NCBI GenBank assembly: GCA_013368325.1
Contig: JAACJK010000002.1
Location: 930,001-994,000, forward strand
Length of the DNA stretch: 64,000 bases
Source: Ephemerocybe angulata
Lineage: Eukaryota > Basidiomycota > Agaricomycetes > Agaricales > Psathyrellaceae
Direction: 5' to 3'
The position numbers and the translations under genes are program-made. Positions 1 through 64,000 of the stretch are shown in pieces; the first letter of the stretch is position 1; each line of letters begins with the position of its first letter. The notes under the pieces are model-generated. The model worked only from the letters and a program-made list of their open reading frames with translations, did no database searches and was not told where the DNA came from.

Positions 1-708
1 CGTGACCCGTCGATGTCTCTATGTATGAGAAGAATTAGTAGTAAGGTCAAGGGAGCATGGTTGCACTACATAAATTTACGTACTTGTAGTAGTGCTTCCG
101 ACTTGAGCGGCGGCTCACTTCTCGACGTCTCTCCACCCGCTCAGCGTCTTCTGAAGACAGAGCATGCTCTATGAGCATTCTGGTGGCCCTCCAAGTGACC
201 ATAGGTTTTGAAGTAAGGCAGTAAAAAATGATGGTAGCAGCAAGGTCGCGGCTGACAATAGTCACGAGTACTTCGTCGGACGTCCCACACTCGTTCATGC
301 TCCTAGTTAAAAAATGTAACTGTGACGGGTCGAACATGCGTTTCCTTCATTGAAACAGTAAGACGGTCTAAACCATTGCACTATTCTGTCGTGTAGAGAT
401 ACCTACCGTCACTCACTTTGTCCTCAGGCTGTGGTATTGTACATATGCTAGTGAAATATGCCCTCATCCAATCCTCACAATTATGCATGTCGAGCTACTG
501 AACACTGGCATGTCAAGCAAATAATGATATGCAACACGTCGCCAAATACTGTGTCTACAACATGCCCTGCCCAGCGAGTACGAGCATCGTCCCCTGGCAC
601 ATCTACTCTACGCCCCGACCCGCTCACTCTTGACTTGTTCGATGGCATTAGGTGCTTGGAGCTTTTTCTCGTTGCCTGGGGCTCCGGCGGCGTTGCGCGT
701 CTGCTTTT
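1..708. other. No supported gene
   Basis: I see short open frames on both strands, the longest about 96 codons on the minus strand at 47-337 and 136 codons on the plus strand at 458-868. Neither has a recognisable motif, a repeated neighbour or a convincing splice structure. I do not call a gene here. Confidence 0.5.
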
Positions 709-1314
709 TCACTGGCAACAATATGAGCTACAAATTGTATTCAATACTGATAGAGACTTACGGCGATTTCGATCTTTTGGCAAGAGCCTTACACGGACGG
801 CCTCATCCCACCCGTCCGAGTCATCTGAGCCTATTGAGTGTGTTAATATGTTAATAGAAATGATATAACCGCGATACGCACTGGTTGCTTGAGCTGAAGA
901 TGCCTTCGCCATTCCTCCGACTCCTGACTGAGAGCCCGTCCTCCTGCGCACCCGGGTGCAGGCCGCACTTCGCTTGATAGGCTTGTAGCATTTATGCCCG
1001 GGGATGTCGTCGATTTCGACGTACGGGAGCGGTTTTGGAGCGGGCTGGTTTCCGATCCATTCGAGGTAAGCCTCAAACTTGGGATCGGGCTTCTCGTCTG
1101 ACTCGCTGAGCTCATAGTCTTGGAGCACCTTTGCCCATTGCTCTTCCATCCACAAACTACTTAGAGCTGGCGGAGAAGTGCCCGCAACCTTTTCACAGAA
1201 CTTGGGCAGCATGGATAGTGTTGTCGTAGGTGAGGAGGTGGAGAAGGTGTCGATGTACGTGCCCGGCAGGCGGTAGTAGCCCGGCGCGCTTGAAAACAAA
1301 CAAATGTCAGCCAC
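709..1314 (-). pseudogene. Fragment of an Agaricomycete protein, possibly related to the KDZ cargo protein at 16328-21083
   Basis: An open minus-strand frame of about 200 codons, preceded by a pyrimidine-rich acceptor-like stretch near 1290-1300. It begins with a Y-Y-R-L-P-G-T-Y segment and contains M-E-E-Q-W followed by an acidic stretch. The 1352-aa protein encoded at 16328-21083 has a similar order (R-L-P-A-G-Y, then M-E-E-Q-W and a charged helix, near 17750-17850), so the two may be distant relatives. The similarity is short and judged by eye. Upstream on the minus strand it runs into the divergent gene at 1412, so the 5' part is missing and this is probably a remnant. The C-terminal third after about 950 is unlikely to be coding. 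Confidence 0.35.
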
Positions 1315-1411
1315 ATTTTTTTACACCGTTGAATCGGCTCAAAAATCCACAAAAACATACCTTCTTCTCGCTTCATCCGTCCTTGCCGTACCCCCACAAA
1401 ATTCCTTGCCA

Positions 1412-2970
1412 ATGTCGGGCCCGACCGATGATACCAACCATGGCTTTACGCCGACTGAACTCGAGCTCTGGGACCTCGACGAAGTTTCGACCTGGGCAGA
1501 AAGAAATCCGACGAAACCCGTTATTCCCCCGAAGAAAAACAAGACAATCAAGCTCACCGATGCAGAGAAAATTACTGCCCATGCCCGAACACAGCAGACT
1601 CGGGAGAACAAAGAACGACTCACGGCAGACATACGCAAGTTTAAGGAAGACCAGGCCCGCGCCCTCCAGGAGATCGCTGAAAGGCACGGCAGGACTCTTG
1701 AGTACGTCCAGGGGAGGGCGACTGCAGCGACTGGTTTCAAGCAAACCCGTGCGCCGAATCTTCATAATGCTAAACTGCACTTCATGGCCAAGGAGATCAA
1801 TGAGGGTGAGTCGCATGTCGCATGTCGGGTCTACGTATAAATCATGACTTACGGGTTAATAACTGAATAATTCAGAGACTGAGGTTGGAGACAAGTCAAA
1901 GCTCCTCGAGATCCAGCGCCGTATGAGGGAGGATCCGGACATGGGCGACCTATCAGCGTCCGAGGAGAAGAAGCTTTTGGACGACCTAATCAAACAACGG
2001 GAACTCAACACGAAGGGCTCGAGGGTAAATCACCGTGCTGCGGCTGTGGATTATGAAAAAACTATTGGACAGCTGCATGAAGAGGTGAGTGAGTCGTGAC
2101 AGTACGGCACGCCGTGCTAGTAGACTAAATCACGTACCTAGATGGCGAACCTGCACGAAAGAACAGGAGCAACCCTCTTTCTAGTAAGCGCCCGTGACAG
2201 TGTCAATGACACTCTGGCCCCAGCGTTTGGCGATGCCAGCAATACCTCAGCCTTCTTCCTCGAGCACCTCGACAGGACGGCCAATGAATTCATTCGGAAG
2301 TTCCAGAGCTGGTGTGATGCAAGGCGTGACGGTCAGTACCTTCATATTGATAGATGGCTGCCATACTCACCTTCGTTGTACAGACTCAAAATCAAAAGGT
2401 TCTCTCCTCCGTGTCCTGCAGCTGGAATGTCGATGCCTCATTTCGGAAGGCCTCAGTAAGCGTCTAGGCGACTGTTCAGAATCAGTTAAGAGACTCACCA
2501 GGCCCCTCCTAGATCGCATATTGAAGAGAAAGAATATTGTCATGGCGTACGAGAACTACGAAAGCCAAATCATGGTTCGTCACAAAGTACAGCTTCGCGC
2601 GTGGCCAGCCGGCCTCAAGTTCACATCACCGCACAATCTCCACACCATTGCTGAAGTTCAACGGCTGCACGACGCCCTGGTATCAGGTGCTTGTACCTGG
2701 GTACTGCTGAGTGCTGACGAGCACAACGCTATCTCGGAGAAGGTGGGCGAGGCTCCAAAGAAGAAGAGGAAGCCACGGAAGGACAACGGTACGAAAAAGG
2801 CGACTGCTGCTGCTGTCCCCGAGCCCGAATCCGATGCTGCTCGTCCATGGAAGCGCGCCAGAAAGTCTGCTGTCGCCAGTCAGATTCCGCCCGGGCCCAG
2901 GAGTGCATCTGTTGTTCCTTCTTCTGATGAGAGTGAAGGCGGCGAGGTAGACGAGATAGTTCCTTCATAG
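1412..2970 (+). CDS. Coiled-coil protein with basic C-terminus, unknown function (459 aa)
   Basis: Four exons, 1412-1805, 1876-2084, 2142-2331 and 2384-2970, join in frame to 460 codons including the stop. Introns are 52-70 bp with GTGAGT or GTCAGT donors and CAG/TAG acceptors. Residues about 45-110 are rich in K, E, R and A and look like a coiled coil. The segment N-L-H-N-A-K-L-H around residue 118 resembles a motif I associate with hypothetical basidiomycete proteins; this is memory, not a search. The C-terminus holds a likely nuclear localisation signal (K-K-K-R-K-P-R-K) and a serine/acidic tail. Start chosen at the ATG heading the exon after a poor-coding leader. No enzyme motif is seen. 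A nuclear or mobile-element-linked role is possible but unproven. Confidence 0.7.
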
Positions 2971-3690
2971 ATAGCCTACCTAAAATACATCATCCATCCT
3001 CTCCTGATCACTACCCGGGCCAATTCCAATCGAAAAGCGGCGCTCGCCGCTGCGCGCAACACGTCTCTAAGTCTCTAAGTAAGTTGAGCACATAAGATCG
3101 GGGACGTACTCACATAGTATGTATATTCTATAATGACGGCTCCCAATAATTCATGCAAGTTTTTGGTTGAGGTGCTTTGACAGCTTGATGCCGATGGCAG
3201 CGACCGGTCATGACGGTCACGTTAGAGCATTTCCACGCTGTGTAGGAGCCCAGGCCTTCAGTGGTACCATAATAGTGAGGACATTTTAATGTATATTGTA
3301 TTGGGAAGCCTGAAGATATTTACAGTAGGAGCAATGTCCTCGACAACGACGACGACGACGACGAGCGCCTAAGCGAGAGTTGCTTGGACCCGCGATAATG
3401 TCCTCGACAACGACGACGACGACGACGAGTGCCTAAGCGAGAGTTGCTTGGACCCGCGATGACGACGCCAAGGCCGCCCGAGGGCCTGGGCATGCCTCAC
3501 CCGCCCGCGTGGACGCGTCCGAATCCATCTCGGCATCTGCCGTGGAGGGTTTGGGGTTCTGGAGGGCGAAAGCGCGAAACGACGAAGTCATTTGCCCTCG
3601 ATATTGGGCAGATCTCCGTACGATAGGGAAATCGACACAAACCCCGCTAGTTAGCCGGGAAGGTCGACCATATCTTCCGGGCTAATTAGC
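2971..3690. other. Intergenic, with tandem duplication and a hairpin
   Basis: No gene is supported. A 64-bp tandem duplication with an embedded GAC microsatellite lies at 3333-3460. At about 3651-3688 a 12-bp inverted repeat (TTAGCCGGGAAG and its near-complement, one mismatch) could form a hairpin just upstream of the kinase fragment. Confidence 0.6.
3333..3460. repeat. 64-bp tandem duplication, two copies
   Basis: Copies start at 3334 and 3398 and differ at very few positions (AGC versus AGT after the GAC run). Each includes (GAC)n and the same 3' segment, so this looks like one slippage or unequal-exchange event. Confidence 0.85.
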
Positions 3691-4531
3691 CGGTTGTTAC
3701 GGAGGGATCAGGTGACCAGGAGCTATCGCCCCAGAGACCTCTCTATTTTGGATGCCCCCGATTTCTTCAATCGTAAACTTTCACGCCTGGTAGTCAGGTC
3801 TCCTGGTCCATCCTTGGCATATTTCAAGAGCCAAGCACAAGCAATCAGAGCGCTTCGAGACACTGTCAAGGGTGCGTCTCCCTCTTTATCTTAGCTAAGA
3901 AATATATTCAAACTAATCTCTGTCGCCTTTCCCCACACAGTTCACAGCAACCTCATCGCCGGAATTTTGCATAGAAATATATCATTGGATAACATCCTCC
4001 TGGTCGAGGAAGGAAATTCGGCTGAAGACGATGTATCAGGGGTCTTATTTGACCTTTCCATGGCAGTCCTTGCTACAGGAGAGAAAACGAAGCTCTCTCC
4101 AGAAAGCCGAACTGTGGTGCGTAATATTCAAATATTTCTATCGCCCTGCCAGAGTGTCTGATCAATCTATGTCACAGGCATCCCGTATATTCGTATCCTG
4201 TGCGATGCTCGATTGCAGAGCGAAGAGTTTGGCACGAATTGCGCAGGATTACCTGGACGATTTGGAGTCTTTCCAATATGTTCTGGTCCGACTTCTTCAC
4301 GGCTTCACTGGTGTCAATCAGCCTGTTATCAAACATGCCCCCGATTCACCATTGACAAAATGGGTGACCAGAGACGGTGCCAAAGACAGTAAGCTAATGT
4401 ACCTCAAATTTGGTCCCTCGGAGCTATCCCACACGATCCCCCTGTTTTGGAGCCCTCCGTGCATCAATCTCTGCAGGAAGATTGGCCAGCTTCTGCATAA
4501 TGTCGCGTCCGAGAAGATATTTACTCGCCAG
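3691..4531 (+). pseudogene. FunK1 family fungal protein kinase, fragment
   Basis: Only the middle of a FunK1 kinase remains. Exons 3691-3871, 3941-4116 and 4178-4531 join in frame. Recognisable parts are the F-K-S-Q-A-Q-A-I-R-A-L segment before the catalytic loop, the loop itself as L-H-R-N-I-S-L-D-N-I-L, an L-F-D-L-S-M-A metal-binding segment and the Y-L-D-D-L-E-S-F-Q-Y-V-L helix. FunK1 kinases normally carry H-x-D in the loop; here the catalytic aspartate is asparagine. The N-terminal lobe is missing, and the 3' end stops exactly at the LTR that begins at 4532, so the retroelement probably interrupted it. Compare the intact genes at 49420 and 55083. Confidence 0.85.
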
Positions 4532-4945
4532 TGTAGTGACGACGGGTCACGCGAGTGCGGAGGAGCAGTGGACAGAGGCTTCGATCGGTGTAAGCACGTA
4601 GATAGAGCAAATAGAATTGATTTGGTGTTGAGTAGGGGTTGTAAGATAGAGAAGGAGAGTAGAATAGAGGGGAACGAGACCGGGAAACGAGGCGGGACGG
4701 AACGACTGAACTGGGGGAGCCGAAGCACGAAGAGAAAATAATTCTAAAGGGTCCGTATTTATAGAGGGGAACGAGGGTGCTACGGGAAGTCCCGTAGGCT
4801 GACCGAGCTTTTGGGGTGCTGATCGGCATCGGCGCTGTGGCCAAAACCGACAGGTTTGTGGGCGCTTATGGGCGCTAGGGGCGATTGCCTTTTATGGGTG
4901 TTCGTGGAGCGGGCGTCGGTACGCAGCCGGGCTGCGACCTTTACA
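4532..4945 (-). repeat. Gypsy-1 3' LTR (414 bp)
   Basis: Begins on the plus strand with TGTAGTGACGACGGGTCACG and ends with GCGACCTTTACA, giving TG...CA termini. The first ~60 bp match the start of the LTR at 31061, and the last ~15 bp match its end at 32290. Immediately inside (4946-4957) the minus strand reads GTTCCCGGGGGA, a purine-rich run in the position expected of a polypurine tract. This fixes the element's orientation as minus. Confidence 0.75.
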
Positions 4946-5449
4946 TCCCCCGGGAACTTTTCTTGTTCTGACTCTAGGAGTCAGAACAACATGAGAGTGG
5001 TGTGGGTGGGTGGGGAGCGAGGTACAAGAGAGGCGAGGATGGACGGGGGACGGCGAGGCGAGAAAGGGGCGGTGTGGCTGTGCGCCGATCGACGGGGAGA
5101 AGGATAACGACGGCGGGGCGAAGAGAATGCGAGACGAGTCAGGGGAGGGGTGGATTGCTAAGAGACCGAGTCACAGAGGTCGAAAATTTCACGACCGGGG
5201 AGTGTAGAAAGCCAGGCAGGGAGGGGAATGTGAAGCAGAACAAGTCCACCATGTACCACGATGCCCAACACGATTGACGTCGACGCCGAACCGGTGACCA
5301 TTCCCTTGAACCTACACGCGTTCCTGATACTCCTCATGAGGCGCAACCGTGCCCTCTTCGACCGCAAACTCTTCAAGTCCCTCCAGGAGTTCCAGACCGC
5401 TGTGGGCAGCCGTGGAGCCGAGCTTCGTTCCATCGTTGGGGATATGGTG

Positions 5450-5456
5450 CGTGAAT
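5450..5456. repeat. Left target-site duplication of the KDZ transposon (CGTGAAT)
   Basis: Directly repeated at 23571-23577. Depending on where the element end is drawn, the duplication is 7 bp (CGTGAAT), 8 bp, or 9 bp (GCGTGAATC). Joining the flanks across it restores a normal intron of the interrupted gene. Confidence 0.85.
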
Positions 5457-5839
5457 CACCTTAGTCACATAGGAAAAGTAACCTATTAGGTACAAACATT
5501 TCTCTTTCCCAGGTACCCAAGAGGTTAGGGATTTCCCGCCATTTCCAGAGCCATATTTCCTCCTTGCCCCGTTCGTATTACCCTGGCATTTTCCAGGGTC
5601 ATTCCTTTCCTTTTCCATGCAATTCTTTCCCTTTCCAGGGTGGCTTTTTTCCTTCCCATGGACCAATTTCCCCTACTATTTTCCCTACCCTTTCCCCCTT
5701 TTCCACATCATTTCCTCCATCAATGTCACAGTCACGGGGTGTCCGGGGTCCTACCCCTGTTTTTTTTTTTTTTTTTTTCGCTTTTGCGTTTTTTTGGTAC
5801 TTTGGCCCGAGGATCAGTCGGTGCTATACAGGGGCAATT
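5457..5839 (+). repeat. KDZ transposon left terminal inverted repeat
   Basis: Matches the reverse complement of 23196-23570. By eye the arms are identical apart from the length of a homopolymer tract (about 18-19 T left, 12 A right), with one or two changes at the inner end. They are pyrimidine-rich on this strand, with many TTTCC/CCTTT runs. Confidence 0.9.
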
Positions 5840-6822
5840 CTAGCCTTGAGAATGGGGCCCGGCAAGCTCCGAAACCTCTCAACGCATAACCCTCACCACA
5901 CCATTGATAATTTCTCAGATCTCGGCAGTAGGGACACCATTTTGGGATAAGAATACGCAAACGCTGGGCCCAATTCCAGCTATTTCCACTGCCTCATTAC
6001 TATTACCTAGGTAAAGAACAAGCCCTATATTCAACCTTTACCTCTACCCTTTTCCCTTTCCAGGGCATAGATCTCTAACCTGGGAAGGAGCTGTTCTACC
6101 CAAAGACTAGTGCCCTTACCCGAAGATGCTCTTTCAAGACAAAACAGACTTGAACGAGCATGAAACCTTGACCTAGAATGAGGCTATGTTTCCTGACCAG
6201 GTAATCCTTCTATTACCATGGAAAGGGAAAATGTGCATCAATCATGAAATCTTTACCAGGGATAAGGATATGTTTCCTGACAATCACCAGAGGGCAATAC
6301 GAAAGTCAGTAAATCGTGTGACCAGATAATAAATCTGTCACCATGGAAAGGGATAAGGGACATCGATAGAACCAAAGCCTATCCCTGGTAACAGAATCCC
6401 TTTCCTTTATAGGCAAAGCCATTACCCAGCATTACCCAGCATTACCAGCTTTTCCATGACCAACTAGCAACAAGAATTAAAAAGAAATGGCATAAGGGGG
6501 AATGGAACTCCTGCAGCCTTCATGGTACCGAATTGTCCTTCGATGTCATGGGTACCACTGAGCTACAAGGAGTTCATAAGACAAAGGCCTCCTTACCTAT
6601 GCATACTCCTTTCAGTACCTCTATAGATTATCATCAACACGAGTACAGTCCTGGCCTAAGACTCAAGAGTAACCCTGGCTATCTATACAGCATAATTTTA
6701 ATACATATACAAATAGAAGGCCTTGCATATTAACACAACATTATGCCCAATCAATGCGAGGCAGGACAATGCGGATATTCATACCTTCTCCAACTTAGCA
6801 CATTGGCTATTGTATTGCAAAA
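5840..6822. other. Left subterminal region of the KDZ transposon
   Basis: No gene is supported. The stretch is AT-richer than its surroundings and holds repeated short motifs of the type TTACCATGG/CCATGGTAA and CCCTGGTAA/TTACCAGGG in both orientations, for example near 6195, 6213, 6252, 6336, 6380 and 6440. The matching right-hand region carries the same motifs. Subterminal repeats of this kind commonly bind transposase in other DNA transposons; binding here is inferred. Confidence 0.6.
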
Positions 6823-6939
6823 CTAGGATAGACTTGCTACAAAATAAAGCAACCAAACCATAGGTAATCCAAGGTTGCTATTTATTCCCTCTTTGTCACC
6901 TTGAAGAGAGCAAGGAGATCGAGGAGGAGGAGGAGGAGG

Positions 6940-7290
6940 AGGAGGAGTGCCAAAAAGGGTAAGCTTACCAAGATTGATGGTTCCCGCGCGAGCGTACAGC
7001 CACTCGCTCGCGCCGAAAAAAGCGCCAAGTCCCCCAATAAAGCCTCCTGTAAGGCCGTAGTACCTTTGGAGATCTACTAAAGGCAATATGAGCAGTTATT
7101 AAGGCATTATAGACCGATCTGGCGACTTACAATCTCTTAGGCAAGTCGAGGGGGCCCAGGAGGCGAGGAGGAGAGGCAGGAGTAGGCGGCGGATACCAAA
7201 AAGGGTAAGCTTACCAAGGTTGATGGTTCCCGCGCGAGCGTACAGCCACTGGCTCGCGCCGAAAAATACAGCCAAGTTCTCTTTCGAGGG
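6940..7290 (-). repeat. Exon-like repeat unit, left (inverted) copies
   Basis: One copy at about 6950-7080 and a partial one at about 7190-7270, both inverted relative to the tandem array at 21324-22170. On the minus strand the full copy reads as an exon between an acceptor-like TAG and a GGTAAGC donor. It has an open frame containing G-G-F-I-G-G-L-G-A-F-F and W-L-Y-A-R-A-G-T-I-N-L-G. The 3' part of the unit is a CT-rich stretch (GAG repeats on the plus strand). See the right-hand array for comparison. Confidence 0.7.
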
Positions 7291-7337
7291 TAGAGATGGG
7301 CAACGGCAGGACAAATGTAGAACAATACAATACCAAA

Positions 7338-10300
7338 TCATTTACTAATCGAAGGTACTGTACAGATAGAAAGCCCCGATGGCGGGTCATTCACGTCGGC
7401 GCTTCCTGGGCGACCCAAAGTCAGAATCAACCGTATTCTCCTGGTCACTGCCCTCACCCCAACCTCCTCGTCCCCGAGAAGGTTCATAGACTCCAAAGCT
7501 TGAACGACAACGTCATCAGCCTCCAGCTCAGAGTCTTGGCTCACATCGCTTTCCTCCGAGTCGCTCCCCGCACCTGTATCGACAATGGGTGCCGTTGTGA
7601 TATCAAGTTCACCCACGGAAGTCCAGTCCAATGAATAGACGCCCGGTGCGACCGCTCTGATTAACCCTCGCCAAGTCGTGATGAGCTTAGAAAGCTCTTC
7701 TTTCCGTTTATGAAGCTGGTATTTGATATTCTCGCAAACTAGAAACACGCAGTGTTAGAAAGCCATCGTTACCGAAGACAAGAACTGACCGGTTTCCTCT
7801 AAAGCCTTGTGAAGACCTTCCCACTCTCGTCGGGCCCATGTGTGAAGGTTAAGGCATTCTTGCTTCAGCCTAACCAGTTCCTCGTCGCAGCGCTGGAGAT
7901 CCAACCATGCAATGATACCCCTACGGATCTCGTCGTTTCCGAGCCACCCCGGAATCTCTCCAGAAGCTACATCGTTCAACCCGGAGTCGTCCCATATCGG
8001 TGCATCGACGTCCATCGAGTACAGCTCTTCCTTCGGAATAGGACGCGGGGAAATGGCGCCCACCGGTGCCTTACCCTCCCTAATCATCTTCTCCAAATCC
8101 CTGCACATGTCGTTATACTTCTTCATAGTGCTGACGATGGTGCCTTGGTGCCGACCGACTTGTTTCTGAATGTGCGAAAGAAGGCTGGACTCTGGAAGAA
8201 CAATCCGTCGCCCGTCAGCCTCTTTTCAACCACAGACAGCACAAGGATATAAAGACTCACCGTTCGCCGATACCCGCTGGTACGCCCGATCCACACGTTC
8301 AAACTCAAACTTACGTCCCTGGAGCTTCGCCCGAAGCCGCTCCTTCACTGCCAGAGCCTTCAGACGCAGCTCCAAGTACTTATCCTTGATTAAATCCTTC
8401 AAATCCCTCTCGTCCCGCACCCCCAACGCCTTCCGTTTCGCCTCTATCTGCTCGGAGACCTCTTCCACACGGGCGGCTAACAAGCCCCTCGACTCCACAA
8501 GGTCTTCCAACCCATCCGTCGCCTGCATCCTCGCTACCTTACGGTCGATTTTCTGGATATCTTTCTGTAGGTTCGACCTGAAATCCATGAGACTCAGGAT
8601 CACCTTTATACTCTTCTTCGCAAGCCCCCCGGTAGCAACGACGAGTGGCTTCGTTTGAGCACCCACTTGCGATTCCCATTCTCGACGGAGCTCGTCCTCG
8701 CTGTACGTCAGATCTCCGAGCACCTCCAACGCTGCGTTTCGTTTTGCCCGACACTTCTCGAACTTCCGTTTAATCCACTGCCCGAGGAGGAGTAGCGACT
8801 GCCCGCGTAGATATGACACTTGAACGTCCAGCGTAAAGAGCCGCTGGTGATACTAGAATAAAGCAGTTAGTCCCCGAGACACGCAGAATCGGAATGAGAA
8901 CGCACCCCCGAGACGCGCAGCGTCGAAATGAGAAACTCGATAGCGCTCCAGAACCGCTCGCAACCCTCGCCATCCGACAGCCCAAAGCCCTTGCGCTTCC
9001 GAGGGTGGTAAATGAGCTGGCAAGGCCATTGGTGACCGTAGGCGTGGAACACTGACACTGCCCAGCTTATCCTCGGTGTAATTTCCACCATCATCCCCCA
9101 CTTCCGACAGCTTCTCTCCAACTGACACCCGATGTCGTACATGATCCCCACCGACGTGTCCTTGGGGAGGTGCTTGAAGAGCTTCAAGATGAGTGCGATA
9201 GCGAAGTACTGACGTTCCCCGGCCGTAGTCATATTTGCGAGCCACAGGACTCTGTCGTGACGACAGAGCAGTGCCATGAGGCCCGTGTCCGCGAAGTATT
9301 TGGTGCTGGCCTTCGTCCGTTTCTCGTCGGCCGCCTTGAAGGAGTCCAAGCAGGCATCCAACACGGACTTCGGAACCTTCATTCCTTCCTCAACCATGTC
9401 AGGCCCCGTTACTGTCTCCTTCGATCCCGTCTCCTTCCTGGGCGCCTTCGCGCGCGAGGGCCGAAGGTCCTCCACGTAGTTCTCTGCACTCTTCATTTCT
9501 TTCCGCGTTAGGAATGCGGACATCGGATGGCGAAGTGGAGGGTCTTTGGTTCTACCACGAACGGGATTGCGCCTCTTCTGTGTGAAGCAGGCGTCCAAGC
9601 AGACTATAACGTCCGGTCTGTCGAATAGACCATCAGTGAATGTAGCAATACACGAACGGAATGAGACTCACTCTGAACCCCCTTTTACTATCCCCTCCCT
9701 CGCTCCGAAGCAAGCAGGACAACAAACCGCAAGATAATTGAGCCCGCTGTCCTCGACATCCTCCCAAAACCCATCCTCCTCCCCTTGAGTAACGGCCACA
9801 TCACCCTCTTTCTCCCCATCGACACCACCTCCCCCTAGTGCCTTTGATAAGACCTTTTGCAAGGCCGCCTCTGTCTCCAGGCATAGAACAGTATACCACC
9901 GGAGGCTGGCCGTAAACTTCCGCCGTATGACATCCTGCCCTTCGATCCTATACCCTCGGGACCTCAGGAACGCCTCCAGTGTAGCAGTCCACGCCGTCTT
10001 ATTGGGGGCGCACCGCAAGTGCAGCTCTCGAACGAATTCCAGCATCTTCACGTCGAAGGCATACGATGGTCGCAGGGGAACGGATGACAAGTAACCCATT
10101 TGAAACAGCAGGACTACCGGCTGGCAGCTGCAAACAGAAGTAGGGGTGAGACCTAATGCGCAAGAATTAGCTCATGGGTACTCCGACGAAGAGATAGCTG
10201 GCGAACTCACCGTCCCACGATACCAAAGTCACCTTCAACCTCCGGGTTGTTGGGAGGCACGCACACGACGGAGCTTCTCTTGATATATCCCGCAGGTTCT

Positions 10301-10679
10301 CCGAAGTCCTAAGCAACTCCAGATAAATGGGAATAAGGCGAGGGATCACCTCGAGCGTCCATCGCTCCCATTGGGCCCGACGATAGTCTCTTGTCCTGCG
10401 CGGCGACGACGTAGGCTGGTCTTCGAGTGTGAAGGCGCGGGTGGGTGATTTGTCACGATCTCGCGAAGGAGAAGAGCCCTGTTTCGATGGGGAGGAGCCA
10501 AGCACTTGAGAGAAATCACCGGCCGGAGTCCGCACGTCGACTTTGGGGAAAATTGAAACGCCAGAGGATCCGTATGGTCTGCGTTTAGGAGTGCCGGTAG
10601 ACGCTTTCCATCGAGATGTCTTCGTATTGGCCCGCGAGCCAGCCTTGTTTCTAATAGAACTAGGTAAGCGGAAACTCAT
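7338..10679 (-). CDS. KDZ transposase (1018 aa)
   Basis: DDE-type transposase of the Kyakuja-Dileera-Zisupton superfamily, expected to cut and join the element's ends in the nucleus. Exons (minus): 10679-10211, 10152-9672, 9617-8906, 8852-8261, 8191-7790 and 7738-7338; all introns are 51-69 bp and the sum is exactly 1019 codons. Visible motifs: R-A-Q-W-E-R-W and C-A-C near residues 110-145, the cysteine motif V-C-S-C-Q-P near 165, C-P-A-C-F near 310, C-L-D-A-C-F (first Asp, ~323), Y-D-I-G-C (second Asp, ~475), G-L-S-D-G-E-G-C-E-R-F-W (Glu, ~540), then L-R-V-S-G-Y-H and a long coiled-coil C-terminus. Start chosen at the ATG beginning M-S-F-R-L-P; an upstream in-frame ATG at 10787 is less likely. 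No broken motif is seen, so it may be active. Confidence 0.93.
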
Positions 10680-10902
10680 TGGAGAGAGGAGAGTCACCGG
10701 CGTCAAACAAAATGCCCAAGTTACCAAAAGCGGTCGATATCGGTGCACGTGCCAAGGAACCGGAACTTCGGGCCTGAAAATGGACATGGAACGGAGAATG
10801 GCATTGCTACAGCTACAGTCTAAAGTACCAAATGTAAAGATCTTAGAATAAGTCCAGAATCAGCTTGGGGCACCCAAAATCAAGTCGTCGCGGCTTACCT
10901 CC

Positions 10903-13538
10903 TCAAACACAGACAGGCCCAGTCGAAAAGAGCGATCCAAAGAAAGAAGCCGGACCTTTGCGACGAAGGGCAGCCAAGGGTAGGCGAACAGGGGGGATGG
11001 GAAGCCGGCCGTATTGAGCGTAGAATGTGTCGCAGTAGAACTCAACGACGATTTTCTCCAACCGCGCCATACCCTCCTCCACCATCTCCAACGGCGAGTT
11101 CAAGATTGAACCCGGGCACCGTGGCCACCTCATGACAACGTCACGGAGAGCTAGGACATGCTCAGCCCGCTCCCGCCAGTTCAAAGACGCCAACCCCTTG
11201 TCGATGTTGGGCATCGCAGTGAGGTAGAACCCTTCGTGCACTCCTTTCGCAGCAGGGAAGACACTACGAAGAACCACCTCACGGTGCATGCGTGCCGTGG
11301 ACTTCTCCGTCTCGGATCCGACATCGTCAGCAGCGGTCCTCCAGACGTCTGGCAGAAGCTCCCGGTCGAGAACTAGCAGCTCCATCCGAAAGTTGAATTC
11401 GTGGAGTTCGTACATGATCTCGTCGACCGTCTCGTCGGACATCTCTCGCTGCAGAGTCTCCATGTTCCCAAGGATGATCTGCTTCTTGAGCCATGCCACT
11501 CTTGAGATCTTGGACGTCCGCAATGGCAAGTTCTCGTGGCGGGGGTGGAGGGCCCTTCCTTTTGATTTCCGGGAACCTGGCTTTGAAGACGAACCGTCTC
11601 CGGGAAGAGACTCAAGGCGAGCGCGCTTGGAAGGTCGTTGTTCGGATGTCGAGGGGACGCATGGAGGGATGAAACCGTCGAAGTGATATCGTAGCTGGTT
11701 GAGGAAGTTCTTCCACTCCTGGGTAGATGGGAACGACGCCGATGTCCACTCCTCCTCTTCAATCGACAGAGCAATCAGGGCTGCTCGACACGTCAACCAC
11801 CCTCCACTGTACAACTTGGCGAGCCCCGAATGAGCCAGGATCTTGGGGGCAGGCCCGATGGTCCCCGTCAGAGTCTTGCTCTTCGCAACCACATGGCCTC
11901 TCTCCTTCGAAATGGCAGTTAGCCAGGATGGGATCTGGGGGAGGGCTCTGCTTTGGGCGGTAGTGATGTTGCTTGATGGTAAACCGGCGGACGTAGTGAC
12001 GCTGCTTGGTGGGTGAGAAGCGGAAGGCATCGTTGAAGAGCCCGGTCCTGTCGGGAGTTGATAGACCGCGTCTGTTGGAGGGGTCAGTTACGAGCGTCTT
12101 CATGACGGCAAAGAGAATACGTACAGGGCAATAGATCGATTGAGCGAACGTGGCGGTAGCCGTCATCTTTGTCCGCACTCCGAGAGGGTACACCCATCGT
12201 TGAGACATGAGTGCGCCCCGACACGCGGCATCCGATGCGTTGGAGAGCATCCTGGAGGGGGGTACCCGGGAGCCCGAGATACAACCGCGGGAAGGGGTAT
12301 ATCATCGTACCGCCCTGATCTACCGGCAACTCCTCGTGGAATTCCTCGGTGACGATTGGGCGACTTTCGGCAATGATCGTATCCTGGATCTTCTCGACTT
12401 TCGCCAGGGGGCTCACCGTCATTGTGGGGGAGATATCGCACACGGGGCGCACAAACCATAGGGGAATTCCAAGGCGATGAAGCTTTTGGGCCTCAGCGAG
12501 GTCGTGCGTGAATGCACCCATAATGGTGTTGTCGACAGGGAACTTGGCTTCGGGATTGTCGGCGAGGGAGCGAAGACGAGGGAGGAATCTTGTCATCCAG
12601 GTGATAATCGCGTCGATGTCGAGGCAAGTCCTCTGGAATTCCCCGACGTTCAGGACGATTGACCTGAAGGTCATTCCCATCGTAAGGCGCTCCAGGGTGA
12701 AATTCATGTGAGTCACCAGGAGCGCCAGCAAGCTCAATTGGCGCTCCTTGAGGAACTCGCGACTGCGCCGGCCGTACGTCTCCTCAAACCGGCGGAAGTG
12801 GTCCACGATGGCGGGATGCAGTACACGGATGTTCTTGTTCGAAACGGAGGGTACGATGGGGCAGTCGCTGATCTTCACTCTGTAGAAGAGCATCTCGTTC
12901 TCGGGGTTCTGGCGAGGGCAGCAGACGATGTACTCGTGCTTGGAGGTTGCGAACTGGGGGTAGCGGCTCCTGTCGTCGTAGCCGTAGTGTCCGTCCGCAA
13001 ATGCATGGGCGTCGCGCACACCGAAGGGGGGCATGAGGATGAAGGTCTGGTTTGGGCTAAAAATGCCCCAGACTGTGCCCTCCGGAAGGGACGACCGCAC
13101 CCCTCCATCCTCGAGGACTTCTTCAGCCCGAACCGGAATCGTCGTGACGAAATACGCCAAGGCATCGGTCGCCGAGTAGTTATCTATACAGAGGTCGTGA
13201 GCGAAAGTTACGAGCGAGCGATCCTGTAGCACGTACCGGGGAGCTCCTTCCCTGGTCCCAAGTATACGTTGAAATTAATGGTGGGATGTCGCTTGACTGA
13301 GACCGACGGTAGCGGGAATGGCCCAAGCCGCATTCGTATTTCGGGCTTCGGGAGAGGAGAAGCTGAAGTCTTGACGACCGCAGGCTGCGGAGGGGATTGA
13401 GATGGGGCAGGAGGCGCAGGAGGAGTAGCGGCAGAGGGGACGGCCGGCGCAGGGGGAGGTGGAGACCTCGTCGACTCGCCGGACTGAAACACGGTGAGGT
13501 TAGCGCATTGAAAGGCCGTAGAAACTTGTACTCACCAT
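10903..13538 (-). CDS. KDZ-element companion protein, unknown function (825 aa)
   Basis: Exons (minus): 13538-13536 (the ATG alone), 13483-13237, 13183-12125 and 12071-10903, totalling 826 codons in frame. The second exon is proline/alanine-rich. The centre contains F-T-H-D-L-A-E-A-Q-K-L-H-R-L-G-I-P-L-W-F-V-R-P, a pattern I associate with an expanded Agaricomycete family of unknown function. A basic, serine-rich linker follows, then a conserved-looking C-terminal half (N-W-R-E-R-A-E-H-V-L-A-L-R-D-V-V). No catalytic motif is recognised. It lies 220 bp upstream of the transposase on the same strand. An accessory role in transposition is plausible from position only. Its 5' UTR contains two introns, each with three conserved hairpins. 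Confidence 0.8.
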
Positions 13539-13587
13539 GATAGCTGGGTCGTGTAGAACAGAAGTTATATAATCGGGCGGCCAATAC

Positions 13588-13765
13588 CTGTGAAAGTGTC
13601 AGTCGTTGAAGGATAAATCACGACGAAAAGTCGACGACCAAAGAGTCAAGTCGAGTAACACCACAGTGGACGACCAAAGAGTCAAGTCCGTAAGTGACGA
13701 CCAAAGAGTCAAGTCACTTCTGTAGCAGGGTAGAAACAGGGGAGGTAGGCGAACAGGAGACTTAC
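13588..13765 (-). promoter_or_regulatory. 5' UTR intron with triple-hairpin module (copy 1)
   Basis: On the minus strand an intron runs from a GTAAGTC donor (13765) to a TTTCACAG acceptor (13588), upstream of the ATG at 13538. It holds three hairpins at 13692-13719, 13668-13689 and 13631-13654. Each has the loop TTGACTCTTTGGTC, with stems AAGTGAC/GTCACTT, GGAC/GTCC and TCGAC/GTCGA. The stems differ from each other but each is self-complementary. Confidence 0.75.
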
Positions 13766-13808
13766 CGGGACGCGTTCTTGGTGTGTGATGTGATGAGACG
13801 AGGAGGAC

Positions 13809-13990
13809 CTGTGAAAGGGTAAGTCGCTGATGCATAAGATAAAGCAAGACGAAAGTCGACGACCAAAGAGTCAAGTCGACTAAACACCACAGTGGACGAC
13901 CACAGAGTCAAGTCCGTAAGTGACGACCAAAGAGTCTAGTCACTTCTGTAGCAGGGTAGAAAGAGGGGAGGTACGCGAACTTGGACTTAC
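13809..13990 (-). promoter_or_regulatory. 5' UTR intron with triple-hairpin module (copy 2)
   Basis: A second intron, created by a ~225-bp tandem duplication of exon plus intron. The 43-nt exon 13766-13808 separates it from copy 1. Hairpins lie at 13918-13945, 13894-13915 and 13854-13881. Loops are TAGACTCTTTGGTC, TTGACTCTGTGGTC and TTGACTCTTTGGTC; stems are AAGTGAC/GTCACTT, GGAC/GTCC and AGTCGAC/GTCGACT. Confidence 0.75.
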
Positions 13991-14035
13991 CGGGACGCGT
14001 TCTTGGTGTGTGATGTGATGAGACGAGGAGGACGC

Positions 14036-14228
14036 GGGTGGAAATTGTTATGGCCCCAAGTTCCCACGGGTGCTATATCTGACACGTGCCCACTGGACAG
14101 GGGTCGGAGTCCCAATCCTGCCAACGTACACCCTCCATCTCTCACCGCTCACCTTTCTCAGACTCCTACGCAGCGACGGGACGATGGCCAGCACATGAAA
14201 ACGAAGTGGATGCCGGAAAGACGAACAG
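14036..14228. promoter_or_regulatory. Divergent promoter region of KDZ cargo genes
   Basis: Lies between the minus-strand 825-aa gene and the plus-strand 198-aa gene. The first exons of both transcription units appear to start here (first donor at 13990 on minus, 14229 on plus). A TATA-like ATATAG run occurs near 14073 (either strand). No other element is recognised. Confidence 0.4.
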
Positions 14229-14500
14229 GTGAGTACTCAGAAGATCTCGTCCTCCCCCATCATGCCACCAGATCCTCTTCTCCTCGGCGGCGCAGCTTGA
14301 CTCCTTGGTCGCTGCGCCCATGCCCACCTCACCATAGCTTTGACTCCTTGGTCAGCTATGGTCGCTAGCTTGACTCTGTGGTCGCTGGCGTTTTGAGGTT
14401 TGGGGCCCTGGTGCACTCCTCCGTGTCCAATCGTTAAGCGCCCGTGTCAACTTTCGCTTACCATGACCTTTTATAGCCTACCACTCCTCCCTGCTCTCAG
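14229..14500 (+). promoter_or_regulatory. 5' UTR intron with triple-hairpin module (copy 3)
   Basis: Donor GTGAGT at 14229; acceptor CTCTCAG ending at 14500 (or CAG at 14510). Three hairpins: 14289-14318 (stem GGCGCAGC/GCTGCGCC), 14331-14362 (stem ACCATAGCT/AGCTATGGT) and 14363-14390 (stem CGCTAGC/GCTGGCG with one G-U pair). Loops are TTGACTCCTTGGTC twice and TTGACTCTGTGGTC. Upstream of the 198-aa gene, sense orientation. Confidence 0.75.
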
Positions 14501-14830
14501 AACGACTCAGGTAGGTTTAGTAACTATTGATTCTATTGTCACGAAAGCTAACCACCTATCATGGTTCGCCCTAGCCTCCATCGCGATGATAAGAACCGTT
14601 GGGCCTGGTCCGTGCGCGCACCGCGGATCGACAGGGCATTCCCGAGGCAACGACCGCACTTGACGCCTAGATTTTTATATCTATGTGATCAGAGCGAAAA
14701 TACCTTTCGAATGAGCCCAGCCGGAAGGCATGGCGAGGCCGTTGGAATAAAGGTCAGACCATTGCCAGAAATGTGCAATGATCCAATTAACTTTCTCCTT
14801 AAGCAGACCTTTTGGCTCTCGACAACCACA

Positions 14831-15536
14831 ATGCCGCCCGGGCGTCTGCGACTGTACACCACCCCTGAAGAGAAAAAGGCCGCAAATCGTTCTAAGAGTA
14901 ACCGTTCCTATCAGCGGTATGTATTATTCATGGAGAGGGGCAACCATATATTCATTTGTGCGATAGGTACAAGGAAGTCATCAACAAGGCGAAGCGCGTT
15001 GGTCGCAGGAAGGCTGCCAGGTTAAAGCAGAAATACGAGCCAGAGGAGGCCCCAAAAAAGCCTCTCCCTGCCCAGAAGTGAGTCCTATTCGCTTTGCTTT
15101 GGCACTCGGAGTAGACGTTGTTTAACGTCAATGAAGACCAGCCCGAACGGATCTCGAGGTCCTGTCTGACCGCATCCCCCAACTCGAGAAGCGCCTTGAC
15201 ACCGCCATGGATAACAAGAACCTATCGGAATACCTCAAGTCTCTGTGCGAGAAGTTCGCCGCCCGCCAGAAGGACGATTTGGAAGGCGCCGGGGTCATCT
15301 TTGACGAGGAGGAGGAGAAGTTATGCAAGATCAGCACGGCGGTTCACAAGTATCAGTCCTTAGCGACTAACTTGGATTGCTACGGAGGGTCCTGGCGACT
15401 CTGGGAGCCCTTACGTCGTCGGGTAGCTGAGGCATTGAACGAAGTTCTTGAACTGTCTGGGGAGGCGATACTGGGCCCCGGTCAGCTGGTGGTGGACCTC
15501 CGACGAGGCTCACTGCGGTTCCAGAGGAGGGCCTGA
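14831..15536 (+). CDS. Small basic protein of the KDZ element (198 aa), unknown function
   Basis: Exons 14831-14916, 14967-15077 and 15137-15536 give 199 codons in frame. The N-terminus (M-P-P-G-R-L-R-L-Y-T-T-P-E-E-K-K-A-A-N-R) resembles a short basic, repeat-like segment I recall from many hypothetical Agaricomycete proteins; I cannot verify this. The middle is strongly basic (R-V-G-R-R-K-A-A-R-L-K-Q-K) and suits nucleic-acid binding. The C-terminal 130 residues are mixed helical with no known motif. It lies between the divergent promoter and the 1352-aa gene. The second acceptor (AATGAAG) is weaker than usual but is the one that keeps the frame open. Confidence 0.65.
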
Positions 15537-16327
15537 GTCTTCGATTGGAGGAGCATCTTTAGGCGGTGAGTAGATATACTTTACATGTTCTCGTTCTGGT
15601 ACTGAGACTGCTATAGGGAGACTGAGCTAGGGTTCTCTACCGACGATCCCCTCACCGAATTCAATTATTCAAGGATGAAGAGGCAATTCTACGGTAAATA
15701 CTTCTGTATGTAGAAGGATATATATTCAAATAATTGGCCCGCTGTTCTCTTTCTGACGTCCCAGGCTGACCGACTCGAAGGACTCGAGGATTGTGCCTGG
15801 AGGGAGGAGGCGTAGGCGTGAGGCCCGATTCAGCTCGGCATCGGCAAGGAGGTCCCACCTTTGGGGAATATTTCGTTTGGCGCCTATTCTGCCGGTTTCG
15901 GGGGCCTTGATTTGATGGGGCGTCTCGGCCATCGGCTATGGCAAACATCCCAACTTCAACAGCGCGGCGTCGTTCCTCTCCCTCCTTCCACCTCGCTCTG
16001 GCCTCAACTCACGCTGTGTGGGATTTCAACAGGTGATTCAACGTGAGTTTCTCTCTCTTCCCAGAAGCACATTCAACGTTGAGCTAATCTCGCTTGTAGA
16101 GCCCCCGGCCTGCTTGGCGGGTAAACTTCAAGCGCCCCAGCTGATCCGCCTCGCACCCTGAAATGTGAGGGTACGCGGGCGAATATTCAGGTAAGAATAG
16201 AGCCAAAATATGGGCCCGGAACCCCCGCCCGTCCGGGGGTCTGGTTGCGGGGCTTTATAGGGCGAAATTTTTCATCTCCCCTCTTTCCCGACCTTCTCTT
16301 TCTCGTTCCCCTCCAACCGCTCTGAAA
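15537..16327. other. Intergenic region with promoter of the 1352-aa gene
   Basis: No gene is supported. A TATA-like TTTATAG at 16254-16260 lies about 70 bp upstream of the ATG at 16328. It is preceded by a small GC hairpin (CCCCCG and CGGGGG, about 16220-16240). The rest shows no feature I can name. Confidence 0.5.
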
Positions 16328-19300
16328 ATGGTACGCCCAATTTTTCTCAAATAAGGATGGCAATTAACTTACTTTGACCTTCCAGGCCACAGCCAAGAAG
16401 CGTAAAGCCCCTCAAGCCCCTCGTACTCGCGCTCGTACTCGCGCCGCTGATCCTGCTCCCGCCCCAAGGTAAGTTCGGTATCCTCTTCATTTATCAACCC
16501 TCCTTTCTTCCCCGACGCGCTCTGGCTTGACTCGTTGGTCGCCGAGCTCCCAGCTTGACTCTTTGGTCGCTGGGCGTCGGTTTTCTCCGCTTGACTCGTT
16601 GGTCGCTGGAGTGTTCGACCTTCTCGACAAGGACTGTCACGCTAACATTGCTGCGCAGCCCTGCCCAGGAAGACGAGGAGGAGGTTCATGGTTCGCCTCC
16701 ACCCAATGAGGAGGAGCAGGAGGAGGAGGTGGCTGGTGGATCTTCTGCGCCGGTCGACGATCAGGAGGACGAGGAAGTCGCTCGGGGCTCATCCCCTCCC
16801 GTTCATGATGAGGAGGACGAGGACGGTGCTCAGGATGAAGACGGTGCTCATGGCTCATCGCCACCCGTCGAAGATGGTCAAAGGTGTGTCGAATAACTCG
16901 GCTTCGCCGTCGTGGGTTGCTTATTTACATGTAGTCTATTTACCCCTCGTAGAGATCCCTCGCAGAGCGACTCTGACTCCGGGGAACGGACGCCGTATGG
17001 AGGACGGCCATCGAAGTCGCCAACCTTCCCTCTCCTGCCCTTCGGATACAACGCACCTTACGGGTACCCTCGCTCACGACAAGGTTCCTCCCCCGCCGCC
17101 GCCCCCGCTGTGGCGACCACATCGACATCTTCCGCTCGTGCCACTGCGGCCCTCATCAACAAAGCGACCGATGTAACGGAGAATCTTCGTCGCCTCTCGC
17201 AGCCATATGTGCGGGGACAGGGGTGAGTACTGGCCATCCTTCCCTCAGAATTTCTCAATCTGACTCGACGTTGTTACCAGTTCTATCTCCAACCAAAACG
17301 CCTCCTCTTCGGCGACCCAACGTAGTGTTGCTCCACCCAGGAGAAGGTACGCACAATCATGTCACGTACGATACCAGGTAGCTGACTCGCGATGTCTTCT
17401 ATATAGCCCCCCATCAGGCCCTGTAGCCAGCGATGAGGACGCCGGGGACTCTACACCTACGAGCACTCGACCCAAGCCTCGCCCCATTCCTCGTGCTGAG
17501 GATGCTCCGCCCGCTCCCGAGTGCCCTTCCACCACCTGCGACTACGCGTACAACCGTTCAAGCCTGAGGTCGAAGCCTGAAGGGTACTACTGGGTGCAGT
17601 GTGGGCGCACTGCTCCTGGCCTGAGGGGTCAGTTTGTGCTCACAGCTTGGATCCGCCTCGTCCCTGTGCCTCGGCGCTATATCCTGGACCCTGCCGCACC
17701 GTTCCTCGAATACACCACCTTCTACAATACGACCAGCCTGCGCTGGGAGCGTCTTCCTGCTGGCTACGTCCCAGAATGGGGGAGCGGTCGCCATTCTTTG
17801 CTCCCAGGCCCCGAGATCGACATGGAAGAGCAGTGGGACAATGCTTGCGAGAGGGTCCGTATCCTGGAGGGTCGACGAAGCGCCGCCTCTCCTGCTCTAC
17901 CTGCTCCTCCACCATCAGCCTCCACCGCTGGCGGCATGCTTCGTGGAGGTACCCCAGCCCTCCCAGCGACCACCCGCCCATCCCGTTCGGCTCGCGTCCC
18001 TCAGCGCTTTGGTGACTTCGAAGTGCACAGCACGGCGGGTATCCCGGCTCTTTCCCCAAGGAAGAAGAACAGGGAGGAAGTCATCGAGAGCGACGCGACC
18101 GACACTCGCGACGAAGACTACGATATGGAGAAGGATGGAGATGCTGAGTCTTCTGATGAAGATATGGGCGACGTCGAGCCCGAAGACGAGGATGACTTGG
18201 GTGTTCAAGTTCGGGGCAAGCGCCCCCGTCCCGACGATGAAGACGACGAAGATGCCGAGGACGGTCAAGTGGCCGACGAGGAAGAACCTCGTGCTCGACG
18301 CAAGAAGGGAAAGAAGAAGAAGAAGCGGGCTCGTCACTCAACTCCTCCTCCTCCTCCTCGCTCACCCACCCCTGATGACGAACACGATGAGGAACCAGCA
18401 AAGCCTCGACGCGACAAGGGAAAGCAGCGCGCTCCTCGCTCCGCCAGCCCTGAGCCTGGCGTTGGCATTCCCCGGAAGACCATTCTCACCAAGGAAGGCC
18501 GCGCGGAGATCGATTCCCTCGTACAGACAGTCGAGAATCTTGCTCGTCAGTACGGTCGGACTCCCAGGCAACTGCTTGAGCTCGCGGGTTTTCGTATTGG
18601 CCTCGCGAGGGACCCGAGCCCATTCAATATTTTTCAGAAATGGTTGAAGATTCAGGCTGATACCCCACGGTGTACGTCTACATCGATCTTGTCCCGTGTT
18701 CGATCCACTAACATCTCATTATTCAGTCCCGCGAGGCCCTGGCTTTGCTCAATACGCTAGCAACGAATACTGGAAGATGTCGCGGGAGGAAGTCGAGGAC
18801 AGGATTGAAGGATGGCAAATGGACCTCCTCCATAACGAAGGGGCGGGGGGCGAGCCTGAGTTCTCGACGACGGCCGTTCGCGAGATGACTCAAATCGGCC
18901 ACCAGCTGGAGGATATCGTGAGTCTAATCTCTTTCTACCACTTGCTTTCCTAACGCATTTCCCTTCAGTGTCACAGTCTCCGCCTCACGACCGACGTCGA
19001 CTTGACCTGCATTCTGACGTCCCGTGAACCGGTTGCTCGCCAGATGTCGACGGTGTACGCGTCATCTGATTCCGTTCGCGCTATTGCGCAGAGGGAGCAG
19101 GTATCTGTTCGTGCCCTTCTCGAACGCTACATCACCTCCTTACAGTATGTACATTGCCTAATTGATGCTTGTGAAATTTGCTGACTCTTCCTCAGGGCTA
19201 TTGACATGGGCATCGTGCAGGCAGACTCAGTCTCCCTTGAAAACATGTTTGGAGTCGCCGGTGGTTCGGGTGGTGCCCCTGTTAATGCTGACGACGAGGA

Positions 19301-21083
19301 GGCTGAGGCCGGGGGTGGGGCCGACGGCGAGGCGAATGCGACTGCTCCTCCCGCTTACACTTCCCGTGTGGCTCCCTCCAGGAAGAAGGCGTCTACTGGT
19401 CAGGACTTGCGGCTTTTGGGTGGCACCTTTCCCAACGGGGCCGATTGGGTTAGAAAGCACAACGAGTCGAACAAGGATCACTATCGACGTGTAGTGAGGA
19501 TGATGATTCAAGTCCTATTCTGTACGTATGCGTGATCCTCTCATCTTTTCGGTTTACTTACCCGTTTTTTCTTTAGGTCAATTCGTCGATGTTCCCAACT
19601 TCACGAACTTTTGGAAGAAGATTTTGGTCCTCTTCGTTAAGTATCGGGTGTGCCTTCGTGATTGGCCGCGTCATATCCCGGCGCCTGGTACCCTAGGATT
19701 CGAAATCAACAAGTTGGAGCATGCCAACTTAACGGAGCTCCACACAGCCTGGACCAGCGGCGCCGAGGAGCAGCAGAACGCGCCTTTCTTTGACCACTGG
19801 GACGATGGTAAGCTCTTATATTTGCGTGTCTACAACAAAATCCTGACTCCGGCGCTGCAGAAACTGCTGGTATTGCCCGAGACGATCCTGCGTACTTGAA
19901 CATTGCCCTGGTGATCGGAATTACGGAGTGTGGGGAGGAGGTTGTTCTCGTGAGGGTTCGCGACTGCCTTCCGGTTGTTCAGGAGCTCGCAGCTCGCAAT
20001 GCGAGATCGGGGAACAACGATGGTGGCAGGGACGCACATCCTCTTGCCCGCGCTCGTGCTCGAGCAGCGGGTGCTGCTGCCTTTGTGGAGAGGGAGCTTG
20101 GGGGGGATCGTGAAAGGCGTGGAGACGTTAGGAAGAAGGAGGATCGCCGTCGTAAGGAGCGCGTGGATGGCGGGGAGGTAGAGGTGGAGTCGGGCGATGG
20201 GAACGGAGAGGACGGATTGCCCGAAGAAGATGGAGAAGACAACGACGAAGACAGTGGTGCGCGGGCTCGTCCAAAGCCAAAGCCAAAGCCAAAGTTTGTG
20301 CAGGGCTCATCCCGCTCTGGGGAGGCCAGTCGTTTCCCTCCGAGCGATCTTTCTGCCGCTTTGAGTGCTCTGAAATCCGGTCCTCCTCCCCCTGTTCGTC
20401 GTCCCGCCGAGCCGCCAGCTCCCCCTATTCGTCGTCCCGCCGACGTTCTGCCTCGAGGCTCTGGTGGTCCCACTGTACGGGCTCCGGTCCCACGCATCAT
20501 TCTTCCCGTTCATAACTCCCGTTCTGGTCAGGCTCACAAGCTTCATGAGCGAACGGAGTACAGGCGTGCTCCGGCCGACTTTGAGCACAGGAGGGGCCGT
20601 CAAGCCTCACGTTCTCATTCCCCAGTTCGCCCTCCCCGTCGCTCCCCTTCGGTTCCCCGTTCTCGCCGTGCTCGCTCTCCCTCAGTTGCCCGCTCTCGCC
20701 GTGCTCGTTCCCCCTCCGTTGCCCGTTCTCGCCGTGCTCGTTCCCCCTCCGTTGCCCGTTCTCGCCGTGCTCGTTCCCCCATCATTGCTCACTCTCGCTG
20801 GAATCGAGCGCCTTTCCCTCAGCGATATCACCACTCCCGATCGCGCAGTCCTTCCCGCTCGTACCATCTTCCCTCCCGGTCCAGGTCTCCTCGTCGCCGT
20901 GCACACTCGGGCTCTCGCAGGGACTCTCGCTCTCCCTCAAGGGCTCGTCGCCGTGCACACTCGCGCTCTCGCAGGGAGTCTCCCCCTCGTCGTCGCGGTA
21001 CTGGCCGTACCTTCTCTCCTTCGCTTGAGGAGGAAGGTGACGATGACGATGACGAACCGTATTCACGGAACGAGCGTCGATAG
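16328..21083 (+). CDS. KDZ cargo protein with acidic segments and SR/RS-rich tail (1352 aa)
   Basis: Eleven exons: 16328-16330, 16386-16468, 16659-16883, 16953-17222, 17281-17346, 17407-18671, 18727-18917, 18969-19144, 19196-19521, 19577-19807 and 19861-21083, summing to exactly 1353 codons. The first exon is the ATG alone. Order: basic patch (residues 2-28), acidic low-complexity (29-100), a globular-looking part with W, Y and P (about 260-350), an acidic/lysine stretch (420-520), a helical central region (550-950), and a C-terminal tail from about 1186 rich in R-S and S-R, including four copies of an 11-residue R-S-P-S-V-A-R-S-R-R-A repeat. RS tails are typical of splicing factors, but no RRM is visible. 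Its second intron carries the triple-hairpin module. Function unknown; intact. Confidence 0.75.
16469..16658 (+). promoter_or_regulatory. Intron 2 of the 1352-aa gene with triple-hairpin module (copy 4)
   Basis: Donor GTAAGT at 16469, acceptor CTGCGCAG ending at 16658. Three hairpins: 16519-16547 (GCTCTGGC/GCCGAGC with one bulged T), 16549-16574 (CCCAGC/GCTGGG) and 16585-16611 (CTCCGC/GCTGGAG with one bulged T). Loops are TTGACTCGTTGGTC, TTGACTCTTTGGTC and TTGACTCGTTGGTC. The intron is about three times longer than typical introns in this window. Confidence 0.75.
20644..20786 (+). repeat. 33-bp in-frame tandem repeat coding RS repeats
   Basis: About four copies of a 33-bp unit (GTTCTCGCCGTGCTCGTTCC-like core) encoding an 11-residue arginine/serine repeat inside the last exon of the 1352-aa gene. 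The last copies are nearly identical, which suggests recent slippage. Confidence 0.85.
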
Positions 21084-21319
21084 ACTTGTTTCTTTACTTA
21101 AAAGCAGGGGTTACGTAGATGCAAGTTAATTATCTTTTCTTTCTCCCTTGTTCCTTGACTCGTTCCCAAAAGTATATTACTCCCAAGGCTCCTTGTATCT
21201 CAGTAGCTCTACGAATGCATTTTTTTCTCCTCCCTTTTAGGGTTCTACTTAGTTCTATTTTGTTTCTTTATCTACAACGCATCCGGCCTTACAGATACCA
21301 GAAGGAACTTGGTAGTTTC

Positions 21320-22170
21320 GGGGCGAGCGAGTGGCTGTACGCACGCGCGGGAACCATCAATATTGGTAAGCTTACCCTTTTTGGTAGCCTCCTCCTCCTC
21401 CGGCCTCTCCTCCTCGCCTCCTGGGCCCCCTCGACTTGGCTAAGAAATTCTGAGTCGATAGAACGGCCCAGAATGCCTCAATTATTGCTTATATCGCCTT
21501 TCCTAGATCTCCAAAGGTACTCTGGCCTTACAGGAGGGCTTCATTGGTGGACTTGGCGCTTTTTTCCGTGCGTGCCAGTGGCTGTACGCGCGCGCGGGAA
21601 CCATCAATATTGGTAAGCTTACCCTTTTTGGTAGCCTCCTCCTCCTCCCGCCTCTCCTCCTCGCCTCCTGGGCCCCCTCGACTTGGCTAAGAAATTCTGA
21701 GGTGACAGAACGGCCCAAAATGCCTCAATTACTGCTTATATCGCCTTTTCTAGATCTCCAAAGGTACTCTGGCCTTACAGGAGGGCTTTATTGGTGGACT
21801 TGGCGCTTTTTTCCGTGCGTGCCAGTGGCTGTACGCGCGCGCGGGAACCATCAATATTGGTAAGCTTACCCTTTTTGGTAGCCTCCTCCTCCTCCCGCCT
21901 CTCCTCCTCGCCTCCTGGGCCCCCTCGACTTGGCTAAGAAATTCTGAGGTGACAGAACGGCCCAAAATGCCTCAATTACTGCTTATATCGCCTTTTCTAG
22001 ATCTCCAAAGGTACTCTGGCCTTACAGGAGGGCTTTATTGGTGGACTTGGCGCTTTTTTCCGTGCGTGCCAGTGGCTGTACGCGCGCGCGGGAACCATCA
22101 ATATTGGTAAGCTTACCCTTTTTGGTGCACTCCTCCCCTCCCCTCCCCTCCTCCTCTTCTCCTCCTCCTC
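21320..22170 (+). repeat. 247-bp tandem array of exon-like units, right side of the KDZ element
   Basis: The junction GGTA(G) recurs at 21383, 21630, 21877 and 22124, exactly 247 bp apart, giving three full units and partial flanks. Copies two and three are almost identical. Each unit has a TTTTCTAG acceptor-like site, about 120 bp of exon-like sequence, a GGTAAGC donor-like site and a TCC/CT-rich spacer. Compared with the inverted copy at 6940-7080, these copies have an extra G (GGAGGG versus GGAGG) that breaks the reading frame. The encoded segment (W-L-Y-A-R-A-G-T-I-N-I-G, with G-G-x-x-G-G upstream) resembles a membrane-protein piece, but I cannot name it. Confidence 0.85.
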
Positions 22171-22373
22171 ACTCTCCTGCTCCCAGGAGCATCCAGGCTT
22201 GGTTTGGGCAAAGCAGCTTGTGTTGTTTTATAGTTCTACATGTATTTAGATTACATTGAATATATATGATCAGGCCTGCCTTCATGTCTGTAAGTTAGGT
22301 ACTGTTTGATTACTTGGCAAGCAAGCTGGTTAGTGATTGTCTCTTGCACAACTGTGACACCCACCCTGAGTCT

Positions 22374-22511
22374 GACCTTCTCCCCGTTGCTGGATCCTGA
22401 AGGTACTTTATCTTCTGCGGATCCGCACTCAGCCCCGGATAGGACCTTCTCCCTGTCGCTGGATCCTGAAGGTACTTTATCTTCTGTGGATCTGCACTCA
22501 GCCCCGGATAT
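22374..22511. repeat. 69-bp tandem duplication
   Basis: GACCTTCTCC recurs at 22374, 22443 and (start only) 22512. The copies differ by a few substitutions. Confidence 0.85.
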
Positions 22512-22980
22512 GACCTTCTGCATTCTTCTAAGTCATTGGTTATGGAAGAGCTGGTCATACCTGGTAATGTGGGAAATGGTCTTCCCTAGGTGGAAAGATA
22601 TTCTGTTACCAGGGATAGACATTTCCATCCATGGTAAGGGATTTCTTTACCTAGGAATAGAATGTATGCCCTGGTAATACCGTCCCTTTACTTTTGGGTT
22701 GTCTTTTGATGCGTAATAGAAATTTGCTCCCTGGGTATAGTTCCAAAGAGGTCTGGTCATAGTTACGGAATACAGAATGCTCCTTGGACATAAATCTATG
22801 CCCTGGTAAAACATTGGTCAAGGGAACAGGTAATAGATTTCCATCCATGGTAAGGGATCTCTTTACCTAGGAATAGAATGTGTGCCCCGGTAATACTGTC
22901 CCTTTACTTTTGGCTTGTCTTTTGATACTTATTGGCAAGTATACTCTTTGGGAAATATATCCTCTTCCTGGGTAATGGTT

Positions 22981-23048
22981 CTGTGCCCAGAATAGGGTCA
23001 GGGTAAGGTCAATTCTGTGCCCAGAATAGGGTCAGGGTAAGGTCAATT
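22981..23048. repeat. 34-bp tandem duplication
   Basis: Two perfect copies starting CTGTGCCCAGAATAGGGTCA at 22981 and 23015. Confidence 0.9.
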
Positions 23049-23195
23049 ATACTGCTTTTCTTTTATCTGGGTATTAGTATAGTGCCATGGTAATGTTCTG
23101 AGAAAGAGTGAACTAAACTGGAAAGGATTTGGGAAAGAGAAGGAAAGGGTGAATTATTAGCCGAATCAACGTAATACAGTTGTGAGGGCTATAAA

Positions 23196-23570
23196 ATCGC
23201 CCCTGTATAGCACCGACTGATCCTCGGGCCAAAGTACCAAAAAAACGCAAAAGCGAAAAAAAAAAAACAGGGGTAGGACCCCGGACACCCCGTGACTGTG
23301 ACATTGATGGAGGAAATGATGTGGAAAAGGGGGAAAGGGTAGGGAAAATAGTAGGGGAAATTGGTCCATGGGAAGGAAAAAAGCCACCCTGGAAAGGGAA
23401 AGAATTGCATGGAAAAGGAAAGGAATGACCCTGGAAAATGCCAGGGTAATACGAACGGGGCAAGGAGGAAATATGGCTCTGGAAATGGCGGGAAATCCCT
23501 AACCTCTTGGGTACCTGGGAAAGAGAAATGTTTGTACCTAATAGGTTACTTTTCCTATGTGACTAAGGTG
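23196..23570 (-). repeat. KDZ transposon right terminal inverted repeat
   Basis: Reverse complement of 5457-5839. It ends GTGACTAAGGTG and is followed by the target duplication CGTGAAT. Confidence 0.9.
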
Positions 23571-23577
23571 CGTGAAT
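23571..23577. repeat. Right target-site duplication of the KDZ transposon
   Basis: CGTGAAT, matching 5450-5456. The sequence continues into the 3' part of the interrupted intron and its acceptor at 23620. Confidence 0.85.
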
Positions 23578-24054
23578 CTGCTGACCCTCCTTCAACACGA
23601 TGCTGACGCCGGTGACCCAGTATGACTGCCTGCGAGCACGCAAGGCGCTCGCGACCTTCGGCGATATCGAGAGGTTGGACTGAGACGTGCAGGCCGAGTT
23701 GGCGATCTTCGTGCATCGCATGTCCTTCGCGCATGTGAGCCGAGCCCCGGTCGACGAACGAGAGGAGGCTCGTGTCCTCGCCGTCGAGCTAATGGACAAG
23801 CCGACGATGACCGAGATCATCAGGCAAGCCAGGCCAGACATCGACGACATCAACCTGGCGGACGAGCTGCACATGTTGTTTCGCTGGGCCGACCGATACG
23901 CGCCGTACGCCGAGAGGATGGAGGAAAGGGGAATGGAGATCGACGGAGGAGAGGAAGACAACTATTTTGGACGAAGGATGACGAGGGGAGTGTGCTTGGA
24001 GTTCGAAGAGCTCGACGCTCGCTTCAGAGCCGGCAATTTTGAGTATCCCGACGC

Positions 24055-27000
24055 CTAGATAGACTTGTCGTCGAGTAGAGGTTCGCGGTCCCGTGTGTGT
24101 AACTCCAGTTCGTGCGGCTCGAGGTCGGTGAACGAAGATATGGGGATTTTCTTGATGTCCCGCGCGTGATATGAAAGGAGGCGATACGCAGCGTAACGTA
24201 GACGTGAGACGGCGCCGTCGCGCTCGGCGAGGATGTACGAGCCGCCGGTGGTACGCTTGACGACGATGAGGGGACCGTGATAGCGAGGCTTGGCCTTGGA
24301 GCCGACTGACGAATCGAACTTGGAGTTTCGGACAAGGACGAGGGTACCTGGGGCGAAGTTGAAGTCCCTGATGGTCACCCTGAACTTCTCCTCGTACTGG
24401 CGAGCCGATGCGAGGCGAGACTTGAGGAGGAGGTCGCGAACACGCTCGAGATCTTCCTGGCAACGTTGAAGGGCGACAGCACGCTGTGCAATGAGGTCGG
24501 AGGTCGACACGAGAGAGGTCTGAGCTGGCACAAGGAGAGTCGCCTCTGCGAAGTCGAAGGGGAGGACGGGCTCGACGCCATGAGCGATGTAGTAGGGCGA
24601 GTAGCCCGTCGACTTCTGTATCGTAACCCGCTCTGCCCAGAAGACCGAATGCGCGACGAGAGGCCAGTCCTGCTCGCGTCCGTTGGTCGCCTTCATGAGT
24701 GCTTCACGAACGTCGTAGTGGCGACGCTCGACAGGACCGTTAGCTTGCGAGTTGTATGGTGAGATCCGAATGTTGGTGACGCCGTATCGATCCTTCAGGT
24801 AGTCGAGAGCTGCGACGTACGGTTTGCCGTTGTCAGTTACGAGTTCATCCACCATCCCGTAGCGACACAAGATATCCTCAAATATGAACGTTGCTATCGC
24901 GCGAGCGTTTTCGGCATGAAGCATACGCCATTCGGGGTAGGAAGAGAGCGAGCAGCGGGCGTGAACGATGCCGATGAAGCCATGCGAAGCGGGGAGGAAC
25001 ATCGTATCGATGTAGAACTTGCGAAGCGGGGAGGAACATCGTATCGATGTAGAACTTGCGAAAGAGGGAGAACGGAGTAGCGACGGTCGGAGGGATGTGA
25101 ACGCGAGTGGTGTTGCGGACTTGACACTCGTGGCACGTCTGGACGTACCACTTGACGTCCTCGATGAGGAACGGCCACCAGAATCGTAGCAGTAGACGCT
25201 GCGAGAGGGCGAACACGCCCTTGTGACCGAGTGCGTCGTGCGCTTCTTGCAGGATGGCGAGGCGACGAATATGCGGGACGTAGAGTTGGTGCCGCTTGTG
25301 GCGGTTACGACGGAACAGGCGGTCGTCGAGAATAAAGAAGTCGAGGGCGTAGCGAATGAACCGTTCGAGGTCCTTGCCCGAGTATCCTACGGGGTGTTCT
25401 AAAGTGCGAAGATAGTGCTGGACGAGTCCGATAAGGTGGTCCTTCTCCTGGGCTTTTGCTGAGCGGGGAGGTTTGGACTCGATGACCGAGGTAGGCGTCG
25501 AGACGGCGAGAGACAGGTGTGGCGAGCTGAGGGCAGACTGAAACGAGACGGGTACTGACGGACTGACGGGTGAGGCTGCGGCTGACGGGACGACTTGACT
25601 GAAACGGGACTCTTTGCTCGGCGCGGACGGGTGGACGACTAGGAGGCACCACAACGCTTCAGTGAGCATGCGGGGCTGGGTATATTGCGCTGACGGGCTC
25701 GAGCGCGAAACTGGGGTTGACGAGACGATGGGATGGCGATCCCAGTTGAGTAGCTCGATGGAAAACGCATTGGCGGAGTCGATCCAACCTTCATAGTCGT
25801 CGTCGTCGTAAGAGGGGTCCTCGGGAGCGCGGGCACGACGAGATAGCCCGTCCGCAGCGGTATGGTCCTTCGCCGGGACATGTCGAAGCACGAAGTCAAA
25901 GAGGAGAATCCCTGCGATCCACCTGTTAATGGTCGCGTTCGGCTGGATGTCGGGGTTGTTGATCATCCCCTTGATGTACCGGGCATCGACTTCGACCACG
26001 AGATTCCTGACGCCGATAATATACGTACGAACGTCTCGAAGGGCTCGGAATAGGCCAAAGAGTTCGATCTTCGACTGCGAGTAGCGACGTTCGACCTCGT
26101 TCCAGGTGATGGAACCGAACCGCGAAGGGTATCGAAGCGCGTCTCCCCCGATTTGGGAAAGCACATACCCTACGGCGATAACTGACGAGTCCACGGCAAG
26201 GATCACTTCACCGCCTGAGTCGTAGTCGATAGGGCGAATCGCTGGGGACGTCGTGACGAGGTGCTTCATGGTCTCCATAGCCTGGAGTTCACTTGTCCCG
26301 AACTCAAACGGCGCGTCGGTCTTGCGGCGGCGGGTGAGCTTGACGAGAGGTTCGGCGTGCTTCGCGAAGTCCTGAATGAACATTCGCATCGTGCCGATGG
26401 TACCGAGAAAGCCGCGGATGCTGGTGAGGTCGGTAGGGATCGGCCAGTCCCGAATCTTCTGAACGCGATCGGGAAGGGGGCGACGACCTTCGTACGTACA
26501 CAGGTGACCAACGATGACGGCCTCTGGTACACAGATGTACGCCTTCGGTCCTGAGAATGTCCCTCCAGCCTTTCCGACCTTCCAGACAACGCGCAGAACA
26601 TCCTTCATGTGTTCCCAGACGAAACGACGGATGCCGGGGTTACCTGGAATGGTTTCGTACCCGCCTCCTTCAAGCTCGTAACGCGTAGCGGGACCTCGAA
26701 CCGGGACGTCATCGATGAACGGCATGGTGACATGAGGAATCTCGTCCTGAAGAAGGAACGTGAGGTCGCCGTGCTGAACCTGCTGGGAATTGGTGTAACC
26801 CATGGGTATGCGAGTGAGCCGGAAGGTACCAAGTGGGGTCTGGAACGTCGTGAGATCGCGAGAATCGGGGTGAAGCGACCGCTGGTCGAAACCGACGAAG
26901 AGATCGAGAACTGAGTAGCAGGCGTGACCGGTGAACGATTCGGCATAGGGTTCGACAATGGGAGGGACGGCGGAATCTTTGATAGTGACGGCGTTGAGGG

Positions 27001-27886
27001 GCTGGAGGTTGTGTACGATGCGGAGCGACTTCCCGTCTTTCTTGAGGACCCAGAACCACTGCGAGCGGTAGGCGGCGTTGGAGGGCTCGATGGTACCGGC
27101 AGCCTGCTTCGCCTTGATGATGTCGATGATTTTGGAGTAGAGACCGGGCGGGATGGGGATGTTCTTGAATATCCAGACGTCGTGGTCGGTCGTCAGGATC
27201 TGCACGGGGGGGAAGTACTCATCCGAGAATATACCTTTTTCACTCTCATCCCACGCGAACGACGACTCGCAGTTGACGAAAAACCAATCTATTAGCTTCT
27301 CCTCTTCTGTCGTAAGAAAACCATCCTTGTTTAATCCCATCGCGTCTCTCCTCTCCTGTGTATAACGCTGACCGGGAACGAAGTCGGGAGGGTGCGTTGG
27401 AAGATCGGGCATGTCGACGAGAGGGTCTCGGGGAACGGTACGTTCAATTCGGAACTGGGGAGGCAGAGCGGCGGAGACGGGTTTGACACGATTCGCGACC
27501 TTCTTGTATTTGAAGGTCTCGACGTACTTTTGGGATTCGAACTCGGCCTGAGGATATGATCCATCGGCGTCAGGTTCGAGCGATATCTCGGTGATCGAGA
27601 CGGCGTGCTCACGCACGTAATTTTGCCCAGATTTATCCTCGAGGGTGGCGAGCAGGTTTTGCGAGACAGTGGAGTGAGAAAGAACAGAGTTATAAAACGA
27701 AGCAGATGGAGGAGAGGAACGAGACGAGGCAGGAGACGAAGAAAACGATGAAGAGAAACTGGGAAGAGACGAAACGGGATTGAGAGGAGACGGAGACGGG
27801 GCAGCCGGGGCACCATGGGTGCTATGGCTCGGCGTAGGGGCTGCTGTGGGCGCCGAGTCGATGGGAGGGTCCCCGACTACACTCAA
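24055..27886 (-). pseudogene. pol: Gypsy-1 pol: reverse transcriptase, RNase H, integrase (frameshifted)
   Basis: Read on the minus strand. The reverse transcriptase has the active-site box F-I-D-D (near residue 390) inside F-I-D-D-V-P-V-R-G-P. RNase H (A-V-D-S-S, then E-V-D-A-R-Y-I-K-G-M and A-A-D-G-L-S-R) and the integrase H2C2 finger (A-H-D-A-L-G-H ... C-H-E-C) follow. The integrase core continues in another frame (first Asp region lost near the break, T-D-N-G-K-P, then E in P-V-E-R-R-H). The break is a 37-bp tandem duplication at 24983-25056; 37 is not a multiple of three. The frame begins at a TTG overlapping the gag-protease stop, so expression probably needed a -1 frameshift or reinitiation. 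The element could not make a whole integrase now. Confidence 0.88.
24983..25056. repeat. 37-bp tandem duplication in Gypsy-1 integrase
   Basis: The segment beginning TGCGAAGCGGGGAGGAACAT occurs at 24983 and again at 25020. It shifts the reading frame between the H2C2 finger and the catalytic core. Confidence 0.9.
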
Positions 27887-27892
27887 AAATCC
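27881..27892 (-). other. Candidate -1 frameshift site, Gypsy-1 gag-pro/pol
   Basis: Minus strand GGATTTTTGAG: the gag-protease frame ends GAT TTT TGA while the pol frame reads TTT TTG AGT. The frames overlap by four bases and the T run would allow a -1 slip. The same GGATTTTTGA sequence occurs at an ORF junction of Gypsy-2 (48640). Confidence 0.55.
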
Positions 27893-30624
27893 ACCGCAAC
27901 GCGATGGAGAGCTTCACCACGCGCCTTCGTCGGCACAGTGATAACCGCTCGAGTCTGGGGGTCGGTGAGCGTGATGGTACCCGAGCCGTCTCTGTGGTGC
28001 TGCATCTGGGCCTGAGCGAGAACGTGGAACGGCCGACCGAGTAGCATCTCGTATCCGGCCTCCTCGACTACCTGCACCTGCAAACGAAACTCGCAGGTGC
28101 CGATCCTGACTCGCAGGTCCGGGATCACGCCCAGGGTGCGCGACGTAGAGCCGTTCGCCGACTCCATGACCATCGTATGGTCCGAGCGAAGGGGCAGGCC
28201 GAGCCGCTCCCAGATATCGCGTCTCAAACCGATGATTTGCGAGCCCTCGTCGAGAATCGCGTGCACTTTAACTTTTCCATCCAGATCGAGCTCGAGCGTG
28301 CGCAAAGTCTCCGTATGGTTCGCGACGGTCGCCTTGGCCTCCTGCTGCTTGAGGTTCTGCAGCAGCACGGACATGATACCATCCGCTATGTCGTCGACGT
28401 CGTGCTCGACTGTCGCCACGTATGACTTGGGCTGAACGGCGCCCTCCAGCGGAACCTTCTTAGTGGTAACGAGCTCGCGCACGGCCTTGCGAAGATCTGG
28501 CGCTACGCCGAGCAGCTCGCGAACAGAGAGGGAGACGGGGGAATCGAGGCTACGTTCAGCAAGGGAAGCAGTGCGAGCGGGGTCCTCGATGGGCGTAACG
28601 AAACGGAATTGAGGTGGGGCCACGGCGTTCGGGTGGATATACTTCGACGGTGGGGGCTGTGTGACGGCTTCGGCGATGGGCGCTTGATTTAATTTCGGCG
28701 GCGCTTGCGGCGATAAAGACTGATTGGTCTTGAGTGCGGGGTTCGAGGTCTTCTCCTCAACGTTCTTCGACATGCTTCGGGTTGCTGGTCGTGAGGCACG
28801 CCTGGCGGCTTCGATCTTCATCGTCAACGCAGCATGCGTGGCCTCGAGGATGGGTAGGTCATCCGGGCTCACGCCATACTCGTTCTCTTCCCCGTCGACC
28901 CGCCCATACGGGGTCGACGTCGCCATCGGCAACTCGAACTCTGGCTGTGTCTTGCTCGTCGACTCTTCGTTGTTCTGGTTTTGCTGGACGTGGTTGACTT
29001 CGACTACGCGCAGGATGTTGGACTGGATTTGGCTCGAGGTAGGGATCGCGTTGGAGCCTGTGGCAGGAGTCATGGGCGTGGTTCGAGATAGAGGCGAGGG
29101 GCGATTACGATGCCAATCCTCGACGAGAGCGCCGATCGTTCGTCCGTATCGAGGACCGATCATGCTTCCGTCTGGGAGTACAAACCTGGTAGGGTCAGCC
29201 GGCGATCGCATAATCATACCCTTGGCCTCATACTCGGCCCGTTTGGGACAGGTCCGCGACCAGTGGTTGTCTGAGGCGCACCACACGCATCCTTGGATCG
29301 GCTGGTACCCCTGGTTCTGGAACCGTGGGCCCGGAGGTCCTCTCTGTCCGCCCGCCATGTTGGCGAACGATTCTACGGTCGCCGTGAGCATAGTCGACAG
29401 TGCGGTCTCGAGTCGGTTGGCTAGTTTGTCGACAGGATCGGGCGCGAGGAGGTTCGAGGCGTCGTAGGTCGGACGAGGAGGAGGGAGACGAGGTTCTACG
29501 ACCGGGGGCAACGCAGAAGGCGGCGGAAGCGGCTGGTACGTCGTTCTAACAGGTACGGCGTATGCGTCGACTGACGAGACTGCTAGGACAATGTTTATGG
29601 CGTCGACGATGTCGGATACGGGGAATGGGTCGTCCGGGTGATGAGAAGGCTTCACGGCTCGCAGCTGGGAGTGAATCTGGTTGCGGAGGTCGAGGTGGAA
29701 GGCGTTCAGGAGGAGACGAGACGCCTCACGGCTCGATAGACGACTGTTGGTCTCAAGGTATGTCGCAATGGTGTAAAACTTCCGGTAGAAGTCGCTGAAG
29801 TCGTCCCGAGATACCGCGTTTCTCGACGCGAAGGTCTCGCAGGCACGCTCGAGGTCTGAGACCGTGTACCTTCATTCTTGGTCGGCGCTGGCGTAAAACT
29901 TAGCGATCGTGCTCTTGAAGGTCGGCCAGGTGATATCCTTCGTGGTTCCAACGCTCTTCCACAGCTCGTAATCGACTGCAGGTGCGTAGTCCATGACGCG
30001 GGCGATCCACTGACGATCTTCTAGACCCGCAGCGATCGCGACGGTCTCGAAGTCGCGGAAGAACTGGGAAAGATAGGCGCCGTGGCCGTCGAACTTCGGG
30101 GCTCGGCGTTCGTTGCGCAGCGGCATGGCTTGGAAGTACGCCTGCGATGCAGAGCAGTTTTTGTCTTCACCGGGCATCGTGCTGACGGGCTTTTCTTCGG
30201 GTTCGGGGGTTTTCTTGTCAGATAGCGAGGACGATGACGACCAGTAGGCCGAGCGGAGACCAGGAGCTTGGGAGCCCTCGGGTAGAGACGTCGAGAATGC
30301 AGGACGGGGCTTTAGCGGTGTGTCGCGTCCGACTCTGCGAAGCGCAGCGAGCTGAGATGCCGAACGAGGAGGGGTAGACGGTGGTACGAGATCCGATGCG
30401 GGCTCGTCCTTGACTGGCGGCGGGGTGGGAGTAAACAACTCCGAGATGTCGAGGTCGGGGACGGTAGAGTGACGAGAGAGCACAGGGCGCCCAGAGATAG
30501 GGCCGAGAAAGTCCTGGATAGAGGAGGGGGTACGACGATGTGGGGAGGGTAGTCTGACTACCCTCAGATGCGTAAGCACCGAGCGCGGGCCAACGTCGAG
30601 CCGCCCGCTTTCCCGATTAGGCAA
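27883..30624 (-). pseudogene. gag: Gypsy-1 gag-protease polyprotein (one in-frame stop)
   Basis: A single frame from 30624 to 27883 is interrupted only by a TGA at 29872-29874. Downstream coding continues in the same frame (T-V-S-D-L-E-R-A-C-E). Features: proline/serine-rich N-terminus, capsid-like region (F-D-G-H-G-A-Y-L-S-Q-F-F), zinc knuckle C-V-W-C-A-S-D-N-H-W-S-R-T-C (CX2CX4HX4C), long charged linker, then a retropepsin-like domain with I-L-D-E-G-S-Q-I and L-L-G-R-P-F. The stop could be a CGA-to-TGA transition. The protease signature D-E-G-S differs from the more usual D-T/S-G and is shared with Gypsy-2. Confidence 0.85.
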
Positions 30625-31039
30625 GCGCTCGGACGATTAGGCGCCCAACGCTCCACCTCTCGCGTGGTCGATCCCGACCACCCTCGTTTCCCTGAGCATT
30701 TTCTCCTCATTTTACTCCGTAGCACGCCATCCTTCGGGACTCCTCGTACCGTTTTCTTCCGTAGTCGATCCCTCCTTTCTCGTATAAAAGGCTTCCTGAT
30801 TAGGTAGTCACCCCTTCGTGTTCGTTCCCCCGTCGCATCGGGTTCTCGTTCGGTTTCTCTTGTTTCTCTCTCTCTCGATCTCTCTGTCTCCTCGTACGCA
30901 TCTCATCATCAATCTATTCGTTTCTGTCTACGCATTTGTGTGGCTACGTGAGTCGCTTGCCTAGCCATCGTCCCGATCCTCCCTCCGCACTCGCGCTGTT
31001 TGTCAGCACTACAACGAGAAGCCAGTGTGCTTTAGCTCC

Positions 31040-31056
31040 CCTCGCGGTGGGCTCCA
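31040..31056 (-). other. Gypsy-1 primer-binding site
   Basis: Four bases inside the 5' LTR the minus strand reads TGGAGCCCACCGCGAGG. It starts with TGG, as expected for pairing with a tRNA 3'-CCA end. I cannot name the tRNA without a search. Confidence 0.6.
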
Positions 31057-31060
31057 AATT

Positions 31061-32290
31061 TGTAGTGACGACGGGTCACGCGAGTGCGGAGGAGCAGTGG
31101 ACAGAGGCTTCGATCGGTGTACGCTGATGCGAAGTGCGGAGAAAAGACACAAACGATGACAATCGTTTGCAACCAAACCAACCACACAAACACAAAGGCT
31201 GAGTTCGTTGGAAGAGAGCGGCGTGGCCAGAGGGTACAATTCTCGATGGTTACACACCACACAAAACCAACTCCAAGAAGAGACTACGCTCGTGAGAGGC
31301 GTAGGCAAGTCTATTTAACTAAGCGGACTGAGGAAGTAGTATGTCTCGACTCAGTAAGCAAAGTGTTCCAGTTTCCGTTTCACGAATCCTCAAAAGCCGA
31401 CGCGGCGTAATGAAAGAGACACAAAGTACGATTGAGAGAGAGAGATTAAATCTGAAGTATACAAGCTAGAGAAACTAAGTGCTACGCGGTTTTACTTTTA
31501 TAGTGTGACCCCCTTGGTCACAGTCACGCCGCCTACGATTTTCCTTCAATTTTCTAGGGTGCTAAGTCGTGCGGTCGCGAGGCTTGAGTCGGTTGTTGCT
31601 TGGTTTCGCGCTAAGTTGGACCCGGCGCAGCATGCCGAGGATGCCGCTCCGTTATTGATGACCCTGTTTTCCTTTTATAGTGACGCGGGCTTATCCCTCT
31701 CGCGCTTGGACTCTCCGTTGTGGAGCTCCCTTGCATTTCGAGGGACTCACCCCTGTTATTCCTGTTATCCTTTTTCCGTGTGTGGTCGGACAGCCTTGGG
31801 CTGACGAGACCGCCTCGCGTGAAACGTCTAAGTCTGAAGCCGCCCGTGCCGAGTTTCGGGTTTTGCCGACGCGGTCGGAAAACTCCGAGTGCCGCGAGTG
31901 CCGTTGCTCCTGCTGCCTGGTATCCCTGCGCTGCCTTGCCTTTCCTTGCTCGATTGAGCGGGGATCCTTTGTTTGAGAATTCAGACGGCCTGACTCGCTA
32001 TCCGACTCGCCAGGTGTGGTACCCTTGGGTGGCGAGGAGGGGTTGTTGTTGCTGGCGCCCTAAGTGTTTCGCTCGCACCAGGACTCTAAGACCTTTCGTA
32101 CACGACTTGTCAAACCGCTCAGTCACCCTGAGGCAGTTTCAGTACTAATCCGCCTTACTAGTGATCACCAGTGTCCCCTACTCAAGCGGCGTCTGAAGTG
32201 CTCCCTTTTGTCTGAACCCAGGTTCTGATCTTGGAGGCCAATGTAAGCGGTGTAGTGCTTAGTGCTCGAGTCGGTGCTACGACCTTTACA
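31061..32290 (-). repeat. Gypsy-1 5' LTR (about 1230 bp)
   Basis: Starts TGTAGTGACGACGGGTCACG and ends TACGACCTTTACA on the plus strand, like the 414-bp LTR at 4532, but the interiors are unalike. TATA-like TTTATAG runs occur near 31497 and 31675. The right border is less certain than the left. A hairpin TACGACCGTA/TACGGTCGTA lies just outside at 32293-32330. Confidence 0.6.
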
Positions 32291-33028
32291 CATACGACCG
32301 TAAAACCGCGAAAATAGTCTACGGTCGTATCATCTCCCCCAAACTAGGTCTCGACTGTCCCCAGTCAGACGTGCAGCGTGCGCGGTTTCCATTTCCAGCC
32401 TGATTTGGCGCGGCGGCCGAACAACTGCTCCCGCTTCCTCGGCTACCGACGCGCGCTTGTTTCGCCCGGGCGCTTAGCTTTCTGCTTCTTTCCTAATTTC
32501 GCAAGTCCCATTTAGCCGGCGCGAGTGATTCTGCCAGAACCGCTCAAGCCCAACTTCTGTTTCCCTGCTAATTTGGCCAGCGTGGCTCGGAAAGAAGCGG
32601 GTCTGGTGTTTAAACACGTCCCCGGCTTCTTTCCTAGTTCGAGGCGGTTTAAGCGCCTTGTTTCGAACTCTCGTCGAACCCTTCCCCCTTAGCGCTCTTC
32701 TTACCCAGTTCGTGGCTTCGAAACATACGCCGTTCCATGTCAGAGTTGGCTCCGACATGAGAGGTTCTTCCTTTTCCATTCTGGTTCCTACGCAGCGTCG
32801 GTTCTTATGTCGCCGTTTCGAACGAGGGTCGAACTCGCCGTTTAGCGCGCTTCTTTCCAAGTTCCGGCTAGACATACAGGCCGCTTCTTTCTTGCCATAG
32901 GTATGTTTCCTAGTTCCTCTTCCTTTTGAGCTGCTTATTGCGATCCCATCGCGATGAGGCTTGGTAGAGGAGGGGCGAAAGCTACAAAAGCCGTTTCAAA
33001 GCGTGCGTTCAAGTCCAGTTTTCTCAAC
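32291..33028. other. Intergenic upstream region of gene A
   Basis: No gene is supported. The motif CTCCCCCAAACT followed within about 25 bp by CCCCAGTCAGA lies at 32334-32369. A similar block (CTCCCCCAAACT ... CCCCGGTCAGA) lies at 41500-41536 upstream of gene B, so it could be a shared promoter or LTR-derived element. Confidence 0.45.
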
Positions 33029-33415
33029 ATGGATTCTCTCGCAACCCGCTTCCCTACTCTCTACTCTGCCTCTCGCACCATCCAACCCTACTGCTGCACC
33101 GGAGGCGGCGGCATTCCACCTGGTAAGACCAATCGCAAGCGCGGCATCATGAAGCACCATCTTGAAAGCATGGTTCATGAGATGGTAAGTCCGTTTTCCT
33201 CTATTTACAGATCCCCGCTGACGCTGCTCCATGCTTTAGGCTGTAGCCGCTGCGGACTTCGATCTCAGGGAGGACCCCGTCTTCGAATGTTTCCGTCAGC
33301 ACGTCTCTCGCCTCTGGCTAGCACTTGATGGGGCGTCGTACTCGGACCGCCTGGCCCTACCCTTGTTCTGGTGGCTCGAAGCCAATCCCAGGCCCCAAGA
33401 GAGCTTCCTCGGGTT

Positions 33416-33420
33416 CCCAG
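33416..33420. repeat. Left target-site duplication of the copia element (CCCAG)
   Basis: Matches 39123-39127 directly after the right LTR. Confidence 0.95.
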
Positions 33421-33798
33421 TGTTAGAAGGCAATGCTTATGTTACCTTCATCATCATTTGATACATAGCTTTTCGACGCTTCTTTCATTTCATCATTCTA
33501 TCTGTCATTCTTTCATCATTCTATTCTATCAATCATTCCATCTATCATTCTATTGATGGTTGTCACTTTATTGTTCTATAGATAGATCGATCATTGTTCT
33601 CTGACTCTATTGTTCCGTAAATAGATCGATCATTGTTCTCATACAGTATATAGTCCACACTGTGAGCGGTTGAGTCCCCATCGAACTCTTCCCACTCACA
33701 GGTGCGTATCATGTATATGGTATAGTTATTACAAGCCTAATCGAACTCTTCCCACTCACAGACGTGGTCAGAACTTATCCAAACTTAACAGTTTGATA
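33421..33798 (+). repeat. Copia 5' LTR (378 bp)
   Basis: Ends are fixed by the target duplication and the primer-binding site. It includes short GATCGATCATTGTTCT repeats in its centre. Confidence 0.95.
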
Positions 33799-33810
33799 AG
33801 TTATGAGCCC
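33799..33810 (+). other. Copia primer-binding site, initiator-tRNA anticodon type
   Basis: AGTTATGAGCCC follows the LTR. Its complement contains GGGCTCATAA, the anticodon-loop sequence of initiator tRNA-Met. Priming from a half tRNA of this kind is established for Drosophila copia and yeast Ty5; assignment here is by sequence match. Confidence 0.7.
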
Positions 33811-34028
33811 CGGGCTCCTCTGATAAGCAACACTTGTTTTGTAATCAGACACCGCGTGTTATCGCTACCATTGCCCGTTACGATCACCATCCGACCTCAC
33901 CCTCGCTCCCCTCGCTATCTCGGAGTTATACTCCTCTTAGCATCATTCCACTATTCTTGTGGTGATTTTCGCCCAAGAGTGCTCCCCTCCATTACTCCCC
34001 TACTCGCTCTTCCACAAGTCCTCTCGCT

Positions 34029-37000
34029 ATGGCAACAGACAACACGTCCAGCTCTGAAAGCGTGGTCATGCTGACCGATGCTACCTTCCAGCAATGGAAG
34101 AACAACGTCGTCAACAAGTCGTTCAGCTTCTGCGCCCACGACATCCTCACTAGGGCAGAGGAATTCCCTCTTTCCGGCTCTGCATCGGAGAAGGGTTCTT
34201 CAACCAAGCGCGATCCAAAACCATTGGCTACATCCGCAGCACCCTCGACCATGCTCAGATTGAGAATCTCCTCGCAGGGATTCCCATGAACGACCTCCCC
34301 GCTATCTGGGAAGCTCTCCTGGAAACCTACGAGTCCAAGACCTCTGGATCTCGTGCTACCATCCTCCAGGAGCTTGTCAGCCTCCGCAAGGGAGACGCCA
34401 GCCACGAGGAAGAAGGCTATGCTGACTTCGGATCTCGTGCTCTCGCCCTTGGAGCTCGCCTCGCAAACCTGCTCCCCTCTCCACCTGTCTATACCGCATC
34501 ATCCTACGTCCGAGCCACGAACACCTACACGGCTTCAACGTACACCGACGGATACAGCGCAGCCAAGCTCACCGAGGACCTGGCACTCAGCATGATTGCC
34601 ATCGGTCTCATTGGCAAGGACGACGAGATGCTTCGGCACACTCTCAACCACCTCGACGAGAGCACCATGAACGCCTCGGAGATCCTCAAACATCTCCGGA
34701 AGTCCGACGTTCTCAAGCAGAACACTGCCAATGCCGAGGCATCTGCCCTTCGCGCCTCTGGAAGCACCAGCGAGACGCCAAAGTACAAGTGCAGGATCCA
34801 CGGCGCGCAGAACTCCCATGGGTCTGAGGACTGCTACCAACTCAAGAAGAGGGCAAACAAGAAGGCGCTGAAGGCTCAGGAAGCCAACGCTGCCTCTTCC
34901 TCCTCCACCTCTGCTCCCGACAACAACCAGAAGGCCATGCTCGCTCAAGTTGCCCACATCGCAAGTCCCCTCGTCCGCCGCTCTACCCGTACGCCCACTG
35001 ACACTTCCTGGAACCCAGACTCAGGTGCAACCTCACATATGACGCCGCACCGCGACTGGATCCGGAACATGGTTCCGGTGAAGGTCCCCATCTCACTCGC
35101 CAACGACGAGGTGGTCTGGGCTACAGGGCAGGGGCAAGTGTGGTATACGCCGGTCATACACGGAAAGACTGGAGAGACTTTGATATTCGATGATGTACTA
35201 TATGTTCCTACTCTGCGCAACAATCTCTTCTCTATCCTCTACGTTGTTAAGAAGAAAAAGATGCGAGTTGTCATCGAAGGCGACTCCCTCGAATTCTTTA
35301 AAAATGGCAAGCTTCTAGTCACAGCTACCATTCGCGGATGCACAGGATCCTTAGATGGGTCCACGCTCACGCGCGACGACACGATGGCCGCATTTGCGAC
35401 TAGAGTTGAGAAGGAACTACTGCACCAGCGATTAGGGCACATCGGCAAGGACAGACTGGATACTCTACTTCGTCATGACCTCGCCACTGGCGTCTTGGTA
35501 CACGAGGAATCATCGCTCCAGGATATCTGTGAGCACTGCATAGCTGGGAAGCAACATCGGGATCCATTCCCTCATCTATCGGAGCATCGCTCCACCGAGC
35601 TCCTAGGACGTATCCACTCGGATGTCCATGGACCTCTCAGCACCCAGACACCTGTCGGGTACCAGTACTGGATCGTCTTCATTGATGACCACTCAAGATT
35701 CAAGAAGGTTTACCTATTGAAGCGCAAGAGCGACGCCTTCCAGGCCTTCAAAGTCTTCGTTGCTGAAGTAGAACGAAAGCACGGAGTCAAGGTCAAGGAG
35801 CTCCGCGACGACAAAGGAGGAGAATACATTGGCAAGAACTTCGAGTCTTGGTGCACAGAACGTGGGATCACACGCCAGCACACCGTCAAGGCTACGCCTC
35901 AGCAAAATGGTGTTAGCGAACGTCTGAACCGCACCCTGGCTGAAGGCGTAATCGCCATGCTCAACCAGGCATCTCTCCCTATGATGTTCTGGGGCGCTGC
36001 TGTCCTCTACTACACCGAGATCCTCAACGCCACCCCCTCCTCTGCGCTTTCAAACACGACCTCCTATGAAGTTTGGCACAAATCCAAGCCTGATATCTCC
36101 ATGTTCCGAGTCTTTGGCTGCCGTGCATTCGTAAACATCACACGAAAAGACCGCACCAACCTCCAACCACATGCAGAACTCTGTATCTTTATTGGTTTCG
36201 AACCAGGATACAAGGGCTGGAAGTGCTACAACCCAAGCACGAAGAAAGTCGTCATATCACGCGACATCATCTTCGACGAGAAATCCTTCCCAGGACTATC
36301 GACCAAAGCCAATCCACAGGTTCAGGTACCTGTTGGCATTCGGGACATATGGCCAGACGCTGCTAATGATCCTACACCACTACCTGCTAAGCCACCCGTC
36401 GTTCTCCCATCTCCTCCACCTCCTCCTAATCATCGCAATGACGATTCCGATGAGAGTGATAGTGATGACGATGGAGAGAACCCAGCGGTGCGCACTCCCA
36501 AACGACCTGCACAAGGCTCCGCTCCTAAAGCAGACACACGTCGACCAGAGTATCATCCCTCTACTCCTCCTAGTCCAACACGCCAAACCCAAACCAAACT
36601 TGCCATACCCGAATCTCCCTTCACGCCTCCGTCCCCTAAAATTGGTCCTATCGCTGCTCCTGCTTTCCCCGATCCTCCTCCTCAGCCCTCGTTCATTCCA
36701 CGTCCTGTCGGTGCACCTCCCTTGGTGTCGCAGAGCACACGTCCTGTTCGTGCCTCCACCAGAGCATTGACAGACTTCCAGCTGCTCCATGGGATGCAAC
36801 GACGAGGCACTCAACCACACGCTCGACGTCAAGGGGGTGATATGGTGGCAGATCGAGGGGGTGACAACAGAAACAATCCGCCACCTATTCAGGAGGAAAA
36901 CTTGGCCGAGATACCACCACTCGTTGCCGAGGATTTTCAGGCAGGAGATGATGATGTTGATATGGAACAAGCCCTACGAGCTACTCCCATCTTCGATTCA

Positions 37001-38716
37001 ATTCGGACCATGTACGACCTCCCACTCGACGTCTTTTGTAACGACGTGGGCACATCTATGGCCTACTACATGGCATATGATAGGTTGCAGGCGGCAGTGC
37101 AGACAGCATTTGGAGCAGCCACACGACCTCATGACTCGCCACAGACACCCGAACAAGCCTTCAATGGCCCGGATGGCGAATTCTGGCTCGCAGCTGCCCA
37201 AGCAGAGATTGACGCTCTCATTGCGAATGGCACCTGGGACTTGGTCGAGCTTCCGGAAGGGAGAAAGGTAGTCGGCTCGCGCTGGGTCTTCCTCGTCAAA
37301 CGCAAGGAAGATGGCACCATCGATCGGTACAAGGCACGACTTGTGGCAAAGGGGTACTCGCAGATCCCTGGACAGGACTACGATCAAACCTGGGCACCAA
37401 CAGCTCGCCTTACCTCCCTTCGCACAGCCCTCGCCAAGGCTGCCATGAACGGTGACTTCATCGAGTCTATCGACATCGACAATGCCTATCTCAATGGCAA
37501 GATCGAAGACGACTACAAGGTCTACATGAAGCAGGCTCCTGGTTTTGAGGTTAAGGGCCCAGATGGAAAGGTGTGGGTATGTCGCCTGAATAAAGGCCTC
37601 TATGGTCTAAAGCAGAGCGGCAGACTTTGGTACCAAGTACTGGCAAAGGAGTTGGAAGCTCTAGGGTTCGTCCAAATCAAGTCGGATCCGAGCATCTACA
37701 CTTGGGAGAAGGATGACATTCGGATCACTCTTCCTGTCTTCGTCGACGACATCACTATCATGTCACCAAGCCAGGAGAAGATCAAGTGGCTGAAGGACTC
37801 ACTCCGTAAGGTCTTCAAACTGAAGGACCTTGGCCCAACCACCTATCTCCTCGGCATCAAGGTCGAATATGACCAACCCAATCGCATCCTTCGACTATCC
37901 CAGACCCAGTACATCCTCGACATGCTCAAACGCTTCAACATGGAAGACTGCTACCCGGTATCCACCCCAATGGATCCAGGAAGTGGCTCTCGACTCACGA
38001 AGTATGTTCCTGCTCCGGGCGACACTGAAACCATGAAGGGTGTCCCATACATGAATGCGGTTGGCGCCCTAATGTACCTTGCTGTTGCAACCCGACCAGA
38101 TATCGCATATGCCGTTGCCAAGCTCGCTCAGTACAACTCCAATCCTGGACCCATCCACTGGAAAGCGGTTAAGCACGTCTTCCGCTATCTAAAGGGCACC
38201 ATGGATCTCAAGCTGACTTATCGCAACGACGGAGGCGAGATGTCCTCAGAGCTCTTCCAAGCCTACAGCGATGCTGACCATGCTGGGTGCCTTGACACTC
38301 GGCGCTCAACCTCTGGCTTCGTCATCAAGATAGGCTCTGGAGCAGTTAGCTGGTCCGCGAAGAAGCAGACGATTGTTGCTGACTCATCTACTGAGGCAGA
38401 ATATGTCGCCGCTTCGAGTGCAGGCAGAGATATCATCTGGATGAGGACACTGTTGGGCGAACTCGGCTACAACGTACAAGGACCCTCACCTCTCATGGTT
38501 GACAACCAGTCAGCTCTTAGAGTGCTCAAGAACCCAGAGAACCATGGACGCATGAAGCACATCGACATCAAGATGCACTGGATCCGAGACGCTATCAAGC
38601 GAGGCGACATTACTGTTCATTTTCTCCCTACTGGCGACATGATCGCCGACATCTTCACCAAACCACTCCCCAAAGTCGCTATTCAGAAGCATCGACTTGC
38701 GCTTGGACTCGAATAG
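34029..38716 (+). CDS. gag-pol: Copia gag-pol polyprotein (gag N-terminus frameshifted)
   Basis: The long frame 34286-38716 encodes 1476 aa. In order: gag remainder with a C-X2-H-X5-H-X4-C knuckle-like motif (~170), protease D-S-G-A (~246), integrase HHCC finger and D-D-E core with T-P-Q-Q-N-G-V-S-E-R (~450-555), G-Y-K-G-W, acidic/proline linker, reverse transcriptase from W-V-F-L-V-K with F-V-D-D (~1151), and RNase H (S-D-A-D-H-A-G, then D-S-S-T-E-A-E). The gag start is at 34029 (M-A-T-D-N-T), but this frame is one base off and must shift near 34185-34195 to join E-G-F-F-N-Q and the long frame. This is a one-base indel in the element or in the assembly, because no intron fits. Confidence 0.93.
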
Positions 38717-38744
38717 GATTCAGAGACATCGCATTAAGGGGGTG

Positions 38745-39122
38745 TGTTAGAAGGCAATGCTTATGTTACCTTCATCATCATTTGATACATAGCTTTTCGA
38801 CGCTTCTTTCATTTCATCATTCTATCTGTCATTCTTTCATCATTCTATTCTATCAATCATTCCATCTATCATTCTATTGATGGTTGTCACTTTATTGTTC
38901 TATAGATAGATCGATCATTGTTCTCTGACTCTATTGTTCCGTAAATAGATCGATCATTGTTCTCATACAGTATATAGTCCACACTGTGAGCGGTTGAGTC
39001 CCCATCGAACTCTTCCCACTCACAGGTGCGTATCATGTATATCGTATAGTTATTACAAGCCTAATCGAACTCTTCCCACTCACAGACGTGGTCAGAACTT
39101 ATCCAAACTTAACAGTTTGATA
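38745..39122 (+). repeat. Copia 3' LTR (378 bp)
   Basis: Same length as the 5' LTR; one difference was noticed. It is followed by CCCAG. Confidence 0.95.
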
Positions 39123-41051
39123 CCCAGGTCCTGACCCCGCTCCACCAGTCCTCGCCGGTGCCGATCGGAGCCCCTCCGTAAGTTCCTGTTGTTTCTCCTT
39201 TTTCCGATTTTCGATCTGACTTATGGGGTTTCACAGGTCTCAGATCTCATTTTTCCTTTCAAGCTTGAAGAGACCGATAGTTCATCAAACAAAAGTCTGT
39301 TGTCTTTCGGTCCCCCTCATGACTTTGCTGACGGCGGCCTTGCACCACCACCTCCACCGCCTGGATTCTCCTCTCGACCATCCTTCCTCTATGACGACCC
39401 CGCCTGGTTTCCTCTGCGTGACGCCGCGTACGACTCGTTAGTGGCCGACGCCGCTGCTGTGTCCAGGCTTCGACCGTTCATCGAGGTGCCAAGTCGGGTT
39501 CGTCCTCCCACCGGGGAGAGTGGACCTGTAGCGGGGCCCTCCAATGTCCTCACGTCGCCAGTCACACCCATCAAGCGTGCTCGGGAGCCGCGCTTAGCTA
39601 CAGCGGGCTCGTCTCCTCAGCAAGCCATCTCCATCCCTTCCGACTCGCCTCCGCTGCCCAAGAAGCGCAAGACCGACGATTCGAAGGAGGGGAAGAAGCG
39701 TGAGAAGGGTAAGGGTCGTGCTGGAGCGGGCCCCTCAGGCGAGGTGCCAGACACGCCGGTCAAGACGGTAGGAGTGACGCCGCACGAGGGGATGCGCAAA
39801 CGCGCCATGTACTTGTTCCGTCCTGACGACAAATTCCACCCAGCTGGTATCACCCCGCCCGACATCCTCCTTCCTTACCCTAACAACTTCAAGAAGAGGC
39901 TCGTTGATCAAGATGGGAACGAGCTGCCGAACGGGCACTGGGCGTATGGTGCCGAGAGGAACCTGACCGACGAGAACCCGGCTACGATCAGGGAGGACGG
40001 GGCTACGAAGATGTATCGGGAAGGTCCCTTGACTGACGCCGCCCCGTTCTTCAAGACCCTCACCAAGCCGGCGGTTCAGAACCCCGAGTCTCGCGTAAGT
40101 CATTCCGTTTTCTATCCCATTCTTTTTCTTACTCCCTGTTATGTTGATAGCACCGCTTCGCCTGTGCTACCTGCGCGGGTCGAGGTATCGACTGTACAGG
40201 CGGAGACCTCTTGGGAGGTACTCGCTGCGACCAGTGTGCTGCTACCAAGGCCGCTTGTTGTGGGTTCCAGTTCACGGCACCCCGTCCCGTACGAGATGGG
40301 TCCCTTTCCCTGATAGACGAGCTCGCGCCGTGTCGTAAGTCCAATTTATTTCCTCCTTTCTTTATTAATTTCTAACCATTTTCTAGGAGTCCAAACCCTG
40401 GCCCGCCTGATCATGCAGGAGCTGGGGTCCGCTCGAGTCCTCTACGCTCTGTATGAGGACGCTGAGGAGCGGGCTTTGGCATACGCGAAGGACCTGTCCA
40501 ACAGGTTCCGACGCAACGTCAATAGCTCCTGGCACAACCACTTGCGCCAGTTGGTAGGCGACGCGGTGGATCTCGACGCGTTGACTGAGATCATCGCGTT
40601 CGCCGAAGCCGACCCGCTTACCCAGGTGGAGTTCCACCCTCGCACCCAGAACGCCCTTCTGACTAGGGTCACGGATGAGTCCATCACCATCGATGCCCGT
40701 GCTCGTGTTGGAACCGCCTCGCCTTCCCAAGACGTGCTCGAGCACGACTTGCCTCCCGCCCCGCCTGCACCTCGTCAGTTCAATCCTCGAAGCGCGAGGA
40801 TCACGCTCAATCATCAGGCGGCTCGACAGGAGAAGCGCGAGAAGCAGGCGGCCCAGGGTAAGGGCAAGGGGAAGGAGAAGGTACGAGAGTCGGTCGACCA
40901 GCGGATCTACATCGGGGGAGACCTGACGTCAGACGAAGAAGAGAAGGAGGAGGAGGAGGAGGAGGCCGCTCCTGTCAACGTCGACGGGGAGGGCGATACC
41001 GAGGTCGAGAGTGAGAACGGTGAATCCGGGGAGTACGAGGTTGTTGGGTAG

Positions 41052-41666
41052 AAGCGGCGTCGGTTTTGTAGTTGTTCGTTGTGCGCCGCCTCTCCTTATC
41101 TCGTTCCCTTTCTTCGGTAAGTTCTACTCTTTTTCTCGTTCCGCGTCCCCCAAACTAACTCCTTACTTCGTAGTCAACCTCGTTCCTTGTCCCTTGTACG
41201 TTTGTTTTGGACTTCGCGTTCCGCTATTCCCATTTTATTTGTATCCAATTATCCTTTGTCCCACTATCTTGTAGTCCTATTCTTGTAGTTCCAATGTCTG
41301 TTTCTATTTGTTACCCGATTATCACCTATCTTGCTTCCAGCTGTGTGTGCCCTTGCGTGAGCCTCTGAATCTGACTTGGTAACGTGTCTCCGGATCTGAG
41401 TCAATCGCCATGTTAGTGACGACTTGTATCCCGTTCGAGTTGGAGTTTGTATTGGGAATATTGATCGAGTTGAGCTCCAGAAGAATTCAAACCCGTGTCC
41501 CCCTCCCCCAAACTCAGACTGATCGTCCCCGGTCAGAGTCTCACACCGAGACACACTCCGCTTGAGAAACCCATGGAACATTCGCGATTTGGAGCAGGCG
41601 GGGTCTCACATGCCATATAAAATGCAAAGCCACGCCGCCTGGCCCTGTCAAACCGCCTCAGATAAC
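41052..41666. other. Intergenic between genes A and B
   Basis: No gene is supported. It contains the CTCCCCCAAACT ... CCCCGGTCAGA block (41500-41536) also found upstream of gene A, about 130 bp before the ATG of gene B. Confidence 0.5.
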
Positions 41667-43262
41667 ATGGCCAATTCCAGTAGTACACCCGCCGGGCGTT
41701 CAAGCACGTCCGTTATCACCAAAGGGTATGACGCCCTATCGTCGACCACTGAATACTTGAAGCGGCAGCAAGCCTTCGAGGCGCGCGATGACCCGGCGTT
41801 GAGAGAGTACGCTACGCACATGATGGCAGGCCTGGAGGAGGCCGTACGTTCCGCACTCCTGTTTCCACACCGCTCGTCTTGACGTGACCCTGTAGCTGGC
41901 ATGGATCGAGTCTGAGTCTGCTACCCTGCGCGAATCCTACGTTGGAAAGTTCCTCACCAAGGTGAACAACTTCCTAACGGAGTTCAACACCGCCAGCCAG
42001 CAGGCCGGTATGGAGAATCACTTCCCCCGTGCTTTCAAGGATCGCATCCAGCTGCTGCGCGAGCGAAGCCGAGCCGCCCAATCTGGTCAGACCGACTTCG
42101 ATTCCACCATGACAGACCTCGGGCCGCTCCCTGACTTTGGGCCGAGCAACGCAGGCCGCCCAACCCAGAAGCGCACGGTGAGTGCCTATTTGACTGCCGG
42201 TTAAGCGCCCTCCCCCAAACTGACTCATTACTCCCCAGTTGAGCGAGTGGGCCGCTGGCAACCGCGCAGCGCCCACAACTCGCCCTGCTCCACCCCGTAC
42301 GCACTTCTCTATGTACCGCCTTACGCAGGTATACGCTGACGACGCTGTTATGACCAGAGTCGGTCCCAGCGCCGCACGACACCGCGCACACTCGCTCAGT
42401 CCTGGCGGAAGCAGGGAAGGTGACCGCGTCGATGCCCTCCGCGTCCTTGGACGAGGAGGAACTCCACCAAGCCTCCGCTTTACTCTCCGCACGTATGAAC
42501 GTGACGCTGTTCGAGATCGAGCAGCTACTCGCAATCCACGCCTTACTTCGACGCTCGTGGGAGGATACTCAGACGCGCCAACAGACGCTCCAAGCCGCCC
42601 GCGAGGCGAACGAAGCCGCAGCCATGAACGCCGCCATCGCCGCCACCGCTCAGCAGATGCAGCAAGAGCAGCGCGAGACGAAGGCCGCGCCAGGTCCTGC
42701 AGTCGAAGCGAAGAAGGAGACGAAGAAGCAGGGGAAGGCGGTCGCGAGCGGGGAGATTTCGGCGAAGGAGAAGAAACGTCGTGGGAAGGAGGAGAAGAAG
42801 AAGGAGGTACAGAAAGGTTCCAAGACCGAGAAAGAGGTGACGGAGAAGAAGGAGCAACAGAAGGAGGTCAAGAAGGGGGAAGTTCAGGAGACCTCCAAGC
42901 AGGAGGTCACCCGAACCACGCGGAGCAACAAGACCACGGAGACGAAGGAAGAGACGTCGAAGCCGGGCGCGTGGACGCGCCGCGACCCCATCCCCAAGAC
43001 CGCTCGGTCCCCGTCGAAGAAGGTACAGCCCGCCACACCCGCACGCGGCGCCGTGGTCGGTGTACCTGCCTCCTCCAGTGAGACCCGCGCTCGCACCGTT
43101 GCTGAACCATCCGAGCCCGCCTTGCACGAAGCAGATGAAGTGGTATCAATCCCCACGTCTGAAGACGAAGAGGCGATGTCCGTTGACGAACCCGAAGGGT
43201 CAGTGTCGGTGTACGAGGATGGCAGCTCGCCTGCTGAAGAAAGTGACGAGGCGTCCGCCTAA
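41667..43262 (+). CDS. Gene B: lysine/glutamate-rich coiled-coil protein (473 aa), unknown function
   Basis: Exons 41667-41843, 41896-42177, 42239-42296 and 42358-43262 sum to 474 codons in frame. The start ATG has a good context (AACATGG). The first 150 residues look helical (L-A-W-I-E-S-E-S, F-L-T-K-V-N-N-F-L). Residues about 190-260 suggest another helix bundle, followed by a long K/E/Q-rich coiled coil (A-K-E-K-K-R-R-G-K-E-E-K-K-K), then a serine/threonine/proline and acidic tail. No domain is recognised. The last exon is also open in a second frame, which I reject because it would be arginine/glutamate low complexity. It follows gene A on the same strand and probably belongs with it, perhaps as a two-gene mobile or regulatory module. 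Confidence 0.7.
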
Positions 43263-43329
43263 TCTTCCTCCGCATTTTCATCCAAGGTTTGTAGTTTCCC
43301 CATTCCCATAAAATTAAAATCCCTGTGTT

Positions 43330-43648
43330 CTAGTGATCACCACGGGTCGCGCGACCCGCACGGGTTCGCGGGTTGTACCCCGTGGGGTGCGGGTGCGGGT
43401 GGACGCTCCCCTACCCGTCCCCTACAAAACGAGCCCGAGAACGTCCAAATCGGACGGAAACTGGCCAAGATATGGCCTATTTATGTCCTAGGACATAAAT
43501 CAACCATATCTTGGCCAAATCTCATCCGATTTGGCCGTTTTTGGGTTCGTTCGGACGGGTAAAACCGCGGGTATACGGGTAGGGTTACCCCGGGTGCGGG
43601 TGCGGGTCGCTGCGCCGTGACCCGGGGTCAACCCGTGGTGATCACTAG
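43330..43648. mobile_element. Foldback MITE (319 bp)
   Basis: Perfect 18-bp terminal inverted repeats CTAGTGATCACCACGGGT (43330-43347) and its complement (43631-43648). The interior is a long imperfect palindrome: G-rich GGGTGCGGGTGCGGGT blocks on both arms, a 13-bp inverted pair GGCCAAGATATGG/CCATATCTTGGCC, and a perfect 22-bp palindrome at the centre (43479-43500). There is no coding capacity. No clean direct target duplication is seen. The right end abuts the inverted integrase segment of Gypsy-2. Confidence 0.85.
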
Positions 43649-44787
43649 ACACCGCGGGACCTTCGCTACCAAGGGATTACTATTGAAGCGGGTATGGTGG
43701 CCGGAGCTGGATCGGGACGTTGAAAACTACGTTAAAATGTGCCTGCTCTGTCAACAGCGCCAGAAGCTCCTAGTCAAAATCCCTCCAATTGTGACTGAAA
43801 CCCCGTCGGTGTTCCAGACGGTGCACATCGATGTCATGCACATGAGCCCGGCCAGTAACGGCTGTGGGTACATTGTGCATGGGAGAGACCATTTGACATC
43901 TTGGATGGAAGGGAGGCCGCTCCGGAAGGAAAATGCGGCGGCTGTAGGCGCCTGGCTTTTCGAAGACATTATCTGTCGATGGGGTTGCCTAAGGGAAATT
44001 GTCACTGACAACGGGAAGCCCATGATTGCAGCAGTGGAATGGCTCGAGAAGAAGTATGGGATTAAGAAAATCGCTATCTCAGGATACAACTCGAGGGCAA
44101 ACGGGAAGATCGAGCGGCCTCATTGGGACATCCGACAGAGCCTGTACAAAGCCACGGGGGGTGACGCGAGTAAGTGGTATTGGTTCTTCCACCATGTTAT
44201 GTGGGCGGACCGTATTACTATCCGAAAACGCCTGGGATGCTCGCCTTTCTTTCTCCTAACAGGCGCGGAGCCTGTCACGCCGCTTGACATCCAGGAAGCC
44301 ACTTGGCTGACTGAGCCGCCCACGGGTATGATGTCTACGGAGGACTTGATAGCCTCCCGGGCTAGGGCTCTGGCTAAACATCAGACTCACGTCAGCTCGG
44401 TCATGACCAGGATCAGCGAGGAGAAACGGCGTCGTGTCGCTGCCTACGCTGAAGCTAACAGGGCTACTATCAAGAACTGGAATTTCAAACGGGGTGACTT
44501 GGTTCTGATGCGTAACACGAACATTGAGTCGAGCCTGAATAAGAAGATGAAGCCGCGTTATCTGGGTCCCATGGTTGTGGTATCACGAAACCTGGGCGGC
44601 GCGTATATCTTGGCGGAACTCAATGGAGCGGTGCATCAGAGCAAGGTTGGCGCTTTTAGGGTGGTTCCTTACTACCCCAGGAAGGCTATACCTCTGGGAA
44701 AGGACTTTATGGAAAGCATAGATATTGATAATAATACACTGGAAGAAATGGAACTATCTTTGGATGATGGAGAACAAGGGGAACACA
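43649..44787 (+). pseudogene. Gypsy-2 integrase core, inverted relative to the rest of pol
   Basis: The plus-strand frame begins H-R-G-T-F-A-T-K-G, the second half of the H2C2 finger (C-L-L-C), then the core with D (H-I-D-V-M), T-D-N-G-K-P and E in K-I-E-R-P, and a C-terminal domain. The preceding half of the finger (A-H-D-A-M-G-H) is on the minus strand ending at about 44788. Both junctions carry GACAC/GTGTC, consistent with inversion of one ~1.14-kb piece of a once continuous pol. The frame runs on past the junction into antisense sequence, which is not coding. Confidence 0.85.
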
Positions 44788-47354
44788 CTGTGTCCCATAG
44801 CATCGTGGGCCGCTTTAAGCATATACATGCGTTTTTCTGAACCCACGACCAACTGATGCATACCATACCCATTTTCTTTCCTGAAGAGTCGACCGTCCTT
44901 TCCCAAGAAGAAGTGCTGCGCTGCCCGCTTGAACTTATCCCATTCCCCTTTTTCCACGCCTCGCGGCATCCGCGTCCTGTCCTTTTGCAGGAACCAGAGA
45001 CGAATTATAGGTAACCAAGCATCCATGCGTAATGCGGACGCCGTTCTCCATTCAGAAGGGTAATCCTCATCTGAATGTTCCGGCAGCACCTCTACGTTTA
45101 CGAGGATATCGCTAGTTGTGGGACCTTGTGGGTCCCTGGCGCGCCTATTTACCTCTAACATATTGATGGCTGCCATCTGAGCGGCGTCACTATGAAAACC
45201 CGTTTCTACCCAAGTCTCGGACGCCTCCTCTTCACAAATCTCCTGTAGATAACCTCCCCTCGTATCAATGAGGTGCTTGAAGTCTTCAAACTCGAGCGGC
45301 TCAGGATCCTCAGGGTTAGGTTTGGAGAATGTGATAGGTTCATCCGGGTCTATGTCCATTATTTCCTCGAACTCCTTTCTAGGCGGGTCGCCTGGCTGTG
45401 AACGCCGCCTGGAGAGACCGTCCGCTGCGAACGTCTTCCCTGGCACATGTTGTAACTCGAACTGGAACTTCCGAACTTGTTCGATCCATCGGTTAATGGT
45501 GGCATTCGGTCCCAACTGAGGATTCTTGAGCATCCCCTGGATATACTGCGCATCCGTTTCCACGATGAGCGGTCTAGCCATGATGAGCATGTACTCATTT
45601 TCTTTGAGTGCTCTCACCAAGCCATAGAGTTCTCGCTTGGGCTGAGAGTAGTTAGCCTCAGGCGGCTTCAGCAGGGTCGACCCGAACTTAGCATAATGCC
45701 ATTTCTTGGGGTCGGTTGGGTCCTGCTGACTGATGTACCATCCGACCGCAATGTACGAGGTGTCTACTGAGAGCTTGACTGGCATCCCAGAGGTGACATC
45801 CAGTGGTTTTAATACTGGCGCCTCGCTTACTGCCGTTTTCAAGTCCTCCATTGCTGCGTCCTGCTCAGGCCCCCACTCGAACCTTATCTCCTTTTTCGTG
45901 AGTTTCTGGATGGCACTAGCCCGCGTGGCATATCCCGGAATAAAGATCCTGAACGTGCCAACGGTTCCTAGGAATGCTCTGACGTCCGAAACGTCGCGAC
46001 AAGGACCCCATCTGGAGATTACTCCTACGCGGTCCTCAGTTGGTTTCCTGCCCTCGTATGAGCACAAGTGCCCCACCACTGTGAATTCCGGCACACACAG
46101 GAACGTTTTCTTTCCAGAAAACGTACCCCCGCAATACTTCATCCTTTGTATAATCCTATTGACCACTGTTAAATGTTCCCAAACGAACCTTCGAATCTCA
46201 GGATTCTCGGGAATAGTTTCGAAGCCGCCTCCTGGCAGTTCGTACCGCGTCTTCGGTCCCCTTACTGGAACATCATCTACAAACGGCTCAGTCCACTCCG
46301 GGATCTCAGGTTGAAGGATAGTAGTTACATCTTCGTGGAAGATGGGTACAGAGTTAGTCCAGCCCATGGGTAGCGTTACAAGCCGCATGGCTCCAAACGG
46401 TGTTTGGAAAGTGGTCAGGTCTCGATACCGCTCATCCAGAATCCGCTTGTCATATCCCACATACAAGTCCATGGTGGTGCTGCACGCATACCCTGCAAAT
46501 CGGGCCGCCAATTCCTCAGTGAGGGGTGGGAGGCCTGAGTGTGCAATGGTTACAGCGTTAAGCGGCTCCAAAGAATGTACGAGACGTAGACTTTTTCCAT
46601 CCTTCTTGAGAACGCAGAACCAACGGCTCCTATATGAGGATGACGAGGGTTCATACACCCCAGAATCTATTTTGCCCTTGATGATGTCACAGATTTGTGA
46701 GAACAAGAAAGGAGGGATGGGGATGTTCTTCAGGACCCAGGGTTCGTGCGGGACAGTAGGGATCTTTACTGGAGGGAAGAAGTCCTCTCGGAACTTACCC
46801 CGCTCAGACTCTTCCCATGCAAAAGCCTCGTTTTGTTCGGCCATTAGATGATGCGCCAGCTTCCTTTCTTCATCCGTCCAGAACCCTGGATGGGCTTTAT
46901 CAAACATCTCCATCCTTTCTTGCATGTACCGCCCCTTGGGTGTGAACTCAGGCGGGTGCGTAGGCAATTCGGGCATCCCTGCCAAGGGATCTCCCTTAAT
47001 TTCGCGCACCACTTGGAACTCCTCCGGAACTATTCCATATACCGGCCTCACTTTCTTGTCAACCGGTTTGTACTTGGTTCCTTTGGAAACTCCTTTCACC
47101 CCGCCTGCTTTGTTCGGATTACCCGAAGGTTGGGACTCGGCGCTTGTTTTAGCGCCCGTCTGGAGGTATTGTTCGAACACGTCTTTTGCCTTTTGATCAT
47201 TCGTTTCCTTTAATGCCTGTTGTAGATATATGGTTTTCAACTCATTTTCTGTGAAGCCCTCTTTCTGACCCGGCACTGCGAGGCCTGAGAAGCGCGCGAA
47301 GCCGCTCTCGTCCATTTCCACCAACAGTGCGACCTCTCCTTGATCATCGATCAA
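44788..47354 (-). pseudogene. pol: Gypsy-2 pol: reverse transcriptase and RNase H, integrase start
   Basis: The frame is open from the TTG at 47354 to the inversion junction. Reverse transcriptase with L-K-K-D-G-K-S-L-R, L-P-M-G-W-T-N-S and the F-V-D-D active site (~358); RNase H with S-V-D-T-S-Y-I-A-V-G and E-T-D-A-Q-Y-I-Q-G-M; A-A-D-G-L-S-R-R; then the N-terminal half of the integrase zinc finger ending A-M-G-H. No internal stop is present, so only the inversion and truncation disable it. Confidence 0.9.
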
Positions 47355-47358
47355 ATCC
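47347..47358 (-). other. Candidate -1 frameshift site, Gypsy-2 protease/pol
   Basis: Minus strand AGGATTTGATC: protease ends ATT TGA, pol reads TTG ATC. The frames overlap by four bases. Confidence 0.45.
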
Positions 47359-48643
47359 TCGAGAGCCGAAAATGCTCTCCCGCTTCAGCCTCGAACTGCG
47401 CAGGAATCTTCCCTCTAGGGTAGGAAGGGATAGTGATTCTGCGCTCGTTGTTCGGGTCAGTCAGCGTGATGGTATGGCTACCGTCTGCGTGGCAGGCCGA
47501 TACTGCCCTCATGACTGCCAAGAACGGCCTTCCCAGCAAGAAGCAGTATGCAGCGTTGCGTACAACATGAAGCTGTACATATGCTACCACGCCGTTTCCA
47601 CAATCTATGGGCACGTTCCTAGCCAATCCTAAAGAGGAGGCCGTGGTCTTGTTAGAGGACTGGAGTCCAATCACGAAGTCCGGATCCCAGCCAATGCCCA
47701 ACTTCAATGCTGACTCCTCGCTGCACGAACACACTTGAGAGCCTTCATCAAAGATGGCCTCTTCATGTTTCGCGTTGTTGATGCGAGGAAAGAAAGCGCG
47801 AATGGGTAGTGATTCTGAAGCGGTGATCAGTGGCTTGCCCCTCTGCCGAGCGGGGTCGTCGGTCTGCAGGAAGATTTCAACCGGGTCGGGGATAATGAGT
47901 GACCCATCGGGTATGCGTTCCACGCCGTCTGCTTGATACGCCTCCCCGAGAGGTAAATCCTCAGGTCCCAACTGCACAAAAGTTTCCACCATTGGTGTAG
48001 CCTCCGTACTGTCTTCCGAGCCGGTCTCCCCTAGGAATATGCCTAGCAATTCCTTTTCAGCCTCTTCCTCCGTCAAACCTAAGTTCAAGTTGATCTCCAT
48101 CAGTTCCTCTGATAACGCCGCTTGAAGTCTTCTCGCGGCGTCTCGTTCGGATTCTGACTTTGCTCCAGCCGGTCTCCTTTTCTTCATGATTTCTTGCGCC
48201 GCCGTGCGGGCAGCTGGAGACAAAGACAAGAGGTCCTGGATGGTTACAGGGTAAGTCATTTTAAAGACCTCGCTGATCACCTCCACAACCCTTGCTTTGT
48301 CTATATTGCTAGTCCGCTTGGGCTGTGCCCCTTTTTCTACCTGTCTAGGCGGTTTGGGATCAGGTCGCGCACCAGGCGCTTCCTCCCTCCTTTCCGCCGG
48401 GACGGGCTGCGTCCGTAGAGGGGGAACATCGACATATGGGAACATCTTCGGCCTAGGCGGCGAGATGATTTCCAAGCCGTGCGGTTCCAGCCTCTGATTC
48501 GTGTTGTTTTTGGGTTTTCCTATTTTTCTGACTACCTCTTCTTCTTCATCTTCGCTCTCCGTTTCCGTTTCTACTGAAGCTGCCCGGGGCTTACTTCCAC
48601 TCGCTCGAGGAGGATTCGGGTTTCCCTTCCTCGAGCTCTTCAA
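47351..48643 (-). CDS. Gypsy-2 protease ORF
   Basis: 430 codons. Charged, disordered N-terminal half; retropepsin-like domain with A-I-F-D-E-G-S-Q-V and later F-L-L-G-R-P-F, followed by a T-I-T-L-T-D-P segment that also occurs at the same place in Gypsy-1. The frame begins at a TTG overlapping the upstream gag stop and ends overlapping pol, both in a -1 relation. It was therefore probably made as part of a frameshift product. Confidence 0.8.
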   Translation of the reverse strand: MKSSRKGNPNPPRASGSKPRAASVETETESEDEEEEVVRKIGKPKNNTNQRLEPHGLEIISPPRPKMFPYVDVPPLRTQPVPAERREEAPGARPDPKPPRQVEKGAQPKRTSNIDKARVVEVISEVFKMTYPVTIQDLLSLSPAARTAAQEIMKKRRPAGAKSESERDAARRLQAALSEELMEINLNLGLTEEEAEKELLGIFLGETGSEDSTEATPMVETFVQLGPEDLPLGEAYQADGVERIPDGSLIIPDPVEIFLQTDDPARQRGKPLITASESLPIRAFFPRINNAKHEEAIFDEGSQVCSCSEESALKLGIGWDPDFVIGLQSSNKTTASSLGLARNVPIDCGNGVVAYVQLHVVRNAAYCFLLGRPFLAVMRAVSACHADGSHTITLTDPNNERRITIPSYPRGKIPAQFEAEAGEHFRLSRI

Positions 48644-48648
48644 AAATC
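48636..48648 (-). other. Candidate -1 frameshift site, Gypsy-2 gag/protease
   Basis: Minus strand GGGATTTTTGAAG: gag ends GAT TTT TGA, protease reads TTG AAG. The core GGATTTTTGA is identical to the Gypsy-1 gag-pro/pol junction at 27881-27892. Confidence 0.55.
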
Positions 48649-49290
48649 CCGTTCCTGGTTGGCGCGCGTGTTAATCGCGTATTGCTCAATGGCACCAACC
48701 CGCTTGCCGAGATCCTGGACCGCTAAGAGAACATCACGAGCTGTTGGTTCAGGGGGAGGCGGCGCAGCTGGGGCCGGAGTCTCCTTTCCCATCGCAGACA
48801 AGATTTGGTTGGTCATGCCTGCGATAGTCTGGTGGAAGACTTCGTGTGTCACCAACTCGTCGTCCCACTCCTGTCCATAGGCGTCGTAATAAGGGGTGTG
48901 TTCTTCCTGATAATTGACCGCGGCGCCTCCTGCCCAAGCCTGATCCACTCTTTGCTTCATAGTGGACCCGTCTAGGTGACGAGAGCGCACAAGGGTATTA
49001 TTCACGTAGATAGGACCCCTCGGAATCTGTTGAGTGAACTTCCCGGCCGCTCTATCCTTTTCCATTTCTGCGCACTCGCCAATGCCATGACCTGCCACCC
49101 CGCAGTAGAAGCACGAGAAGTTAGCTCCAGGCGGCTTTGGATACATGCCTGGTTTCATCGCACCGCTCGCCCCTCCTGAGGGTGCATACGGCGGCTTCTG
49201 GGCTTGGACGTAGGTCTGGCGAGCCGCTCCTGTTTCTAGGGCGCTTAACTTAGCGCTTAATTTCTGGATTTCCGTTTTGAAAGTATCCAT
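48640..49290 (-). pseudogene. gag: Gypsy-2 gag, nucleocapsid part (5'-truncated)
   Basis: 216 codons with a short N-terminal helix, a glycine/proline stretch and a zinc knuckle C-F-Y-C-G-V-A-G-H-G-I-G-E-C (CX2CX4HX4C), then a region without motif. A capsid domain, which precedes the knuckle in gypsy gag proteins and is present in Gypsy-1, is absent. A stop lies in frame about ten codons upstream of the first ATG, at the border with the kinase gene's promoter. Confidence 0.8.
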
Positions 49291-49419
49291 GCCTGCGAAG
49301 ACGCGCTGCCCAAATCAGTCATGCCTTGGACGTATCACAGATTGTTTCTCGACCACCATCTCGGTCTATAAGACACCTTTTTCTCTCTAACATCCACCAT
49401 TGACAAGCTCCTCAAGTGA

Positions 49420-51850
49420 ATGCCTGCTTCGACGATCAAACCCACGTCTTCTCGGCCCAAGACGCGCTCGCAAACGCGCGTCGCGGAGGCTCAAGCAGTC
49501 TCTGTTCAGCCGAGTGTTGAAACGAGAAGCCTGCGGTTGAAGAGGAAGCTTCATGGACCTGTGACGCCTCATCTCCATGCGAAACGGTGTAGGGAAACGA
49601 GCACTCCAGTCACGAAGATCACAGTCGTCCCTCAAGCTCCTGAGGAGAATGGAGCCGATCTCGGGCAGGAGAGGGACGCTGATCGCGAACGCCATAGGCG
49701 CGTTGCTCTGGCCGATATTCATGAACCTGTGGCTATCGACGGGAGCTGCCTTAAGGACCTCTACAAAGCGACTGCGTCTGACCGGAGGATCAAGAACTTC
49801 TTGGCAGCATCCTCGCTGTACAACTACGAAACCAAGACTTGGAACAACATTCCCCAGGACTGTCAGGGTGATGAAGTACTCTACGAACCTATGTTAAACT
49901 TGACTAGGGCCATTGTCGATGGGCTGGGAAGCTCTAAAGGGATACGAGAGGTGGTTGGCGCCCACAAGATGAAGCTAGCTCACTTTGACGACCCTTCGCA
50001 ATTCTCGAATCCTGTCATCACTATCCAAGCCGTCGGTCCCTCGTTCGTGGAGCCCGTAGTTCCACAGATCCAGGTGCAGGGACCGAAACCTATTGGGTTC
50101 AGTAATACAGCCTCAATCTTCGACGTGAAGCAGGAAGCCGAGGTACGAGACGCCGATATCGACCAGTTAGTTGTGTATAACAGGTAAGAGATCGAATGCC
50201 ACTCTGCGACTCCTTCGTACCGCTGACGCTTCGCCTCCCTAGAGAAATGTTCTGCCAACAAGGAAATCGTCTATTTTGTCGCTCGATCCTGATGACGGAG
50301 ACCCACGCTCGACTCCTCCACTGCGATCGTAGCGGGGCGTATGAGACCAGACCGCTGAACATCCACGACGATCCAAATACATTCGTTCGACTCATCCTCG
50401 GGCTCTCATCCCCCGCAGAGGCAATCCTCGGATTCGATACAAGCGTCCAGTGGACTGTCAAAAATGGAAGGCGAGTCTCTGGTACCATAACGACACTCGA
50501 CGCGGTTGGGAAGCGAATCAAGTACCACCTGAACACGGACAAGCACATCATTATGACCGGCGGTGTACGCGGACGCGGTACCGTATGTTGGCACGCGAAG
50601 AATAAAGACGGCAGCCCGATCCTCCTCAAAGACTTCTGGCGAACCGATCTTAAGAAACCTGTACACAAATTCCTTGAGCGAGTGAAAGGCCTCGTTGGCG
50701 TTGTCCAGATGATAGCGTTCGAAGATAATTGTGCGCAGACCAAACACTTTCGTCCAGCGTGCTTCGATTTCACGGCCGTCGCTTTCGAGAACCGCATTAT
50801 GTGCCGAGTGACGATGCCTTGCTATGGGCTGGCTGTACATCGGTTTACCTCCCAAGCACAAGCTATCGCTGCTCTACGCGACGCCATCCAAGGTACGTCC
50901 CTATAAAGTGCTCGACTTTGGTGATCCTCGGGCTAACTAGATGGTAAAGGCCATTTATATCTTCTCAAAGCTGGCCTTCTCCACCAAGACGTGTCGATCG
51001 ACAACATCTTAATTGGAGAAGATGCCACTACGACAGGATTGCGCGGCATCCTCATAGATCTTGAAATGGCCATACGCGTAAATGGACCAGCAGCAAGGAG
51101 AATTGATACAAGTCAAGCGGTACGTAGATCCGAAGTTCTGCTTTTATGTTCGAAGATTCAGGAAAAGCTGAACTTGGGGATCAACAGGGCACACGGCTAT
51201 ACCAATCGGTCTCGGTCGTGGATGGACGAAACCCTCTCCCGCGCGACTACATCGACGACCTCGAATCCTTCTTCTACGTGCTCTGCCACCTCCTCTACGG
51301 ATTTGAGGGTGCTAACCTTCCATTCCCCGAAGCCTTCGGTCCGGACTCAGTCCTGGGCGAATGGGAACGCCGAACCCCACGTATCGCTTCGAACCGGAAG
51401 GAGATTTATATCTCGTTGGAAGGCCCAGCATATCATCCACCCCCGCGGTTCTGGAGCGCGGCGTGCGTCGGCCTCTGCGATAAATATCGCAAGTTTCTCG
51501 GGCCTCTGATCGAAGCCAAAGGGCACATTCGTAGCAAGCTTCACCCCTCTTTGATATCGCAGGAAGAGCTGCGGGAGATCTACAACGTGGATGGCCACTA
51601 CGCTGATGTGCTCGCCATGTTCGACGTGGCTTTGGCAGAGTTGGACAAGCCTGGTGGGACGGACCCACGCCCTGCGCCTCCAGTTTTTGCTTCCCCGGCG
51701 TCGAGTGTCAATTCTTATATCTCGAGCTCAGGAAGTTCGTCCTCGGCCGGCTCTCCTGTGCGGCCTCTCGGTTATCCTGAAGATCTCTGGCGAGTGGAAA
51801 CGGAAGGGGAGATACACCTTCCAACACCCCCCCTAATCTATGACGCGTAG
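49420..51850 (+). CDS. FunK1 family protein kinase, intact (751 aa)
   Basis: Exons 49420-50183, 50243-50892, 50941-51119 and 51188-51850 give 752 codons. The N-terminus is basic and proline-rich. The kinase part has a lysine in I-L-L-K-D-F-W-R (beta-3), the F-T-S-Q-A-Q-A-I-A-A-L-R-D segment, catalytic loop L-L-H-Q-D-V-S-I-D-N-I-L (H-Q-D in place of the common H-R-D), metal-binding L-I-D-L-E-M-A (E where FunK1 usually has D), then Y-I-D-D-L-E-S-F-F-Y-V-L and F-W-S-A-A-C-V-G-L-C-D-K-Y-R-K-F. The catalytic aspartate, lysine and metal aspartate are present, so it may be active. A serine-rich tail ends it. Natural substrates of this fungal family are unknown. Upstream it borders truncated Gypsy-2. 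Confidence 0.92.
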
Positions 51851-53005
51851 ATGGTCATCTCGGATGGTGCCAATACGTTCGACGTGGCGTTGGATTCAGG
51901 TTCGTCCCGTCCCTTGCCGGCCCTCCCGTGAGGCCTCTCCGTTGCACTGAGGATCTCGATACCCCATAACGCAGCCAACATGTAATTGACTACTCAGAGG
52001 GACTCACCAATGGCCGACAACAGATTTGAGCCCATACCCTCGTTCCGTTCGTCGAGACGCTCTGATAGGCTACGTCGCATCCAGCCCGAATGTATCCTTC
52101 TAGCATCTTTTCAATCTAACGTTGAGATACGCCGGAAAACAAATTCTTTAAGAAAGGATAGAGATTGAGATACTACACTGATAATACAAGAGCGGGGCAG
52201 GAAACGAACACCCCTTAATCTATGACGCCTAGATGGTCCTCCTTGATAGTCCCAATAGCAAACTACTTCCTCGTCAGTAAAAGCTTCACGCGATTGAGAA
52301 GGGATACGCACAATTTCGGTCGCATCTACACTTTTCGATGACCTGGAATTTGGGCGTGAGCATCGGTCTGAAGCGCAGGAGCTGGCGTGCGATGGAAAGT
52401 AGCTTGGAGGAAGGGAGCGAGCCGTTCTAGGGGTTGCACGCCAAGTCGCGTTGCAAGAAAGCGAGGCGTCCCAGAACGAGACCTCTGGGGCGGCTCAGGC
52501 TCAACCCACGCCTAATCCAAGACTACGAATAGCGGGGGCGAGTCGGTGACGTCTCCTGACCTGTTCTTCGGAAGCGAATGAAGGCGGGTTGGAGTTGGGG
52601 TCAAACCGCATACCACAGCAATGATGTAGCCAAACTGGCCCGAGCACGTTCCTTCTACGTCGGTGAACAGTTTGTTCTCGAGGAAGTCTGTCATTTGCGG
52701 CCCGAAGTAGGATGGGTGGAGGAGGATCGTATGTGTGAGTTCTTTCTGCCAGGATTCATGGTTACGCGTTCGATACGTGTGCATGCGGGCGTGCGTGGTC
52801 GGGGGTGAAAGGGGTAGTTGGTGCTGCTGCGTTAGTGCGGAAGGTAGGGTGCTCAGCACCACTTACGATGAAGAACATGGCGGCGTCGTGTCGGTCGTGG
52901 TGGTGGTTGGGGATCAAGCGACCCCGCCCGCCGCCAAAACAGAATTCTCGGGTTTGCGTGGGTGGTTCCCAGCAACATGGAAGGTGGGCTGCGATAAGCC
53001 AATAT
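51851..53005. other. Intergenic between FunK1 kinase and tRNA
   Basis: No gene is supported. Two short phrases (CCCTTAATCTATGACGC-like at about 51830-51850 and 52213-52230) recur, suggesting a local duplication of the kinase 3' end. The rest is unique to my eye. Confidence 0.45.
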
Positions 53006-53079
53006 GGCCGACTAGCTCAGTTGGTTAGAGCGTCGTGCTAATAACGCGAAGGTCTTGGGTTCGATCCCCACGTTGGCCA
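53006..53079 (+). tRNA. tRNA-Ile (anticodon AAU)
   Basis: 74 nt with a complete cloverleaf: acceptor stem GGCCGAC/GTTGGCC (one G-U pair), D arm GCTC/GAGC, anticodon stem TCGTG/CGCGA with loop CTAATAA (anticodon AAT in DNA), and T arm with GGTTCGATCCC. There is no intron. A and B box sequences are present, and a T5 run nine bases downstream (53088-53092) suits RNA polymerase III termination. Confidence 0.96.
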
Positions 53080-53566
53080 TTGAAATGTTTTTCGCCCTTT
53101 CCCGAGCAGCCAGTTCTCTTCTTTCAGGTTTCAAGGTTCCGGGATGTGTGCTTCAACGCAATCGCGCAGCGTCTGTATTTGATGTCAAGATGAGTTATGT
53201 AGGACTGACTAGCAGTAAGGTACGAAGATCGGTAAGACGGCACCCGACCGTTGAGGACTACCGACTGCGAGCAAGAAAACAAGGACAGCATTGGGAAAGC
53301 ATGTATGGAGAACTAAGAAAGCGACTAAGCACAGCAGAAGAGTCTGGATAACGCGAGAAGCAATGGGCCAGGGTATGGTAAGTGTAAGTAAGGAGGTAAG
53401 GTAGGGCTAGAGTGCAAGAACGTACGAGTAAAACGGATGTGATATACATAGCAAGAGCAATTGGAAAGCGGTATGGATGAGATAGCAAGCAAACATGGGA
53501 GAGCAAGATTCGGGTATGCGACAGCAAAAAAAAACACAGGGAGGGCTACACACCCCGTTGTAACAC
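53080..53566. other. Intergenic downstream of the tRNA
   Basis: Contains the putative polymerase III terminator T run at 53088-53092. An A9 tract is near 53526. No gene is supported. Confidence 0.5.
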
Positions 53567-54502
53567 CTAGTTCTCCTTCATCTCTTCGTCGATCCTGCCG
53601 ACGGTGCTAGACACGGAGAACCCGCGATCCCTCCCCTTGAGCTTCTGACCGCTCATCGCTGCCGGGATCCCCGCCGACCCAGGCATATCATGATTCTGGT
53701 ACGAAAACGGAGTCCTCGGAAAGGACTTGGCGCTAAACGGCAACTGGGGCAACGCCGGGAGAGGTGCGCTCGGGGGAGGCACGGGCGCAGGTACAGATGT
53801 AACACGTCGAACATGCTTCCTCAGACCCCTACAAATCCCACTATCAGTACATTCCTTCGAATAATAGGATAGGACATACCGCGATGTGATACCTGCGGTC
53901 GCAGGTGGAGGCGCCCGGTACACACTGCTGCCCACACTCCCACTCCTCAGCCTCCCGGTAAGACTAGTCCCTTCGCTCGCCACCGAGCTGGCCATCCCGA
54001 ACATCGTGAAGCCCTCCACAGCCGAGGGCGGGTTCGATGAAGACAAGCTTCCACCTCTGGATCGCCCGGGGTTCATAGCCAGGTGCCGCTGCATCTGCAG
54101 CGCAGCGCCCACCGTACGTGTGGGTGACCGGATTGAAGTGAGAGGCGAAACAGCGATCGTTAAACTTGAGCGCCGACGGCGGAGACGGGGCTGCGCCTGC
54201 GCCGTTGCACTCGAGCCGGCGGCGGCGGATGTGATTTTGGCAGCTGCCTGAAGGGAAGCGGTGACTGTGTGCTGCGTTGGTGTAGATTCCCTCCCAGAGG
54301 GATAGTCGAGCTCCATAGGCTCGTCGACGACGATGGCGTCGCTGTGAGTTGGGAGTGGCGATGCAGGGCGGATGGGGGAGCTGTCGCCGTAGGGGGTTGG
54401 GAAGCCGTCGATGGCTTTGGGCTTGCTGGGTGTCGTTGGGTTATCGTATGCTTGTCTTGGTGCGAGCAGGCCTGACGAGAAGAAAGCGGAGTATGAGGCC
54501 AT
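53567..54502 (-). CDS. Serine/proline-rich protein, unknown function (294 aa)
   Basis: Two exons on minus, 54502-53880 and 53828-53567, split by a 51-bp GTATGT...TTTGTAG intron whose length is a multiple of three; sum 295 codons. The start M-A-S-Y-S-A-F-F-S-S-G has an in-frame stop upstream. The sequence is low-complexity with R-R-R-R-S-S-L-T and S-P-T-R-T stretches that look like kinase target sites, and a C-terminal R-V-T-S-V-P and G-R-I-D-E-E-M-K pattern. No domain is recognised. Codon use and context look like a resident gene with no transposable-element signature. Confidence 0.65.
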   Translation of the reverse strand: MASYSAFFSSGLLAPRQAYDNPTTPSKPKAIDGFPTPYGDSSPIRPASPLPTHSDAIVVDEPMELDYPSGRESTPTQHTVTASLQAAAKITSAAAGSSATAQAQPRLRRRRSSLTIAVSPLTSIRSPTRTVGAALQMQRHLAMNPGRSRGGSLSSSNPPSAVEGFTMFGMASSVASEGTSLTGRLRSGSVGSSVYRAPPPATAGITSRYVLSYYSKECTDSGICRGLRKHVRRVTSVPAPVPPPSAPLPALPQLPFSAKSFPRTPFSYQNHDMPGSAGIPAAMSGQKLKGRDRGFSVSSTVGRIDEEMKEN

Positions 54503-55082
54503 GTTCGAGGGAAGTTCGAGGGGTAGCAGATGGGGTTGAAGGATAGTAAACGATTGAAGTGGGACAGAACGTGGTTCAGGAAAGGTTGAAGTAGGAGAAA
54601 AAGGTCTAGAGGTCGTTTGAGTTTAAGGTCGTCTTGGATAAGGAATATAAGGGCTCCTCGTTGTCGTCGTCAGGTCATAACGAGAGGACAAGCAGCTGAT
54701 GGGCGGCTTATGGGCGCCATCAAACGCGGTTGAACTTTTGACATTCGGACAAATAACGCGTCAACAACGCGTCTATATTGAGCGTGACCGCCGCTCTCGA
54801 CGGGGTCGGGGAGGTGGGTGGAAGAAGATACTGGCCGGTATCTCACTTTTGCTACCTTGTGGTAATAGGGTCGCAGGAGTATATTACATAGTAAGCACGG
54901 CGCACGTACTCACCCATCTAGCATTTCATTATCATACAAAAGACTAAAGTAGATTGAATGAACCGATGAACCCTAATGGTATAATCTGCTGCGAGATTAG
55001 AGTACAACTTGTAAAACAAGGGGCCTTGGCTGCTAGAGCTCTGCTAGATCTGAACATTGAGATTGAGGATATATGCAACGAT
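54503..55082. other. Intergenic
   Basis: Shared upstream region of the serine/proline-rich gene and 3' flank of a FunK1 gene. Nothing else is recognised. Confidence 0.5.
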
Positions 55083-57618
55083 TTAAACGCAAATGCGTTT
55101 GGATGGTCCAACTTCTCCGCCCTCCACGTCGTCAAATTCCCTTTTACGAGGAAAAAAACTGGGCCAGAAAGACGCAGTTTCCGCAGAACCTGACGACGAG
55201 CACGACGGAGACTCGGAATCCCCCCGACGCGGCGCCTCTCCACCCGGCTTTCCCAGCTCATCCAGCGCCTCGTCAAACAAAGCGATGATATCCGTATAAT
55301 GCTGGTCAAGTTGCCCGTATAGCTTCTCGAACATTGTTCTTCGGTTGGCTGCGCCACTGGTGAAGAGGATCTCGCGCTTGGTTTCGGTCATAGGGAGGAT
55401 GTACTTCCGAAACTTGTCGCAGAGCTCGATGCATGGAGACGCCCAGAACAACGGTGGCGGGTCCCAGTGGAACGACTTGGGCCCCTCGCACATGACAAAC
55501 ATGTACTTTCTATTGGTAGCAGCTTCGGTATCCTCTTGCTCCCACCTCGCCATGTTGGATCCTGGGCGGAACGCATCAGGAGCGGGTGAGTTGACACCTT
55601 CGTAGCCGTAGAGAAGGTGGCATAGGACGTAGAAGAAGGATTCGATGTCATCGAGGTAGTCGCGGGGTATGCGTGGTACGGCAGACCAAGAAATTTGGTC
55701 TAGTAAGCAGACAGACAGGTATAACCGCGTGCCCTGGCGATGCAGTCAGTATCACGTATCATCTCCCTTGGCGCACGTAGATTGGGATGCGACGTACCCC
55801 GTAAAATTGTTCAAGCTTTTCGGCCGCGGGGCCATTCGCACGTCGAGCCATGTCGAGGTCGATGAGAGCACCTCTGTGGCCAACATCACTACCATCCTCG
55901 CCCAAAAGGATATTGTCCATCGATACGTCGCTATGGAGGACGCCAGCTCGGAGAAGGTTGAGATGACCTAATTCCAGTGGGTTAACAAGAAAAATTCAGT
56001 GGTGAGTAAAAGGGCAGAAAAACGGGTAGTTTCGTGACGCACCTTGAATTGTGTCACGTATGGCTGCAATCGCCTGTTTCTGAGACGTGAACTTGTACAG
56101 AGGCAACCCGTAGCAGGTTATCGTCACTCGCGACATCGTGCGGTTACAAAAGCCATCCGAAACGAAGGACTCAGGCCGGAGGTTCTTGGTCTGCACACGG
56201 TCATCCTCATAGGCTATCATGTTCACGACACCCGGGAGGCCCTTAGCTCGTTCGAGGAGGGTATATTCAGGAACCTGTTCATCGACGCGCCACGCATCCT
56301 TAATGATGATTTCTTTCCCATCCCGATCCTTGGTCATCCAGCACACAGTTCCCTTTCCGCACACGTCGTGAGTAATTACGCATGGCCTATCCATCCTGAG
56401 ATCATGTGTGACTTGCTCTCCAGATGCATCTAGGGTGCGTATGGTACCCGCGACCTTGACCCCAGCTTTGATCGTCCACTGCACACTGATATCGAGCCCG
56501 AGAATCGCCTCCTGTGTAGACGAAAGTCCTAGAATAAGGCGAACGAACGTATGTGGGTTGTCGTTGATGTTGAGAGCGGTAGTTTTGTAGGCTCCGCTAC
56601 GGTCGCAGTGGAGCAGGCGGACTTGCGTCTCTGTGATGAGGAGCGAACGGGCAAAGAGCCGATTCAACTGGCGGAAGAAAATTTGCCTGCAAGGCCGTTA
56701 ATCGGGGGCGATTCAAAATCGAAGGTAAGGAACGCACCTGTTGTATACTGCCAGATGATCAACGTCTGCCTCGGAAACGTCGGCGTCTCGCTTGATTGTG
56801 AAAACCGAGGCTACATTGCTGAATCCGATGGGGTTCTCGGCGCGCTTTGGGGCATTCACGAGCTTCGGTTCCGCAAAAGAAGGCCCAGTAGCCTTGATGG
56901 CCATATCAGGACTCGAGAACTGCGCTGGCTCGTCCACATGAAAGAGTTTGGCCCCGCGCGTGTCGACAACCTCCCGAGTCCCACTGACATCGCCTAACCC
57001 TGCTATGATAGCTTCAATGAGCTGGGCGAACGAGTTGTGGAGCGCTGCTGCATTCTCCGAGGTCTGATGTATGCCAGTCCAGCATCCCTGAGTGTAGTCG
57101 TACAGCGATGAAGCGACGAGGAAGTTCTTGATGTCCTGGTCGGAGATGATATTGGCATAGAGATCCTTCAGGCAAGCTCCGTCAACAGTTGGTACTTGTT
57201 CAAGATCGGCAAAGGCTATTCTTCGCTGTTCTTGCAGAACTAGATTTGCTGCATCGTCGACTGGTTGATTAGCCTCAAGTGGGATCGAAGTATCCTTGGA
57301 TTCGTTAAGAGCCGCTTCATTAGCACGCTGCGCAGCCGCTACCGATCGCGTGAAAGGTCGACGCTGGGCTACGGAAGAACCTGGTGCGAGCACAGATGGC
57401 TTCGTGGTCGCTTTGGTTCTCGGTTGGGCCGACCTCTTGACTGTAGCCGTACGAGTCGTCGCTTTAGGCTTTACGCGTGGCTTCCGGGTATTGGTAGATG
57501 TAGTCGCTTTATCCTTGGGCTTTGTCTTTGGAGTGATGCCAGGAGGTAGAGCCGCCTCCAAGCGCGCTTGCGAACGCGTCCGAACACGAGGAGGAGCAGG
57601 GGCGGTGGTTGCGGGCAT
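55083..57618 (-). CDS. FunK1 family protein kinase, intact (781 aa)
   Basis: Exons on minus: 57618-56738, 56686-56043, 55967-55798 and 55733-55083; 782 codons. Same intron positions as the gene at 49420, so they are paralogs. Features: basic N-terminus (M-P-A-T-T-A-P, R-S-Q-A-R), lysine in I-I-I-K-D-A-W-R, F-T-S-Q-K-Q-A-I-A-A-I-R-D, catalytic loop V-L-H-S-D-V-S-M-D-N-I-L (H-S-D), L-I-D-L-D-M-A, Y-L-D-D-I-E-S-F-F-Y-V-L, W-A-S-P-C-I-E-L-C-D-K-F-R-K. The tail ends K-R-I-C-V. Start chosen by alignment with the paralog; an upstream in-frame ATG at 57708 is less likely. All key catalytic residues are retained. Confidence 0.92.
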
Positions 57619-58665
57619 ATTCTCGCAGGAAGCGCAGACAGATTGTGTGAATGGGTAGGAACTGTGGTGCTGTATCAAGAAAATGGTTGTGGTGGTGGTT
57701 GAGAGCAAGCTGTTATTGATCCCAACACTAAACGACCGATTGGGATTTGCGTAAGCGCTCGCGTGAGAATCCTGGATGAGTGCCTCTGCAAGATGGTTTA
57801 AACGTAGATTTCAAACCGGGCGCCTCACTCTCGTAGAATTTAGGGAGCCCTTAAAAATCTTTGGGGAAAAATGGGACAGCGGGCGAGGATTATATTGCTC
57901 AAGGCTAGAAACCCCGCTGGCGATTACCCAGGCTTCACACACACCCAGGCTTGAAGTGATGCGTTCTTTGTGTTCGTGCTTTTCAATGCTGGTTCTCATC
58001 GGTCTTGGGCTACAGTTTGCATATGCGTGCTTATATACTTACCGATGCAATCTGAATGATAACTGAGTACGATACTGGGAAAACGGGGTCTTGCCAGGCT
58101 TATCCTCATACTTCCACGGGAGTTGCCGAAATTGATGGGAATACACTCGATACTTATATCCCATCAGCGACATGCAAAGGGAGACTTGGGAGTTACACAG
58201 GGAGAAAATAGACAAATCTACTCTTTTTCTCTGGTTATCGAGGGGTGGAGACATATACCTACGGCGGCACGGGGTTCTGTTAAAGCGGGCGATCTCCTAG
58301 ACATGTTCTCTTACCCTCGAGTAATTTACGCGCCCTCTTCGAGTGCCCGAGATGCCTCTGAGCTATCCTCCAGGCCTCTCTCAGGTTGTATACAAATCCA
58401 ATACACTTTATCCTCTGATTTACATCAGGGGCCCGTCTCCATTGCAAACAACTTTCATTCTTCCCGAGCTTATCGAATAAGATAGGTTGGAGAAGGCAGT
58501 CACGAGATCATCCACAGAGCTGTACCCAATTTGGGCGACCCTCTTTACCTTTGGCTTGTTTGGTTGTCGATTCGTGTTGTTATTCGTTGTTTGTGATTAC
58601 ATGCGTGGTTGATTCCGCGTGTGCGTTCTTTCTCTTTAGCCACATCGTTGCCTCTCTTGAGCGCG
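57619..58665. other. Divergent intergenic region between two FunK1 genes
   Basis: About 1 kb between a minus-strand and a plus-strand kinase gene, so it probably contains both promoters. No specific element is identified. Confidence 0.45.
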
Positions 58666-61296
58666 ATGTCCGCAACCCCCGCGCCAGACCCCGCAGCGAG
58701 GGACAATCCTCCTATCAATTCAGCGACTATCCCACCAAATGCGTTAGCAGATAGTACTCCAGAGAACCCTCCCAGGGAGAGCGAGTCTTCAGACACGGTT
58801 TCTAACCTGCGCAAGTCGCAGCAGAAGTTCCAACGAATGATGTGTTCCACGCCCATCCGATCGGATTCAAGTCACTCGCGGCGCACGACCGAAGAACAGA
58901 AAGACGCTCTTGAAGACGAACTTGGCCCCATTCCCAAGCTTTCAGCCGATTTCCTCAAGAGCATGTACAAGGACATCAAATCCGACACTGTTATCAAGCG
59001 TTTTCTCACGAGGTCCAAGCTCTACAGCTTCAAGACCAAGCGCTGGCTCGATATTCCTGAAACCATCGAGAAGGAGAAAGAGTTGTATCAGCCGTTCGTC
59101 AAGATTATTTCCAAGATTCTTGCGGGTCCCGGAAGGCGTACCACCAAGGGAACGACCAAGCGAGAGGTCGTCGACACTCACAACATCCGCTTTGATCACC
59201 ACGACGATTTGGAGAACCCAACAAGACCAGACATCTCTATCATGGCCGTAGGACCGTCCTTTCAAAAACCACCTCTCAAAGAGGGAAAGGAGCGGGCGAA
59301 AATCGGGTACTGCAATGTTGCATCGGTTTTTGACGTCAAGCGCGACGCCGACAACTCCGATAGAGAACAGGCTAGGCAGCTGGCTGGCTATAATAGGTGA
59401 GCTTTACCTCTCACTTGCACACTTCGAAAGACGCTCATTGATTTTTACAGACAAATCTACATCAGTCAGCCCACAGGAAGTTCGCCTGTTCTGCCATCAT
59501 GACCGAGACTCAAGTCCGCGCTGTTCACTTCGACCATAGCGGGGCTTATATGACGGAATTTGTGGATGTCCACGAAGATCCATACACATTTGTCCGTCTC
59601 GTGCTCGGCCTCTCTTCTCATAATGAAGAAGATGTGGGACTCGATACCAGCATCCAATGGGAGACGAACAAGGCAGGGCTCAAGAGCAAAGGCACTATCT
59701 CGTTCGTTGACGCATCAAGTGGAAAGCCGGTGACCTACAACTTGAATATGGAGGAGCCTCCTCTGTTTCGCTATGCCATTCGAGGGACTGGAACGACTTG
59801 TTGGAATGCATTCGACGAGGAGGGTGGCCGGGTTACCATCAAAGACTCCTGGAGGGCGGATGGAAGGACTCCAGAGCGCGTATATCTTCAAAAGGCAAAG
59901 GGCCTTAAAGGGGTTGCGACCGAAGTATTGGCGTACGCCGACAACCTTGCCCAAACCAAATCATATCGCCCAGAGGAATGCCATTTTGCCGATGGATTTT
60001 TCAATCGAGCGAGAGTCTCGCTCGAGTCGCAATACGATCCCTCGGACCTCCGTTGACTCAGTTCACCTCCCAAAAGCAAGCGATAGCAGCGGTTGGTGAC
60101 ACTATTCGAGGTATGTTTTCTGCTCACGACTTGTTTGAATGCAAACTGACAGTTACTGACTGCTATCGTTTTGTTTGTGCAGGTCATCGCGATCTACTCA
60201 ATGCCGGTATCCTGCACCGAGAGATAACGACTGGGAATATTCAGCTCGTCCAAGATCCCGTTCCGGGGCAATTATCAGCCATGTTATTTAATCTCGATAT
60301 GGCTATCAGTAACGACGAGGAGAAATCGCACTTGTCACCGGAGGGTCGAACGGTAAGTTATATACTTCTTCAACTTAGCGCTTTCAAGGTCACTGATTCT
60401 GTGGCCATCGACAGGGGGATCAGTTCTTTCTATCGGTCTCAATTATACGCCAGTCCATCGAAGCCAGCGAGGACGAAACGGCTCCAGCTCGTGCTGCTCA
60501 AGACTACCTCGACGACCTGGAGGCCTTCTTCTACGTGTTCTGCCGCCTGATATACGGATTCTCCGGTGTCGGCACTCCAGTCAAGTTAAGCACTTTGCTA
60601 AGGAAATGGAGTAGTTTAGAGCCAAGCTGCTCTGCGGATGTCAAGGATTTGTTTTTGGGGCCTAAAGGAGGCCCTGATTACTTCCCCGTCCCTCTTTTCT
60701 GGAGTGAGGCCTGTCTTACCCTCTGCAACAAGTACCGCATTTTCCTTGACGAAATTACGATAAAAAAAGCAAAGATTCGAGCAATGGGAAAAGGAAGGAA
60801 GAAAGAAGAGAAGGTTGCAAAGGCATTGTCGAAGCTCTATGACGGAATTGACGGGCACTATTCGTCTGTCATTGTATTTTTTGACGAGGCGTTGGTGGAG
60901 CTCAACAAAGCAGGTGGAGACGCCCCCCGTCGGGCTTCATCTGAAGTGCCCACTTCATCTCCAGATTCCACTGGCATTAGGAGATACTATAAACCTCAAG
61001 ACCCCTCTTCAACTCCCAGTTCTAGCCCTTGTGATACCGTACCGGGCAACTCTTTACGTGAAGGGTCAGTCTCCCTACCTCCAACTCCGTCGGGAGGTGC
61101 GAGGAATACCGGTACCTCTTCCGCGATTAAGGGTTTTCTTCCTCTCGACCGGGATGGAAAGAGAGGGAAACGACCCTCTCCTGATTCGGGATATGAAGAA
61201 GATGGTCCTTTGAACAAACGGCGTCTTTTCGAAATCGCCGAGGCCGCAGAAGGAGAAGATATTTTGGGAGTTGAGGGTGTCACCGCGGATGAGTAG
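58666..61296 (+). pseudogene. FunK1 family kinase, frameshifted pseudokinase
   Basis: Exons correspond to the intact paralogs: 58666-59396, 59451-60110, 60183-60352 and 60415-61296. Exon 2 needs at least two frame changes, near 59460 (between the conserved Q-I-Y and the M-T-E-T-Q-V-R frame) and near 60010-60045 (between N-R-A-R-V-S and the P-L-T-Q-F-T-S-Q-K-Q-A-I frame). The catalytic loop reads L-H-R-E-I-T-T-G-N-I, so the aspartate is glutamate, and the metal-binding segment reads L-F-N-L-D-M-A, with asparagine for aspartate. The C-terminal exon is open and retains F-W-S-E-A-C-L-T-L-C-N-K-Y-R and a long serine-rich tail. Catalysis is unlikely even if the frame were corrected. Confidence 0.85.
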
Positions 61297-61759
61297 AGTG
61301 AGGTGGATGAGAATGTTACCGAGGTCGACGAAGTTGCGGGCGATGGGGGAGACTTGTCAGATAGTTACACGTTCTATGGTTCCTTGCGCGTGCTTCCAGT
61401 TGTTAAATACGTCCTCGAGATTTCCCTTAGTAAAATGCCGTAGATGTCTTTGGTGACCCATGACGAACATATTCAATATGGCGCGGCCATCTAGTGTCGC
61501 TTTTTTACTTCTGAATAAGACGTCCCTTTCTAACGTTCATTTGACTCTCCCAAACGAGTTCTGAGGAATTTATTGGTAATTTAGTTGAATAGTTCTCACA
61601 AAAGGAAGCTTTCTAAGTCAGCGCAACTAAAATTGCCAAGCCTTACGAATACATGTCACAAATGTAATGCAAAAACAGGAATAAATGTACAGTATAGACA
61701 CACCTTCGAATCGAGAAGTGAGGGGACAGACGAATGAGGAATCGGAACTCATGGCTGAT
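61297..61759. other. Intergenic, convergent kinase 3' ends
   Basis: Lies between the 3' ends of a plus-strand and a minus-strand FunK1 gene. Nothing else is seen. Confidence 0.5.
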
Positions 61760-64000
61760 CTAAACACGACTGCGCTTGGATGGTGTCATTTCAACATCCT
61801 CCATGGCGCCCGACTCCCGTTTACGACGAGCAGTAGTTGAGGAAGAGCCATTGCTGGAAGAACCTGATGAAGATGAAGGAGACTCCGATCCTTCACGACG
61901 TGGTACCTCTCCACCCGGCTTTCCTAGAGCTTCCAGCGCTGCGTCGAACAAGGCGATGATATCCGTGTAATGACGTTCGAGTTGATCGTGAAGCTGTTTG
62001 AAGAGTGTTTTTCGGGTGGCTGCGTCCCTTTCAATGCGGATCTTGGCTTTGGTTACGACCACTGGGAAGACAGACTTCCTAAATTTCTCGCAAAGGTCGA
62101 TGCATGGCGATGCCCAGAACATCGGCGGAGGGCGTATTTTGGGCCCCTCGCGGGTGAGGTAGACAAACTTCCTATTTGAAGCTGTTTCCGTATCCATGTC
62201 CTCCCACATCGCCAGGAGAGAACCTGAGGAGAACGCACGAGGGGCCGGCAAGTTGACACCTTCGTATCCATACAGAAGGTGGCATAGGACATAGAAAAAG
62301 GATTCGAGATCGTCCAGGTAGTCGCGGGGTACGCGTGCGAGGACAGGGTTCCAAGAGTCTAGTAAGCAGACAGACTGGTATAAATGTGTGCCCTAGCGAT
62401 GCCTTCAGTATCGCCTTGAAGAATATAAACTGCTATGCAACGTACCGGATGAGTGTCTTCGAGTTTCTCGGCCGTTGGGCCGTTCGAATGTCGAGCCATA
62501 TCAAGATCGATAAGAACACCTCTGAGACCGACGGCGCTGTCATCCTCGCCAAAGAGGATATTTTCCGCCGATACGTCACTGTGAAGGACGCCAGCTCGTA
62601 GAAGATTGAAGTGACCTGAAGATGAAAAGGCTGATGAGCGACCGTGAAAAGGTAGAAGAAACGTTTAGTTTACTCACCTTGAATTGCGTCACGCAGGGCC
62701 GCAATCATCTGGCGCTGGGAGGTGAACTGGTACAGATGTAACCCGTAGCACGACATCGTTACTCTCGACATCGTGCGGTTATAGAAGTCATTCGAGACGA
62801 AAGACTCAGGCCGAAGGTTCTTAGTCTGCATACGATCATCCTCGAAGGCTATCATGTTCACGACTCCTGGGATCCCCTTCGCGCGTTCGAGAAGGGTATA
62901 TTCAGGAATCTGTTCATCGACGCGCCACGCATCCTTGATGATGATCTGTTTCCCATCGCGATCCTTGGCCATCCAGCACACAGTTCCCCGACCGAGCACG
63001 GCTTGGGTGAGAACACAGGGCCGATCCATCCTGAGTTGATACGTGATTCCCTTCCCAGACTCGTCCACAGTGCGTATAGTGCCAGCGACCTTGACCCCAG
63101 CTTCGATCGTCCACTGCACGCTGGTATCGAGCCCGAGAATCGCCTCCTGTGCAGACGAAAGACCGAGAATGAGGCGAACGAATGTACATGGGTGATCGTT
63201 GATGTTGAGAGCCGTAGTCTTGTACGCCCCGCTACGATCGCAGTGGAGCAGGCGGACTTGCGTCTCTGTGATGAGGAGCGAACGGGCAAAGAGCCGATTC
63301 AACTGGCGGAAGAAAATTTGCCTGCAAGGCCGTTAATCGGGGGCGATTCAAAATCGAAGGTAAGGAACGCACCTGTTGTATACTGCCAGATGATCAACGT
63401 CTGCCTCGGAAACGTCGGCGTCTCGCTTGATTGTGAAAACCGAGGCTACATTGCTGAATCCGATGGGGTTCTCGGCGCGCTTTGGGGCATTCACGACCCT
63501 CGGTTCCGCAAAAGAAGGCCCAGTAGCCTTGATGGCCATATCAGGGCTCGAGAACTGCGCTGGCTCGTCCACATGGAAGAGCTTGGCCCCGCGCGTGTCG
63601 ACAACCTCGCGAGTCCCATTGACATCGCCTAGCCCTGCTATGATAGCTTCAATGAGCCGGCTGAGCGATGTGTGCAGCACTCTTCCATTTTTCGAAGCCT
63701 GAGGAATGCCAGTCCAGCAGCCCCGAGTGTAGTCGTACAGCGATGAAGCGACGAGGAAGTTCTTGATGTCCTGGTCGGACGTGACGTCGTTGTAGAGATC
63801 CTTCAGGCAAGCTCCATCAACGGTCGGTACGTCTTGAAGATCGGCAAGGGCAGTTCTCCTCTGTCCTTCAAGGTCTAGATACGGTGCATCACCCGTTGAT
63901 TGAGCACCAGTAGGCTCGTCTCGTGACGAATTGTGCTTTGGCGTGGGCGCTTTGCCCAAAGGCAACTGGGTTGGAACGAGAACTTCTTCATCCCCTTGAA
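61760..64000 (-). CDS. FunK1 family protein kinase, N-terminus beyond the window
   Basis: Exons on minus: beyond 64000 to 63373, 63321-62678, 62615-62446 and 62392-61760. Intron positions are identical to the gene at 55083, its close paralog. Retained motifs: I-I-I-K-D-A-W-R, F-T-S-Q-R-Q-M-I-A-A-L-R-D, V-L-H-S-D-V-S-A-E-N-I-L, L-I-D-L-D-M-A, Y-L-D-D-L-E-S-F-F-Y-V-L, W-A-S-P-C-I-D-L-C-E-K-F. The frame is still open at the right edge, so the start codon lies outside. No break is seen. Part of exon 1, intron 1 and the start of exon 2 (63275-63630) is nearly identical to 56645-57000, much more than the rest. Confidence 0.92.

Follow-up and report, generated by a model that had tools for sequence, protein, structure and literature searches.

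The mobile element that we describe here, an 18.1 kb KDZ transposon of the agaric Ephemerocybe angulata, carries arrays of three small RNA hairpins in four introns of its accessory genes. The stems of these hairpins covary, their core is uniform in length within each element, and the arrays are nearly restricted to this group of elements. On our preferred reading they form an RNA operator regulon, in which an 825-aa protein of the element would probably exercise autogenous control over splicing. The window, i.e. the whole stretch of 64,000 nucleotides that was analysed, contains the complete element with the following features:

5457..23570, strand not assigned: KDZ transposon with hairpin modules, bounded by 386-bp terminal inverted repeats (TIRs) and a 7-bp target-site duplication (TSD)
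8867..9667, minus: KDZ transposase exon (PF18758)
9668-10171: CxC1 exon (E 2.1e-8)
10903..13538, minus: 825-aa gene, four coding exons, fold not recognised, candidate hairpin reader
13588..13765, minus: predicted intron, the second in the 5' UTR of the 825-aa gene, 178 nt, three hairpins
13809..13990, minus: predicted intron, the first in the 5' UTR of the 825-aa gene, 182 nt, three hairpins
14229..14476, plus: predicted intron in the 5' UTR of the 198-aa gene, 248 nt, three hairpins
14831..15536, plus: 198-aa gene (deposited protein P0008), basic N-terminus, bZIP-like by eye only
16328..21083, plus: 1352-aa gene, 11 exons, basic/RG-rich N-terminus and RS-rich C-terminus
16469..16658, plus: predicted intron 2 of the 1352-aa gene, 190 nt, three hairpins

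The assignment to the KDZ transposons made in the initial annotation is borne out by the transposase domain (PF18758, E 1.6e-59) with its CxC1 cysteine cluster, by the CA..TG termini and by the TSD (CGTGAAT). The TIRs are 97.7% identical and start with CACCTTAGTCACATAGG. Related copies are flanked by the TSDs ACAAATG (C217) and GTCAGCG (C67), while the two flanks of the C117 element do not match and only one end of the C16 element is visible. Kyakuja elements of Agaricomycetes likewise combine a KDZ transposase with CA..TG termini and a 7-bp TSD; however, two of them from Laccaria, Kyakuja-1_LB and Kyakuja-2_LB, are described as lacking TIRs (PMC12730594). Given its long TIRs, we class the window element as KDZ and do not assign it to Kyakuja sensu stricto. 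The word "hairpin" is absent from the main text of that paper, which makes no mention of hairpin introns.

The reading frame is kept across all junctions in the models of the 825-, 198- and 1352-aa genes; the 198-aa model matches P0008 residue for residue, and in P0004, a deposited protein of the 1352 type, the exons on either side of the hairpin intron are joined as modelled here. This intron is markedly longer than the other nine of the same gene (51-69 nt). In the leader of the 825-aa gene a unit of intron plus exon is tandemly duplicated, the first 5' UTR intron being the duplicate. Searches with the accessory proteins against Pfam and PDB returned nothing above the cut-offs, and the 825-aa protein has no recognised domain or PDB relative; an AlphaFold model of a homologue, built from five sequences, had a mean pLDDT of 34 and was not used. 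No hairpin array was found in the window element's transposase gene.

All twelve exact cores of the form T[TA]GACTC[TCG][TG]TGGTC that had been noted earlier are present in the window, half of them on the minus strand (13636-13938) and half on the plus strand (14297-14383 and 16527-16604). With up to two mismatches allowed there are 14 matches, against a mean of 3.94 and a maximum of 9 in 100 shuffles. The corresponding hairpins are:

13627..13658, minus: hairpin 825b-3
13663..13694, minus: hairpin 825b-2
13690..13721, minus: hairpin 825b-1
13852..13883, minus: hairpin 825a-3
13889..13920, minus: hairpin 825a-2
13916..13947, minus: hairpin 825a-1
14288..14319, plus: hairpin 198-1
14331..14362, plus: hairpin 198-2, with a 9-bp stem ACCATAGCT/AGCTATGGT
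14361..14392, plus: hairpin 198-3
16518..16549, plus: hairpin 1352-1
16546..16577, plus: hairpin 1352-2
16582..16613, plus: hairpin 1352-3

Each consists of a variable outer stem, mostly of 4-10 bp, a 2-nt bulge on the 5' side (UN), an invariant inner GAC/GUC helix and a short loop starting with UC; conservation is highest in the core. The initial annotation had described stems that vary and yet remain complementary, one with a G-U pair and two with a bulge, arranged as three hairpins in each of four introns and always in the sense direction. The named stems are indeed there, with the G-U pair at 14361-14392 and the bulges at 16518-16549 and 16582-16613, and the count of three holds in all four introns (13809-13990, 13588-13765, 14229-14476 and 16469-16658). 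Every array with an identified gene is sense to that gene. The claim of a constant core stood within an element but not across element families, where it measures 13, 14 or 15 nt. Run on the window with default settings, the hairpin model recovered 10 of the 12 copies at E<=5; those at 14331-14362 and 16518-16549 were absent from its list. Rfam release 15 at the gathering threshold gave no match in the hairpin introns and only a tRNA at 53006-53079; at E<=1 there was a single chance-level match to a miRNA model, outside the hairpins.

Selection of the stems for structure, likewise proposed earlier, is supported by outer-stem covariation that exceeds both shuffled and slid controls. In an alignment of 60 hairpins (57 distinct) 93.0% of the cells are paired, as against 75.1 +/- 1.1% in shuffles, 130 cells are doubly changed (48.3 +/- 5.3 in shuffles), and the covariation score is 0.497 (0.153 +/- 0.015 in shuffles; best slid control 0.121), with none of 500 shuffles reaching the observed value in any of the three. 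A set of 38 rows including family G, hand-picked from 69 hairpins, scores 0.660 against 0.189 +/- 0.022. Columns with double changes and kinds of pair are no more numerous than in the shuffles, in either set. Since the three inner GAC/GTC pairs never vary in these sets, the covariation evidence is that of the outer stems. Neither the covariation alignment nor the 69 rows include C217 or the copies C16 and C37, which are near-identical to C117. When the arms of the 69 hairpins were swapped, with core length preset by family (its uniformity being read from the sequences instead), the mean run of pairs of 5.57 lay above all 5000 deals, whether arms were exchanged among all hairpins (2.33 +/- 0.14) or only within the same position (3.62 +/- 0.19). 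Fewer than four contiguous outer pairs were seen in 5 of the 69, and one of these five, from family F, has C-A as its closing pair. Folding of whole introns gave a graded picture: stability beyond that of shuffles is clear in the 198 intron (z -3.56, 0/200), less marked in the 825b intron (z -2.26, 2/200), whose minimum-energy fold forms only hairpin 1 as drawn, and not seen in the 1352 intron (z -0.71, 42/200); in two of the three, the folded stretch is 1-2 bases off at the intron ends. That the hairpins are structured RNA elements, with stems kept by compensatory change, is well supported.

Across the genome we counted 73 exact cores and 5 matches to a reversed control pattern. Six KDZ loci account for 68 of the 73, and the remaining five are lone matches, equal in number to the control; two of these are copies of one C10 repeat able to form a shifted 7-pair stem. 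Double cores are confined to KDZ elements of seven related families (A-G) in the E. angulata genome, in keeping with the suspected KDZ and intron association, with two exceptions under the loosest pattern only (a C112 tandem repeat that is unrelated, and one site on C134); reversed-pattern controls yield none, and neither of two core forms was found in viral contigs. Arrays occupy homologous intron positions in related families. All 20 introns measured, a set that leaves out the D198, F198 and F1352 introns (splice sites unclear or sequence lacking), contain three cores; they are 172-268 nt long and, measured from the cores, 44-81 nt of intron precede the array and 44-113 nt follow it. The 1352 array of family F is named by the resemblance of its stems to those of E, and the 1352 gene was not found on C28, the contig of that family. 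In the three B copies, one longer hairpin-like match stands outside the arrays, roughly 130 nt upstream of the 198 array.

Read from the sequences, the core is 14 nt long in 36/36 hairpins of families A-C and 15 nt in 27/27 of D-F, one of the searches yielding these having permitted other loop lengths; it is 13 nt in the six family G hairpins examined, five of which came from a search without a fixed length. Stems of different genes are no more alike within one element (5.15 of 12) than between families (5.02), whereas those at the same position across families agree at 7.37. Thus, core length changed together without copying of whole hairpins between genes, and such uniformity alongside unhomogenised stems is as expected for one trans-acting reader of the loop.

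A candidate for this reader emerges from family H (C146), which has the KDZ transposase and the 198- and 1352-type genes. No 825 homologue was found in it, nor any hairpin with a model built on A-F, by which a strongly changed hairpin could be missed; its counterpart of the hairpin intron is only 51 nt long. The transposase of H is 74-78% identical to those of A-E and that of G 64-67%, yet G has both the 825 gene and arrays, so that H looks like a case of joint loss. We used only these pairwise identities because in the KDZ tree, which did not include family F, the outgroup row (C112) comes from a disrupted reading frame and the forks are mostly unresolved. As the one close relative found to be without the 825 gene is also without arrays in its 198- and 1352-type genes, the 825-aa protein is the best candidate reader, the joint absence being one event in one family that recombination between elements could also explain. 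The 198- and 1352-type proteins were set back as readers, given that H keeps both; the RS/RG-rich 1352-type protein is by its composition another RNA-binding candidate. In C217 the arrays persist although the 825 coding region is gone, through what seems to be a recent deletion. A reading of family G as having the 825 gene alone (L057 and L053, without a 198 or 1352 match) was dropped in view of three further G-type triplets on C147, where P0008 and P0004 as queries found no gene:

301071-301162, minus: G-type triplet on C147
301566-301653, minus: G-type triplet on C147
303677-303755, minus: G-type triplet on C147

We put the probability that the hairpins are cis-acting RNA operators, through which a reader encoded by the element, most plausibly the 825-aa protein, controls splicing of the accessory genes, at a little under one half (about 0.48). 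On this proposal, the arrays would be recognition sites in promoter-proximal introns of the non-transposase genes, one trans-acting protein would read bulge and loop, and its binding would switch splicing of the hairpin introns. The switch would most likely be a negative feedback, in which a bound array causes intron retention and shuts off the accessory proteins, limiting the activity of the element as copies accumulate. In the 1352-type gene, retention of the hairpin intron brings in a stop at codon 27-80 in all five families examined (intron 1 of C67, at 34 nt, is probably mis-set in this analysis). The 5' UTR introns contain 0-4 ATGs each, against about 3-4 expected, and 5 of 15 have none; with no ATG excess, their retention need not block translation. 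In a more specific and more tentative form, the 825-aa protein would be an RNA-binding protein that reads the arrays, those in the leader of its own gene among them, and governs how these introns are spliced, with reader and loop co-evolving so that each family has a private code and sister families in one nucleus are not cross-regulated.

Among the alternatives, it is rather unlikely that the hairpins are constitutive splicing aids without a reader from the element, either bringing splice site and branch point together by folding up the middle of a long intron or recruiting a host factor that recognises the loop. The mid-intron position of the arrays and the unusual length of the 1352 hairpin intron agree with such a role, but pure compaction requires neither a fixed bulge and loop nor the number three, and it is the core that is most conserved; the counterpart intron of H, moreover, is short and has no hairpins. 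A host factor, in turn, does not readily explain core lengths that differ by family within one host, or the joint absence of hairpins and 825 gene in H. Action in the nascent RNA, where a reader held near the 5' end of the transcript would stimulate elongation or tether a protein to its own element, has a precedent in TAR/Tat, and the bulge-and-loop anatomy fits it, as does the placement of triplets, in sense orientation, in three different transcripts, either in 5' UTR introns or in intron 2. We consider it improbable because it has no need of spliceosomal introns, in which each measured array nevertheless sits. Even less probable is that the excised introns serve as non-coding RNAs or as sponges titrating a host RNA-binding or silencing protein. 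Splicing would release such RNAs, each with three hairpins in the introns measured, but Rfam offers nothing beyond the tRNA and the chance-level match given above, and conservation outside the hairpins was assessed by reading the sequence only.

The inverted repeats could also extrude as cruciforms in DNA, or be bound by the transposase or the bZIP-like 198-aa protein, whose basic N-terminus would suit this role; the TGACTC of the core resembles an AP-1/Gcn4 half-site. In the inner five outer pairs the mismatches (12 cells with G-U, 8 with A-C, 17 with others) show no clear preference for G-U, and so leave room for DNA. The mismatches in the inner four (7 G-U, 1 A-C, 6 other; 5, 1 and 6 as separate events) lean to sense-strand RNA, although they are too few to settle the matter and G-U versus A-C is a weak test of strand. 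Together with the sense orientation of the arrays, the lack of exact cores in the terminal repeats, and family H, which keeps transposase and 198-type gene with no hairpin found, this makes sites in DNA highly improbable. The duplicated unit in the 825 leader might suggest chance or functionless tandem duplication of a short inverted repeat; the stem covariation refutes this, and with no double cores in the reversed-pattern controls we regard it as negligible.

If the 825-aa protein is indeed the reader of an RNA operator regulon, the element would provide a small RNA-protein pair of natural origin in which several loop codes have diverged. It would also open a direct route to studying how a transposon might keep count of its copies through splicing, and the protein might have a new type of RNA-binding fold. 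Why the number should be three, as in all 20 introns measured, is a further question.

In listings of open-licence PMC papers we found no description of a DNA transposon whose introns harbour a covarying RNA operator in repeated copies. The IRE/IRP regulon, in which one hairpin type in several mRNAs is read by one protein for coordinated control, has in common with our system a fixed bulge and loop on a variable stem, repeated in several mRNAs; here, however, the single reader is putative, and the hairpins come in arrays of three, in spliceosomal introns of a DNA transposon, with a core length that varies by family. They do not show the IRE consensus (a bulged C, a 5-bp upper stem and a CAGUGN loop), and comparison through Rfam gave no IRE match. 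Rev/RRE and other retroviral export switches likewise involve structured intronic RNA, read by the element's own protein, as may be the case here. They differ in that our element is a DNA transposon with small hairpins repeated in several genes, in place of one large element, and with a function that is proposed. The P element, as described in PMC7776569, is regulated via retention of an intron (IVS3) in its own transcript, with host proteins acting on an exonic silencer beside this transposase intron. Control of a DNA transposon by retention of its own introns would thus be common to both, but in our element the hairpin arrays lie in the accessory genes, with none detected in the transposase gene.

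The hairpins lie in a KDZ transposon of the window, whose encoded products are a KDZ transposase bearing a CxC1 cluster (by domain match) and proteins of 825, 198 and 1352 residues:

5457 to 23570: KDZ transposon with 386-bp terminal inverted repeats and a 7-bp duplication, CGTGAAT

Subterminal repeats of about 250-350 bp are inverted on its left and tandem on its right (6912-7277 and 21316-22163), and the adjoining DNA (24000-27913, minus strand) holds long ORFs that by eye, from the ORF list, resemble an LTR retrotransposon polyprotein. The 1352-aa protein has a basic or RG-rich N-terminus and a long RS-rich C-terminal tail (20500-21083); the RS tail is also present in its family H counterpart. 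A protein deposited for the agaric E. angulata (Psathyrellaceae) is identical to the 198-aa product, a 1352-type protein is likewise among the deposited ones, and no relatives beyond E. angulata and one Coprinopsis were among the matches listed (the best ~8000 candidates scored). The elements compared here are designated family A (the window), B (contig C117), C (C67), D (C115), E (C134), F (C28), G (C147) and H (C146).

The hairpins are set in number and place and are nearly restricted to these elements. The twelve cores, i.e. the near-constant hairpin centers, reported in the initial annotation were all recovered where it had placed them, and its count of three per intron holds, with the twelve cores falling in four inferred introns of three each. 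In the 58.7-Mb genome a pattern search with the exact 14-nt core gave 73 matches versus 5 for a reversed control. Scatter without KDZ association was specifically looked for: 68 of the 73 matches lie within six KDZ loci (C47, containing the window, C217, C16, C37, C117 and C67), and the other five are lone ones. Paired GACTCNNNGGTC cores 12-42 nt apart gave 45 matches, all 45 in the same six loci (control 0). KDZ relatives that do not have the 14-nt core (C115, C134 and C28) carry triplets of a 15-nt form at corresponding places, and all 17 double matches to this form lie within these three (control 0). A 13-nt form is found on C147, to which all ten double matches including the leading T belong, with five triplets (control 0); without the leading T the ten on C147 were joined by eight from a C112 tandem repeat and one from C134, making 19 double matches (control 2). 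Two copies of a repeat on C10 (at 1254 and 8676) contain a lone 14-nt core with a possible shifted stem and no array. KDZ matches in the genome number at least 170, so the module marks a minor subset of them. This DNA comparison covers one genome, that of E. angulata, which, having been searched by core patterns, may contain more diverged hairpin forms.

All 20 introns with assignable splice sites contain three cores; they are 172-268 nt long, with 44-81 nt from the 5' splice site to the first core and 26-43 nt between cores. In the 1352-aa gene the hairpin intron measures 190 nt versus 51-69 nt for the nine others, and the family H counterpart is a hairpin-free intron of 51 nt. If retained in 1352-type mRNA, the hairpin intron brings a stop by codon 27-80 in all five families examined. 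Whole-intron folds are mixed (z = -3.56 for the 198 intron, -2.26 for 825b, the second 5' UTR intron of the 825-aa gene, and -0.71 for the 1352 intron). The 825 leader contains an exon-plus-intron unit in tandem duplicate (13759-14033; identity 100% over 50 nt and 96% over 98 nt); families B, C and G likewise have two hairpin introns in this leader, against a single one observed in D, E and F. Three of the five family G triplets lie on the minus strand of C147, the strand opposite to that of the 825 gene:

C147:301071-301162, minus strand: hairpin triplet
C147:301566-301653, minus strand: hairpin triplet
C147:303677-303755, minus strand: hairpin triplet

Read along this strand, the first array and the second are separated by 2.1 kb, a distance resembling that between the 198 and 1352 arrays. 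The 198-gene leader intron also shows a conserved motif, (T)TARGCGCCCRTG, 3' of the third hairpin (14430-14450), with counterparts in C115, C134, C67 and C117; the hairpin-free family H has TAAGCGCCCA three times. A further recurrent motif, AAAGGTCAGA or a near form, lies ahead of the window's 198 start codon (14746-14760), and family H has as many as four copies of it (at about 524, 602, 980 and 1375 of L052, the family H stretch examined).

In the hairpin anatomy, drawn from 69 hairpins of families A-G, the outer stem is mostly of 4-10 bp, and inside it come a 5' bulge of two nucleotides (U-N), the invariant GAC/GUC helix and a loop starting with UC. An extra U-G pair is present in families A-C and D-F (59/60), inside which the loop measures 4 nt (A-C) or 5 nt (D-F); the extra G is absent in G. 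Exceptions are five of the 69 hairpins, whose outer stems do not reach four contiguous pairs, and the 198-3 core of family C, which has U in place of G. A covariance model of the hairpins gives rough E-values, and its default search of the window listed 10 of the 12.

These hairpins are under structural constraint of an RNA kind. The initial annotation had proposed a covariation test against shuffled controls, which the stems exceed in both paired cells and score: across 60 hairpins (57 distinct) 93.0% of cells are paired versus 75.1% in 500 shuffles, doubly changed cells number 130 versus 48.3, and the covariation score is 0.497 versus 0.153, with none of the 500 shuffles reaching any of the three observed values. 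Slid structures used as a control score at most 0.121, RNAalifold unaided arrives at the same hairpin structure, and a 38-row set including family G scores 0.660 versus 0.189. When right arms were re-dealt within the same intron position, the mean helix run fell from 5.57 to 3.62 +/- 0.19 (maximum 4.32 in 5000 deals). The numbers of pair types and of doubly changed columns show no excess over shuffles in the 60- and 38-row sets; the evidence for covariation resides in cells, not in columns or pair types.

Core length is uniform within an element across all genes seen: 14 nt in 36/36 hairpins of A-C, 15 nt in 27/27 of D-F and 13 nt in all six examined in G. Stems of different genes are no more alike within one element (5.15 of 12) than across families (5.02), versus 7.37 of 12 for the same position across families. 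Within an element, the pair of 825 introns does show mutual resemblance. That core length shifted jointly and the stems did not argues for a common reader, and against whole hairpins having been copied from gene to gene. Since loop bases differ among the hairpins of one element, such a reader would tolerate some positions.

Both halves of the 825 protein match at nine loci (C47, C67, C16, C37, C117, C115, C134, C28 and C147), and arrays are present at all nine. Partial 825 matches at which no arrays were found are a half-length second match on C37 (36387-37121) and a short fragment on C18. C217 keeps the arrays and is devoid of the 825 coding region; given its high identity to the window element (98.9% over 8.2 kb and 94.3% over another 3.1 kb), this deletion seems recent. 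The sequence CCGTATC is found beside both the C16 copy (at its left end) and the C117 copy (at its right end), and the two flanks of C117 itself are mismatched, a pattern that would reflect either recombination between copies or misassembly. Family H has 198- and 1352-type genes in a contiguous 10.9 kb adjoining its KDZ gene, in which neither an 825 homolog nor an array was found. In a comparison of transposases from A-E, G and H, that of H is 74-78% identical to those of A-E, versus 64-67% for G, placing H with A-E and G outside. As G and A-F have both 825 and the arrays, their absence from H is, on these sequence comparisons, best read as a probable joint loss, and that a single event. Three KDZ loci at a greater distance, C214, C152 and C202, which also carry 198-like genes, gave no 825 match, and no array within the 2.5-2.7 kb examined at each.

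We infer that the hairpins are probably bound by a trans-acting reader, the surest of four steps in a proposed mechanism. With somewhat less confidence, this reader would be the 825-aa protein; at a further remove, it may act on splicing; and the weakest step is the sign of the effect, which might be negative feedback. Among open-licence PMC papers there was no joint mention of Kyakuja with intron and hairpin, and none of the matches listed for the transposon, splicing and autoregulation literature contained an 'intronic hairpin'. The known systems with which this putative reader and its hairpins are to be compared are the IRE, Rev/RRE and TAR.
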